This document shows, in pieces, positions 1-64,000 of a DNA stretch of 64,000 nt. Origin of the DNA: Paramacrobiotus metropolitanus (lineage: Eukaryota; Tardigrada; Eutardigrada; Parachela; Macrobiotidae); assembly GCF_019649055.1 (NCBI RefSeq), contig NW_026570253.1, forward strand, positions 1 to 64,000, written 5' to 3'. Every line of letters starts with the position of its first letter. The first letter of the stretch is position 1. The position numbers and the translations under genes are program-made. The notes under the pieces are model-generated. The model saw only the letters and a list, made by a program, of their open reading frames with translations, was not told the origin of the DNA and made no database searches.

Positions 1-3000
1 ATACGGTACTGCACTTGTAGACGGTGGGCTCGCAGACCCAGCGCGATCAACCGCTCGAACATGGAAGAGCTCAATCCGGCGGCGGCTACATCCTTCGACA
101 TCACCACCGGACCCAGTTGGCAATGGTCCCCCACCAACACCAACTGAAAGCACAAGAAATGTCAACCAATTTTTAGCGCAGTTATGACCACAAAAACCGT
201 ATTCCCGTTTATAACTCGAAACATGCACAAACCAATAGAAGCGTCTTATTAAGAAACCTTTTTAGCTGAAGCATCTTTTTTAGCTGAATCTGCATTTTGC
301 AAAAGCAATAGCGCTACGATACCATCCTTTCCAAAAACAAACAATCAAATCCAAATTAAAAGATTTTGCTCATACACACTTCCGATATAATAACTTGAAA
401 AAATCAAAATTACAGAAGAGGGTATAAAGGAGAAAGAGCGCTAAATATAAATTCCGGTACTCGTACAAAACAAAAGCGTACAGTACCTGTTTACAGCCCA
501 TCACAATGGGAATCAGGCATTCCGGCTCAATAGCCTGTGTGCTTTCATCGATCAGCACCACTTTGAATTTCATCCGGCCAATTCGTGGATCTCCAGCGCC
601 CTATAGCAAGAAACTCAGAACACTGAACAAGATTCACTGAAATAAATATACAACCAGTTAGCACTTACCACACACGTCGTACATACTACATCCGCTCCGT
701 TGAGCAGCTCTTGCTCGACCTGGACGCGCAGTGATCGATACCGTCGCTCATCCTTATCCGACAATTCTCCGGTCTCTCCCTTGAGCAGCTGCAATTTCTT
801 CAGTTCGGGATTCGTCAGCATCTGCAGATGAAGCGACAGGAACTGCACGGGCGATTCCACCACTTCGCGGCTCTTGGAGTAGACGCGCACCACTTTCAGA
901 CCGGTCTTGTGGATCTTTTCCGTTAGTTGGTCCACCGCAATATTACTGGGTGCGCAGACCAACACCTTGGCACGGGTGGCTTTTACCAGATGGTACACTA
1001 GTGTTGCTGAGGTGACAGTTTTACCTGTACCTGGCGGGCCCTGGACAAAACCAAAATTTGTACTTCATTTACAACACGTTTAAAATTTATACATGGAATT
1101 CTTCTGGATAGCTATCGTTAAAAATCAAAAATACAACTTCTAAAAGGCAAACTCCCAAACGGGAGAAGTATTTCAGCTAAGCAGCAAGAAATGCACAAAA
1201 CAAGCACGGCAAAACCAAATCAAACTGACTTGGATCAAGCTAATCTGCGAGCCGATGGCAATCCGCACTGCTGACACCTGGGAAGCATTCAGCTCCGGCA
1301 GATTAGGCGCAGTGATCCTCCGCGGCAGTGTTACCGGGCGATTACTATTCGTCTCCCTCATGGGATAGCCCAATAGTGTACTGTATATGTAATGACTCAT
1401 ACAAGTCGAATCAATGGCAAACGTCGTCAGGGCATTCTTCATCCGGTCAAAAGACGTGGATTTCCACACACACTCCACGCGGAAGCCGACCGTCATATCC
1501 AGGGGGATATTCTTTGTGCCCAACTTCAACTGCAGCGAAAACTCATCGCCCAGATTGTCGGCAATCTTCAGCACATTCCCGACGGCATCCCAACCGTGAT
1601 CCATGGAGCTGAGACGCAGTTCATCCCCTGGCATAATCTTGGCGTCACAGTCCACACGGGGCAGCACAAAGTAGGCAATCTGGCGTTTATTCAGACCGGT
1701 GTCCCAGCGGACAATCACGCTCTCGTACACCTGGGATTCCTTTAGCATGCGATCGGTGTCGGCTTCCTGTCGGATCAGCGGGAGGAAAATTCGCTGGTAG
1801 TGGTAGGCGTCTTCGTAGCGGATGACTATTTCCGGCAATTTCTACAAATGATTCTACCGATAATTTCGATGACAGATCGGAAAATCTCCCCAAAAAATCC
1901 GGATAATGCATGTTGAAATCAAACAATACCGCAACACTGCACTTGTAAAAGCTAGTAAGAATGTTTGTTTCAATATGAAGAAAGCTTCGCCAGTTGGCAG
2001 CCATTTCACTACCATTTCAAGCAGTAGTCGTAATATGAACCTTACCGCCTCCGGCAGCTGCTGCTCCAAATCGTCCACGGTGGCTTCCGGATTAGTCTTC
2101 CACATGTCCTCCAGCTTAAGCAGCTGCTGCGCGTTGATCTGCCGCTGTCGGATCATCTCCTGATCACTGGGTTGCTATAAATCAATCAGTCTACCGCTTA
2201 TCCACACCCGCATAAACAAACACGAATCCTTCTTACACGCAACATCCACTTGGCAAACTGCCGATTCTCAATCACCGCCTTCCACATGTTGGCGTCGCCC
2301 CACGTGCTGTCCTTCAAATTAGCCGCACTGGCGCACGGATTGCGGCACAACAGCACCACCAGGCTCTCCGATTTGGCGGGAATGAAGCCCAGCACTAGCG
2401 AGTTTTTGTTGCCGCAGTTGTAGCATTCCAGACAGGTGTCGCCCAGGGACCGTCTTTGTGCAATTGGATTTCAAAGTGTTTGGAACGCACCATGTGATGG
2501 ACGATGTGGCTACAAAAAAATCGGCTTTCATAATTTCTGGTTGCATCCAAAATTCAGTAAAGCTGCTACCACTTCGGATCATACGGAACCGTTATCATCA
2601 GAAAACGCAGGTACTCACTAATGCTGCAAACCACTCTCACCTTCCCTGGATCAGGCCGCGTCCATTGCAGAACCACTTTTTACATGTCATGCAGCAGGCC
2701 ACCGCACAGGGATCACTCAATCCGCAGTAACTGCCAAATTACAAAATAGTCGTCAGGTTGCTTGCAACTATGAATTTTCGATTTACGTACAAAAGCGTTC
2801 GTACTGACAACAAAATTCTCACAAAATGTAAATAATTAATGAACAAGAAAGACGTTAATCGCGCGCAAAACTGAAAATTTCTCCAGTAAATTATAATCTA
2901 TTTGGAGTCAATAAAGGGAAGAAATCGTCGGTCTGAAACCAATTATTGCTAACCTGCAAGCATGCTCCGCTTTGACAGATTTGAAGAAGTCCGTATCGTC

Positions 3001-3482
3001 GTCCTCCACCGTCAGCTCCATCATGCGCCGGGCCAGATCATGCTCCGTCGTGCCGTCGCTGGCCGTATCGTCAAAATCTGAACTTGTCACTGGTTTTCCA
3101 TTGGGCAACCCGTTAGCCATGGGAGACGCCGGTCCGAAGGTGTGTCCATTCAGACCTGAGTTCTAGAGAAAGTACACGATAAAACCAAGCGCGCGCGCAA
3201 TGCAAATCCAACAGAGGAATCACGTTTCCGAGTCACAAAACAACAAAACAAAAGGAGGTCGTTTTGGGGTATATCTCAGAGGCAACCACCAATAAGAACG
3301 TACAGACAAAACAGTAATACAAGCAAACAACTGAAACATCTGGAACAAGTGATTACCTTGAAACTGCCATAATAGCCATTCGCCAGCGGGGAACTGCGAT
3401 CACCGTCTGGCCCGAAATTGCGCATTCCGTTGCTTTTGCCCAAACCATCCATGGTTCCATGGGATCCTTTGCCTGCGCTCAT
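1..3482 (-). CDS. UPF1: UPF1 (RENT1) RNA helicase of nonsense-mediated decay, 3' end outside the window
   Basis: ATP-dependent 5'-3' RNA helicase central to nonsense-mediated mRNA decay in the cytoplasm. Exons read on the minus strand: 3357-3482, 2954-3162, 2641-2730, 2237-2509, 2046-2174, 1230-1841, 669-1040, 487-600, 1-143 (continues off the left edge). All junctions are GT-AG and phases match, except for one base missing in exon 4. In order the protein shows a disordered N-terminus, the Cys/His-rich UPF2-binding domain (ACSYCG, then paired cysteines in exons 3-4), the 1B/stalk region, the Walker A motif GPPGTGKT at the start of exon 7, [11 protein letters not shown] (motif Ia), the DEST-type motif II (LIDESTQA) in exon 8, and [11 protein letters not shown] in exon 9. 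The start ATG at 3480-3482 opens a 42-codon exon; an in-frame ATG four codons upstream is also possible. The frame breaks at 2446-2448 (see findings). Family identity is very strong. Confidence 0.95.
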
Positions 3483-6136
3483 TTTTCTATACAAAATTCA
3501 AAAACATCACAAAATTTCGTCGTAATGCTGCTGTTCGCTGACTCAGGATCATTTTTAAAAAAGAAAATTACAAACTTCAGTTAAATCCTCTCAACTGGCA
3601 AAACTAAAAAACAGCTTTTTCAACAATCAAAAGAATTCGAAAATCGATCATTTTTATGTCGTTCGTCAGCCAGCTCTAACATCAGTTAAAACAACCGCCG
3701 AAGAGCTTCCCAAAACCCAACAAAAACATTAGTACGTAATAGTAATGCTGTAATAAAGAAATTTCGCCAATTCACCGTAGCATTTTCGGAAAAAGACAGT
3801 CGAGCTAAAACCTCGTAGCCGACGAACCAAGTCTGAAACGATACGAAATGGAGGTGGCTAGGAGGCGTTAAAATGGAAGCCATCCCCGTTCGGCTAGGCA
3901 AAACGCAAATCGCTGGCAATGGGACGAACGTAAGTTGCTCAGTAACAGGCAAATTAAAAAGTGTTTTAATATTTTGTAATTATTAAAAATAAATATAATA
4001 ACTCAATTTTAATGATCCCGGTTTCTAAAACAACTCAAGTACTTAAGTTTAAAACTTTAAAACAACTAAATTCCAATAATAACATTACAACATAAATAGA
4101 AATAAACAATTTTTGATGAGAAGCAACAAAAATAATAGACAACTAGTCAACAGGCCTTTTCAGTTATTACAGCCGATAATCGCTTGACATACAGAGTAAA
4201 CCCCCAAGAAAGTTTAGCAAATCTTTCTGCCTAAAAATTTTGAAATTCTTACAATTAGACATCAGCTGCTTGCCAAAAACTTCGGTTTCTCGGCAAAATA
4301 GTCACCAAAACATAAGTTACACAACTTAAAGCAGTAACTAAATAACAAAACCACATATTTTCGTTTGTTACTAATCTTCAAAATACAAAATAAAACTGAA
4401 TCAACCAAGCAGCGCAATGTGCGCACGGATTTCGGGAGCGCGTTTTTAACCTGATTCCTAACAATACGTTCTCATGTTCCATCACAGGTTCACTGCACAA
4501 CCGGCTTACCCTGTTGATAATCCTTTCCCACACTATTAATCCACGGGCAGGTGCCAACCACGCAGACGCGCTTCGCTCCCCTTCCCGGACCCTAGATTAG
4601 GGATCCCCGTCGCAGATGGATAAAGTTCGCCCTCACAACAAAATCCCAGTTTGTGATATCGCATGAGTATGACACAAAATTATAAACCAACAAAAATCTA
4701 TTATATAAAGACGATTTTTTAACGTTTTAAAAAGTGGACGATGATGCAGAAAACAGTACTGTAATAAATTCAATGAATTCTAATAATTCCTGGTCCAGAC
4801 GCATTATGTGTGGGTCGTGCTGGTTTGTGCTGAATGCTGATCAGCAACTCTGGCCCGCAGGTAACGTGATTCCTCTGACTCATCGGCTTTTTGTTGTGTA
4901 TACATCACCCGCCCACTGCATTCACTCGCAGCATTTCTACTGGTTAGCGTCACTTTTCGACACAAATTACAAAACGAGTACTGTACTCGTACCGATGCTG
5001 TGTACGTGTAAATCCGAATATTAGTAACTTTATGAAACCAAAAGTAACAGTAAGTAAACAGTAAGATTTTTGAAAAAAATAGTAACAGTGAAATAAGACC
5101 ACAGAACGGAGTAGTAAAAAGTAAGTAGGGCGTCTAAAACTCTAACCCCTCACTGCTTGCAACGTCCATCAAGTTTTTGCCGTTTCTGTTTGCAACATGT
5201 TTGCGTTCATGAACATTATTAAATTTAATAATTCCTTTCAAAGTAAGCAGTAGTAAATTGTGTGGTGGCTTACGAGTAAGAGGACGTTATTGTTTTGACG
5301 AATTGTTTTGCCGAACACTGATTGCACTTTTATGGCTTGGATATATTGATTAGCAGAGCGAAGAGAGGACGAAATTCAAGGAATTTGCACGTACAAGTAC
5401 ATGAGGCATTCATTGCGAATGAAAGAAATATTTCGTATAAAAACCAAAAAAATGGATTTTGAAGGCAACTCCCATGTTGTTGTTTCATATATATATACAG
5501 CGCAGTCCTTATAAGGATCTCCTATAGCTACGTGCTTAGTTGCAAACCTCGCACTATAGCAATGTCCTAATTAATCGTAAGTATTACGCAGACTGAACAG
5601 CAGATATCGCATTCGTACTATAGCTACTGTACTCGTACACAAGCTGCAATTCTAAACTCAAAGGTCACCCCAAAGACCACAGTCATCGCGTCATACTATT
5701 CGTTTTTTTATCGTGATAACGACGTGATTGATCGACAGTCAGTACCTCGTCTTAGGTCATTTGATCGGAGACGGTTCTGGGTGAGCCCTATGGTTCGATT
5801 TGTGAACGATAAAGTGAGTTGGAACCGCTGCACCATATCTGTACATATCAGTTTTTGCGTCAGTTCCAATTTACGTTAAAGGAAGCAGCTGCCCCAAAAA
5901 TAGCAATTTTTTGCCTGGGGCTTCGAAGTAACACAATCATGGAAAATTTTACTAGTGGAAGTAATGAGTAATGGGTATGTAAAACGTCTAAAAGTGGTAA
6001 TACCGCGTAACATAGTACAGACGTCGCTAGAACTGGTGGAAGTCCGTAAATTGACAATTTCTGTCTGCATGTAGCCGTTTCCAAGTCCAGTATGCAATAC
6101 ATAACACTTCATGCTTTAACACTTTCACTGTCATGT
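3483..6136. other. intergenic, no gene recognised
   Basis: AT-rich spacer between the 5' end of the UPF1 gene and the 3' end of the guanylate cyclase gene. It should hold the UPF1 promoter and the 3' UTR of the cyclase. The short open frames in it show no splice-compatible structure or family motif. I see no repeat of note. Confidence 0.5.
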
Positions 6137-9100
6137 TTAATCGTCCAAAGCCTTGCGCAGCCAGTAAGTATACATTAGACCTTTACCCTATGACAAAAAT
6201 CGTCATTCAAAAACATTCGAGCATTCGTTATAAATCTTACGAGTAATATTACACAGAAATCCTGTTACTCCTCTGAATTCCAGATTTACCTTAATAGTAA
6301 TTCCACCTCGCGCTATAAGAAGAAACTCTTGTCCTTCGTTGACCAACTGACTGGTGGCTTCGCTCAGGTGTATTCTTCCTTCTGCAAAACCACCAAGGTG
6401 TCATTGCCAAACAACATCTGATTCTAACCAATCAGAAAACATCTATATGTTCTACCTTCTCCATGACTTTCCATGCGGCTGCAGGTGTTAATGGTGTCTC
6501 CAAACCTGTACGACACGGATTTATGGCGCTGCAGGAATGTCGCATACAGACCGTACGGTAAAACATGTCCACTACTGGCTAAAAATGTCCTGCTCGGCGA
6601 ACTCAGAAGCGACAAAGCTTTCGCAATAACCAAGTTTAAATTTGCAATTATACTGGCCTACTCACAGACAGTATCTTGGCATCTTCTTCCCGATGACCCC
6701 GGCCACAATCGGCCCTGTATGAATGCCGATACGGCTCTGTAATTGTCGCCGCGAATCTGCTGGATTCGTAACCAACTGCGCCGTCTGTATGAACCGCAAG
6801 GCTAAACTGCAGATTATACCGGCGTGCAGCGCGCCGTTGCGAATTGGAAGGCCGCTGGCAATCTGCGCACCAAAGTACAGTACATCTTGCTAAACTGCGC
6901 GCATGACTATTAACTATAACGGCATTTTACAATGTAACAGTCGTTGATGGTCTCCACTTTGTACACATCGTAATGGGTCATCACTTCGTCAAAGCGGGAG
7001 TGAATAGTGTTCAGCAGCTCAATGGTCTCCCATGGAGTGCACCGCATCACGATGTGACTGAAAGCGGGAAGATCGCTGAACAGCAACGTGACCTGGTCGA
7101 AATGCTCGGGTTGGACGGATACCTTGTTCCGCAGGCGTTTAACAATTGATCTAGAAGGACGTACAATTACTCATTATGATCGTGAAAAACAGCACCGTAA
7201 ACCGGGCGATTATCAAGCATTGCACGGGCATAAGTTCTTGTAAAAGGGCATCAGCTTTCTCCCTTTCAACGACTAGCTTGGCGTTTCGCTCTTCCACAAG
7301 CTCTTCTAACCTCTGCGCATGCATTTCCAAATGTCTCACAATCTGCAGCATATACGGTTTGGCTCTGGTGATGACCTTCTTCATGGCTTCGCCAAAGGTC
7401 TTTATTGTGGGATAATCATAGGTAGTTGGATTCGATAGGCACACATTCAGTAAGTGTCTAATTGGATCGCTAACCAGTTCGTCGGTTATTTGGAAATTCC
7501 CTTTCTCTTTGATCTTGTCCAGTACACCTATAGGCACAGACTAAAGCGTTGATCACATTTTATTTAGCCGAAACGAAGGCAACCTTGAACAGTTTCTTGG
7601 GAAAGGTTGGCAATGTCAAGTGGAAGTTTATTCGAAAGGATCTCGTAGAAGATCATGGCCATTGCAAACATATCGATTTCTTTCACATTTTTGTAGTGCT
7701 TGATCAGATGCAAACTATTGGAGCGCACCATATCGTGCACATCTACCGGCTTCCATAAGCAGAACAGCGCCTCTATTTCCGGTTCCTCATTCGGCACATG
7801 AAGAACTTCGTAGAACCTAGTGAACCCAGTTTGGGCAATTTTCAGGGAAAATCGGTGATCGACCAGACAAAAGAAACTAGTCAAATTTCCATGGAATTCG
7901 ACACTCTTCTGAATGTACTCCAAACCCTGCAACCAGAGAGACAAAATTAATGTTAACCGGAAGGTTTTCTGCACGACAGTACTACCAAGGAACATTACAT
8001 GAAAAAGATCCCAGCATAAAGAAAACCGTAGCTTTTCGTCCATCTTTTGCTGACCAAAACTGAGCAGCTGTCGCAATGTTCCTTTGGATGTGCACTCACT
8101 GATCACAGTGACAAAGGTGCTGGTCTGCGACAGTCCCACGAAATCGGCGACATTCTCATGCCTCAGCTGATTCAACTGCACATACAATCACCGGTGATTT
8201 AATTAATTGTATGAATACTAATATTTTTGGCATCTAACAAAACAGCGATATATCATAGCTAGTGCGATGATAAACTGCCGCTCGAGGCAAAATTCAAAGT
8301 GCACGTTTAATTGGATTTACGGCCATTTTTTTACTGGAATTTTCAATTTTCTAAAGTCAAGCAGTTTGACATGGTAGGGTTTTGAGTCTTTTGACTGTGG
8401 TTCGCAACCACCGCTAATTACAATTATTACATACTGGCAGGCTGTATATATATAATATGCTGTACGTACATACGTTGTACACATGGCGCCTTAGTTTGTG
8501 ATTGGTGTCCAACGGTGTTGTCATCGCCGTAAATAATTTTTTTAGCGTACACTGGTTGGTAGCGATACTGCATTCGGACACCCACAATCTCTTCGTCGAG
8601 AGCGGTGTATCCAGCGGGAGTTTGAGCTGACAGTTTTTGGATTGGACTGGTCAGACCGTTGGCGTCGATCAGCCACCACAAACTGGAAAGGTCACTCTGC
8701 CGCTTAACGAATCTACAAATAGTACTTAAGTACCTTCTGCTCCATAGAATTAACCTACGAAAACGTCTTGCAAAACACCTTATTGCTGCAGCCAGGACCA
8801 CTGCAGTCATCGTTAAAGCGGCGACGGATGCAACGCTGCCAATGATAATGGCTGACCCTACGATCCCATATGCGCATGGAGTGTACTAGCTGCAGATTTC
8901 CAAGTTTCAAGATTTAACCTGTAGGAGTGTCGCAAGTGTTGTTGGCAAAACCGCAAGGTGGTTCATCGGGAGGCGGGTCGCGCCGATTCAACCAGTACCA
9001 CAATTCCGGATTGATATGGCCGAAGCTTTGATTAACGGGGTCGTATATCATGGCAGTCTGAAAAGTGTGTCGTATCAGGTATGCGTCGAAGTATAATTCC

Positions 9101-11811
9101 GTGCCCCTATTTCGGGTTTTGCTGTTGTAGTTCGACATTTTACTACGGGAACGCTGCTGCATTATCTGCGACGAGCGAGGAATAGTACCGATTTGAGCAT
9201 GGTGAGATGCTCTGTATTTGCTGTACTCACAGAAAACGTTTCTTTGACTTGGTCCAGGCGCAGCACCACAATGTAATTAACCATTGCCCCGTTATGGTCC
9301 GTGGAAAAATTGCGAGCGGCAAAGTTAAATGTGCGGTTAAATGTTTTCCGGATGAATTTCGACTTGGACATGCTAAGAACGCTGGGATAGGTTTCGTCGA
9401 AAATCTACACCGCGTACGAATATGAAATTACGTACAATTACGCAGCCAGCAATACATGTTGAATTCATTTCATATTAAAACAAACCTGCGCAAACATCAT
9501 CGTTGACTCGTATATGCAGATTTGCAGCTCGTTTCTCTGTGGAAAAGGTAATCAAAGCAAAGGTCACACTGGTTAACATATTTCGCTGATTGTGCATACC
9601 TCGTCACCCGGCACAGTCAGCATTCCAAACAGCTTCGCTTTCATGTCGCTAATCTCGTCTGTTAAATTGCCAACGTCGTCCCAGTCTGGATTGACCCCGG
9701 TGAGAATAATCAGGTTCTGGTACGTTTGGAAGAGTCGCTAAAAAGGTAGAGCCACAGCATTGACTATTACACTAATATTCGCATAGATACTGATAGCCAA
9801 CCAATGACGCGTAATACTCCTGTAAAAGCATTAGCAGATACTACGGCGCGTACCAGGCTTTGGTTGTCGCGATCGCTTTCATTCGGTAACTCTGCCTCTT
9901 CCATCGCTGACAACTTCCACGTGATGGGAGTGATGCCGGGCCTTGTGGTGGGCTGCAGAGTGATGAACACCTGCAACATCGTTATCGTCATTTTTCAACA
10001 GCAATGCGCTGTTAGCGAAATTCCGTAGGTGGAAGTAAAAAGTTTGGATCGTGTGGAACCTGAGTGAGATACGTGCGTGTCGCTCGCTATCTTTTTCATA
10101 TTGCGTTTACAGTACGTTACAATCCACGTTAATATGTGCTTGATACTATGTACAACACAGCGCGCGCGAAAGTAAATTATTGCTGTTTGAGGAATATTCA
10201 TACGAGGGGATTCGCAATGTACAGTTTGAACCGAAGAAAACGTTTTGAATAAAATGTTTTGAAACGTCTGCTCTCGCATTTACAAAGAATCATCAGATCT
10301 TACGAAACGAGAAGGCAACAGGCAACTCAAACTAGCACTACGTCGTGACTTATTACAAACATCACTCACGTAATCACCCGAGGTCAGTCTCAAATCGTCG
10401 GCAACAATCTGAAATGCAAAGCTACTAATGCACCTGTTCTTGGCATTAATTTTATTGCTGTGGCTTTCCTTCGTCGTAAACATATATTTTAACGTACCAG
10501 AAACTTTCGCAAGAATTCTGGAAGCGTCAGGATTATAAATACTACAATTCAGAAAGAATTTTTTAAACAAACATGTACCCTGAAAATCCATCACATGTGG
10601 CAATTCAATCTGATTTGGTAACTTACTGCGACAGTGGTCTTTGTATTGTATGAGATAATCTCGAAAATTTTGATGACGGGCGGTGTCGATTCGCCTAAAG
10701 TACCAGGTGTATCCCTCGTTGGCCAGCAGTCGCTGCGTGTCCGGGCACTGTATGACGTAGAAATTGGAAAGGCCGGGAAGGTGCGAAAGGTCATCACAGA
10801 TTAAGGTCACGGTGCGCCAGCTGTAGCGCTGGAAGAGCCGATGCAGGGCGGTGACCACATCCGAACCCGCCATGGAGGCAATAGCGGACGTAGTGCTGTA
10901 ACGCCGCTTATTTACTAAGCGCGTGTCACCGGCAACGCTGTCAAGCACAAAGGCCATGCAAATAGGTTGCGGTATGCGCAATTGGTCAGTAGTTCTCGGT
11001 ACCTTGTAAACAGTGGAAGATCCCATTCTGAAAAATCACAATACATAACGTGGAAAACCGATGGACAGGTTAGCTGGTGTATTTTTTTAATTGGGCTTTA
11101 CGTGGGCAGATATTGAATTACTTGTATGTACCTCGGGCAAGATCACCAAGCGGCATACTTTGAGTTGAGCAATCTGCGGTAAAACAAAAAAACCATTTAG
11201 GAAATGCTAAATCAGATCTGCATTTTGTGAAGGACCGTATGGTGAACTTGATTGCGAAAAGGTTTCTGACTAATGCGCGCAGTTCTTGATGAAAATTAGT
11301 ATGTAATAATAGGTTCCATTTTGAAATAGGCCCATTTTATTGCACAGAAGGAATCACTGTACCCGCGTGAGCTAAAACAGGAAAGTTTGTGCGGTTTCTT
11401 GTAGCGAAAATTTCGGGCTGGCGATCGTAATACTGGTCAGTAATGAATTCTGCAACATGCAAACACAGCATAATAGCAATGAATATCGGAATGTTTAATT
11501 TTGTAGCCCGTCTTGATACCGGTAATATGATCGCCGCCATCCCCACAAAGGTCATATCCCGGAAGATACAGCGGCACATATCGCATGCCGGCCAACGAAC
11601 GCGGATAGAGTTGTTGAATGTGTTGAACGGCGACGGCGAACACCGGCAGTGCCTGATAGTATCCGTACAGCGGATTGGCGCCCACGTGTACCGTAACGAG
11701 AGTGATGTTCAAAGGGCACACCGGCCACACTGACAGCGTCCACAGGAGCCAGATGAATGCATCTTGTGGCCGACACCGGAGACGCCGCATCCTCCGTGTT
11801 AGCTCATCCAC
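6137..11811 (-). CDS. receptor-type (membrane) guanylate cyclase, natriuretic-peptide-receptor-like
   Basis: Makes cGMP from GTP at the plasma membrane in response to an extracellular ligand. Exons: 11520-11811, 11363-11449, 11132-11173, 11003-11027, 10627-10937, 10498-10541, 10370-10408, 9818-9970, 9600-9737, 9486-9536, 9231-9404, 8919-9057, about 8755-8889, 8481-8712, 7999-8175, 7584-7926, 7226-7527, 6931-7150, 6666-6862, 6456-6505, 6290-6381, 6137-6187. Order: N-terminal hydrophobic segment, ANF-receptor ligand domain (LAREWDLPLFT, TSGDYVFI), PPPDEPPCGF before the membrane helix (about 8775-8870), degenerate kinase homology domain lacking HRD (FHGNLTS), coiled linker, cyclase domain. FSD, KVETINDCY, RYCLF and NTCSRMES keep the metal-binding aspartates, guanine-selecting Glu/Cys and catalytic Asn/Arg, so it is probably active. 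The frame fails at two junctions (7226-7228 and 8865-8918); elsewhere phases agree. The 25-base exon 4 is supported by phase and motif. Confidence 0.9.
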
Positions 11812-14800
11812 GCCAAGAATCGGGTGACCTCAACCAGATAATATTATTTATAGCGAGAGATATAATATTTCGTCAACCTTTATTTCGACTTCCTTTAACA
11901 GCACATAACAAGGATAAATATGACCAAGAGAAATAAAGGAATAACAACTTTTGTGTACGTGCGTGCGTCAACTAATGTTGCTCAGACGTGCTCAATCGAT
12001 AATCTTTAATACCTATGTTATTTTCTTATGTACAAGTAGACGCTTTCCTCCACCTAGTCAAACACGTAGCGATAAGGGAGTATAATTATTTACTGTAGGG
12101 CACCAGTTCAGTATCTTTAGCCGTACCTGGAAGGCTTTGGCACCTGCCGGTAAAATGTAAGCTTGTGCCGCATCATTTAGATTTGGGAAGAAAGGTTTAT
12201 GCAAATATCGGGACTTCTAAATTCGTTTAGCTGTGAGATTGACTCCGATTGTACAATACGTGCATAATTCAACTTTACTCAAGTAGATTGCCAGACTGAC
12301 TGGATAGCCTTATTAAATAAGCCGGTTATTCTGGCGCTGGCTTTCTTTCAAAACAAGATGTTATGCAAACCCGAAACAAATTTAATTAAGAACTAGATCA
12401 ATGAGAAAGCTACGGCTGTGTTTAGCTGTACATTGCAGAAGAATGCTCAGTCATACGATAAATAATTCAGGCAGAAATGACGGCAAATTCACGTGTTTCA
12501 TCAATAAGAGATAAGCTTCCAGAAACAAATGCCACGTCGCTTTAAAAGCTAATTTCTTGGTATTACAGTGTTTGGCACCACTCACATAGGTTATCCCATT
12601 ATTGAGAATAAAAAAATTCAAAGTATGCAAAATTTACTACAGTTGTGTTTGTCGCCGTACGATCATGAAACATTATGGCTTACCATCTTCCGAAATGGGC
12701 AAAATTAAAAATCCCAAGGCAGGAGGAGTATTCTATCGCTATTAAAACAGTCAGCTGACTGATGGTGTGGGAAATCTGAAGAAAGAGTGTTTTGAAAGGA
12801 ACTATGAACCGAACGTTTATCGTATGAGGTAAACATACATTAAACATAAATTAGTATTCTATAATTAGTATTCTTGAATCGAAATGACTTACTTTGACAA
12901 CAACCTTTTAGAATGTCTTGGTCCTGTTGGACAATTATTTTGTGAGAGAATTTGCGAATCAACGGTATATTATCTGGATAGAAATGAGTATTCCAACAGT
13001 TCGATCAATATCATAATAAAACCGCTTAGCATTTTTCATCAGCTGCCGGCATTTTTGCGAACTTGCTCCGTCAGGCGTCACATGGATCGTTTGTTGCAAA
13101 AGCAGTCAGGTTGACAAATGACAATGACGGCAAAAGCAGCCCGTAGCATCAACACGAATCCTCACTTTAACAACTAAAGGCTTTACTTCCGGCTGAAAGA
13201 GTAGTTAAGCTGGGAAACTTTGCCGCTGCGACAAAAGATCGTTTAATGAAATTCACATGTTACGCCGGTAGTGCTACACTCGGCGATGGATTAAATCATG
13301 ACAATCCCGTTATATCCATCTCCATTTCGTGGTTAGCGGAAATTAACCCTTGGCCAGTATCATTTTGGGAAAACTACAATCAATGCCGCTTCAACTTATT
13401 TAATAACCGGTTGGCAGTAACTATATATAATAGTTGTAACGAGTGGCGAATGATGAGACAATGTAATGCGGGAGGTTATTACCCACTTGGGAAACATTTT
13501 CGGGAAAGTACCGGTACTATAAGATTTTATTACTGCTAGTTTTTCTAAGCGCTTGTATGGTTTCTGTAAATCGTAACGCTTTCGGAGAGCCGAGGCTGAT
13601 ATGAGGGTTTCTACAAGCGAAGTCTACTAGAGTATGGTGCGAGCCGTATTGATCGGCATTTATAAAGCCGGTGTATATCTACAAACCTGGGCATCGAAAT
13701 CGCAGATTACAGATGCAAATCATCGTACTCATTGGCACTGCGCATATTTTGCTATGGTGCATGCTTGTGCGACAAGAAAACTCTAGTGATCGAGAATCTT
13801 ATAAACATCTGCAAATCGCAATCGAGTGACATGAACGCTGCACCAACGCTCGGTTGCTAATAATATGGTTAAGGTCATCATTACTGACAATCTCAATATT
13901 GGCCGTAAAGCTTCAAACGGTCAAACGAACACGCTGTTCTTCTGTACGGTTGTTTCGTCATAAAACTCGCATGCTTTCGCTAATTTTGTGGCTTTATTAA
14001 TAAAAACAGTTATAAAAACGCATATTGATTGCCGCAATTGTATGGAAGTTATTCTAAAATTAAATATGTAGATTGTATCGTTCCTCGTTAGCAAAGTACA
14101 GACCAGCAGGGACGTGTTACGTGTAATACTCGATTGTTTAAAGTTTTTAATGTGTTTTGTGGATCCGATTTACGGCCCTCCAAAACGGAAGAACAATGTC
14201 TTAACAGTCTTTTACAACAGCATCCAGGATGTTAGGTGCGGTTATATAAGTTTGCTAAACACCGTTCTTCAGCATCCACCATCTGCTGCTGTATCCTCGA
14301 AGCGGAGATTCTAATGAAGACCTTTTCGGCGCTCTCACCCAGCGCCCATTTCTGGCAGCAGTGTTCGCGCACAATCTGTTAACTGGCTGTTAATTCGTGG
14401 AACGCTTCGGCTAACTCGACCTTCTTTTGCTCCAGTACTTCCGGAGGTTTATCCGGGTGTCACAGGAACAGCTGACCAGGAAAAGGTAGCAGATTTCCGG
14501 GCAGTCGTTCATGCTAACATCTACGTACTTACATTGCAGTGTTGCACAAATTGGCTGACTTGTTGAGCAGCTCACCGGCTGTTAAAGACTGAGGTGAGTT
14601 TAGCCGGTAGATGTTCTCAGCAGACCAGTTGCCCGCTAAACCAACTTAAATCCAACCCGTTATTCGTTAAAGTACGTACTTCCTGGTCAGATCAAGGCGC
14701 CAATGACGCCATCGATGTACGAGGATATCCATTCATCGAACTAGTTCAAAGTCTCACAAGCGTACGTAGAAACAAAGCCTGCAAGTCAGGGAACCACAGG

Positions 14801-16234
14801 AAACGAACGAGTGGCAATGGTATAATCGACCGGAGCGTAGCGAAGGTCCTCTATATTCAAGACCAATGCAATGGTTGATTTCTGTCCGTTACGAAAACCC
14901 GTTACGGAAGTGCGTTACGGAAGTTGGATACGGAAGTGAGACTATGGCATCATGCAGCTGACCGGCATCATCCGGCAGTGAGACTACGGCATCATCGTAT
15001 ATTCTTTGCATCTCAACAATACACATCGGTCTGATCAACTGTAATAAATGGCTCCCGACAAAAATTTCCTTCTGAAAATTTTACTACTGTTCCCTCTGCT
15101 ACCGTCGCTGAAATAGTAGGTCATAATGGTCATGATGGCGAAACCAAGAACCAGCATGGGTTTTCGTTTAGTTTATGGTATACACAGTAACCTTGAGCCG
15201 CGTACTTGTACGCTCTTCCTCGTCCGTGCGTCCCCTACCTTGTGCATCTTGTGGAGACCTTGTGGCATCTTGTGTATATCGCCAGATTCGCCACAGCAAC
15301 GTTAATTTTGTTAACTTGTTAACGGAAGTGACCCAACACATGACTCAAAATTCGTGTGCAGACACGACGATTTTTACTGCTGCGCAAACAAAAACAAATT
15401 TGCACTGGCTTATTGCAATGTGAACACTACATAAGTCGTGATTGGTGATACGAAAACGCACATTGGCATTAAGGTAGTTTTTACGCCGAACCAGGTTTTT
15501 GTGTTGTCTTTAAAATTGTAAAATAACTTTTAAAAATTCTAGGCATGTTTGTCCAAATTTTAAAAAGACGATACAGACCTGGCTCGTTGAATAACTGATC
15601 CACATGTTCATGTGCTTTTTTATTAAAAATTTAAAGAACACCAGTTGCTATTGAGGCTTTTGGTACACCTCGATGCGTTTTAACATTTGGAGATTTGTTC
15701 CCATGATTTCAGTTCCGGTTACAGTTTCACTTCCGGTTGATACTAAAGCGTATGAATGTTGTCTAAGCGGTTCACCATGTGTGACTACCTGTTCTGACCA
15801 GCTCACCATGCGAATAGCATGACTAGACACATTTATCGGAAGCTGCCCATTCTGTTTCTAAACCTGATTTTAGTTTTGGACTTTCGTCCGTTCGTACGGG
15901 ACGTAATAATAAAGTTAGGACTGGGATCTGGCCGCACAGTCAATTGGTGTTTCTCGATTGGCAGCTTTGTCGTGACCTTAACATCCTTTTCCAACCTGAA
16001 CAGTCGATTGCTCCCTGGAAGCGCTGTATAAGCAACTCCAGTTGAGATGCTTGAAGAGCATCGTTTTAATACTCTGAACGCAAACAGTTTTTACGACTGT
16101 GCATACAAATTACTCGGCCCTTCCGGTAAAATGCCATAAAAACAATGCAAAAAGGTTTTTTGGAGAGCGCGAACGCGGAAGTTTTCGTATATGTGTAACA
16201 ATATGGTAAAATTTCGATTCCCGGGTGATTTACC
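11812..16234. other. gene-poor region, one unrecognised small ORF
   Basis: AT-rich DNA upstream of the cyclase gene. The only frame I looked at twice is 13246-13539 (+), 97 codons, ending in a Trp- and Cys-containing stretch (SFWENYNQC, RQCNAGGYYP). It has no upstream signal, partner exon or recognised domain. Nothing else here supports a gene. Confidence 0.35.
14889..15000. repeat. short imperfect direct repeats
   Basis: Three near copies of a GTTACGGAAGT-like unit lie at about 14900-14938. They are followed by two copies of a GTGAGACTAYGGCATCAT segment about 44 bases apart. This is a small local repeat with no coding potential that I can see. Confidence 0.5.
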
Positions 16235-16239
16235 CTCAC

Positions 16240-16347
16240 CAGGACCCGGGCGGCGGGCACCGGCTCCCGGCTCCGAAAACTTTCATTTTTTGCAGGAACA
16301 CGGAGTAACCCTTGCGTATACTTAAAAAAATTATTTTCGTCAGCCAT
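16240..16347 (-). pseudogene. first exon of unrecognised MADEN-type protein, left copy, frame broken
   Basis: Begins ATG at 16345-16347 (MADENNF) and ends at a CTG|GTGAGG donor. Compared with the right-hand copy it has seven instead of six T on its sense strand (A run 16324-16330), which moves it out of the frame encoding YSVFLQKMK. Removing one base restores a frame that runs to the donor. It is either a sequencing homopolymer error or a decaying copy. Product family not recognised, and no second exon was found. Confidence 0.4.
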
Positions 16348-16834
16348 GGTTCAGTGGGCGTGGCTAAACTCGATTCCATTGCATAATACATGCAGCACTA
16401 TGTGTCGGGAATACCGTAATAGAGTAGCGTACAATGTCACAGGTTTGCAACAGGTACGTGTTGTCAGTAGTCCGATCCTTTCTAATTCTTCTAAAAATTA
16501 CTGCTATTAATAATCGAGAACAACTTAACAAAAATTGTGAAGCTAGTGATTAGTGATAACGCGTATTGTATTTGCGCCAACACACAGTCATCATGTATGA
16601 TACTACGTATATCGCGGGGCGTATTTTCATTTCCCAATACAAACTAGCACAGCACTATATAATTCTTCTCGATAATCTGCTTAACAGTAATTTGTAGAAG
16701 GATCTGACATTGATCACCCGTATTGGTCACAAACCCCTCCCTCACATTGTACGGAAAATTAAAACGGTATTCCCAGTACATAGTGCTGTATGTATTAATT
16801 CACTGGAATTAGGTTTCGCCATGCCCACTTAACC

Positions 16835-16936
16835 ATGGCCGATGAAAATACTTTTTTAAGTACTTACTGTATACCCAACGATTACTCTGTCTTCCTGCAA
16901 AAAATGAAATTTTTCGGAGCCGGTGACCGGGCCCTG
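16835..16936 (+). CDS. first exon of unrecognised MADEN-type protein, right copy
   Basis: 34 codons from ATG at 16835 to a good GTAAGT donor after 16936. It begins MADENTFLS and contains YSVFLQKMKFFGAGDRAL. Conservation of the coding block and start context with the inverted left copy, interrupted mainly by indels, argues that it is or was a real exon. No downstream exon could be assigned; an open frame at 17068-17253 is a weak candidate. I do not recognise the family and see no signal peptide. Confidence 0.4.
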
Positions 16937-16950
16937 GTAAGTCACGCTCC

Positions 16951-17669
16951 AGTCTGCCAATGCACGCTAACGTGCATTTTTCTAGTTATGTATTTTACAT
17001 ATTATGCGGCACAGGAAGTGAAGGAAGGGTATTCAGAAAGTGCATGCGCGTATAACCACGGTCCACAATGCAGCATACCGCATTACAGCAGCGAAACAGC
17101 CCATTATTTAATGAAGTCCTGTATCGGATTGCTTCAGTTGCTTGCTCGTCTGGTAATCTTGTGTCTGAAAGATTCGCTACTGTACATGTACCGCTACAAA
17201 ATATGCAAATAGCTAGCTGGATCCATAAAGCGAAGTACTGTATTAGAGGCTGATTTTCGCAGTATTAGGGACCCAGAAAATGGCATATAAACCATGTTCA
17301 TACTTTAAAGACTTCTGACAGTCAGAATTTCGAAGCCACGTACATGTATCTGTATCTGCTGAAATCATATTTTATTGTGGTTACACCATCGATTTTTCTT
17401 GTTGGATATAACAGCAAAACTGGTCAAAAGCATAAAATGTCTGCAAAGAAAAAATGGCACTAAATTTAACCGGTTTGAGCACGTATCACACAATTCAACG
17501 CATATTACTCGTATTTCCAATGAACGAAGCGCTTTCCCTGTACACCGGCCAGAGCGGCAACACCAGCGCTTTTCAACAAGTGGTCAATATCATACAAACG
17601 CGCAACAAAGTTAGTTTAATATAACCATTTTCAGGCACAATGACAATCGGCCAGTCAAGGACTTTTTCT
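16951..17669. other. intergenic, nothing assigned
   Basis: Between the inverted duplication and the 3' end of the PP2A subunit gene. It holds short open frames only, with no motif. Confidence 0.35.
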
Positions 17670-20600
17670 TTACAGATCTTCCGTAGCGGCATCCTCCGAC
17701 ACCAGCAATTCGTACTCTTCGGCGGCGTACCGGTCCCAGTCGCTGATTGGCTCGTTGTCCTCACTGTCCACCTACACAAGAAAGACCACAACCAGTCACT
17801 CACATGTTTATAATCCGCACAACACGTCATTGCTGCATACCAGCGGATTTTGTGCAGTACGTACAATATTTTGTACTAGTGCAGTACTTGTAGTAGTACA
17901 ATAATTCACTACTCTAACGTAACTTCCGCTAGGCGTTGCTGCAGTCGAATTATCTTACAATGTTGGAACAATTTCATCATTATGAAACGCACCACCTGCA
18001 TAATTATAACACCATAAAAATATCTATATGAATACAAAAGAAAACTCAGCAATAAACTGTATCCACTGCACGCTTGATCGTAGTTAATCGTGAAGGCGCT
18101 TCGGGCGTACCTTGGCTGATGCGAATGGATCCCGGTGTTCGTGTAGGAGGTACTTTTCAATGTTGAAGAAGGTGTCAAAGAACAAGGGCGTCATACGGCA
18201 GCGTTTCAGATCGGTCAACAGGATCTTCTCCTTGTGCTTGGGATGCACCATATCTAACATCTACAAAAGGTCTCACATAAACATCGCTGCCGCTGATTCT
18301 GCGCAAACTGGTGCCAGGTCGGAAATATCGCTAACTACGACTTATTGCGAATTTGCATACTTGACAAGCGATGTCTTCGAAGGGCAGCGCCTCGATGCCC
18401 AATGCTTTCATGCGCTGCAGTTGTTCCACGTAGAAATACTCCAGTTCATACAGGGACAGCACACCGTCCCCATCCAGATCCATGCAACGGAACCAGTATT
18501 CAATACTGCAAAAAGTACGAGTAAATGTATTGTAAATCCATTTAACCACAGGATTACAAATTAAAGCATAAGCGCATTTATAGAAGTACACGTGGGTAGC
18601 AAAAACTTCTATCCTGAAGAAATCGAGATGACTGTGATATGGCGCTTTGAGATTGAACGATGTTTTCGTATGAAATACGAGTATTAATCGTAAGTAAAAT
18701 TGAAAAGCCGTATAATATAAACCGTACACATTAATTTTCAGTTACTACCCTACTCGTACTGAAAATTCTGCGGAACTATCTGTACGTACATAAGCTAAAT
18801 AAAAAGAATGGAATTCAATACTTATGATTCACAGATTTTAGCGTAAATTACTTATAAAAGAAAGGAAAACGCTTTATTTTATCAGTAATGTACGCTAAAA
18901 CGCCGTCCTCTCGCTGGAAACTCTCTGTAAGGCATTTAATATATTTACAATTGTGCAAAAATGCGGCAGTGCAGTACTTGGTACGATAAATATAGATAAG
19001 GGATTGCCTGTCTCCGCCTTTGAAAGCCCCGTATATGGATATAAAAACTAATTTTGTGTTAAGTTAATTGTCTGCATTATGCAGGACTACTCTGCACGAC
19101 CTCACGAAACATTTTTTGATTCATTCGTTTGCATTCTCAAGTTAGTATCGTCGCTCAAAGATGATAGACAAGTGGTTAAATGTTTGCGATCGACTGAAAG
19201 ACTTCCACAACACCGTGTTACAAAATGCGAACAATTCACTGAACAAATCGTGATAAATGAACATTCAGACAACAATCCATAAATTAGCCGAAGCCAGCGG
19301 GAGATCACCTGTTGCGCCCCGCGTGTATCGTAACTACCGTTTAACGCAGCTAACAAATTTTGTCATGTTTTCCGAGCAGACGACGCCCGCAGTGAAATTG
19401 GCTATTATACACAGCTCGTCAATTATTTACTTTATCATACCTGCGCGGATGCCGCTTGTCCTCCTCTGAGATGAGAAACCACACGAACTCCGAATATGTC
19501 ATCTTCCCTTCTTTTTGGTTGCTACCTCTGCACAGTTATAGCAGTGTCACCATCGCATAATACGAAGTATTTCTTAATTTATTATTGTACCTGTATCGTG
19601 TTAATTTTACTAAATGTTGCGAGTTGTGCCACACAAGCAGGAGAAAAAAAATTGAAACTGCAGATGCAAAAAATAATTTGAAGCTGCATTAAATCCGAAT
19701 TTTAATAGTCACTGTAGCTTATAAGTAGCAAGATTTTAATTAATAATCGAGAAGTTCTACAATAGCTCGAGCCACATTATACTCGTATTTATTTTCGAAA
19801 AATGCCCAGAAACAAGAAATCGATGTAATTTAGCGGGTTTGCTGGAGTGCGCGTATGTAATTTGGAACAGCACGTAGCACTGGAGATTGACCTTAATGAG
19901 CAGGTGTCAAGTAAAACATTCTCACCTCGTAACCGCCCCCGAAAATATCCTATCAATCATCTTGGAGGAAATTGCTGGAAAGTGAAATGTCGCGCTGATT
20001 ATAAGTTATTCGTTCTTATGTGTAGTCTTTCCGAGCGCATAACAAGCATCGCACTAGTCTCACCATGGTCATTATGGCGGGCCAAATCGGCCTTATCAAT
20101 CAGCAGGTCGTGATCGCGGTCCAGTTCCCAGAATTTACAATAAATGACGTAAAAGTGCTCATAAGAGAAATATTCCGTTATCACGTTAATATCGTCTTCC
20201 AAATCCAGCGTCGCCAGCACCTAATATTGCCAAAAAAATTTCGTTGTTAAAATCAGAACTCATTCATTTACCGATACTTGTTCGAAAATTCAGTTGTTCT
20301 TTATTTGAATATTACAGTTTGCGTAACTCCATAAAACAGCAAAAATACCACTTGCAGTATCAGCTGATTTCTTGCCTGCAGAAAATTGTTGCGACGGAGC
20401 TCCTCAATCGTAATACTACCGGACCATGAGCGGTTCACACAGAAAAAGATACGGGCAATCACCTGCATGGGAAAATCAGTGAAAGTTCTTTGCGCATTTA
20501 CATACATAATACCTACCCATACTCAAACCGAAATAATGCTTTATTATGACTTATGAGTGCTAAAATATATATACGATCAAAACATTATCTCCCAGAAATA

Positions 20601-23600
20601 TGGGTAAGGCACAGTACTTACAGTATTAATGTAGCGAGCGTGAAATTCGGGGGCTTCCTTGAGAATGTTCAAGCCAGGATGCGTATCTACCACATCCTGC
20701 AACACGCACAGTCGGCAACCGAGGCACATATACCAACGCCAGAAAATATGGCAAAGAGCGAAAAATTAAAATTAGATATTTCTACTTATATTGCTGCGTA
20801 AATGCAGTAATAGCTTTTCCCCGTATAACTACTTGTTATACAGCGACCCTAAAAAGGAAAAAAAACCTACGATATGGGGTACAAAATGAGAAGTAGCCAA
20901 CCTGAATGAGGGGTACAAAATCATTTGGCAGCAGATAATCACAACCGGGTTTGGCTAGCAGACTAACGAATCGCGACGCGTCGTCATAGCAGTTGGCCGT
21001 TATCCTGCATCAACCAGATTCCTCATAATAAAGGTCACCACTGACGACTGCAATTGCTGTATTGGTCAAAGCAGCCGCCTACCTTTTCCAGGTGTTCCAT
21101 ATCATATCAAAGGTTACGGCGGGCTCCTCCTTGGCCTCCCCACCCAGGGCGGCCAGGAAAAGCAGCCTCCGCCAGTAGAACGGCAGTCCCAGGACCTGCA
21201 TCAGTTCCTTCATATCCTCCAACTTCAGCTCTGTCTTCCCACCGAAAGCCTTCTTGACCTTTTCCATTAAGACGTACTCGCTATCGGCCTTAGTGGTCGG
21301 TCGCCCACGGGGGTAGTGGAATTGCGGGATGTCCAGCGGTGCTGTGGTGGTGGGCGAAGTAACCTTAGGTGGACTGGCGGCCTTCTTGACCGGCATTGCC
21401 AACGGCAACGGCTCAATAACCTTTTCTTTCATCTTCTCTTCTTTGCGCATGCCGTTTTGCAGAGCCCGCATGATGTTTTCGGAAGCTCGCTGCACCTCAC
21501 TGCGCGTCGGGGCTTTAAAGGCACCTGCTGCTCCCTCTCGGGGGGTCTCCGGGGCCGCCGCCGCTGTTTCCTTTGACTCTCGGAACCATTTGCGGTCGAC
21601 CGGTTTGGGCTCGGGTGAGGGCAGGATGGTCGGGATGATGCGTTCGGTCTCCCTGAGGTCGATATCTTTGCGGGACGCCAAGGTTTGGGCGGAGCCACGG
21701 GGCGAGGGGATCTCGGTGAGGACCGGCATTTGAGGGGTGATGACGGCGGTGCTGAGGGCATGATTGCCGGGTTTGGAGGGCGGAAGGATATCCTGGCTGC
21801 CCACAGGCAGTGGGGGACTGGTAATGCGGGCGCTCTGCTTAGAGGGCGCCTCCAGTGTGATAGAGATGGCGCTGCTATTAGGCTTGACGCTGTCGGTCTC
21901 CCGGATGATCGGGATTTCCTGCCCAATAAAAACACCACGCATGTCAACGGCCTCCACATTTCAAATTTTCTTTGCTCGTGGTTTTCGATAAAACAAATAA
22001 CACCAACGAAGAAAAGGCAGTTGTAGAAATTTTGCTAGCTGCATTTTGTGACACGCCAGTTAAATAATTAATTTGTAACATGTACTATATTTTTAGGTTA
22101 TACTTCTTAAAAAGACTTCATGAAACGAATCAAGAAAAGAAATATGTAACCAAAAAATCGTGAAAACTTGGCATATGAATATGAGTCGGCTTTCGTTCTC
22201 ACGGATGTGATGCAGCGCAATTAGCGCGTGCACTAATCGGCAAACAGCGACACTAAAGCACCGGCACATAAAACCAGTGCAATGACCTCATCACCGGCAT
22301 CCTGACCTAATCAGATTACCTAACACCTACCCGTTCCACCGAGGGCGGTCGCGCGAACCCCTGTCCAAAGGGACTGCCCATCCGCTCCTCCATCATCATC
22401 CCCTGATTGGCCATCTTCCAGTTGTGCAGAGCAATGTGCGCCGCCGAGCGATGGGTGCGGCTGGCCGGCTGGTGGCTGATCTGCAGCTGCGGAAAGCCCT
22501 CAAACCACATGACCCGCTCGGCCACCGAGTTGGCGGTGGCCGGACCGCCGGCACCTCCACCGCTGCCGGAAGAGGTGGGGACGCCACGGGAAAGGGACCC
22601 GGCACCGGTTCCACCACCAGGATCATGCTCGGAGGTGAGAATGGTGGCGGAGGTGTTGGGGCCGGAGATGAGCTCGTTCTTTTGCGCCAGGAGGCGCTCC
22701 TTCAGTTGCCGCTTCTGCTCCAGGGTCAGCAGCGGATGCGGCGGCACCTGTGCGGACTCCATGTTGCTGCCGCCCGGGCTGTTAATGTGCATCGTCGTGG
22801 AGGTGGTAGAGAAGGAGAAGCTGAGACTACCTGCCCATCCAAACAAATTAAACTGTCAGCACTCTTTCAGTACGGTGAAAATTTTATGAGGGTAGTAAAT
22901 ATAACAAAAGAATTAGTGGCAGAAATTAGACACTGCTTAATTATTTTGAAATTTTCAGGGAATTCAGTTTTGGTCTAGTTGCTGACTTTCACTAACGAAT
23001 ACAGGGAATAAAAACTTTTTTTCTTTCGTACATAAATAAAATGTGAAACGGCTGACAAGAAATTCATTTTATCAATATTTATCAGACTGTAGAGATCGCA
23101 GATCGCCGCCACCAAACCATCGGATCGCACCTCACGCGCATGCCATTCATCTTGGTAAATGGTACCACTAGCTAGGTACTAAATCTAAACAATATATGCC
23201 GGCTACTTCTCCATGAATATCCCAACTAAAATAGCGCATTCAAACACCATTTACACGCGCGAAGGTCAGTTTTAGATCGCCGAAAGTCAATATGCAATAT
23301 CGAGCAAGACACCAGCCGTGATCGCCAAAAGGCCCAAAACTACATCGTTACTTCATCGTATTCTATTTATTTGAATGGTTATTTCGATCGATCGAAATTT
23401 CTGAAATAATAGTTCATTATTATGATCATTATAAAATCTACGGAAAAGAAACTCATTACAAAATAATCGCCATCAACCGTCTTGCCGGCTGTTTAGTGCA
23501 GCTAACAGTAACAGGCAACTCACCTCCATGCGGCAGCCGAGCGGAGATCCTGGGAAAGTGCTGCCGTGTGGCGCTCACCGCTCCGGGCGGGCCGTGACTG

Positions 23601-23965
23601 CTGTCCAGACTGCGGGCCCGGTCCTGTGCAATGAAGATCTTAACGCGCTGCTGCAGCTGATCAGGCGGCTCCGAGTGGATAATGTGGTGGACAGTGTCCT
23701 CCAACTCCCCCGGCGGGGAACCGGCGCCCCCCGTGTGCACCACACTACTTCCGGTGGTGGCTGTGCTGCCGCTGCTGCTGCTGCGGGAATAACTGACTCG
23801 GCTGGACTGCGAGGGAGTGGGCGTGACATCTCGGCGGAAGGGCGTGGTCGAGGGAGAGTGCAGCATGGCGGCGGAGGGGGGATCTGAAATGCCAGTAAAG
23901 GTCAACGGGTATACGTGGTGATGACCGGACACCGGGGATGACTTGGCCGGATACCATACTTTCAT
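17670..23965 (-). CDS. PPP2R3: PP2A regulatory subunit B'' (PPP2R3/PR72-PR130 type)
   Basis: Targets and regulates protein phosphatase 2A; B'' subunits bind calcium through EF-hands. Exons: 23524-23965, 22331-22830, 21083-21918, 20902-21004, 20622-20696, 20376-20462, 20064-20220, 19814-19841 (weak), 19441-19527, 18361-18505, 18111-18260, 17670-17771. Together they give 2712 nt, an unbroken frame of 903 residues. An in-frame TAA lies just upstream of the ATG at 23965. The first three exons encode a Ser/Pro/Gly-rich disordered N-terminus with a helical [15 protein letters not shown] segment. The B'' core follows: [41 protein letters not shown], the first EF-hand ([13 protein letters not shown]), [15 protein letters not shown], the second EF-hand ([14 protein letters not shown]), [12 protein letters not shown] and [11 protein letters not shown]. 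The core matches the family closely. The 28-base exon rests on phase and a weak match. Intron 6 has a GC donor. Confidence 0.93.
20221..20375 (-). other. GC-AG intron in the PP2A subunit gene
   Basis: After the conserved LRRNNFLQ the exon ends CAG|GCAAGA, and the intron ends TTAG before [10 protein letters not shown]. Only this junction keeps phase 0 and the family alignment. The donor matches the usual GC-donor consensus apart from the last base. Confidence 0.75.
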
Positions 23966-26900
23966 TGTTTATTTGCATCAATATACTTTTACGGTATTAA
24001 AGCATTATCGAGTTACACAGGTTTCTTGTGTAAAAACATTCATTTTGCACGATAATCAAATGTGATTTCCGAATCGATTTTCCGGCGATTGAATCAAAAA
24101 CAGTAATCCAAATCACAGAACTCAGCCAAATAAAATAATGTGATCACGCAAAACGGATATCCAGAATAACATCATAAGCTGAACAATTAGCTTACAAAAT
24201 TCCCCCGCCCTCGTCAAACGTATAAAGTAACACACAAACTTTATGCTGATTGTCAAGTGAATGAAAACAACTTATTCCTCCGGTAAAGACGGATACGGGG
24301 ATACTTTCCATCAAAGTTGCAAAACATTATTTAGTTCCACAAATTTAAAAATGATTTCCCGACATGCAAAAACGAAGCAGGTCATTTTTGCGGTGAATAA
24401 CATGAGATAAAAAATGATTCTCAACATGCCTGGCCAATTAAAGTCTATAATCCCCAACTGCCACTTGCAAGCAGCAACTTCACACGTTGAGTACACACTC
24501 GGTCGCTGTGTGCGACACTGTTCTACTTTCAAGTGCGGCGCATGTACAGATATGAGCAGAAATATGGAAGAGATGGAAAAAAATGCTGCCGCGCCGCGAC
24601 TGCACTCTTCCCTGAATTAGTATATTGGTGCCGACGTAACTAGTTGGAATTCCTTTGACTATTTTTACAGCGAGGATCTGTATACGGTTTATACAACGCC
24701 TGTGTGAGCACCGGAAAAGCGTTTTTCGCGGATGCCGTGCCATACACCGTTATCCGGCAAAACTGGTTAGACAGAATTTGACTTTAGAAACAAAATGCCG
24801 GGCGCGCGCAACAGTTTACACGAAGACGGAAAAAAATACGGTAGAATAGAAGTACCTCGTACTCGTATACTTATATGTGCGACAACTACAAAATCTGGCC
24901 TACATATTACCAACAGAAATATGCTCGTAATAGTAACAAATTTTAGCTTTACCATTTTTATTGCAGTTTTGAACCGGCGGTAAAAATAAACCTCTTCAAA
25001 CCTCAGCCAGCCGAAAGGACTCAAGTGCATGCAATGGCGTACAAACACAGTATGCAAAACATGCATGCATTTATGCTAATGTCATTATGCCAGTAATAAT
25101 ATAGATTTAATTATTGAACTACTCGATATGATATGCATCTATGAATCTGACTAAAAGCTTAAAAAATAATGTAATACGGGAATGCACAAGCGGTAATCTT
25201 ACCTATATATATATTATAGAAGTATTAATAAACCGTATACACGCGGAATATGTCTACAGTCTACACGCAGATTTTCATAATTTGATAGCAATGTCTTTAT
25301 TCTTTTCAGATTTTGTTAGCAAGAGTTATAAAATAAAAAAAAAACAGCAAAAAGACGCTTCAAAAAAAATTTAAAAAAATATTTTTACTGTTTGTTTTTT
25401 TTTTTGTCACGTCGCAGCCCATATTTTTGTAAAACTGTAAGCATTTCAGAAGTATTACTTTTGCTTTGATCATGCGATAAAAAGTGCAATCTCTAACTGA
25501 AATTCCTTCGAAAAAGCATCAGTTTTTCTGAAGATAATTTTGGAAGTAAAAAGTGTAAAATATAAGCAAATGAGATAGCAAAGCTACTAGGTCTGGGACC
25601 CTGGGACTCTCTGGGTATGAAAAGTCAACTGTGCATGATCGGGAGAGAAATACAGTAAGTACTTCACAGCAGATTGACAAGTGCACGTGGTCGGTTAGGA
25701 AGCCAGCAGAGCGGTGTCTTTTTTCTCTTTTCTCCTCCTGTCGACATTCTCAACGCATAAATTAAGCAGCGTTGTTGTAGCTGACGGGTGAGCGTATGGC
25801 GACTTCGGTGTACAGTGTAGTGCTGCTTCCGTAATATTAAATAAACAACACCTTCTGCATGAGCCCCTGAATTGTCCGACTGCCGGCTCAGCATCTTCGG
25901 TGTATATAAATTTGTCCACGTAATCAGCTGCTGTCACGGCAGCCCAACCGGCATTTTAGCCCAACCGGTCATTCTAGATTCTAACTAGGCCGACCACAAA
26001 ACTGCTGTCGTATACTGCTTTTTTATTTATATTATGTATAAAAATACTTACAACAACATTTCCCTCACCGGTGCACAAACAGAAGACGCTGCAGCATTTT
26101 ATCTCGTAATCGCCAACCAAGCGCGAAGAAGTGATAATTATGCTATCATTTTTTATGTAACGCTCAATTAACTGGTAAGAACACGATTTAAGTTTTTTTT
26201 TGTTTCATTCAAAGTTAGAAACTTAGAAAATAGAAATGCTAATATTAATATAGATTATAGTATGTTAACTCTTTGAAAAATAAGGACAGAATTGTTTACA
26301 AATTGAATAAGTATATTAGAGAGATTCGCAGAACTGAGTCTGAATTTACTCGGCATTGCGAACACTTTTTTTCAATTTTTCTTGTTATCATATCAAACAA
26401 ACTGCTTGATTTCAAACATATTTTGGGAAATGGTACTGTTATTAGGGTACCGTTAACTGCTTTACGGCACTGTCATTTATAATGAAAAACTAGTTTCAAG
26501 TGCAAATACTAGTTAAGAAAGTAATAATTGACCATTCTGGTCCGTTGCCGGTCGCCCACACTGGTCGCTCGTAATTTGTATGCGGCAGATGAAAAAGGCG
26601 GACGTGACGGTGAAAATAAAGGCTGGCCTGCTTGAATATTCCTCCTACGGTGTGAGCGTAACAATTATTCTTCAATTATCAAACATATCGCCCCATTCAC
26701 AGCAGACAATCCGCATAACAATATAACAGACATTCGCGGAGGCTGGAAACACAAACTGGCTTTCGCAATTTTACAACCGTATGTATGTACAATTGTACAT
26801 AGGTCTGCCAGTCAAAAGATCGAAACTGTAATCACGCTTCTAGATGCAGTCTGTACACAGCAGGACAGTACATAAAAGCTGAAAATTATTCTGGTTGCCG

Positions 26901-29661
26901 TTTAATTATGTTCTCATAATTACGCATTTTGGTGGTGTAAACAATTAATTCTAACAATTCATATCTTGGTCTTCTGTTTTCAAGATGTGAAGGAGCGTAA
27001 ATAATGTTATGCAGTTGCAGTACTGTATTCTAATGGTAGAAGTACTTAGTCTTTTTTTAAAACCAAATAAAATATCGAAAATATGCAAAATATACGATTA
27101 CGTGCAAACAATCAATAGATTTCGCATTTCGGAGCAACAATCTAAAAAAATCGGCAATAATCATTTGTAAAATTTATCGAGAAACGGGTTTCAATACATA
27201 CACTTCAGCCTGTGCACATTTCCACTCACATGCCGCCATAATAATCCGTTAATGATAATTCGTCCAAAGGATAAATGATCATGTGCATCCGCCGTTAGCG
27301 ATATAAACACTCTCACTACACCGGGGACTGCCCTGGGCGACTTAATTGAATGCCCGGCGACGTCAGCATTATGCCGTTAGCCGGCTCATAGTGAATATAA
27401 TGCAACATTAGCTATTTATTAGATCGTTACGTAAGTGACGCGGAGAGGAGCAACTACCGAAGAAGAAAAAACCAAGTACGGAGTACAGCAGGAGGCGCCA
27501 GCCGACCAGCGTGCAAGGGATGTGATGCCGGGGATGTGTCGTTTAAAAAAGAGAAAGCCAAGAAATTACGGGAATGAATGACAGCGGACACGCACTCGCA
27601 AGACGCCACGATAGACTCTTCCGCTTGACCGATTCTGATTAGCTAACCATCCAACGGGAACAAGCACGGCGTTAAGCTAACTTCCAAATCGGAGGTACTG
27701 TGTTAGCCGAATAATATGTCTAAACATCCAGAAATACGAAAATTTTTAGAAATACTTTCTTCTGTTGATTGTAATTTGTACCCCATCCATTCGAAGAAAA
27801 TCTATCAAAAAACTTCACTGAAAAGAGAATCATTCAGTATAGCGATAAAGCATTTTTGCAGCTAAAAAATTATCGAGTAAGTTACGATAAACTAATTCCT
27901 CAACGGGGAGGCATAAAAGTTTGTTTCAAATATTTATTAACAACATACTTATTGCAAAAAAATTGTAATAAAAATTATAATGTAAGGACTGCAAAAATGT
28001 AAAAATTTTTGCAATCGGTTGCTATATACTTATGCATATCATTAAATGATTAACGTTTCTAGAGTGACAGAATATGTAAACCGGCGATTATGGTTCCGGC
28101 GAATCTGTCAATGCGCATAGTGTTACTTCTGTAGGGCCGATAATCTTTATTAATTTTGGGTGACAAACTAAATTCGCTGGCTGCGCAACAAAAGCTGCTT
28201 AATGCGCTAAATAGACCGACGAACGGCGGCATTGTCGTGTCCATTACGTGATTGATGCGGGTACTGTGTGATGATGCGCGACATGGACACTTGATCCGAC
28301 AATATGCGCAGAAAGGACACAGCATCCAACCCAATCAAGATGCCGGTAATTACCTATTGTTCCCTCTCAGCGGGATATTCCGGAAACAAACGTTCCGGTT
28401 TTTTATGCCCGACATTGCAGCCCTTTTCTGCGCGCTTCTCTTATCATTTAAGCGCATTTCCTTTTTACGTGGAATAAACTAATCACGCACGTTTCCTTCT
28501 AAAATTTCAAAAACATTCCCTAAAACGATACTACCGTAGCGGTAGATCCCTAAATGAAAAACTTACAAGAGAAGTAATGAAAACATCTCACCATCAGTAT
28601 TGCTAACACAATCGCACCTGTAACATTTTTAGCCCTACGCATGATTTTAATATTTTTCAAACCCAAACCGCAATAAACAAAATTAAAGATTAATCAGATT
28701 TGTTTTACAGTCTTCTTAAGTTTTTGTCGTAGCATAGCGCAAATCTATAGAAACAAAAAAACAGACAGCGAAGGAAAACGTTAATTTATACTTTCATGTA
28801 TACCTATATGGCGCCATGTACTGTACATATGTTAAATTATGCCGGGGCATAATTCGAAGAAAGCGAAGAGTCACCGAGGGAACAGCGACGTGTCTTGTAT
28901 GTTTGTGTCTATGGGCGCTAGCTGCACGTTTAACTTTACTCTTTAATGAGGATGAGTAAGACGTTTACCACTAAACTGTCACCCAGATTTATCTGTTTTT
29001 TCTCCAGTCCTTATCGTCAACAGCACTACTAAACACTCGGCAGCAGCTACTGCGCGCAGACTGGCTATCAACAACAGCCACTACTGTGTACAACGCACTC
29101 GCCCAGAAATGACTACAACCGGAAACGAATGCAAGAAAGAAATGCGTGCATATAAAAAAAATTCTTTGAATGCCCCATTTTCACAGTAACTTCAGCGGTT
29201 ATTCTAATTATAAAACGATTTATTAACAATAAAATACAAGAACACAACTGTAGAAAGAGACAGAATACTAGTTTGAATAATACAATTATGAATTATTACA
29301 CTCTACAAAAATTTCGATAAAAATTGCAAGTAAATCTGCATCGTACGAAATTTTTTTACCAACGGTTCGAATAATTGGCTGAAATCAGCAAAATAGCATC
29401 AGTGTTCTTAAAGCTTAACTGATCATGACTGGATCGGAAGCTTAACAACGCCTTTAACTGGTCAAATTAACGCGGAAGTGTCCAGTGCAGTTGTTGTACG
29501 TACTTGATCGATCGGCAGCTATTGTTAAGCGGGTGGACACCAGTGCAGTAATCGGATATCCGATTCGTACAAGATCACACGTATGCGGACACACTTTTGC
29601 ACCAAATCATAATAATTGTAATCACCATTACAACAGTTTGCACTTAAACATTTAAACGTAC
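23966..29661. other. long gene-poor stretch
   Basis: About 5.7 kb, AT-rich with poly-A and poly-T runs (for example 25330-25410). It is bounded by the 5' end of the PP2A gene and by the donor of the disordered-protein exon, so it probably contains that gene's first large intron and possibly small downstream exons I could not identify. A Cys-containing frame at 28059-28334 (-) has no recognisable domain. Confidence 0.35.
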
Positions 29662-30349
29662 CTCGGTTCAAGGCGGGATTAAAGAAGGGATCATCATCAA
29701 AACTATGGTCAAAGGCGAAAGGATGACGGTAATCCTCAAACAATGCAGTCTGACCACTACTGCTATTCAGCGGCTGATCAAACTGACGGAAAACGTTATC
29801 AAAGTGGTTAAAATCCAACAAATCCGACCGGAATCCCCGCGAAAACACCGAACGAAATGGCATGGACAGCCGCATCGACAACGGCACGGCACCAGCCGTC
29901 GTCAAAGCATTGTCGGCCGCGCTGTTCACCTGTGAGGGTGAGTTGAACGTGGCTGGAGGCGATGGCATATTATTACGATTATGATAGTGACTACTACGCT
30001 GCGGATAGTGGTATGCGAATGATGGAGACTGATCGTATTCGTAGTGACGACTGCTACCGCTGCTGCCGTGCGGACTGAAATGCACGTGAAGGTTAAAGGC
30101 GGTGGCGCCCTCTGGCGAGCCGGCTGTGTCAGCGGAGGCGCGACTTATCGGCTCATTGAATGGTCGCCCGCTGGCGGTGGACCAAGAGATTGGATCACTG
30201 AACTGTCGGCCGAGGGCGGGGGACTGCGCCAGTGGTTCACTGAACTGCGGGCCGGGGCGGGCGAAGGAATCACTATACTGGCGCCCGATGGCGGTGGGCC
30301 GCGGCGACGGATAGTTGGCAGCCGGTGAGTGTGAGCGCCGCTGCGCCAT
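29662..30349 (-). CDS. N-terminal exon of an unrecognised disordered protein
   Basis: 229 codons from ATG at 30347-30349 to a CGAG|GTACGT donor. An in-frame TGA lies upstream, and a possible 5' UTR acceptor (ATTTTTAG) at about 30390 supports this start. The protein begins MAQRRSHSPAANYPSP and has degenerate repeats of the type GRQYSD, GRQFSDP and GRPFNEP. A Ser/His/Tyr-rich stretch follows, then an Asp/Phe-rich tail (FDDDPFFNP). No membrane helix, zinc finger or enzyme motif is visible. Downstream exons were not found, so the C-terminus is unknown. Codon composition is more GC-rich than the flanks, as in the other genes here. Real coding sequence is likely; function unknown. Confidence 0.6.
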
Positions 30350-33287
30350 GCATATCAGCCAGCGTCTTCACGTCGCCGCAAGAAGAGGCTAAAAATACAT
30401 TTCAACCAAGAATGTGAAACATTTTTTTGTATTTTTGGTGTGTGCTGGCGTCGGCTTATTTGCGTCAGAAGGAGACCGCTTGGCAGCTGCTAATGCTGCT
30501 TTCAACTGAAATCATGCGGCAAATGCGCCGGCTACAGTAACTAACACTTACGAAAGAAACAATTAACACAATAATTATCGTTGTTAATTCATAAAAAACG
30601 CAAACACTGAAAAATATTTTAAAACACTCCTAATAATAATCGAACATTAAGAAGTTAGATTTTCTAGTGACGCTGAAGGTTATGCATTTTTCCCGCTTGA
30701 TGCCACGCCATGCTAGTAATCACATGTGCTGATATGCTGAGCCGATTACGAACTATTCGGCACGGCGCGAAATTGCCAGAATCAGCAATTGCAATATGAG
30801 TCACTGATGCGCGCTTCTGCTGAAATGGTTTAATTTCCGCCGGATTGCGTAAATCTTTAATTATCGTCCACAGTTAATGGAGCGTCAATTTATTACCGTT
30901 TATATTTAGACTGCCCATCTGCAGATATTAAGAAACCCTCATACAGGCGATTAGAAAAAGATCCTAAGCCTGACCCAACAAATGTGCATACATACCTATA
31001 TATAAGTTACGCTATATAATAGTAACAGTAGTAAAACCATAGAAATTTTTCGTTCCAAAAAGGGGTCCACGTTGCAAGGAACAATTTTGTGCACCGCGAC
31101 TGAGCCGGAAACGAATGTACATGCATGCTCTGAGAAAAGCTGGATCAATACAACAATCAATGAGTTAAGAATTTCCTGAAAATTGTTATATAATAGAAAA
31201 CTGTAAGACTGTTTCTCCATGCAAGATAAAACGATCGAAGGTTTTGCTTTAGACATTAGGTTTTATTGTTTAGTCATCGTGCTCAAGAAACGGACTTTTA
31301 CGAAAATTCGAATAATCTCGAAAGGATTCTACAAAAACATTCTAAAAAGTGCGGCTGATATGAATTTCGGCATATCGTCGTGGAAGAGCAAATTGCCGCG
31401 TCAGTGGCGATTCATGTTATATTTGCCGTCACGGTCATAATACAAATGACTCGACCCAGATATGCCAACTGTGGGCATGTAATCAGCATCGTAATTAGCA
31501 CCGGACACCCCGTCCATCTTCGCGCGTCGACTGCGACATTTTCACCATTCTTCCTGCATTTCCCGCCTCCAAAGGATGCCACAAGTGAAACGCATCAGTT
31601 ATGGTGTTTTATCGTATTTTTTTGTCAGTCGGCTCATTAGCCGGTTAATCCGTATAAACAACCTCCAATCGGATTAATACTAGCTGCACTCACCCGCCGC
31701 GGCTGTACGCAAATATCCGCTCTATCCGCTCACCGGTCTGTGATCACGCACTGATCTACGGCTCAGGTGATAATCCACTTTGGCCAACCGAGCCGCACAC
31801 ACATTCACGCATTACCCTGACAACACAAATGCACACACGCGCTCAAACGCGAAATGCCGAAGCACTTAACAGCGTCGTAATAACCGTTAGAATTCCGGTT
31901 TTTATCGGGGATTTTACGATGCGGACGGGCATAAGAAACTTGAGCGATAAGCTATGAGAGCGATGCGTGCCGCCTTTTCGGCTAGTTTGAGGAAGAAAAT
32001 CTTTTGCCAGTTGGGTAGCTGCGTGCAACAGCGACACTTTCAACGTGGAAACGGTACACTGCTGTCTCTTTTGGTTTTGGCAGCTTCCGTTGGCGCTTCT
32101 GTGGTGAGCGCGTGTGCCGGTGCAGATGGCAGGAAAAACAAGACGATCATCCGATCCGCTGTGAAATCTGTGTGTGTGCGTACTGTGCGAGCGAGAGAGA
32201 CAGTGAGAGCCAGCAAACCGGCCCAGAAGCGGAAAAACAGATCGGAACGCGATGCGCTGCGGAAGACGATCGAGATCGAGAGAACAGCACCGGCATTGTC
32301 GACGACGCCATGGCTGCCGTATCGCGCACTTTCTGCACTGTTTTATTATTAGCTTCAGTCAAAATTTTCAATTAATATGCACAAGAAACCGGCCTTTTGA
32401 TATGCGGAGAAGTGTGTTTAGTTTTCGTTTATTTCACGCAATGTTCAGATAAGGTCACGTTGTTCGGTTGCTGGAAACGGCAGCCAGTAAGTAAAGTAGC
32501 CATTATTACAGTACTTTCTTAGTTTCTGTTTTAGTGAATATTAATCAGCGCCTTACCTTTTTGTCCTAGTGTCAATATTATTGAAATCAACTATTTATCA
32601 ATATTTATTATCAATATATATTTCGCAGATGATAATTAAGAAAAAACGACAAGAAGTGAATTATGATTTATTTCTTTCACGGTATTATGGGTCAATAATA
32701 TCATAATGACTGCCTTTAATTTATCTCCTACATGCACCTTCCTCGAAATGGGTGACCATGGCCATCGTGGAAACCGGTCAAGTACGCACAATTATTCCTA
32801 CTGTAGGTAGGTTGCCCGTTTTCCGGAACATGTGTGTGCACGTGTATTCCTGTCTTCTGATAATCCTTGAAGTGGAACATCGTTTCCTTGTATGTGGCTT
32901 TTCTCTTTAAACACGTACAGGACACCCTGAACGCGATATTCGCTACTGTCTGAACGAATGCAATGTACGGTACGAGTAATTGGTAATGCAAAATACGCTG
33001 AACAGCCTGAACTGGAATTCGATATAATACTGATTAAAAATTTTTTCGGATCTGCAGTGCTAAATTCTGTTTAGATAACAAATTGTCACTAATTACGTCC
33101 TACGAATCGTAGGATCGTAAACTACAATCACCAGGATTTTTGTTGTTGCGTTCAGGGAAGAAACCAGCAAGGCATTAATAAATCAAACAGCCAAACATGT
33201 CTTTTTAGGCAATGAAAGCAATTGAGCTGCCACAAACAATCACACAGAAAACCATAAAAATTAATACAAAATTCGCAATCACCATTT
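30350..33287. other. upstream region with a GC-rich patch
   Basis: No gene assigned. A GC-rich, GAGA-containing patch at about 31930-32340 lies upstream of the disordered-protein gene and may be its promoter or a noncoding first exon. The open frame at 31954-32352 (+) within it has no family resemblance. Confidence 0.35.
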
Positions 33288-36200
33288 TCACCGGAACAAT
33301 CCGCTCGCCAATCCTACCATCCCAACGGCAACCGCACCGGCCACCCTAGCCGCTCCATTCTCAATCCGTTCAGCTATCGTGGCCGGTCGAATTCGTCCCG
33401 AACCCAGCGGGAGCTTCAGAGTTTGTTCACCCAGGTTAAACGCCTCCCCGGAATCCAGTATCAGGACCAAGGGGACCGTCGGCTCTTGAGCGACCACACG
33501 GAAGGTCATCATGCCGTCCGCGCCCAGACAGGCAATGTCTAGACTGGAGCCAAGGTATTTGTAACCGCTGAAAGTCCAGTTGCGGGCACCAGGAAGGGGC
33601 CGTGGGTGGACGAGAAGCTCGTCGGCGCGCAGCCGGATACCACCATATCCATTGATTACAGCCTGTATAAAGCAAACATTTGGGCACAAGCTTCAAACTG
33701 TGTGATTTACGCCCCTGCTTACTGAAATCAGTTTTCTCGCCGCTACAATGAACTTTTCCCCGATTCGTACAGCCGTGCTCATTTCTATGCCAACCATATA
33801 AACAACAAAAACTGAAAAAGCCAATGCTTCAATGATATCAAAAAAAGGTATTACTTATCTGAACAACTCTACTACGGACGACCTCCTAGTCCTAGAGTAA
33901 ATATTTAGGCCAACTACGCACTGTCAGAAAGACAAACGTAATCGAACGCCACCGCTGTACAACAACCACCCGGGTCACGCACATTATGCAGTGCAAAATC
34001 ATGTCATCTACCGTAGATAACAAAAAAATTTTTCGAAATAATCCAAAAAGCTAACTTGTAAAAATCCACCCATTCCCGTGAGGAAATTCAGTGCGCCCTG
34101 GCCACCGGGATTCTCCGACCAAACCTGCCGCAGGCAATCTCATCAAACCACTCACTTCACTTCAGATAAATACAAAAACAAAAACTTACACCAAACGGCG
34201 AGACGATATTCTCGTAATTTTTTACAAACAACAAATCGGCCTCTTCGTGGCGCTCCAGCTCCAGATAGCCGACGGAGAACATGCCCCAAGTCATGGCCGG
34301 ACCTTCCACATCCGTAATCTACATAAACTAGGCGACTCCTTATGAAGAAGCAACACTATAGAAGCCCGCCCTACGTTCAGATAGATGTCCAGATCATTGG
34401 CACGGATACTGCGATTCATCGGCATATCCAGCGGATACCCCAGAAGAATGACGTCCGCTAAACATTACAAACAAACGGATTAATTTACACATAAATGCAA
34501 TTGTCATAAGAGTAATTATAAAACAAAAAAAATATGAACAGGTTATGTGGTAAAACAAAAGTATAAGTACCTTGTTTGACAAGTGCCGGCTTCTGATGAT
34601 CTGTGGAATGTCGCTTCCCTGTAACAGAAGACGGCACGGTAACGCTTATGTTAAGGGATTTGGCCCGGTACATAGCGCTAAAATCGTGTACATTGACGGG
34701 AATTAATATTAAAATTAATACTAAGATTAAGATTAAAAATCTCTTACTAATCACTGTTCCATATTACGTAACATGACCGTCATCGAATTCTGGGTATTTG
34801 TGTTATTTAAAATAATGCAGAACGGTGTTGATAAAATGCAAAGCTGCGTAGCAAAATTTGTCCTCAGGTACTCCAATTTAACACACTACAAGCGCTTTGT
34901 TCTGTGCGTATCATCACCGCACAGACATACAAAAGCGCTATACATACACGCCAAATATACTAAACTACTCTGATTACCTGGAATGAATCCCTCAAATTCC
35001 GGATGGAAAACCCGTCCATCAAGGGTGTTTTCTAATATGATCAATTTGTTAGCAGTGTCCATCCATTTGGAGCAGTCTGGGTGGACAGTTCCGGTGAAAG
35101 TCGAGATGTATGCCGGTAAACTGAGCAGATCACCCGCAATTATTGCAACATCAAAATTATTAAACCGAGAAATGTTGTTGTACTTTAATGCAAGCTTGGC
35201 GATGTAATTCGTGTAGGCGGAATCATTGACGGGGAAGTGATATTCATCCGGCCCCATCACCACTGCAAAAACCAAAGGCATTCATACGTTTACTAACATC
35301 TGCTAAAAAATGCGACTAAGAGAATTCCGAAAAACGAATCAAATAGTAACATAAATAATTACTTTTTTTTCCACACTGCGGAGAACATCAACCGAATTGC
35401 GCGTATTTCGTCTTCTGCTAATACAACTCCGCAGTCATACGCTGTACGGTAGAATGATAAACCACGAAACCAGCAATCGGTTTTACTAATACAGATATAC
35501 AAATCTGCCAAATCTGTATGTGCATTTTCGCGTTTTTTCATTTTATTAAACGTCGTAATAAACAACAAGGAGTACTATTCGCAAAAATTAATAGAAGGTG
35601 ATAAGGTCGATAAAATTAAAAAGCTGAGTTTGTCTGTTATGATACTATTGAAAATGGAGAAAGCAGCAAGTGCAAGCCGAAAACACGCTTCGAAAAACAT
35701 CGATCTCAAAACCGAAACTACAAAAGTAAGCGGGTACTTACTCTCGATATGACAATTCCCGTCTGTGCAGTTGGTGCGCGTAAACCAAAACTTAGCCATT
35801 TCAACGGCCATTTCTTCCAGATTTAATTCCTGAATTAGCTCCAGCTTGTCGTGGCTAGCGTAAAGAAGCTGTCGGAGCGACAAAGCAATGTCGCCCGTAA
35901 CGTGCACTTCATATTCACCGGATTCTCGCCACGGACTGGTCTCTTTTCCTGTAATGCAATATAAAATTACTGGCATATCCTGCATGATTACGCGATTACT
36001 CCTGTTATCTAAAACCACTTCATGCATAAGCGTAAACCACTTCATGCAAAAGCGATCTGCAGAACGTAAAATAACGATAAAAACTGAAAGGCATAGCTTG
36101 GATAAATATACCAGAAAATGCAGATTCCCACGGATACTTGGCTCCCTGATATCCGTTCAAGATAGCGTTTTGTTTCGCCGGTTGCAGCATGTTAGCCCGG

Positions 36201-37926
36201 GCTTTAAGGAACAATTTGGCTTGAGCAGGATGAAAACCGAGAAATGGCGGATACTAACGGTAAGCAGATAAAACGAAATTGTCCACGTGATCGTACAGAA
36301 ACAAAGGACCAATTTTAAAAACTACTCACCATCCACGTATCGGCATCCCAGAAAACATGACCAGAATAATCCTTGTTAATGGCTCCGCGCGCTAAGCCAC
36401 CTAAATTCTTAACCAATCACTACAGCACCGAACTACGGAGTCATTAAGAAGAACAAAACGCTAAAACCTGTGATAACGTAACGTGAGTCATCATAGCAAT
36501 TCCAACGGGATTAATTAAAATGCCATTGGCTTGGATGAAATGTTCAACAGAATGGAGATGCAAAAAAGGAGCGCAAATCGACAGCATATTCATTCAAAAG
36601 CAGCTTCTGTGAGAAATTAATGTATTTCAAAAGACATGTACAAGAAAATGTTATTAAAACTGTTAAGGTAAAAAACTCTATGATTAAAACAAATACCTGG
36701 GCTCAGTCCAATGAACTTGTTAATCGGATCCTCCTTATTCGGCAACGACGAAAACAGATAATAAAAAGCACCATAGAGAGCTTGGGCCAGCTGGAAATTC
36801 TCCTCGGGATCAACGTCAATGCGTCCTTCGTCCCAGAACGATCGCCACTGATCAATGTGAGACTCGTACAGCTCGCCGGCACTAAGTGCTAACGCCGATT
36901 TTAGCGCCTGAATAAAAAAACGTTTTCACAAATTCAATTTGCAATCAAATAAAATTTTTTATTTTCAGAACTGCAGTAAAGCAATAAAATCTTTAACTGA
37001 TTAGATGGCATACGTTCAGTGCATCGTCGTGTTTCGTACTGGTGGACACAATCTGCAACAGTTGGAGGCTTTTCCCGGATGGGACAGTGAAATTCGTCAC
37101 ATCGCCGTTCCAGGCAACAGTCAGGTGAGAGAACGGCGTGTCTTCTGTTTCCGGTTTAAGATTGGTCCCGTCCGTAAATCTAATCCTGCAACGAAACCCA
37201 TCCAACCATTTGCGCAAGGTAAAGGAAATTCCATTTCCCGCACTACCGATTCCGAGACAGAATAAATGCAATTTCCCATAACTGTCGAAGCAAGCTTGCC
37301 TTACACTGTTCCTCCGCTGTGGATCGTTTTGGTAGCCTCAAACCACAAATCCTCACTCAACAGCTGATCTTGATTCGGTACGCCCAAATACAACACCTCC
37401 ACATCTCCAGAGGAAGTCTTCGGTCGGGATATGTGCACTTCGGAGACCAGCAGGCGATCGTAGCGGCGGTGTGCATAAAGTCGACGCTTGATCGTCAACT
37501 TGGGATTGCGGTAGACTTTCGTTTCATAAAATATTCCTACAAATAAAAAATTATGATCTGGTTATGATTTACTTACTTTAACCGGGTTAAGAATAACCAA
37601 ATAAAATTAGGCACGTGCGCAAAACGCAAAACATCTAACTTAATAGCGTCTTCAGTAAGAAATTCTGATACATTACACTGTTAATTCAGTGATTTTTCAC
37701 CTTTTTCGACATCTAAAACGTATTCTTCTTGCACCAAATCTGATGTGGCATGGCTTGTAGTTAGCTGGAAACCGACGAGGGAAGGAATTCGCGCCCGGCT
37801 GCTGGCGGTAAAGTTGCCATTGTACAATCCGTTCATATGGACCCAAGGGCTACGCACCACCGTAGCAATGTGCCCGTTTCCCATATCCGGCATGTATTTC
37901 GCTTCCGGTAACCTATAAACGAACAT
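33288..37926 (-). CDS. PGGHG: GH65 glucosidase, PGGHG/ATHL1-like, copy 1 (catalytic motifs intact)
   Basis: Protein-glucosylgalactosylhydroxylysine glucosidase family: releases glucose from the disaccharide on collagen hydroxylysine. Exons: 37701-37912 (or from ATG 37926), 37305-37536, 37014-37185, 36697-36907, 36330-36400, 36112-36253, 35742-35948, 34978-35262, 34571-34618, 34375-34457, 34190-34318, 34056-34124, 33288-33662; every junction keeps phase. Starting at 37926 gives 749 residues, close to the 737 I recall for the human enzyme. Both paralogs have an intron at 37912/37913, so a first exon with a signal peptide may exist further right, unfound. Motifs: GNGHIATVV, HVFWDADTWM, GAKYPWES, GPDEYH (35237-35254), VKQADVILLGYPLDM, GPAMTWGMF, VWSENPGG and NFLTGMGGFLQ. 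These keep the three carboxylates reported for the human enzyme. The C-terminus ends in a hydrophobic stretch (VAGAVAVGMVGLASGLF), which may be a GPI or membrane anchor signal. Confidence 0.92.
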
Positions 37927-38482
37927 GTTCGATTAAATGAAATACTCTGGACTGAGCAGGTCCAAATCTAGACAACACCGATTTGTGTCGGTATAGCAAA
38001 CGGTGATTTTGAAACTGCATTACTGATTAATAATCATATTTATGGCATAATTATGTCCTGCAGTTATTTCTTTGTTGTGCAAAACATCGTGATACCATTT
38101 CTAAATGCCCCCAATTTCAGCTCAGATTAACAGCAGATTCGTTTATTCATAATTTAGGCTTCGTTGCGTTCCTATTTTTATATTAAATTTTCTACATTTT
38201 GTAATGCCAGTAAATACATAATTATTAATCACATATTATGCCATAAAAGGAAGAAAATTTTAATATTTACAGTATATCTAGTGTGAGCAAATCTATCTTT
38301 TCTGTCAACAATTTCCTCAACGTTAGCCGGTATCTTTTGCTGCAAAAAAATCATAACGCTTGTCAAAAATCTGTTTAGACATACTTTGGTGTACCCTTTG
38401 CAACTGACGAAAAAAAACCTTTTTTAAAAAAAAACTGCCATGTGGAGCGTATTTTCACTTTGTTGACTGCTTGATTGTTCCC

Positions 38483-38953
38483 TTACGCATCGGCGCTCCA
38501 CTGCCAGGGATTCCTCCCCTTTCCCCGCCATCGACTCCGCCCACTGGCCGTCCCCACCCTCAATACCACATCCCCGCGTCGCACCCCCTTCTCACGCTCC
38601 ACCGGCACAACGCCCTCGTCATTCTCCAGCAGCAGCAGCGCTCCCTCCGGGGCACTTTGCACCGTGATGCGCAGCTGCTGCTCCGTGCACTGCACATCCA
38701 GCACGTAGCCCTCAAACTCCACCACGGCGCTCCAGGCCTCCGGGGACACCGAGGGCCGGATATGCAGACGGCGGCCCTGCAGCGTGATGGCGGGATGCAT
38801 GACCAGTCGCAGGATGACACCGACACGGGTCAGCAGACTGACGCTGCTGGAGTCAGGCAGGATTTGGTAGAGGAGCAGGTTAATGAGGCAAACCAGCAGG
38901 GAGAGAGCCACGATGAGTTTAACGAGCAGTGACAGACTCTTATTCCATGCCAT
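38483..38953 (-). CDS. orphan C-terminal GH65-like domain behind a membrane helix
   Basis: Single open frame of 156 codons from ATG 38951-38953 (MAWNKSLSLL), GC-rich unlike its flanks. Residues about 10-30 form a strong hydrophobic helix (LIVALSLLVCLINLLLY). The rest resembles the C-terminal beta domain of the neighbouring glucosidases: VILRLVMHPAITLQGRRL lines up with LLQLVLFGYAGISLHPDRL of copy 2, and WSAVVEFEGYVLDV with WTLRGVDYRGFTLTV. No catalytic-domain exons lie nearby. It could be a type II membrane protein made from a duplicated last exon, or a pseudogene. A pyrimidine-rich tract ending in CAG at about 38850 could be the acceptor of such a last exon, in which case the hydrophobic part is intron. 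The frame also extends upstream to 39139. Confidence 0.5.
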   Translation of the reverse strand: MAWNKSLSLLVKLIVALSLLVCLINLLLYQILPDSSSVSLLTRVGVILRLVMHPAITLQGRRLHIRPSVSPEAWSAVVEFEGYVLDVQCTEQQLRITVQSAPEGALLLLENDEGVVPVEREKGVRRGDVVLRVGTASGRSRWRGKGRNPWQWSADA

Positions 38954-39139
38954 GGAAAGGGGAACATCGTTCGATGGGTGGCGCAGCCGGTCTTCAAAAT
39001 AACAGGTTGTAATTGGTGAAAAAATGCTAATGTAAACAGTAAAAATATGTAAAAAGAGAGCAAAAGATCTGCGTACGCGGGGGCTTATTCCTGTCAAAAA
39101 ATAAGTCATGAGTGGCGCCCGCGGCGGCCGCCTCGTCAT

Positions 39140-40316
39140 CTGATTGAGGGTACATCATTTACAGAAGGTAGGAATGTACAAAATCTTCCGAAGTTGTCCT
39201 GTAAAAAATTTTTTCCGAAGTTGTCCTTTCTCAAATGATTTTGTACAAATAATGTTCGCAGAAGTCGTAAAGGTAGGGTTAAAATTCTACAGAACATTTT
39301 CGGGTACCGAAGAATGTTTACAAACTGCTTGCGATGCAACAAAAAGAAACTCGAGCAGGTTGATATGCGGACAGCGTGAATGCGCAGTTGCTCATGAGCG
39401 CAACTCAACAGCCGCGAAAACTTTTGCGCGAAGCATTCCCAGCCGGTATCTAGATTTTCGTAGCTCTTTTGAGTTATGAAATATGTTAGTAAGACTTTTC
39501 TATTGTTGACAGCAACCGTGCTTGCGTCAACTTTCCTGTACACGTGTGCGACTTTTGTGCGCCGACGTTTTTCCGCCAGGCGGAAGTCGCGTGCTAGCCT
39601 TCAGCTTGTACAATGTAGGTACAATCTGTACGTACCGACGATACCGTACAGCATAGACCCACATTCGTGGGAATTGATGTTGCGTACGTACAGCGGCACC
39701 AGTTGGCCTTGTCGTGCTCTTCAGTGGATATTTGCATTCCACCGTATTAACACAAAATAATCGCTAACCAGTAAGGTCGGCAGCGCCGGCCGTGTGCTTT
39801 GTGGTCAATGCGTATTTGCATTTAATAAGGATCCGCTAGACATTTTATTTCCCGTAACATTTGCCTCTATTTAGACTTAATTATAATGTGTGTTTGTGCT
39901 GGTTGGAGTGCGAGAACATTAGCTGTCGATTTTTTGATTTCTTTTTGGCACGCCTTTAGCTAGAGCTTAAACTCAACGATATCGGTATCCAGCGATGACG
40001 TCAACTGGCGCTCCGCCTCATCCGGCACATGCACACAGAATCACAATCTTTGTGATTCGTTGTAGAATTTTAGCGGACGTTAATTTTCAAGCTGCAGTGC
40101 GGAATTTAACCCGTTTAGGCCTTCGCGGATTGCACAAAATCCCATTCGATTACCTTATCTTCACTTGATACAGCAATATCGTGACTGACTGATTGTTATC
40201 ATCTGCATCCTTGCACCCGGCGCACAACGCCTCCAGTCGACAGTTGTATCTTGGAGACCGGCCGATGCCAGAAGCTGTGATCGTTCTTCGTTAGTTTACC
40301 AACACCAATTTGCATA
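39140..40316. other. intergenic, upstream of the GPCR
   Basis: No supported gene. It should contain the promoter of the plus-strand GPCR and perhaps the missing first exon of glucosidase copy 1, for which I found no convincing signal-peptide frame. Confidence 0.35.
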
Positions 40317-43030
40317 ATGATGAGTTGGAATACTAGTGAAACCATTGCGGATTTACTTCTCAATCAAACTGATTCGCCTGCATCATCGGTTGTGCGGGAC
40401 AAATGCGGCTGGATCCCGGCATATGGCCGCGTGCAACAGCATCCGCTGCGGCTGTTGGACATTTACTCGTATCCTTTCCTGCTTTTCCTCGCTACACTGG
40501 GCAATATCATCAATCTGATGGTGTTGACCAAGGACAAGCCCTTTGCGTCAAAAAGTATCTACTTAATCGCGTTGGCAGCCATGGACATGCTGTATATGTA
40601 CGTTGTTATAAGACGAATACATGCAAACAAAATAAGTTCACTGACGGTAATTGGGTAACCTTATGTTAATTCTGTGCTCTGGTTTTAAATATTTCCTTAA
40701 TTTATTTTAACTATATTGTACGCAGCTCGTATATTGCATATTGTGTATATTTTCGTCCAGCCTGCCCTCATCTTAAATTGTCGCCGTTTTTAATTTGACC
40801 AGAATTATCACTGAATTAATCTGCTTAAAACTATATACTCGTACTTACCAGTTTGCTGAATATAGGCGTAATATTCTGTCAAACTTCTCTTGGATAATAA
40901 ATTTATTTTTTTACATAGTTAAAAATTTTAACTTAAAATTGTTTCTTTGGTGTCAGATTTGGGTCTACCGGTGCGTTTCTGCATTTAAAAGTAGAGCAAG
41001 TGCACATACTCTGTATGCGCTTGAACTAGCGTGATATGCAGAAAATAATTCTTGTGATCGTAGGTGGTGCGCTCTTCTATACTATGTTACGGGCTTTGCC
41101 CGGGAGACGGAAATCTTAAACATTTATTTGGATTCACTGACGGTAATTGGGGAACAAATCTCTGGAGTAACCGGCTTCTTTCAAGAAATCGTAAATACAG
41201 CTTCAACATGGTAAGCACAACTTGAAGTACATTATTTGAATTGTGCATATCCTGCAGTCCCAAATGCAGATTAGTTGACCAAGCGGCAATTTTCTACCGT
41301 ACATTCAGACTAACAGCAGCCATAACATTAAGAGCAAAAAAGTACTGCGCGCGATTGTATGGCGTGTTTAGTTTTTTTGCTAATTCAACCGCCATTTAAT
41401 CTTGCTATGACACTGAGATATTTTATTTTCAAAGTTATTTTGGTTAAATCATGTTAATGTTAATAATTAATATCAAGTACTTTCTATAGTGTGGGTGTAC
41501 TTTCTATAGTTCTTGTTAATGTTAATATTATCAATAAAGCAAATGTATGCCGCGCAGAGAATTATGGTACGTATACGCCTAAGTCACCTATAAGTATTAG
41601 GCTATTACAGCACGTACAATATATTGTTTTTGTACAGAGGACTGTCTGTCTGTCTACATTTCGCATTTTTCCTCACAGAGGAAAATATGCGTAATCGATA
41701 ATGAGTAATATCTGTACGGGTATTAGCGATGTTTACGTGCTTGTAACCCATTTGCGTAAATATCACAATCACCAGCTGTGCATTTTTATGGTTTATGTTT
41801 CCGAAAATTTCTTATTGTGCGGCGAAAACATTCCATTTATGCAAGATTGGGTCATTTTGGCAGCTCTATAACGCTGTCTCTCTGCCGGTAAACAGCGTAT
41901 TAGAAATCACAATGGCCAATTGTCGTTTTGACAGGCTGATTATTGCTTTCACCATTGAGCGCTTTGCGGCAATTAAATTTCCGTTATGGCATTTGCGCCA
42001 CTGTCACAGCCGGCGCGGGACACTCATCCTGACCGCCATCCTGACGCTGGCGGCATTGTTCGCCGTCAAATCCCTGGTGCGTCACTATTGGTACTACCAC
42101 CACTTCCTTCGCTACCAGCCGCCACCGGCACAAGTGCCACCCTATCCCCCGCTCTTAGCCACGTGGTACAATGGATACCAAATTGCAAGGGTAAAGTAAA
42201 AATTAACGCTGTTTATTTCATCGCCCACCAAATCATAAAATAAAAATTAAACCCATGCGATTTCTAGCCGGTAGTACTGAAACAGTTCACAGAAACTTTA
42301 GAAGGCATATATAAAAATATCAAATACTAGCTATCAACAGTAACTTTGCCAGATTAAAACCTTTTGTTCCACTGCTGTTGGGCTTTCGTATGGCTTAATA
42401 TGATTCGTATGGTGGTGTGGTCTTCGGAAGATTTTGGATAAATTTTAACGAGGAACCATTGTAAAACTCTCAGCTAGGAATATAATGCATGCTTTTATTT
42501 TGAAGAATCTCAACCAAATGACGGCCTTCCTAGTGATTCTCGTCCTCAATGGTTGGCTGGTGATCTCCGTGGCTCGCCAGCAGCGCTTCCGCCGCGAGAG
42601 TCTGCACGCCGCGGAGAGTAACCGCTCGCACATTGACTGGGGCGCACTGGGCATGTTGACAGCCTGCGTCTCACTGTATCTCATCACGCAGACTCCAGCC
42701 TTTGTTAACCGCATTCTAGAGCTATTGCACCATCACTGCATCCGGGAGCGGTCCTATGTCACGCGGACGATTCTGGCGTATTTGCAGAATTTTCTCTTGA
42801 ATGTCAATTATTCCTCTAACTTCATCGTGTATTGCGGTACCAATCCCAAATTCCGCTTGGCGGTGCGGCGTTTGTTTGTGACCCCCGGCGTGGCTATTCT
42901 TCGGAAGGCGTCGCAGGATGTGACAAAGGTCACGGGAAGTACCCGCTTTTCCCGCGCTAATTCCGATATACGCAGTTTGCTGATGTTGCTGTATAAAGAG
43001 AAGCACGTGGATATGGCCGGCAGTTCGTGA
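40317..43030 (+). CDS. class A peptide-type G-protein-coupled receptor
   Basis: Seven-helix plasma-membrane receptor. Exon 40317-40597 (ATG MMSWNTS, two N-glycosylation sites) carries TM1 (FLLFLATLGNIINLMVLT) and the start of TM2 (SIYLIALAAMDMLYM), ending at a strong GTACGT donor. An exon of about 41848-42190 carries TM3 and TM4, with IERFAAIKFP in place of the DRY motif and a Pro-rich extracellular loop. Exon 42506-43030 carries TM5 (TAFLVILVLNGWLVI), TM6 (LGMLTACVSLYLI), TM7 with NYSSNFIVYC and NPKFR, and a 35-45 residue tail. AR|NL joins the last two exons in phase 0. The exon completing TM2 and the first extracellular loop was not located in 40598-41847. The layout resembles FMRFamide/peptide receptors; the ligand is unknown. 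Confidence 0.8.
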
Positions 43031-43036
43031 AATAAA
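43031..43036 (+). other. polyadenylation signal AATAAA
   Basis: AATAAA follows the GPCR stop codon TGA directly, which implies a very short 3' UTR if it is used. Confidence 0.5.
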
Positions 43037-45064
43037 CATGTACATTCTTGACCAATAAGATTTATGATGCTTTTCTGGGAGTTTCTGACATTTCTGTTTA
43101 TAACAGTGATGTACTAGTACTGGATCAATTTATTGATAATTTCATTACAGTTGTTATCAATCAGTTAAATTAACAATTTATTACAACAATTAAATGATCG
43201 AGCAAAGTTCCGTACAAGTATGATCTGTATATAATGACCCCAGACATCAGTTTCTCAAACGTTAGAGTAATTTTAAGTGCTGTACGCTGGGAGGCCGAGG
43301 TCCACAGCAGCATGTCGCTGATCTGCTTAACGATATAACGTTTTGATGCCAGTAATCTGTATAGGCTCATCGAAGGAAGTTGAATTTTTATCACTTTGCG
43401 ATTTATGAAATCTGTCGACATTCTCCGTATTATTTTAATTACACTTTACACATTACGAGAGTACCTACAATCGCAACCACACCACGAAAGAATTCTTGTA
43501 ACTGTCGATCAGCATTCGAAACCACTTGAATCCGGTTGAATACCAGCACACCTCGCAGCAGTTCTCCTGTGGGGAAAGAATTGCCATTCCATAAATTAAT
43601 ATACCAGCCACAGATTATGTCCATTACTTGTGATTGTGACAATTTAGAAACTTAAAGTCTTTTTTCTGATACCTGAAACCGTATTTTTCGCGTTGGTATT
43701 CGGGTGATACTGAGTAGCTCACTCATTTGTTGTGTCAAGATAAGAAAGTCATAGGTGTGGACGGTGACCTTTGCTGCTGTTCTACTGTCCCCGGTAAGGA
43801 TTAAACAGTACTGTATTTACAAAAGACATCACACAATACGTTCGAATGTCATTGCAGTAGCCGGCAGTATCAGAGCTTCCTTCGGATTTCATCAAAGCCA
43901 GTCAATCGATATGGTCAATCATTTCACCAGATCTAGAATGCGTCTTCCTGTGCCTACACCTAGTCCACCTGTACCTTACAATTAACGATGCTACAAACCC
44001 GGCACGGTACCGCCGCAAAACTGCTTCTCGAGTGGCCGGCAATGAGCACGCCATAAGAAGTCCGGTCTGCCGCCCGTCAGGCATCACCACGCTATAGTGA
44101 CCCATACTGACACCATAATCCATATTATTATAGTCCAGTTTTCCATTCCGGCAGGGAAACAACCGTCCTTAATTAAATGCTACAGTACATTGTAAGATTT
44201 GCACCATAATTGTTATATCAATCTGCGATACTATTGTTTCAACAATATAATTTTTCCATTAAAAATAACTAAATAGCTTCATGCTTTAGATTTATTTTTG
44301 ATTTTCGCAACATTTTGGTGTCATGCTGAATACAACATGTATCTTTAAAAAATTGTATTAGTAATGTTGCAGGATTTTAATATCGCGGCGCGACGTACAG
44401 TTGGTCGATTAATTTGCAACTGAATTCTACAGCGATAAAGTTGTTTAGGCAAACCTAAACATAATAATGATAGAGTTACTGGGTCTATTCTTAAAAAATT
44501 GTTTATCATTATGTAAACGTTTTTGCTGTACATGTCGCGCGCTTCGCGTTAACCATAAAGCAATGCAATGCATGGCTGTTACCGTTATCGTGACCGTGAA
44601 CGTTTACGGCGTTAGTGGCGGCAGTCGTAAAGGAAGCTACAGTCCTGGTGTCCTTTCGCTGTGAGCAGGTTTTCCGCAATAAAAGACATTTGCTTTGATT
44701 AGCCAAGTACACAAACCGTTAAAATCCAAGTAAGACCACGTACATCGAGCAGACGGTTGTTCTGTTCCCGACGAAGTCAGTCTTTTCAGACACAAGCACA
44801 CGGCCGGACATATGTAAACGTAATAGCGCGCATTGTTTCTTTTTGGTAATTTTTAGCAATCTGAGACAATTTCCCCACGATTTTATCTGGTACAGAAATG
44901 TTAAAATTCATTATGTAAACGTTGCAAATATAACCTGTTAACAGTTAACTTAATCTTGGACTGAAAGCTGTTTTCGCAAAAACGGCCACGGTGTAATGTA
45001 ATTCAGCAATAGCCTATGCGAAGATACGGGCGCTGATTTCTTTAATTTCTCCTTAACCGAAGAA
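43037..45064. other. intergenic, possible cuticle-like fragment
   Basis: No complete gene. The minus-strand frame at 43902-44162 contains GHYSVVMPDGRQT, which recalls the core of arthropod RR cuticle proteins. The rest of that consensus is absent and no flanking exon fits, so it is not annotated as a gene. Confidence 0.3.
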
Positions 45065-48000
45065 ATGAGTACGTTGTCGGTATCTGGATTTATCGTTTTT
45101 CTGACACTCATGTCGGCGCTGCACGCAGGATATGCAGACCCCTTTTCAGTGTATACACTGCGCAAGTAAGGTCACCATGTTTTTTCGCCAGCGTTGTATC
45201 TATTTCCATAAATAGCGGCGTCTCATTGCTACATGTATGTCTGTTTAATACAAAAGCAGAATTCACCGTCGTATCTGAATGAAAAGTAAATGATTTTACT
45301 TAATATAAACAGCTTAACCCGACCACATCCCTATATCGGGAACGGTCACCTCGCCACCGGCATTTTCCATCCCTTCGTTTACATCCAGGGTCTATACACA
45401 ACGGGAAATGACAATGACACTCGCCGCGTCGCCGTTCCCTCCTCAATCAACATCCGCTTTGATCGCAGTGACGCCGCGGACCGCATATACCGTCTACATA
45501 TGGATAAAGGTCTTCCTGATTTTACTACTTAATCAGCATCGAGTTATGTTCTCGCACCCCATTATTCATGGCTTGTTGCACACGATTACGGCACTATCGA
45601 GTAAAACAGTTTGTAAAAAATACGTTAGCTAAACGTTAGTTAAAGGCCAAAATTCGAACAGTGTTCGAATTTTGGCCTTTAACTAACGTTTAGCTAACGT
45701 ATTTTTTACAAACTGTTTTACTCGGGTATGTACTTCTACTGTCTACACAGAACATTGTCTTGTATAGTACCGATGCGCATGGTTTTTGCCGCAAAACACC
45801 AGTACCAATGCGCAATAATGTTAATTTCGATTATGATGCAGAGAGCATAGTTTTTCGACTTACGAGTAGTTCTCGTCCGCCGTAACTACCAAATTAACTC
45901 TTTAATCTTATTTTCACGGTGGACGATTATCCTGGTGAATTTAACGCCCTGTAATAACTAATTAGTATAGTGGGTGTATTTCTAGTAGAAACTGGGAACG
46001 GTTGATTTGCAGGATACTTTGAAGTGGTCATCCGAACGCCGACGCATGTTCTGACTCAGCGAATGTACTGTCATCTGTGGTTACCGGAGATTCTGATCAT
46101 GGAGGTAGAAGTGATGCGGCACGCTAACAGCACCAACGCCCGGCTGGAGGTGCCCTACACGCTGGAGAATGTCCTTGAGTCACCGGATGTAAAGTTTGAC
46201 GATGTGACCAGCATGCAGGAGCTAAATCAGCACATACAGTCAGTGTCACTCGCATTGGCACGGCATATTAGAATAAATATTGAATCTGTATTTTTTCTAT
46301 TACGACTACAATTATAAATTTGGCTGTTAAAGATCGTATCGTTCCCGGAACTCAATAATTGTTTGAGTTCTTTTGAGGGTATAAAACTGATTTTTATTGC
46401 ATTTCCGTATGCCATGTGGACGTTTTGTTATTTACGGGTAGGGTTCAGTGTCAAACCGGCCGGCGAGGCATTGTCAACATCTGCGTGGTCGGTGATATCC
46501 TGGACAGCTCCTTCATTCCCGATCGTGGTACGACGATGTCCCGCAATATCTACATTACCAGCTTCGACACGGATAAGGAAGCCGCATTAGAAGTAAGAGG
46601 TCACCAACAGTTAGCTGTGTACTTGATACTGCTATGGCTCTGCACAATAAAGCGTGACCTGAGCTACTTATTGAACGTCGCTAGCGCTGGAATAGTTGTG
46701 CATACTGGAATTAATTATAGTGGAATCGTTATGTGTACTGGCCGAAGCCTAATAAAGTAGTACTGTACTGGAATGAGTTTATTTAAGTACAAAGGACGCT
46801 CCAAAAGTAACTTTCCCTATTTTGCCTCCCTGCCATTTGAAGTAATAGACATGTGATATATTTTTCGTTGTATAAGCAATTATGTAAACTAATTAGAGAA
46901 ATAAGAATCAAAAGATTTAATGAAGAACTGGGAAAACGAAAAACAAATTAGCAATACTACTTATACATTCATTTCCACGAGTTTTTTTGAAGCTCGTTCT
47001 TTTTATTACCACTTCCGTCCCTGTTGTAATTTCGGCAGCAAATTTAAAGTACCAGCTACAAATACTGTTCTTAATATTACTGCAATAACAGAAGGCTTTG
47101 AAAAATATACGGAGGAGAGCAAACATTTTTTTTCTCCATGACGCCGGAATCCCCCTTTTCAGCCTTCTTGCTGATATGAATCCGAAAGTTCTTAACATCA
47201 ATAAAAAGGAAATTTCATGCGCAGTCATGAGGGTCTTGGACACAAATAACTTCCAGCTGTACCGACAGCAATATTGTTTTACAAGAAATTTTCGATTTTT
47301 TACCGTCTGGCACCTTGAGCAGCTCTGTGGTTTTTCCACCTAGTCATCGAGAGTTTCTACTTTTCTGGAAAAGCATTGCAAAGAAGTTATTTTGTTTCGT
47401 TCTTGGAATTAGGACAGAAAAGAATTCCTAATCTGATGATATTTGGTGCTTTCCGAAAATTGAGCAGGAAGACTGAGAAAAATAACAAAAACTGTCAGGG
47501 TAAAACCCGTGGCAAAGTGCCGATAACCTCGGACGGCTTTCTCGGCAGTTCTCCATTTGATTGTAGTTAGGTAGAGCTATATTTTATTTTGGTTCGTGAG
47601 TGAAGGACGTTTCTAAAAATATGGTTCATAAGAACTAAAAGCATTCAAGCCGGGAGATACAAAATAGGGAAACTTACTTTTGGAGCGTCCTTTGTATCAT
47701 CAATCACCGCTTAAGTATCATCTAATTAACTGACAGGCCTGCGCGAAAAGTGACTTTTAAAGTTAAACTGCAGGCGCGCATATCTAGTTCAAGTAACTAA
47801 TTTGGCAATGCTATAAGCCGGAAAATTATGTTAACAGAAATATGTACAAGCAAGGAAGGAGGCCAGTACCGGCATCCTGTGGAGTCGGCACGTGGACGCC
47901 TGGAACTGGCGGTGGAACCGCGGACAGATCACCTTCCAACCGCAAATGGCCGCTAATCAGACGCCCAACGCGTCCGCTGTCCATTTGGCGCAAGCGGTGC

Positions 48001-51000
48001 ACGCCTCCATGTACTATCTCCTAAGCTCCATTCCCGAGCATCCCCAGTACGCCGAGAATTTCCCTGGATTGAGCAAAGGTCCGCCTAACATCTACTAGTA
48101 TTTAGTAGCTATAGGAATCTCATAATAAAGATAGGAAACTGGCGAATTTGAATATTTGTCAGCTGACAACTGTGCACTGTTTTTTCAAAAAGAGTTTTGA
48201 TGCGGTTGAATCAAATGGTTAGCTAGGAAAATTTAACTTCAGCTTATATTACAGCGACTCTTGCTAATGAGGATTCTGGTGTGTACATTAAGTCGCCGTC
48301 GCCGTAACCAGTATTTAATACTCGTACTTACGCCATAATACAGTATCTGTATAGATATATGGTGCGGCTGTTCCAAGTTTGACTTTTAACTGTACTGATT
48401 ATTATGGCACTTTTATTCCGTGGCATTAATCTTCAACTACCAGTGGCGTTTCTATAAAATTCTAATAATACACATACTTTTTCGGGTCATTGAACACTCC
48501 CGAGTTAATTATAACTGACTGGTGAGAGTTGTTTAGAATCTGCAAACACCACCGCCACAATTGTGAGGCAGTTATCGCTACCGCGGTAATAAAACTGAAA
48601 AGATTGCTTTGGTAAAAAAATTATTAATAAGAAGAACAGATAATTTCACTAAATGTGGAAAACATAAAAGAAACATTTGTATTACGTATTCTTTCAAAAT
48701 CTCTTTATCAGAACATCTGCCTGAATAATAATTAAAGGGTCAACACATAAATATGATCAAGGCTTGTTTTCAAGATAATTGAAAGTACCGTATTTCACCA
48801 GAAGAAAATAAAGACGGAAATGCATTGCATTACAGACGGCTTATCTAGTAACGACGACCTGGGGCGTATCCGCTGGGAACAGGAGCTATACATGTTCTTG
48901 CCGCTGCTGCTCTTCCATCAGGACACTGCCGAGCAAATTCTCAACAGCCGCCTTAACAATCTGGCTGCTGCCCTGGCCAACGCCCGGCCCCTGTACCGGG
49001 GCGCCCGTTACCCGTATGAGACTGCCTCCTCCGGACGGGAACTGGCTGCTAACTTTTCGCGAACTCTGTTTACCAGCGGCGCTGTGGCGCTAAACATGCA
49101 GCAGTATTTATACACAATGGGATCCGCAGCAAATATCGGCGGGGAGAATGCTGTTAGTGCCGCGCGGGCCATTGCAGACTTATACGCCGGTGCGACGCAG
49201 GCCAGTGGAGCTGTTGCAGGTGGCTGTGATTATTTAAGAGCACAAATTTTCACCACCACTTTTCTCTTATTAGTATATCGACAAACATTAAATTCTGGTC
49301 TCTTTGATTTCGTTTTTTCTAGCTACCAACTGCAAAAATCTAAAAAATATGTTTAAGTACGCACTTTAAGTACGCACTGTTGTATAGTTTCCCGGCCAGC
49401 ATATCATCAAATTATGAAAAAAATATGGAAGCTGCAAATGGTGGGAAAAACTGACGCATAAATAACGTAAATAGAATAAGCGTATCTTAACCAGCAACTA
49501 TACATTTCATCATTTGTTACTATAATTTTCAGATTATCATTTGCAGGTATCCAGAACATTAAAGGCACGGTGACCTTTAACGATGCGCTGACCAATGCAC
49601 TGGCCATCGTTGGTCTAACCCTGCCCCAGAAACTGGGACCCGGTGTTAACGGAACCTACCAGAACGTTGCCGAACGCATTGCGGCGGATAATTTCCCCAT
49701 GTTTCGCAACTGTCATGCAGCCAATGGGAATGCTAGCAATCCCGGAGCCCTAGCACCGACAGGTATTTCTCGTTCAAAGTACACCTAATAATGCTATAAT
49801 GTTTCCCTGAATTCGAATTTCGAAATCAATCGGCATGGTGAAGCGGTGACGGAACTGAAGTAACTTACCGGTTCCATCAAGTTATCAATTCCACCCAGAA
49901 TTCTAATCAGGAATTCGACTTAATACGCTTCACCATCAGCAAACCATGTGCCCCAAGAATCTAATTAGATTCAGCTATAAACATTCAGCAAAGCAGCTAT
50001 TTTAGCCGTCCCTACCTCATTCGTGGTGTGGACATTTATCGTTAATTTTAAAATCCGTATACCGGTATGTGTAACATCTTCATCGGTGTATGAGGTAACA
50101 GAGTGTGCCAAAAGAAACACTTCTGTTGCTACAATCTTATAAAGAAATAAAGGAACTTTATATACTTTGAAGCATTGTGATACATCATAGTAGTTATTAA
50201 GTTTACTGGATGCAGCTAAACACATACAGAACCTCTGTATCTCCTTCATTTCAATAATCCTCCTTGATTTAAGCTGTGCCCAACCGAAAGAAAGACTTTT
50301 ACTGCAAGTGATATCTTCTCTAAAAGTTTGCACTGGCCGTAATAAATGACTTTCCCAGCTCATTCGCCTTATGAGAAAGCAGAATCGCTCTTTTGTATCG
50401 TCGACTGCTTCAATATGGCGGCGAGTGCCCACTTATCCCAGTTTAGCCGTCATCCTGGCCGAGATTAAATCCATTACCAGTTTGTCAGCGCTGCAATCCC
50501 ATTTCCCAGCGGCGGGGACATCATTTCGACCCGGCATCGTAATTGCCGTGTTTTTTCCCGTTGCCGCCTGATATGATGGTCGATGGGCACCATTGATTGC
50601 TTTGCCGGCTCTGAAAGAGAGAACAGCGCGTGCATAGATCTACACAGCAGTTTGGCTTTTGTGGTGGCGGATCATATAATTTGCAGAATTATCCAATTGA
50701 CTCCCGGAAGTGGCGCGCGTATGCGCGCATATGGCAGATTGCACCGGCTCATACATCACAGTAGCTGTCACAGTGCTGTGTATATGCACAACATATACAA
50801 CTTATAGATTATCCATACGGTGTGCGTATTTGTGGAATGTTAAGAAAACCCGGCAGTTAGCACAGGCTCGACTACTGACCCAGATTTAAGGCTGATATTT
50901 TACTTTGGTGCTTTTTCGGCTAACGTTGTTGGTCGGCTGCCGTGCAGCGGATGTGTACAAACGTTCGCTAAAAGTGCCGTGTGTGCTGTTTGATCAGATT

Positions 51001-53486
51001 ACTCCTACGAGCCGGATGCGTTGCTGGTGTACTGGCCGGTGGGGAATCAGCGCTTTTTCAATTCAGGACTGCTCCTCAACGATCTCACCTGCCACAAGGT
51101 ATGCTGTCACTGTCCATGTAAACTGTACTTGTTGTTTTCGTAATAACAAACATTTTTATGCTGTAGATTAAATCCAAAACATTTGTTTCCGTTCTTGCCT
51201 CGATAAATGGAAATATTGTCAGGTTATCAAAAAAGTCTTAAAATTTATAAAACTATTTGAGGCAAATATCCTGATTTTAGCAAAGCAGCAGACGAAAAAA
51301 ACATTAATTTTTCCGACATTTTTCATGGCTATGCTGATTGCTGAAGCAGCGTTATTATTATTTCCATTCCTTGGTGGTTAGTGTAAAAACATCAACGACT
51401 CTTCTGCAGATTTGCTCGCAAAACTTCGTTATGATTCTGTTGAGAATACATACTGCAGGAAGCGTTTTGTTTGTATATCTATAGATGTTGTTGCATTTGT
51501 TAAAATTAATATTATCGTAATTCATAGAATTAATATGTTTAAGAGTAATATTAAAAAATTTATAACAATAGCCAAATACAGAGTGTATAAAACATTAGCT
51601 TTCAAATCACTTACTTAAGCAGTTTGTTTACTTATGATTTTTTCATTGATAATTTTTACGCGACTGGTGCCGGATTGTTTAGGAAGCGACTATTAGTCGA
51701 ACAACTTATAATCTGCTGCGATTGACACTCTACCAAATCGCGGCAAAGTCGGCTAATACCAGCGGACAGATCAATCCTGATGTGTACGCGGCGGAGGAAA
51801 TTAAATTCCAACAACTTCTTAATTGGACCAGTCGGCATTTTGGGGTAAGATTTGGGGATGGTTACTACCTGCTGCACTAGGAAGATACATAAATAGCGAG
51901 AAAATCACACAGTCGAAGCACAATATGTATCTTGTTCTGTTTCATAGCCTTTTATTTCATTGAGGCAGTTTTATCTCGAAAATTGAGAAATAAAAAATGT
52001 TTATGTAGCAACATGTTTAAATTATTTTAAGTAATATTTAACTGGGCCAACTTATGTTCCTTGTGTATTCATTGTTTTTTGGGATGCATCGTTGCAGTCG
52101 GCTCAGTTTCTTTACTACAGCTACTGCTTCGTTTGATTTCGGATGTTACGAGCACATAACACAGTACGTGTGAGAATCTCCGTAAATATTACGGTATGCG
52201 CCAGAGCAGCCGCGCACGGACGGCAGTTCGTGAAAACTGCGAGTGGTCGGAAGTCGCTATTTCTGCCGCTTAGCACATGTTCGAAACAGCGACTTTAAAT
52301 ACTGCTCATTCAGCTAATGATCTGTTAGCGAAATCAAGACCATAACCAAAATGTGCAGAAAAATGTGCTCTACAAGGAAATGTTAGCTGTCACATGGAAA
52401 TCTGTTGCTGCAGTGACTTATTGCCGCCAGCGCTTTGCACCATGAAATTCGGTACTATAAATTATTAAAAAATTATAAATTATTTCTGTTATAAAGTTAT
52501 GTTATGTTATAAATTATTTATTATGTTATTATTATGTTATGTTATGTTATGTTATTATGTTATAAGTTTTGTTATGTTATAAACTATTTCTGTTATATAA
52601 TTATATATTATTTCTGTTATAAATTATTTATAATTATAAATTATAAATTATTTCTGTTATAAATAATTTATAATTATAAATTATTTCTGTTTCTGTTATA
52701 AATTATAAATTATTTCTTTCTGTTATTTCAGTACTATAAATTATTTCTGTTATTACTGCGCACCTGTAGTTTGCCCTGTTAGCGCTATGCTGAATTCGCT
52801 GTTGGTTAGACCACTCATACAGCCAATGAGCGTGTTTGCACCGGCTCCGCCCCTCTACCGCATACCAGAAATTGCAAAGTACAGTAGTACGTACATTTGC
52901 CGATTAATTGCACGGTACATTTGCACGCAATATTCACATTGAACCTCCTAGGTCGTCGGCAAGTATGCCTACAACCTGTGCAGCAAGCGGAAATATTTAA
53001 GTAACCGTACCGTGCACTTTCTCCATTGACTTTTACCAGATCATCCCGGAATCGATTGATTCCCGCTTAATCAGCGACCCGACATCCCCCGGGGCCAATC
53101 TCAGTCTCCCGGGCGCCGGTGCTCTCCTCCAACTGGTTCTTTTTGGTTACGCCGGTATCTCCTTGCACCCCGACCGGTTGACCTTAAACCCCCGACACCC
53201 CCCGGGCGTGGAGTCCTGGACACTGCGCGGTGTCGACTACCGGGGCTTCACACTGACCGTCAGCTTTCTGCCAACGTCCATCCATATCCGGGCCCAAAAG
53301 AACCGGAAGGAGCCGGTGCGGCTGCAGGTGCGCGTGGATGGATGGCTGCGCGAGGTACCGGAAGAGGGCGTGACGATACGGTGGGGCGAAGTGCAGGTGA
53401 CGACGATTATGGAGAAGGAGGCTGAGGAGCACTGGGACCGGGATCCCTTTCTCATGCAAACCAATAGGTATTTATTTCTGGACTAA
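45065..53486 (+). CDS. GH65 PGGHG-like copy 2, probable secreted pseudoenzyme
   Basis: Exons: 45065-45165, 45313-45509, 46013-46238, 46442-46592, 47838-48078, 48836-49219, 49547-49762, 50998-51098, 51683-51844, 53040-53486. They sum to 2226 nt, an unbroken frame of 741 residues. Exon 1 is a clear signal peptide (MSTLSVSGFIVFLTLMSALHAGYA). The family fold is recognisable throughout: PHPYIGNGHLATG, ASMYYLLSSIPEHP, FLPLLLFHQDTAEQIL, ARYPYETASSG, PDALLVYWPVG, and a C-terminal GYAGISLHPDRL domain. All three catalytic motifs are gone: FWDxxxW is RWEQELY, the GPDEYH position reads NIKGTVTF, and the VWSE segment is replaced by a stretch with no equivalent Glu. Donors after 45509 (GTCTTC) and 48078 (GTCCGC) are weak. 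The open frame and kept intron phases argue for a functioning non-enzymatic protein rather than a pseudogene. Introns 2, 4 and 9 hold a palindrome, a mariner-like element and an AT-rich tandem repeat. Confidence 0.85.
45598..45724. repeat. perfect 127-base palindrome
   Basis: Two 63-base arms (45598-45660 and 45662-45724) are exact reverse complements around a single G at 45661. The outer ends are CGAGTAAAACAG and CTGTTTTACTCG. It lies in intron 2 of glucosidase copy 2. No clear target-site duplication is seen. It could be a very young foldback/MITE or a library or assembly fold-back artefact. Confidence 0.97.
46790..47694. mobile_element. mariner-like DNA transposon, non-autonomous or decayed
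   Basis: A 905-base element with terminal inverted repeats of about 35 bases with one mismatch. They begin CAAAGGACGCTCCAAAAG at the left end, and the complementary end is at 47660-47694. It is flanked on both sides by TA (46788-46789 and 47695-47696), the target duplication of the Tc1/mariner superfamily. The interior has short open frames (46920-47343 +, 47376-47570 +, 46917-47339 -), none of which I can match to a transposase. It is inserted in intron 4 of glucosidase copy 2 and does not touch an exon. The near-identical ends suggest recent movement. Confidence 0.85.
52452..52757. repeat. AT-rich tandem repeat (TTATG and TTATAAATTATTTCTG units)
   Basis: Contains a run of TTATG pentamers around 52510-52560, flanked by many copies of TTATAAATTATTTCTG-like units. 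It lies in the last intron of glucosidase copy 2. Its length is likely polymorphic. Confidence 0.85.
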
Positions 53487-54021
53487 ATCCGTACTGACTC
53501 TCGCAAAAGGGAGTTAAAAGGGTGCAATTATGCAAGCGTAACCATGCAGTGTCATTAAAGTAACGGTTCAAGTATAATGCAGAATCACAGCACAAAATAT
53601 TTTTGTTTGAAACAGTTTCAGCAGCTATACACAAGACGCTGGAAATAGTTTACGATTAATTACACTCGTACTTCGTAGTTCTTGCGTTGACTACAGATAT
53701 TTAATATTAGTTTATTATAACAATGCTTTGTTTGTTAAAGATTCTTTCTCCGTTCCGTTATCGGTACAGTATCAGTAATACCGATATACCGATATCAAAT
53801 ATATATTTAAAAAACTTAATAATAAGTCAATAATACCGTATTACTGGCTTATTATCAAATATCAAGTTTTGTAAATATATATTTGATGCACAATATAAGG
53901 TTAATAAAGCTGACGATGTTAGAGTTCTGCCTGTTTGGTATTGCATAACAGATGCTGTACAGATTCTACGAGTAGTGCTACTGGATGTCGGCATTCCCAT
54001 AATTGTTATTGAATATTGTAG
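53487..54021. other. spacer between glucosidase copies 2 and 3
   Basis: AT-rich, with ACCGATAT repeats near 53760-53795. It should contain the promoter and first (signal peptide) exon of copy 3, which must end in phase 2. No convincing candidate was found. Confidence 0.4.
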
Positions 54022-57000
54022 CTTGCCGACATCGCGTTTTCTGCCGGAAATCGGCAACGGACATATTGCCAGCGTTGTTCACGCTCCATGGCTGCACATG
54101 AATGGCCTCTATAATGGTGCCGGGTCGCGCAGCAGCCGAGCGCGGATTCCCTCGCTGATTGCTTTCAACATCAGCCTGCAGGACGCCACGCTCGCTAACC
54201 AGTCATTTACTCTCAACCTACGCGAAGGTCACGCAATATTCTTTTCGTTCCAAGAATTCACAAAACCGCTTAGGTCGCTCGATTTGAATTAAAGAGAACA
54301 ATTTCGATTTACAATTTAGAGAAAAAAATCTAATATATTGTTAACCTGTACAACCTTTTTTGGACTAAATTAATGTTTTAGACAGCCAATAAATAATTAA
54401 TTTTAACTGTGACCATCACATGCAATAAACTGCCAGTACTGCACTCACTAATGTTAAAATAAATTACTAAAATAATATTATTGTCCGCCTGCAGGCATCT
54501 ACACGGAGCGGAAGCAATACGTCAATCCGGATGTGCTCATTGAGCGGGAAATGTTCGCCCATCGCCTTTATCCCAGTTTGCTCATCGCGCGCATTAAGTG
54601 CAACCGGACAGCACCGGCTTCCGGTGCTGTGCAGCCGCCGGCATCCAGCGATCTGCCGGTTCTGTTGCTGGACGGACTGCTCGATGAGAGCCAACTGGAG
54701 AGCGACGATATCGTGTTCAAAGCCACGATCCGGTGCGTTTCCGACACAACGTTTGTCATATTCTGGCTAATGAAATATAGTTTTCGTCCATACACGGTCT
54801 CTTTCGCAATCGGTATAAACTAAAAACAACGCCTGAACAGCTTTCGTTTCTTGTATACGAAAACCGCTGATATGCATAAAGTCGTTCAACGAGTTGACAT
54901 TTGGTTTAATTCACCATGGCAGGCCAAAAGGGCAGCGCATCAAAGTCGCGCGGGGCGAAACTTTAATTCCGGAAACTACGAATTCCACCTTTTCGCCGGT
55001 TATTATGGCCTGGAACTCCAGTGTGGAACTGCGCGACTACGTGACTATTCCCGCTAACGGCCTGGAAATCATCCAGTACGTCTCCATCAGTTCAGATGAA
55101 GACGCCGCCGTCAGCGTATGTCTAATGACCTTTCCGTGACTACCGCCTCGTTCGCTGTTTTCTTGAAATTACGTGTTGCTGATTTGAACAGAATTTGTCG
55201 CAAGTCCTCAAATACAACTACAACACCGTTCGTGGCATGCACATTGAAAAGTGGGGCGAGTATTGGGAGAACGGGAGGATTACGGTGGAAGCGCAGGAGA
55301 ATTTCCCTTTGGCACAGGCAGTTAATGCGGCCTTTTACTATCTGCTCAGCTCGCTGCCAAATTATGAGGAAGGCAACGGAAGTTTTGTCGGACTGAGTCC
55401 AGGTACAAATTAAACTACCTTTAATTATTGTTAAGTTTAAAAAAAACGGTGTTGCATTTAAATTAGGTGGATTGGCACGTGGTGCGCCCGGAGCCGAGAT
55501 CGATCAGGATTACTTGGGGCATATTTTCTGGGACACAGAAATATGGATGGTTAGTTGTGCAAGAAATTGCAGAGTACGTGTATTTCATGGTGTGGTAATG
55601 GTTTATTTTGTAGTTTCCGCCAATATTGCTCTTCCATCCAGAACAGGCCCACTTGCTCTTGCACGCTCGCACACGAGTGTTAGAGGCCGCCAGAGCAAAC
55701 GCGGCCAGCACTGGATATCAGGGTGCACGATTCCCCTGGGAATCTGCCTTAACCGGTACTGATTTCATTACTTCACTGTAATATTAAATTATAATAAAAT
55801 CGAAAATCATAAGGAAGCCAGCTAATGAAACGCTTAAAATTAGACGCCAAGAAGAGGCATACTAAACAATGTAGCGGATGACCTTTATTAGGCAGCGAAG
55901 TAACGCCCTGGCCGCCCGCTGCGCAGTACCAACTGCACGTAACCGCCGACGTGGCCTTGGCTGTGCGACAGTATTTGTATGCCATCGCCGACAAAGCTAA
56001 GGCCATCCACGAGTTGCGACTTGACGTGCTCGTGGAGGACATCGCCGCGTTCTGGCAGAGTCGGGTGACCTGTGATAGCCGTGTGATAAACAATGACGAT
56101 GTTGACCACATCTGCCACATTAACGGTAAATGGTAGTCACGTGCATCATGTGCCGACGTACTTTCGAGCACGGAAAGCTCAACTAAAGGATTTATGTCGC
56201 AGAGGTCATGGGGCCGGATGAGTATCATTACCCCGTTAACGATTCCGCCTTCACAAATTACGCCGCCAAACTGGCCTTGACGTAAGTTTATTAAAACACA
56301 TACCTAGGTGCATTTTTCTGCGGATACTTTGTATATTTCATAGTTCTTTTGCTGCTTTCTCTGCTACGTACTAAATTATCAACTTTTGTCTATTATTTAG
56401 GGGCTCTAAAGTAAAAGCGTATAGCAAGCAGAACGTGTGTGGTCAACTGTCTTTCTGATCTTTGCAATTTACCCTAATACAAAGTATATACCACATATTT
56501 CCGTTCGCACATAGTTAGATGTTTCTTAAAGCAGTACTGATTTCCCGAATTTTTTCCCAGGCTTCCAGAGTACGTTTTACCGATAATCGGGAAAAAGCAT
56601 CCGGATATTGATAAATGGTTTGCCACAGCCGAAGACATCACGATGACGGAATCCCGTTACAAAGGTCAACCGTACCATCCACAATTCAAGGGCTTTGTTC
56701 CAAGTACAGTATAATAATTATACAGACCTTTTTCGGCTACGAAGTTTGCTCATAAATTATATCTGTTGAACGCAGATGAGTGGCATCCTGCGAGCAGTAA
56801 GAAGAAGCCGGTCGTTAAACAAGCTGATACTATTTTACTGGGATATCCGCTGGACATGGACATGCCAGTAGAGATGCGCGCCAATGACCTGAACATTTAC
56901 GAAGAGGTGAAAACCGAAATTGTTGCAACAGTGCCTGTTGACAAAAGTGACGTATGCATGGTTGGTAGCTGACCAGCCCAAACGGCCCGGCCATGACCTG

Positions 57001-58052
57001 GGCTATGTTCGCCATCGGACATCTGGAGCTGAAGAACAAAATGAAGGCGGACAATTTATTCAATCGATATAAGGACAATTACCAACAACCTTTTGGCGTA
57101 TGTTCTTGATACTCGCATTATTCTTCTCGATAAAAGCATCCCGTATCATACTGGTCATAAATACTTACCGATCTAGAAGTGAAGAACGGTTATTACTTAT
57201 TTCCCATTTCGTTTTGTTCTATTATTGTAATTTATAGCATATCAACCAGCAGAGACTTTTACTTTGTGACCGGGCTATTACAAATTATTCAAATTTTAGC
57301 TGAAAGTGGACGATTTACTCAATTTCAGACAGTCTGCATTGATTGTCGTTATCGATAGATCGGCTAACACGAGACTATTTTACATTATTTGCAGTGCATT
57401 CAAATTAATGCAAACTGCATACAGTGTGCAGTCAAACATTTTTGTGCTGTTTATTTCGTTGACAATTGCAACGTGACCTTTTCGATGCGTCTAGGTGTGG
57501 TCAGAAGAACCCGGTGGCAGCGGCGCCGTCAACTTCCTAACGGGAATGGGTGGTTTCCTGCAGGTCTGAACCCAGCGCTCACATGTAGCGGTAATTTCGT
57601 GACCTAATGTCTTACTGTTGCAGTCTGTTCTCAACGGTTACGGCGGCCTTCGTCTGCGTGAAGACAGTCTACATTTCGACCCGGCCGACCTGCCCGGCAG
57701 CAGCCGCTGGAGCATCCACGGTCTTAAATACCTCGGCCACACTCTGGACTTGACCTTTGACTTCCTAGCTGACACCATTAACGTCTCCGTCAGTCGGACG
57801 GTGGACATCGATCTGGTGCTGGAGACGGAGAGCGGGAAGATCTTTTTGCTAAAAGATGACACGCGCCTGAGCTACCGGCGCGAAGCCAGTACAATCCGCA
57901 TGTACCATCCAGAGTTCGATGTCATCCGCGATCCGGTGAGTGGGGAGATCACCGGGCCCAGTAGTCTCAGTCCAGCGCAACTGTTGCCGTCGTTGTCCGT
58001 TTTGTTGGCCTTAATTTTTATGATTGTCTATTCCTTCCCAGAATTTTTTTGA
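54022..58052 (+). CDS. PGGHG: GH65 glucosidase, PGGHG/ATHL1-like, copy 3 (catalytic motifs intact)
   Basis: Exons: 54022-54227, 54495-54732, 54923-55115, 55192-55402, 55467-55549, 55614-55755, 55892-56125, 56203-56281, 56561-56703, 56776-56906, 56969-57097, 57495-57563, 57624-58052; phases agree throughout, giving about 761 residues without the missing first exon. Motifs: EIGNGHIASVV, HIFWDTEIWM, GARFPWES, GPDEYH (56211-56228), VKQADTILLGYPLDM, GPAMTWAMFAIGHLELK, VWSEEPGGSGAVNFLTGMGGFLQ. These keep the three catalytic carboxylates of the family. Several exons have the same length as in copy 1 (211, 142, 129 and 69 nt), so the two are close paralogs. It differs by one extra intron (56282-56560) and one lost intron near VKQ|AD. 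It ends in a hydrophobic tail (LLPSLSVLLALIFMIVY), probably a membrane or GPI anchor signal. The donor after 54227 (GTCACG) is weak. Confidence 0.93.
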
Positions 58053-58969
58053 GTACCGCCAGCTGAATGTCTCCGTACTTGACTGTCAAGCGTATCGACA
58101 GAGCAATATTGCAGTGTGATCTGACAGAACTGTTTTCACCGTAGTTTTTTGCTAGGCACTGGTTTATAGAGTTATCTTCTGTTTCAAGTCTTTTGTGTCT
58201 TTTTCTCGGATGTTTTTGTCTCGGACGTTCTACAATGGGCGTCAGAACGCACAGACAAACGAAGGGAAATCCCTTAATATTTCCACATATTTAATATTAT
58301 TATAACGATAAAATTTAGTTTAACTTGTTAATTACAGTACTCACAAAAAGCCGATGAAGTTGATATTGAATTACAGCATTTCAAGTGCTACGCTTTTTAA
58401 CAATCAACACTTGTCCTTCCTTTCTTTGGTGGCAAGCATGAGCAGTTCCAGTCACAAAACATTGAAAACAACACATACACAATAACATCCAATATTAATA
58501 GTTCCTACAAAATGCAACAGAAATACCCAAGTTAAAACAATTAAAAAGTCGAGAGCGTATTAAGTACAAGATCTGTACTACGCGCGGCGCCCCATAGTTT
58601 TGAGATCTCTATAACCATAAAACTTCTGGAAAAACGGACAACGCCATTAGATCCGGGATAGTTCAGAAGTGGCCGGCATGTGTTTTTTTATGAAAATGTC
58701 GAGCCGGTATCAAGCCGGCATCAAGACCAGATTGATCCAACCCATCTTAAAGGTCACCTTGAAACTTGGAAATATTTGCCTAGATACAATAGAAAATACC
58801 AATTGACATAATTATCACACTAATTAAACCGAAAAATAAGTAAATTATTATACTTATTCAAACACTCGCGTTATTCAAACATTGCTGCCGGTGTTGCCGA
58901 GCTCGAAACACGTTTAAAATCAACCGATATAAAATATAAAAATATCAAATATAAAATGAATACGAAAAA
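58053..58969. other. intergenic
   Basis: AT-rich spacer with the 3' flank of glucosidase copy 3. No gene recognised. Confidence 0.4.
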
Positions 58970-60580
58970 TCACTGGACGAGTGAGTCACCGAAACACTAT
59001 CACCGACCACTGAGCGGAATCTCTAGATGAGTAGGTGACCAAGCTACCACCACTGACCAGTAAGAAAAATCGGTAGACAAGTGAGTGACCGAAACACCAT
59101 TACTGCCCACTGAGCGGAATTTCTAGGTGAGTAAGTCATCGAGCGGGCTTTGCTCTTGCTCACCCAACGGGCTCTGTGCACTGGACAGTAGTTGTAGCAG
59201 GGTCACATCGTCACCTAGCGATGTTTCTCCTTACCTAGCGATATTTCTTACTGGACAGGTTGAGCTTGGTCAGTCACTCACCTAGTGATTGAGTGCGTCA
59301 AAAAATCGCTAGGGGAGTACGTGACCGAGCTACCACCACTGTCCAGTGCCCAGAACCCGTTAGGTGAAAGAGTACCGAGATACCACTACTGTCCAGTGCA
59401 CAAACTCCGTTAAGTGATCTAGTGACCGAGCTACCACTACTGTCCAGTGCATAGATCCCGTTAGGAAGATGGGTAACCGAGCTACCAATACTGCCCAGCG
59501 CACAGAGCCCGTTAGGTGAACGCGTGACCGAGCTAACACTACTGTCCAGTGCACGAACTCCGTTAAGTGATGTAGTGACCGAGCTACCACTACTGTCTAG
59601 TGCATAGATCTCGTTAGGTAGATGGGTGACAGAGCTGTCGATACTGTCCAGTGCACAGATCCCGTTAGGTAGATGGATGACCGAGCTACCAATACTGTCC
59701 AGTGCACAGAGCCCGTTAGGTGAACGCGTGACCGAGGTACCACTACTGTCCAGTGCACGAACTCCGTTAAGTGATCTAGTGACCGAGCTACCACAACTGT
59801 TCAGTGCATAGATCCCGTTAGGTAGATGGGTGACCGAGCTACCAATACTGTCCAGTGCATAGATCCCGTTAGGTAGATGGATGACCGAGCTACCAATACT
59901 GTCCAGTGCACAGAGCCCGTTAGGTGAACGCGTGACCGAGGTACCACTACTGTCCAGTGCACGAACTCCGTTAAGTGATCTAGTGACCGAGCTACCACAA
60001 CTGTCCAGTGCATAGATCCCGTTAGGTAGATGGGTGACCGAGCTACCAATACTGTCCAGTGCATAGATCCCGTTAGGTGAACGCGTGACCGAGCTACCAC
60101 TACTGTCCAGTGCACGAACTCCGTTAAGTGATCTAGTGACCGAGCTACCACAACTGTCCAGTGCATAGATCCCGTTAGGTAGATGGGTGACCGAGCTACC
60201 AATACTGTCCAGTGCATAGATCCCGTTAGGTAGATGGGTGACCGAGCTACCAATACTGTCCAGTGCATAGATCCCGTTAGGTAGATGGGTGACCAAGCTA
60301 CCAATACTGTCCAGTGCATAGAGCCTGTTAGGCGAACGCGTGACCTAGCTACCACTACTGTCCAGCGCATAAACTCCGTTAAGTGATCTACTGACCGAGT
60401 TACCAGTACTGTCCTTTGCATAAATCCCGTTATATTAGGTAGGTGGGTGACCGAGCTGCCAAAGCTATCCAGTGCACAGAGCCCGTTAGGTGAAAGTATG
60501 ACCAAACTGTATTACTGAGCAAAATAGAGCAGGGCCTGCTACGTTCTTAATGGGTGACCTATCTAGCACCACTGTCCAGT
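58970..60580. repeat. 51-base minisatellite with 204-base higher-order period
   Basis: About 23 clean copies of a 51-base unit (core GTGACCGAGCTACCA...CTGTCCAGTGCA) lie at about 59305-60490, with degenerate copies on both sides. Three subtypes differ at the junction: GGTAGATGGGTGAC, GGTGAACGCGTGAC and TAAGTGATCTAGTGAC. Blocks of four units recur; for example, the segment starting at 59672 repeats at 59876, a 204-base period. Because 51 is a multiple of three, long frames open on the minus strand (59298-60296 and 59801-60505) with 17-residue repeats of type VTHLPNGIYALDSIGSS. Two overlapping frames both stay open, so they are better read as a by-product of the repeat than as a protein. Confidence 0.93.
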
Positions 60581-61265
60581 CTTAGCGTCCTTTTAGTTTG
60601 TAATGTGATACTCTCGTGGGTGATTTGATTCGGATGGGTTTTCGCTAAGAAAATTTAACAAAAATGATCTGTAAAGTCAAAGTAATTGCGTTCGACTGCA
60701 TGAAACCAAAACATCCATTGTTTTACAAAATTTTTGTTATCGGGCTCTTCAGATTTATCCGTTCTAAGTTAACAATCCGTAAACCGGCCAAGGAGTTTAG
60801 AACCCAAGAAACGCGGAGGCGAAGCCGAGGCTGTTTCTTGTATATGATATTCCAAATGTAAAATTTAATCCCAACGATTCCCGGCCGTTTTCCAAGCGTT
60901 CATATCAGTTTTCGAAGCGGCACCCTGAAAAGCAAGCAATTAATTATTAAACGATTGCCGCACACGCGGTCGCTAGCCACATTAAATTTTCACAATTAAG
61001 AACATCGATACCAATTACGTATTGTACACATAAAAAATATATAGAATGTCCTTCACCGGTGAAACACATAAAATAATATATGTCCCTGGGCCCCAAATCA
61101 CATAATTCAGAGACATACGATTAATATCCACAAAATAGGCTGATTAAAAATTCAAGGATTTATCAAAACATTTCTTATTACTGTATATCTATAGTTATAC
61201 AAGTATGGTTGATGGCACAACACATACACAAGAAAGTACGTACGTACTACGTACCATGAGGAAAA
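60581..61265. other. intergenic
   Basis: Spacer between the minisatellite and the SPICE-like gene. A run of GTACGTAC-type palindromic words lies near 61235-61258. No gene recognised. Confidence 0.4.
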
Positions 61266-62213
61266 CTAGCGCTTTTCCACCGGTTCACCCCTTATCACGT
61301 GTCCGTCGAGATCGAGAACCGCTCCGGCTTTGTGTTGTTTCAGCAGATGCTGGGCTTCCCGCAGCACCCGATCTGTCTCATCCAGTAGATGCACAATCTC
61401 CACCATGCTGACGCTGACTTCCTTCACGATCGCGCCATGCTTTTGCAGTTTTTTGCTTTCCCCTTCACGTCGCAATTCTGATCAAAGACACCATAAGAAA
61501 GTAAAAGAAACAGTTGTGCAGAAAAAAATTCCACTACGAATTATCGATCCAAATTGAAATGCAACCCAAAAAAACCAAAAATAACGAAAACAGACAACCA
61601 AAATCTGAAATCGACGGGAAATAAACTCTCCGCCATATGGAAAAGGGAAAACTATAAGAAAACAATCGAACGGTTCAATTTTCTGTGTTTTCCGCGAGAA
61701 AAAAATTTAATTATAAATCAAATTATTAATCAACTGAATTTAACTCCGAGTTGTTGTGATAGTTTAACCAGCCAGGTTCCAAAAAATAAGATTATAATAT
61801 CATTTCCAATTAAACTGACAATAAGACATTAAATGAAAAAAATTTTCAAGGACACTGCAACAACTTTGGAGAAACTCTGGGTAAGCGATCAGCAATATAT
61901 CTCGACCCACGACTCTCTCTTATCTCCACTGACCGTTACGAATCTTTTGTTCCTGGAGTTCGACGCGGGCCGCTCCGAGATTCTTAGATGTGCGACTAAT
62001 GTGGCGCTGTTTCCTCTCGGCCGTTGTGGCACGGTAGGCGTCCAGATCGGTCTGATTATCGTTCCACACCGGCTGGGGTTTGGGGCGACGGGCAGGCTGT
62101 TTGAAGACGCGGGAGGATGCGGGTTGGCTGCGACTGCGCTCACGTGCTGCTGCAGCGGTCCTGGTCTGGCGTGTGCACGAGGGAACACGCTGACGTAACA
62201 TATTCAACAAATC
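61266..62213 (-). CDS. SPICE1-like (spindle and centriole associated) short protein
   Basis: Exons 61934-62213 and 61266-61477 join in phase 1 (AACG|GTCAGT to ATCAG|AA). The segment PVWNDNQTDLDAYRAT, followed by RHISRTSKNLGAARVELQEQ, matches the N-terminal signature of SPICE1, which has W-D-x-T-V-x-D-L-x-x-H-R-A-T and then H-x-x-H-x-S-K-N. SPICE1 acts in centriole duplication and spindle architecture. A predicted coiled segment follows (M-x-x-I-V-H-L-L-D-E-T-D-R-V-L-R-E-A), and the protein ends at GEPVEKR-stop. Only about 163 residues are visible, far shorter than vertebrate SPICE1, so this is a reduced homolog or a separate gene with the same domain. The start is uncertain: the first ATG in this frame (LLNM) or another exon upstream. 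Confidence 0.55.
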
Positions 62214-62747
62214 CTGACCCGTCAATCCCACGAAAATGAGAAATAGTTCGTGAATAAGAAACAAAGCGCCTAGACAAATCAAAAGTAATTAATATTAACA
62301 ATCACGCAGAGACTTAACAATAAGTTCTGAAATTTCACTACAGTACAGAGTATTATTCACTTTTCAAAACTCGCTTTCAAAATAATTTTTCCAAAATCGG
62401 TTTGGATTTTCGTGAAGCAAGAGCTTGCCAGTAGCCGAAGGCTAACCGCCGCAGTGGGCGGTTAAAACAGCGACACCGGTTAACCAAGGAATTAGGCGCT
62501 AGAACCACGGAGTCATGGCCCGTTACGCTCGGCGCTACGGCCATGATTCTCATGCAGAAGCTGAAAAGCTGCGCAATTTTCAAACCCGTCTAAACTTGTC
62601 CCAAACTTCGCAGTGTAAACTCGTTTTCGAAATCCGTTCAGCGTTTGTACATTTTTGTGCCCGCCTTGAGTATTCCTACACTGTATTTATCCGTCACATC
62701 ATAGTGTTGATATTCATTCTTGATTCCTCTGCTATATCTGCCCAAGA
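62214..62747. other. divergent intergenic region between SPICE-like and FUBP-like genes
   Basis: About 530 bases between two genes transcribed away from each other, so likely a shared or bidirectional promoter. No specific element is recognised. Confidence 0.4.
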
Positions 62748-63846
62748 ATGAGTGACGAGGGGCGAGTTTTCGCCGAGGCCCTGGAGAAAGCCAAGAAGGT
62801 TCGCCAGACGTCCTTCACCGAGTTCCCCGCTGTGCTTTCCCCAAAAACTAACCTCCATTGCGTTATCTCTAGATCGCCCAGCAATTAGCCGGAGTGAAGC
62901 GCAGCGCAGAGGATGACGGCGGAGCGGCAGGAACTCCGGTGAAACGTTTCGGCCTGGGTGAGTTCAGCGATAGTCCGTCTTCGTACTGATGTTTTTGGTG
63001 TAGCCTGTTCCCTAGGTTAGCAGGGGCGGTGACGCAATAGAAAACAACCCGGGGAAGAGGTTTGAGGCGCGCCCGCACGCGCGGCCCGCCATGGTGTCGT
63101 AAAATTGTTTGGTGTTTGCATTGTGTGTTTTCAGGCGCTCCCGGAGCTGCGGGGATGAATGGGTATACTACCTGCTCTCACATGTGTTGTCAATTGCTCA
63201 CTTGATACGATACACACATTCACACATGACCGTTGTTATTATGACCGTTATTCACCCGTTGACACATTGATTGACTACTACTTGGACGTGCTTTCACTGA
63301 GGCTGTATTCGCGTGTGCTGCATGTTGGTTGTGGACTGTGTCGGACTGACGCGGGGCCTTGTTGCTTGCAGGAACGCCGTCGGGTTCCCCACTCTGGCTG
63401 TACCAATTCAGGAGGAGTGGACCGTGCCCAACCGGATGGTGGGGCTAAGTAAGTGACCTGGAAACTGTTACTCTTCATAGTTGCTTACTTTGTCACTTTG
63501 TTGACGTGATGACGTATGTAGAGTGCTTTTTCCCCATATTTCTGACAGTTTTTCATTGATTTATTGTTTTTATTTGTTTGCTGTTTGGATTTCTCTGTCT
63601 TTTTCGTCGTTCGCTACAATTTTTTTCCGCTGTATTTGTATGTTTCTCGCTTAATACGTAACTTTGAACGAATTCTTAAAGTTTCTTACACTGGTAAGTA
63701 TGTGGTTGTGTGTTTGCAGTTATAGGGAAAGGGGGAGAAAACATCAGTCGGATCCAGGACAGCACCGGAGCCAAATTGCAGCTGGGGCAGGAACCACAGG
63801 GCGACAAGCGCTCCTGCATCATTTATGGGACGCCGAGCGCCATCGC
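62748..63846 (+). CDS. FUBP/KHSRP-type KH-domain nucleic-acid-binding protein, 5' part
   Basis: Exons 62748-62798, 62873-62957, 63135-63162, 63372-63448 and 63720-63846 (continues off the right edge), with GT-AG junctions and matching phases. It begins MSDEGRVFAEALEKAKK then IAQQLAG, like the N-terminal helix of far-upstream-element binding proteins (A-L-x-R-A-R-Q-I-A-A-K-I). A basic VKRFGLG stretch could act in nuclear import. EEWTVPNRMVGLIIGKGGENISRIQ is the first KH domain, with its GKGG loop, and continues to IIYGTPSAIA. FUBP/KHSRP proteins bind single-stranded DNA and AU-rich RNA and act in transcription, splicing and mRNA decay; Drosophila PSI is a relative. The 28-base exon 3 is supported by phase only. 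The start ATG at 62748 fits the family's N-terminus. Confidence 0.85.
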
Positions 63847-64000
63847 GTAAGTGCGAATTGGAGTACAGTAAATTATACCGCTCCAGTGGCGTGTCGAATT
63901 ACAACTCTTAAATGGCCTGCAGTAGCATATTCTGACATCGACGTTCAGCGGGTTTTTTTGGACCACTGTTTCTTTGATCATAGTTGCTTGAATGATTGAT

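Follow-up and report, generated by a model that had tools for sequence, protein, structure and literature searches.

Human PGGHG (protein-glucosylgalactosylhydroxylysine glucosidase, ATHL1; PDB 9sd4-9sd8) is an intracellular GH65 protein. In other families, non-catalytic proteins with a glycosidase fold are known, among them the GH18 chitinase-like proteins and alpha-lactalbumin. For the GH65 kojibiose hydrolase FjGH65A (7fe3), the cited sections define the general acid (E472), the general base (E616) and the sugar contacts (PMC8626586). The closest published case that we found is a single Glu-to-Asp change in the tubeworm Lamellibrachia luymesi, where the cited passages place it at the Glu430 position of ATH1 (GH65), beside a conserved ATH2 (PMC10077716); an open full-text literature search for GH65 and pseudoenzyme found no paper. 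In tardigrades, the passages cited count two acid trehalase-like genes in R. varieornatus (PMC5531438), and three in H. exemplaris and two in the other tardigrades covered (PMC6652013). For Paramacrobiotus sp. TYO, a further passage gives the number of trehalase paralogues as eight and makes no mention there of GH65 or acid trehalase (PMC8277472).

Here we describe three GH65 copies from the eutardigrade Paramacrobiotus metropolitanus (assembly GCF_019649055.1), all found in one window, that is, the first 64,000 nucleotides of contig NW_026570253.1. A tardigrade CAHS protein has 20 matches in this genome, the two best at 65% and 71% identity, in keeping with this placement. The middle copy, copy 2 (45065-53486, plus strand), is likely to be a real, selected GH65 protein that does not hydrolyze.

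Results

Gene structure of copy 2 and its neighbors

Copy 2 comprises 10 exons with 741 sense codons and one terminal stop, and all nine of its introns are GT-AG; the exon boundaries were picked from genomic DNA only, guided by homology to the two neighbors, copies 1 and 3, while keeping the reading frame in sight. This bears out the unbroken frame reported in the initial annotation of this DNA. The features of the locus are listed below; the HMM values refer to an exon-scoring model built with copy 2 itself among its sequences.

33288..37912, minus strand: copy 1, 13 exons, three catalytic carboxylates present; PGGHG E 7e-104
38483..38953, minus strand: candidate fourth piece consisting of the C-domain only; ORF of 156 codons encoding a GH65-C-like domain and, at the N-terminus, a hydrophobic helix; closest to copy 2
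45065..45165, plus strand: copy 2 exon 1, with the initiator Met and a probable signal peptide (MSTLSVSGFIVFLTLMSALHAGYA)
45313..45509, plus strand: copy 2 exon 2, N-terminal domain; HMM 1.9e-28
46013..46238, plus strand: copy 2 exon 3, N-terminal domain; HMM 3.9e-31
46442..46592, plus strand: copy 2 exon 4; HMM 6.5e-14
47838..48078, plus strand: copy 2 exon 5; HMM 8.8e-33
48836..49219, plus strand: copy 2 exon 6, corresponding to three exons in the paralogs; HMM 8e-56
48871-48891, plus strand: RWEQELY in exon 6, with Glu320 (for Asp301) at 48877-48879
49547..49762, plus strand: copy 2 exon 7, GPDEYH replaced by IQNIKGTVTF at 49549-49578; HMM 7.6e-22
50998..51098, plus strand: copy 2 exon 8, subsite -1 Lys-Gln replaced by Tyr509-Glu510 at 51006-51011; HMM 1.7e-8
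51683..51844, plus strand: copy 2 exon 9; HMM 3.6e-11
53040..53486, plus strand: copy 2 exon 10, IIPE with Glu597 at 53049-53051, GH65 C-terminal beta domain, stop; HMM 2.6e-56
54022..58052, plus strand: copy 3, 13 exons, three catalytic carboxylates present; PGGHG E 3e-105

Eight of the nine intron phases in copy 2 agree with both paralogs (four on the identical alignment column, four within 1-8 columns), and the first intron is phase 2, as demanded by the first acceptor located in the paralogs. The family intron phases claimed earlier are largely present. Three introns that both paralogs share are missing in copy 2, which had been overlooked. Codon log-odds with both paralogs as the training set ranked the correct sense frame top in all 10 exons (just +0.04 in exon 1, 0.24 in exon 9 and 0.47-0.77 in the other eight), with stop codons skipped by the score and one antisense frame reaching 0.41 against 0.57 for sense. 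In all nine introns the score was negative in all three frames, and GC3 is 0.64 versus an intron GC of 0.37. No paralog counterpart of exon 1 was found in copies 1 and 3. The signal peptide that had been proposed is plausible by hydropathy, the 15-residue maximum being 2.01 within residues 1-40 and up to 1.85 elsewhere in the protein.

Gene models built from genomic DNA alone could be artefacts in which alternative exons restore the catalytic motifs, an outcome that the initial annotation had itself raised against its reading. However, when the 2733 ORFs of at least 15 residues in all six frames of the window were scanned with the HMM (--max, E<=5), a search blind to shorter exons, no further plus-strand GH65-like exon emerged from the copy 2 introns, and we consider such an artefact highly improbable. 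This search gave two extra matches, one to the C-domain piece (E 3.9) and one on the minus strand at 48242-48385 (E 4.1).

Copy 1 lies about 7 kb from copy 2 on the opposite strand, and a weakly 7-TM-receptor-like gene is found between them. Copies 1 and 3 have no internal stop and carry the three carboxyl residues, but the description of both as intact is unproven because no convincing first coding exon was found among the mechanically generated candidates listed (12 of 32 and 12 of 27). The C-domain piece had no BLASTP match; in a shuffle test it gave z scores of 5.7, 6.4 and 4.5 against copies 1, 2 and 3, and -0.04 against the human protein. Its AF2 model has a pLDDT of 66, and Foldseek ranks 1-5 for this model are GH65 proteins (prob 0.92-0.99, E 0.07-0.15). 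Genome searches for further GH65 loci (5, 17 and 30 matches) found none outside the present cluster among the best candidates scored, and weak loci elsewhere may be missed because only these candidates were scored.

Family assignment and fold

By sequence family, copy 2 is a GH65 protein. Its score against PF03632 is 30.2 bits (curated cut-off 27), confined to residues 303-380, and that against PF03633 is level with the curated cut-off of 22 bits. The nearest PDB entry is human PGGHG (E 3e-32), which is also the best PDB match of copies 1 and 3. Assignment to the NCBIfam kojibiose hydrolase family was rejected, at 70.9 bits far below the cut-off of 800. A structure model of the copy 2 C-domain (exon 10) only returned human PGGHG in all top five Foldseek positions (prob 1.00, rmsd 2.3-2.5 over 95-98 columns, E 0.006-0.02); with the C-domain models, no Foldseek match fell below E 0.001.

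Of 57 near-invariant positions, 25 are conserved in copy 2 and 32 are not, the next lowest sequence keeping 43; the copy 2 score is lowered because these columns were defined without it. Glycines and hydrophobic positions are preferentially retained: 8 of 10 glycines are kept, compared with 2 of 11 aromatics, and among the columns changed in copy 2 a hydrophobic residue stands in 33 of 51 that are hydrophobic in the family versus 19 of 73 that are polar (p 2e-5).

Catalytic residues and sugar pocket

In all eight MAFFT alignments Thr443 of copy 2 takes the place of the general acid Glu430 (FjGH65A E472), with no replacement carboxylate, and this column is Glu in 56/56 other aligned sequences (human residue labels are the published numbers; PDB chain numbering runs one ahead). 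The reported disappearance of GPDEYH is confirmed, and the segment in its place, GIQNIKGTVTFND, has a single acidic residue, within the downstream ND. The general base tells a different story from the initial annotation, which had found no Glu in the VWSE position. VWSE has become IIPE, and Glu597 aligns with Glu574 (FjGH65A E616) in 8/8 MAFFT runs; it is the fourth residue of exon 10, the exon position matching the VWSE Glu, and the column is Glu in all 56 other sequences. FWDxxxW is replaced by RWEQELY as described, yet the Trp that follows F/R survives, and Glu320 stands where Asp301 would be; the column is Asp in 53/53 bacterial rows, a count biased by the use of FWDADTWM among the six search patterns behind those rows. 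The earlier statement that all three catalytic motifs are replaced therefore goes too far: the acid is lost, but the base Glu is retained and the Asp301 position still carries a carboxylate.

Because Glu597 and Glu320 survive, altered or weak chemistry is conceivable, and copy 2 could be a neofunctionalised enzyme in which both residues work with a new acid or on a changed substrate. The presence of the base in every alignment, the change of Asp301 to Glu rather than to a neutral residue, and the retention of Trp319 and Glu367 (the E392 equivalent) are consistent with such an enzyme. However, the Glu430 place is without a carboxylate, the Lys-Gln and Trp391 equivalents are changed, and in the cited part of the FjGH65A study the E472Q variant had <0.1% activity (PMC8626586). 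We regard this explanation as unlikely.

Of the four FjGH65A subsite -1 contacts (W343, D344, K538 and Q539), Trp343 alone is unchanged in copy 2, as Trp319. Asp344, Lys538 and Gln539 are replaced, the last two by Tyr509-Glu510, although Lys-Gln is not invariant in GH65 (Lys in 42/53 and Gln in 48/53 bacterial rows). At subsite +1, Trp391 is Tyr, Thr407 is Ser and Glu392 is kept as Glu367. Copy 2 has thus lost the general acid and most subsite -1 contacts and has retained the base Glu. The initial annotation put forward a collagen-glycan lectin; taken as a lectin that uses the ancestral pocket, this would be one form of the pseudoenzyme reading. Among solved structures human PGGHG comes nearest to all three copies, copy 2 still has the Trp and Glu392 counterparts, and a secretion signal is likely; nevertheless, this lectin is disfavored because three of four subsite -1 contacts, Trp391 and Thr407 are changed, and any tie of the tardigrade proteins to collagen is conjectural. 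We therefore think it quite unlikely.

Evolution of copy 2

Copies 1 and 3 group together with supports of 89/91 and the three copies with 90/89, both below the starred level. Copy 2 was flagged as a long branch, its end branch of 3.27 being about five times longer than those of the paralogs (0.70 and 0.62). The duplication that gave rise to copy 2 is probably older than the divergence of the two paralogs from each other. An omega of 1 for copy 2 was rejected (2dlnL 20.98 for 592 codons and 19.72 for 255 gap-free codons) on a branch that also covers the time before acid loss, and a single omega across the three copies was not rejected (2dlnL 0.75 and 1.45). Synonymous change is saturated among the copies (pS 0.69-0.74), so that branch times lie at bounds and omega values, including pairwise dN/dS, are unusable. 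Over the branch, protein change in copy 2 has been fast yet non-neutral.

The very long branch would also suit a young pseudogene whose stops are yet to come, as would total intron lengths of 6.2 kb versus 2.4 and 1.7 kb in the paralogs, part of which is due to inserted elements. Against this, the 741 codons are stop-free, the splice sites are unbroken, coding bias persists into the last exon and neutrality of the branch is rejected. In neutral-decay simulations that started with the copy 2 sequence, 400 at each level, the frame stayed free of stops in 9% of runs at 0.03 substitutions/site, 4% at 0.05 and 0/400 at 0.1. Death within about 0.03-0.05 substitutions/site may be compatible with these data, and we judge a young pseudogene very unlikely.

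Discussion

The initial annotation proposed a full-length GH65 protein that was retained after losing catalysis, and this agrees with the missing acid, the open frame, the rejected branch neutrality and the preserved hydrophobic positions and glycines. From sequence, we favor with some confidence a GH65 pseudoenzyme of old origin that is probably secreted, does not hydrolyze and is kept by selection. Copy 2 may have a different job now because a catalytic residue is lost and the frame is unbroken. If copy 2 is transcribed and folded, inverting GH65 hydrolysis would be expected to stall on natural alpha-glucosides for want of a proton donor. The protein would be exported through its predicted signal peptide and, given no hydrophobic C-tail, would be soluble. 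Most likely it would act by binding, as a non-catalytic partner of the neighbors' enzymes or a decoy for them; alternatively, it may take a new ligand in the remodeled pocket. The initial annotation also named an inhibitor or a partner of the active copies, and either may apply; any one specific role is tentative at best and, taken singly, rather unlikely. It is somewhat speculative, and on balance doubtful, that copy 2 stands at the origin of a secreted GH65 subfamily specific to tardigrades. In such a subfamily the glucosidase fold, with the acid motif rebuilt and the base and Asp301-position carboxylates kept, would have become a ligand-binding or regulatory protein, perhaps with 38483-38953 as a stand-alone, membrane-anchored C-domain.

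Provided that the gene is expressed, copy 2 would serve as a clear example of a GH65 pseudoenzyme, with conserved paralogs alongside as built-in controls. Tardigrade 'acid trehalase' counts may also take in proteins incapable of hydrolysis.

Among known systems, GH18 chitinase-like proteins and alpha-lactalbumin kept the fold, lost catalysis and gained a binding role, and offer an analogy from other families. FjGH65A is an active enzyme, whereas copy 2 has the base without the acid. The tardigrade acid trehalase-like genes compare with copy 2 by gene counts alone, the cited passages being silent on catalytic residues. Human PGGHG, the best PDB match (23.8% identity over 580 columns), shares the base Glu574 and the C-domain fold of the copy 2 model (rmsd 2.3-2.5); copy 2 differs in lacking Glu430, in carrying Glu in place of Asp301 and Tyr-Glu in place of Lys-Gln, and in its likely signal peptide. 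As in L. luymesi ATH1, an animal GH65 paralog is altered at the Glu430 position with a conserved paralog alongside, but the tubeworm protein has merely exchanged Glu for Asp, whereas in copy 2 GPDEYH has disappeared entirely, along with 32 of 57 near-invariant residues.

Structure of the copy 2 gene

Copy 2 is a GH65-family gene that lies between two paralogs, copy 1 (33288-37912, minus strand) and copy 3 (54022-58052, plus strand), both of which keep all three catalytic carboxylates. The gene and the repeats within it are:

45065-53486, plus strand: copy 2 gene; 10 exons totalling 2226 bases, with 741 sense codons followed by one stop
45598-45724: perfect palindrome within intron 2 of copy 2; its 63-base arms are separated by 1 base
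46788-47696: stretch of ~0.9 kb in copy 2 intron 4 with 37-base terminal inverted repeats (97%)

The unbroken 741-codon frame described in the initial annotation was borne out, with one terminal stop and GT-AG borders at all nine introns. Because the exon boundaries were chosen from homology to copies 1 and 3, the open frame is partly dependent evidence. With codon log-odds learned from copies 1 and 3 (stops skipped), the highest score fell in the correct sense frame for 10/10 exons (exon 1, 0.04; exon 9, 0.24; the remaining eight, 0.47-0.77), and every frame of the nine introns scored below 0. When the entire coding sequence is scored, one antisense frame gives 0.41 versus 0.57 for the sense frame; GC3 is 0.64 compared to an intron GC of 0.37.

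The family intron phases attributed to copy 2 hold for eight of its nine introns, which match both paralogs in phase; four sit on the identical alignment column and the other four lie 1-8 columns away. Copy 2 lacks three introns that its paralogs share, two of them inside exon 6 and the third inside exon 10, at a site beyond the FLQ position of copies 1 and 3. Exon 6 (48836-49219) spans the equivalent of three exons in the paralogs; this reflects either intron loss in copy 2 or intron gain ahead of the split between copies 1 and 3. The palindrome is perhaps a young foldback element, and the stretch in intron 4 looks like a decayed DNA transposon.

Copy 2 matches the Pfam models for the GH65 central domain, over residues 303-380 with 30.2 bits (cut-off 27), and for the C-terminal domain, with 22 bits (exactly at the cut-off of 22). 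Human PGGHG, a GH65 glucosidase, is the top PDB sequence match for copy 3 (3e-105), copy 1 (7e-104) and copy 2 (3e-32). A search of the 170-Mb genome, in which only the best candidates were scored and weak loci may escape, found no GH65 match outside this cluster. A tardigrade CAHS protein has 20 matches in the same genome, the top two at 65% and 71% identity, which we take as the mark of a eutardigrade.

Copy 2 has lost the general acid and kept the base

In human PGGHG, Asp301, Glu430 and Glu574 are the carboxyl residues reported as essential (PMC10077716). For the kojibiose hydrolase FjGH65A, the acid is given as E472 and the base as E616, with E472Q and E616Q each retaining <0.1% activity (PMC8626586). 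We aligned the three copies with human PGGHG and 53 bacterial loci (57 rows); each bacterial row is the stop-to-stop frame enclosing its match, which leaves the N-terminus rough. These loci were gathered with six patterns, none of which includes the acid or the base position.

Glu occupies the Glu430 column in 56/56 other rows and is absent from copy 2, whose general-acid segment, GIQNIKGTVTFND, holds a single acidic residue, in the downstream ND. At the Asp301 column, all 56 other rows have Asp and copy 2 has Glu320, although conservation of FWD among the bacterial rows is partly by construction because FWDADTWM was one of the gathering patterns. The Glu574 column is Glu in 56/56 other rows and also in copy 2 (Glu597). 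These assignments agree in 8/8 MAFFT runs (four settings; 4 or 57 rows), and the base Glu is the fourth residue of its exon in all three copies. Thus, the alignment proposed in the initial annotation upholds the loss of the acid and shows Asp301 replaced by Glu, but it contradicts the claim that the VWSE position lacks Glu.

In copy 2, Tyr-Glu stands in place of the subsite -1 Lys-Gln, Tyr in place of Trp391 and Ser in place of Thr407; the FWD Trp and the E392 equivalent are kept. A set of 57 columns is at least 90% conserved among the 56 other rows; copy 2 retains 25 of these and the next lowest row 43. Since copy 2 had no part in defining the set, its score is biased low. Retention is 8/10 for glycine, 9/16 for aliphatic, 4/12 for charged, amide and His, 2/11 for aromatic, 1/5 for Pro and 1/3 for Ser/Thr columns.

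Age and selection

A 22-row tree, with 18 of the 53 bacterial sequences included, groups copies 1 and 3 with support of 89/91 and all three copies with 90/89, neither at the starred level. The end branch of copy 2 is 3.27 long versus 0.70 and 0.62 for its paralogs, and its position is unsure because of this length. For the branch leading to copy 2, which also covers the period preceding acid loss, a three-sequence codon model rejected an omega of 1 (2dlnL 20.98 with 592 codons and 19.72 with the 255 that are gap-free). The model did not distinguish the omega of copy 2 from that of the others (2dlnL 0.75 and 1.45). We quote no omega value because synonymous change is saturated and branch times are at their bounds.

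When neutral decay was simulated from copy 2 (400 runs per level), the share of stop-free runs was 9% at 0.03 substitutions per site, 4% at 0.05 and zero at 0.1. Copy 2 could therefore be a pseudogene only if its death was recent, and the replaced sites look too numerous for so short a time; we infer that the frame was still being maintained as they accumulated. Among changed columns, copy 2 is hydrophobic in 33/51 family-hydrophobic versus 19/73 family-polar columns (p 2e-5).

Predicted fold, and possible secretion and anchoring

The fold was predicted for a single contiguous exon, exon 10 (mean pLDDT 62; core blocks 71-84). Its five best structure matches are all human PGGHG (probability 1.00, rmsd 2.3-2.5, E 0.006-0.02, none <0.001), a match favored by the related exons in the model's alignment.

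Signal and tail readings here are hydropathy values rather than trained-tool predictions. The N-terminus of copy 2 looks like the signal peptide noted initially, with a 15-residue hydropathy of 2.01, but 1.85 is reached elsewhere in the protein. Copy 2 carries 10 sequons for N-glycosylation, against a mean of 5.5 (sd 2.0) after shuffling; copy 1 has eight and copy 3 nine. The C-tail of copy 2 is not hydrophobic (0.55). That of copy 3 (57624-58052, plus strand) clearly is (2.65; elsewhere at most 1.29), and that of copy 1 (33288-33662, minus strand) more weakly so (1.86; elsewhere 1.79), suggesting GPI or membrane anchoring for copy 3 and, less clearly, copy 1.

Proposed role of copy 2

An inverting GH65 hydrolase requires acid and base together. 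Because the acid is absent and most glucose contacts are lost, we infer that copy 2, left with the base, would not hydrolyse natural alpha-glucosides and, if expressed, would act by binding. Glu597 and Glu320 are the carboxylates that an altered enzyme would use; given the same losses, we consider such an enzyme rather unlikely. If copy 2 does bind, we favor a role as a partner, as a decoy or with a new ligand over that of a lectin using the old pocket, since most of the old glucose contacts have changed.

Neighboring features

38483-38953, minus strand: C-domain-like piece; 156-codon ORF, open upstream to 39154
40281-43030, plus strand: receptor-like ORFs between copies 1 and 2, with sub-threshold 7-TM matches (7tm_1 E 0.008, Srsx E 0.002)
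59320-60491: tandem array; 51-base unit, ~22 copies, higher-order period 204

The C-domain-like ORF combines a hydrophobic N-terminal helix with a module that resembles the GH65 C-domain and is closest to copy 2 (shuffle z 6.4; HMM E 3.9). It may be either a relic or a stand-alone membrane-anchored domain, and no further GH65-like ORF was found between it and copy 2. The receptor-like ORFs are probably exons of one gene. A 348-codon minus-strand ORF crosses the tandem array.

Comparison with known systems

The open full-text literature, with closed journals and preprints outside its scope, returned nothing on a GH65 pseudoenzyme or on catalytically inactive duplicated acid trehalase-like proteins. 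Two acid-trehalase-like genes are reported for R. varieornatus (PMC5531438), and three for H. exemplaris compared to two in the other tardigrades considered (PMC6652013). In tubeworm ATH1, Glu430 is described as changed to Asp (PMC10077716), whereas in copy 2 Glu430 is absent and no carboxylate replaces it.
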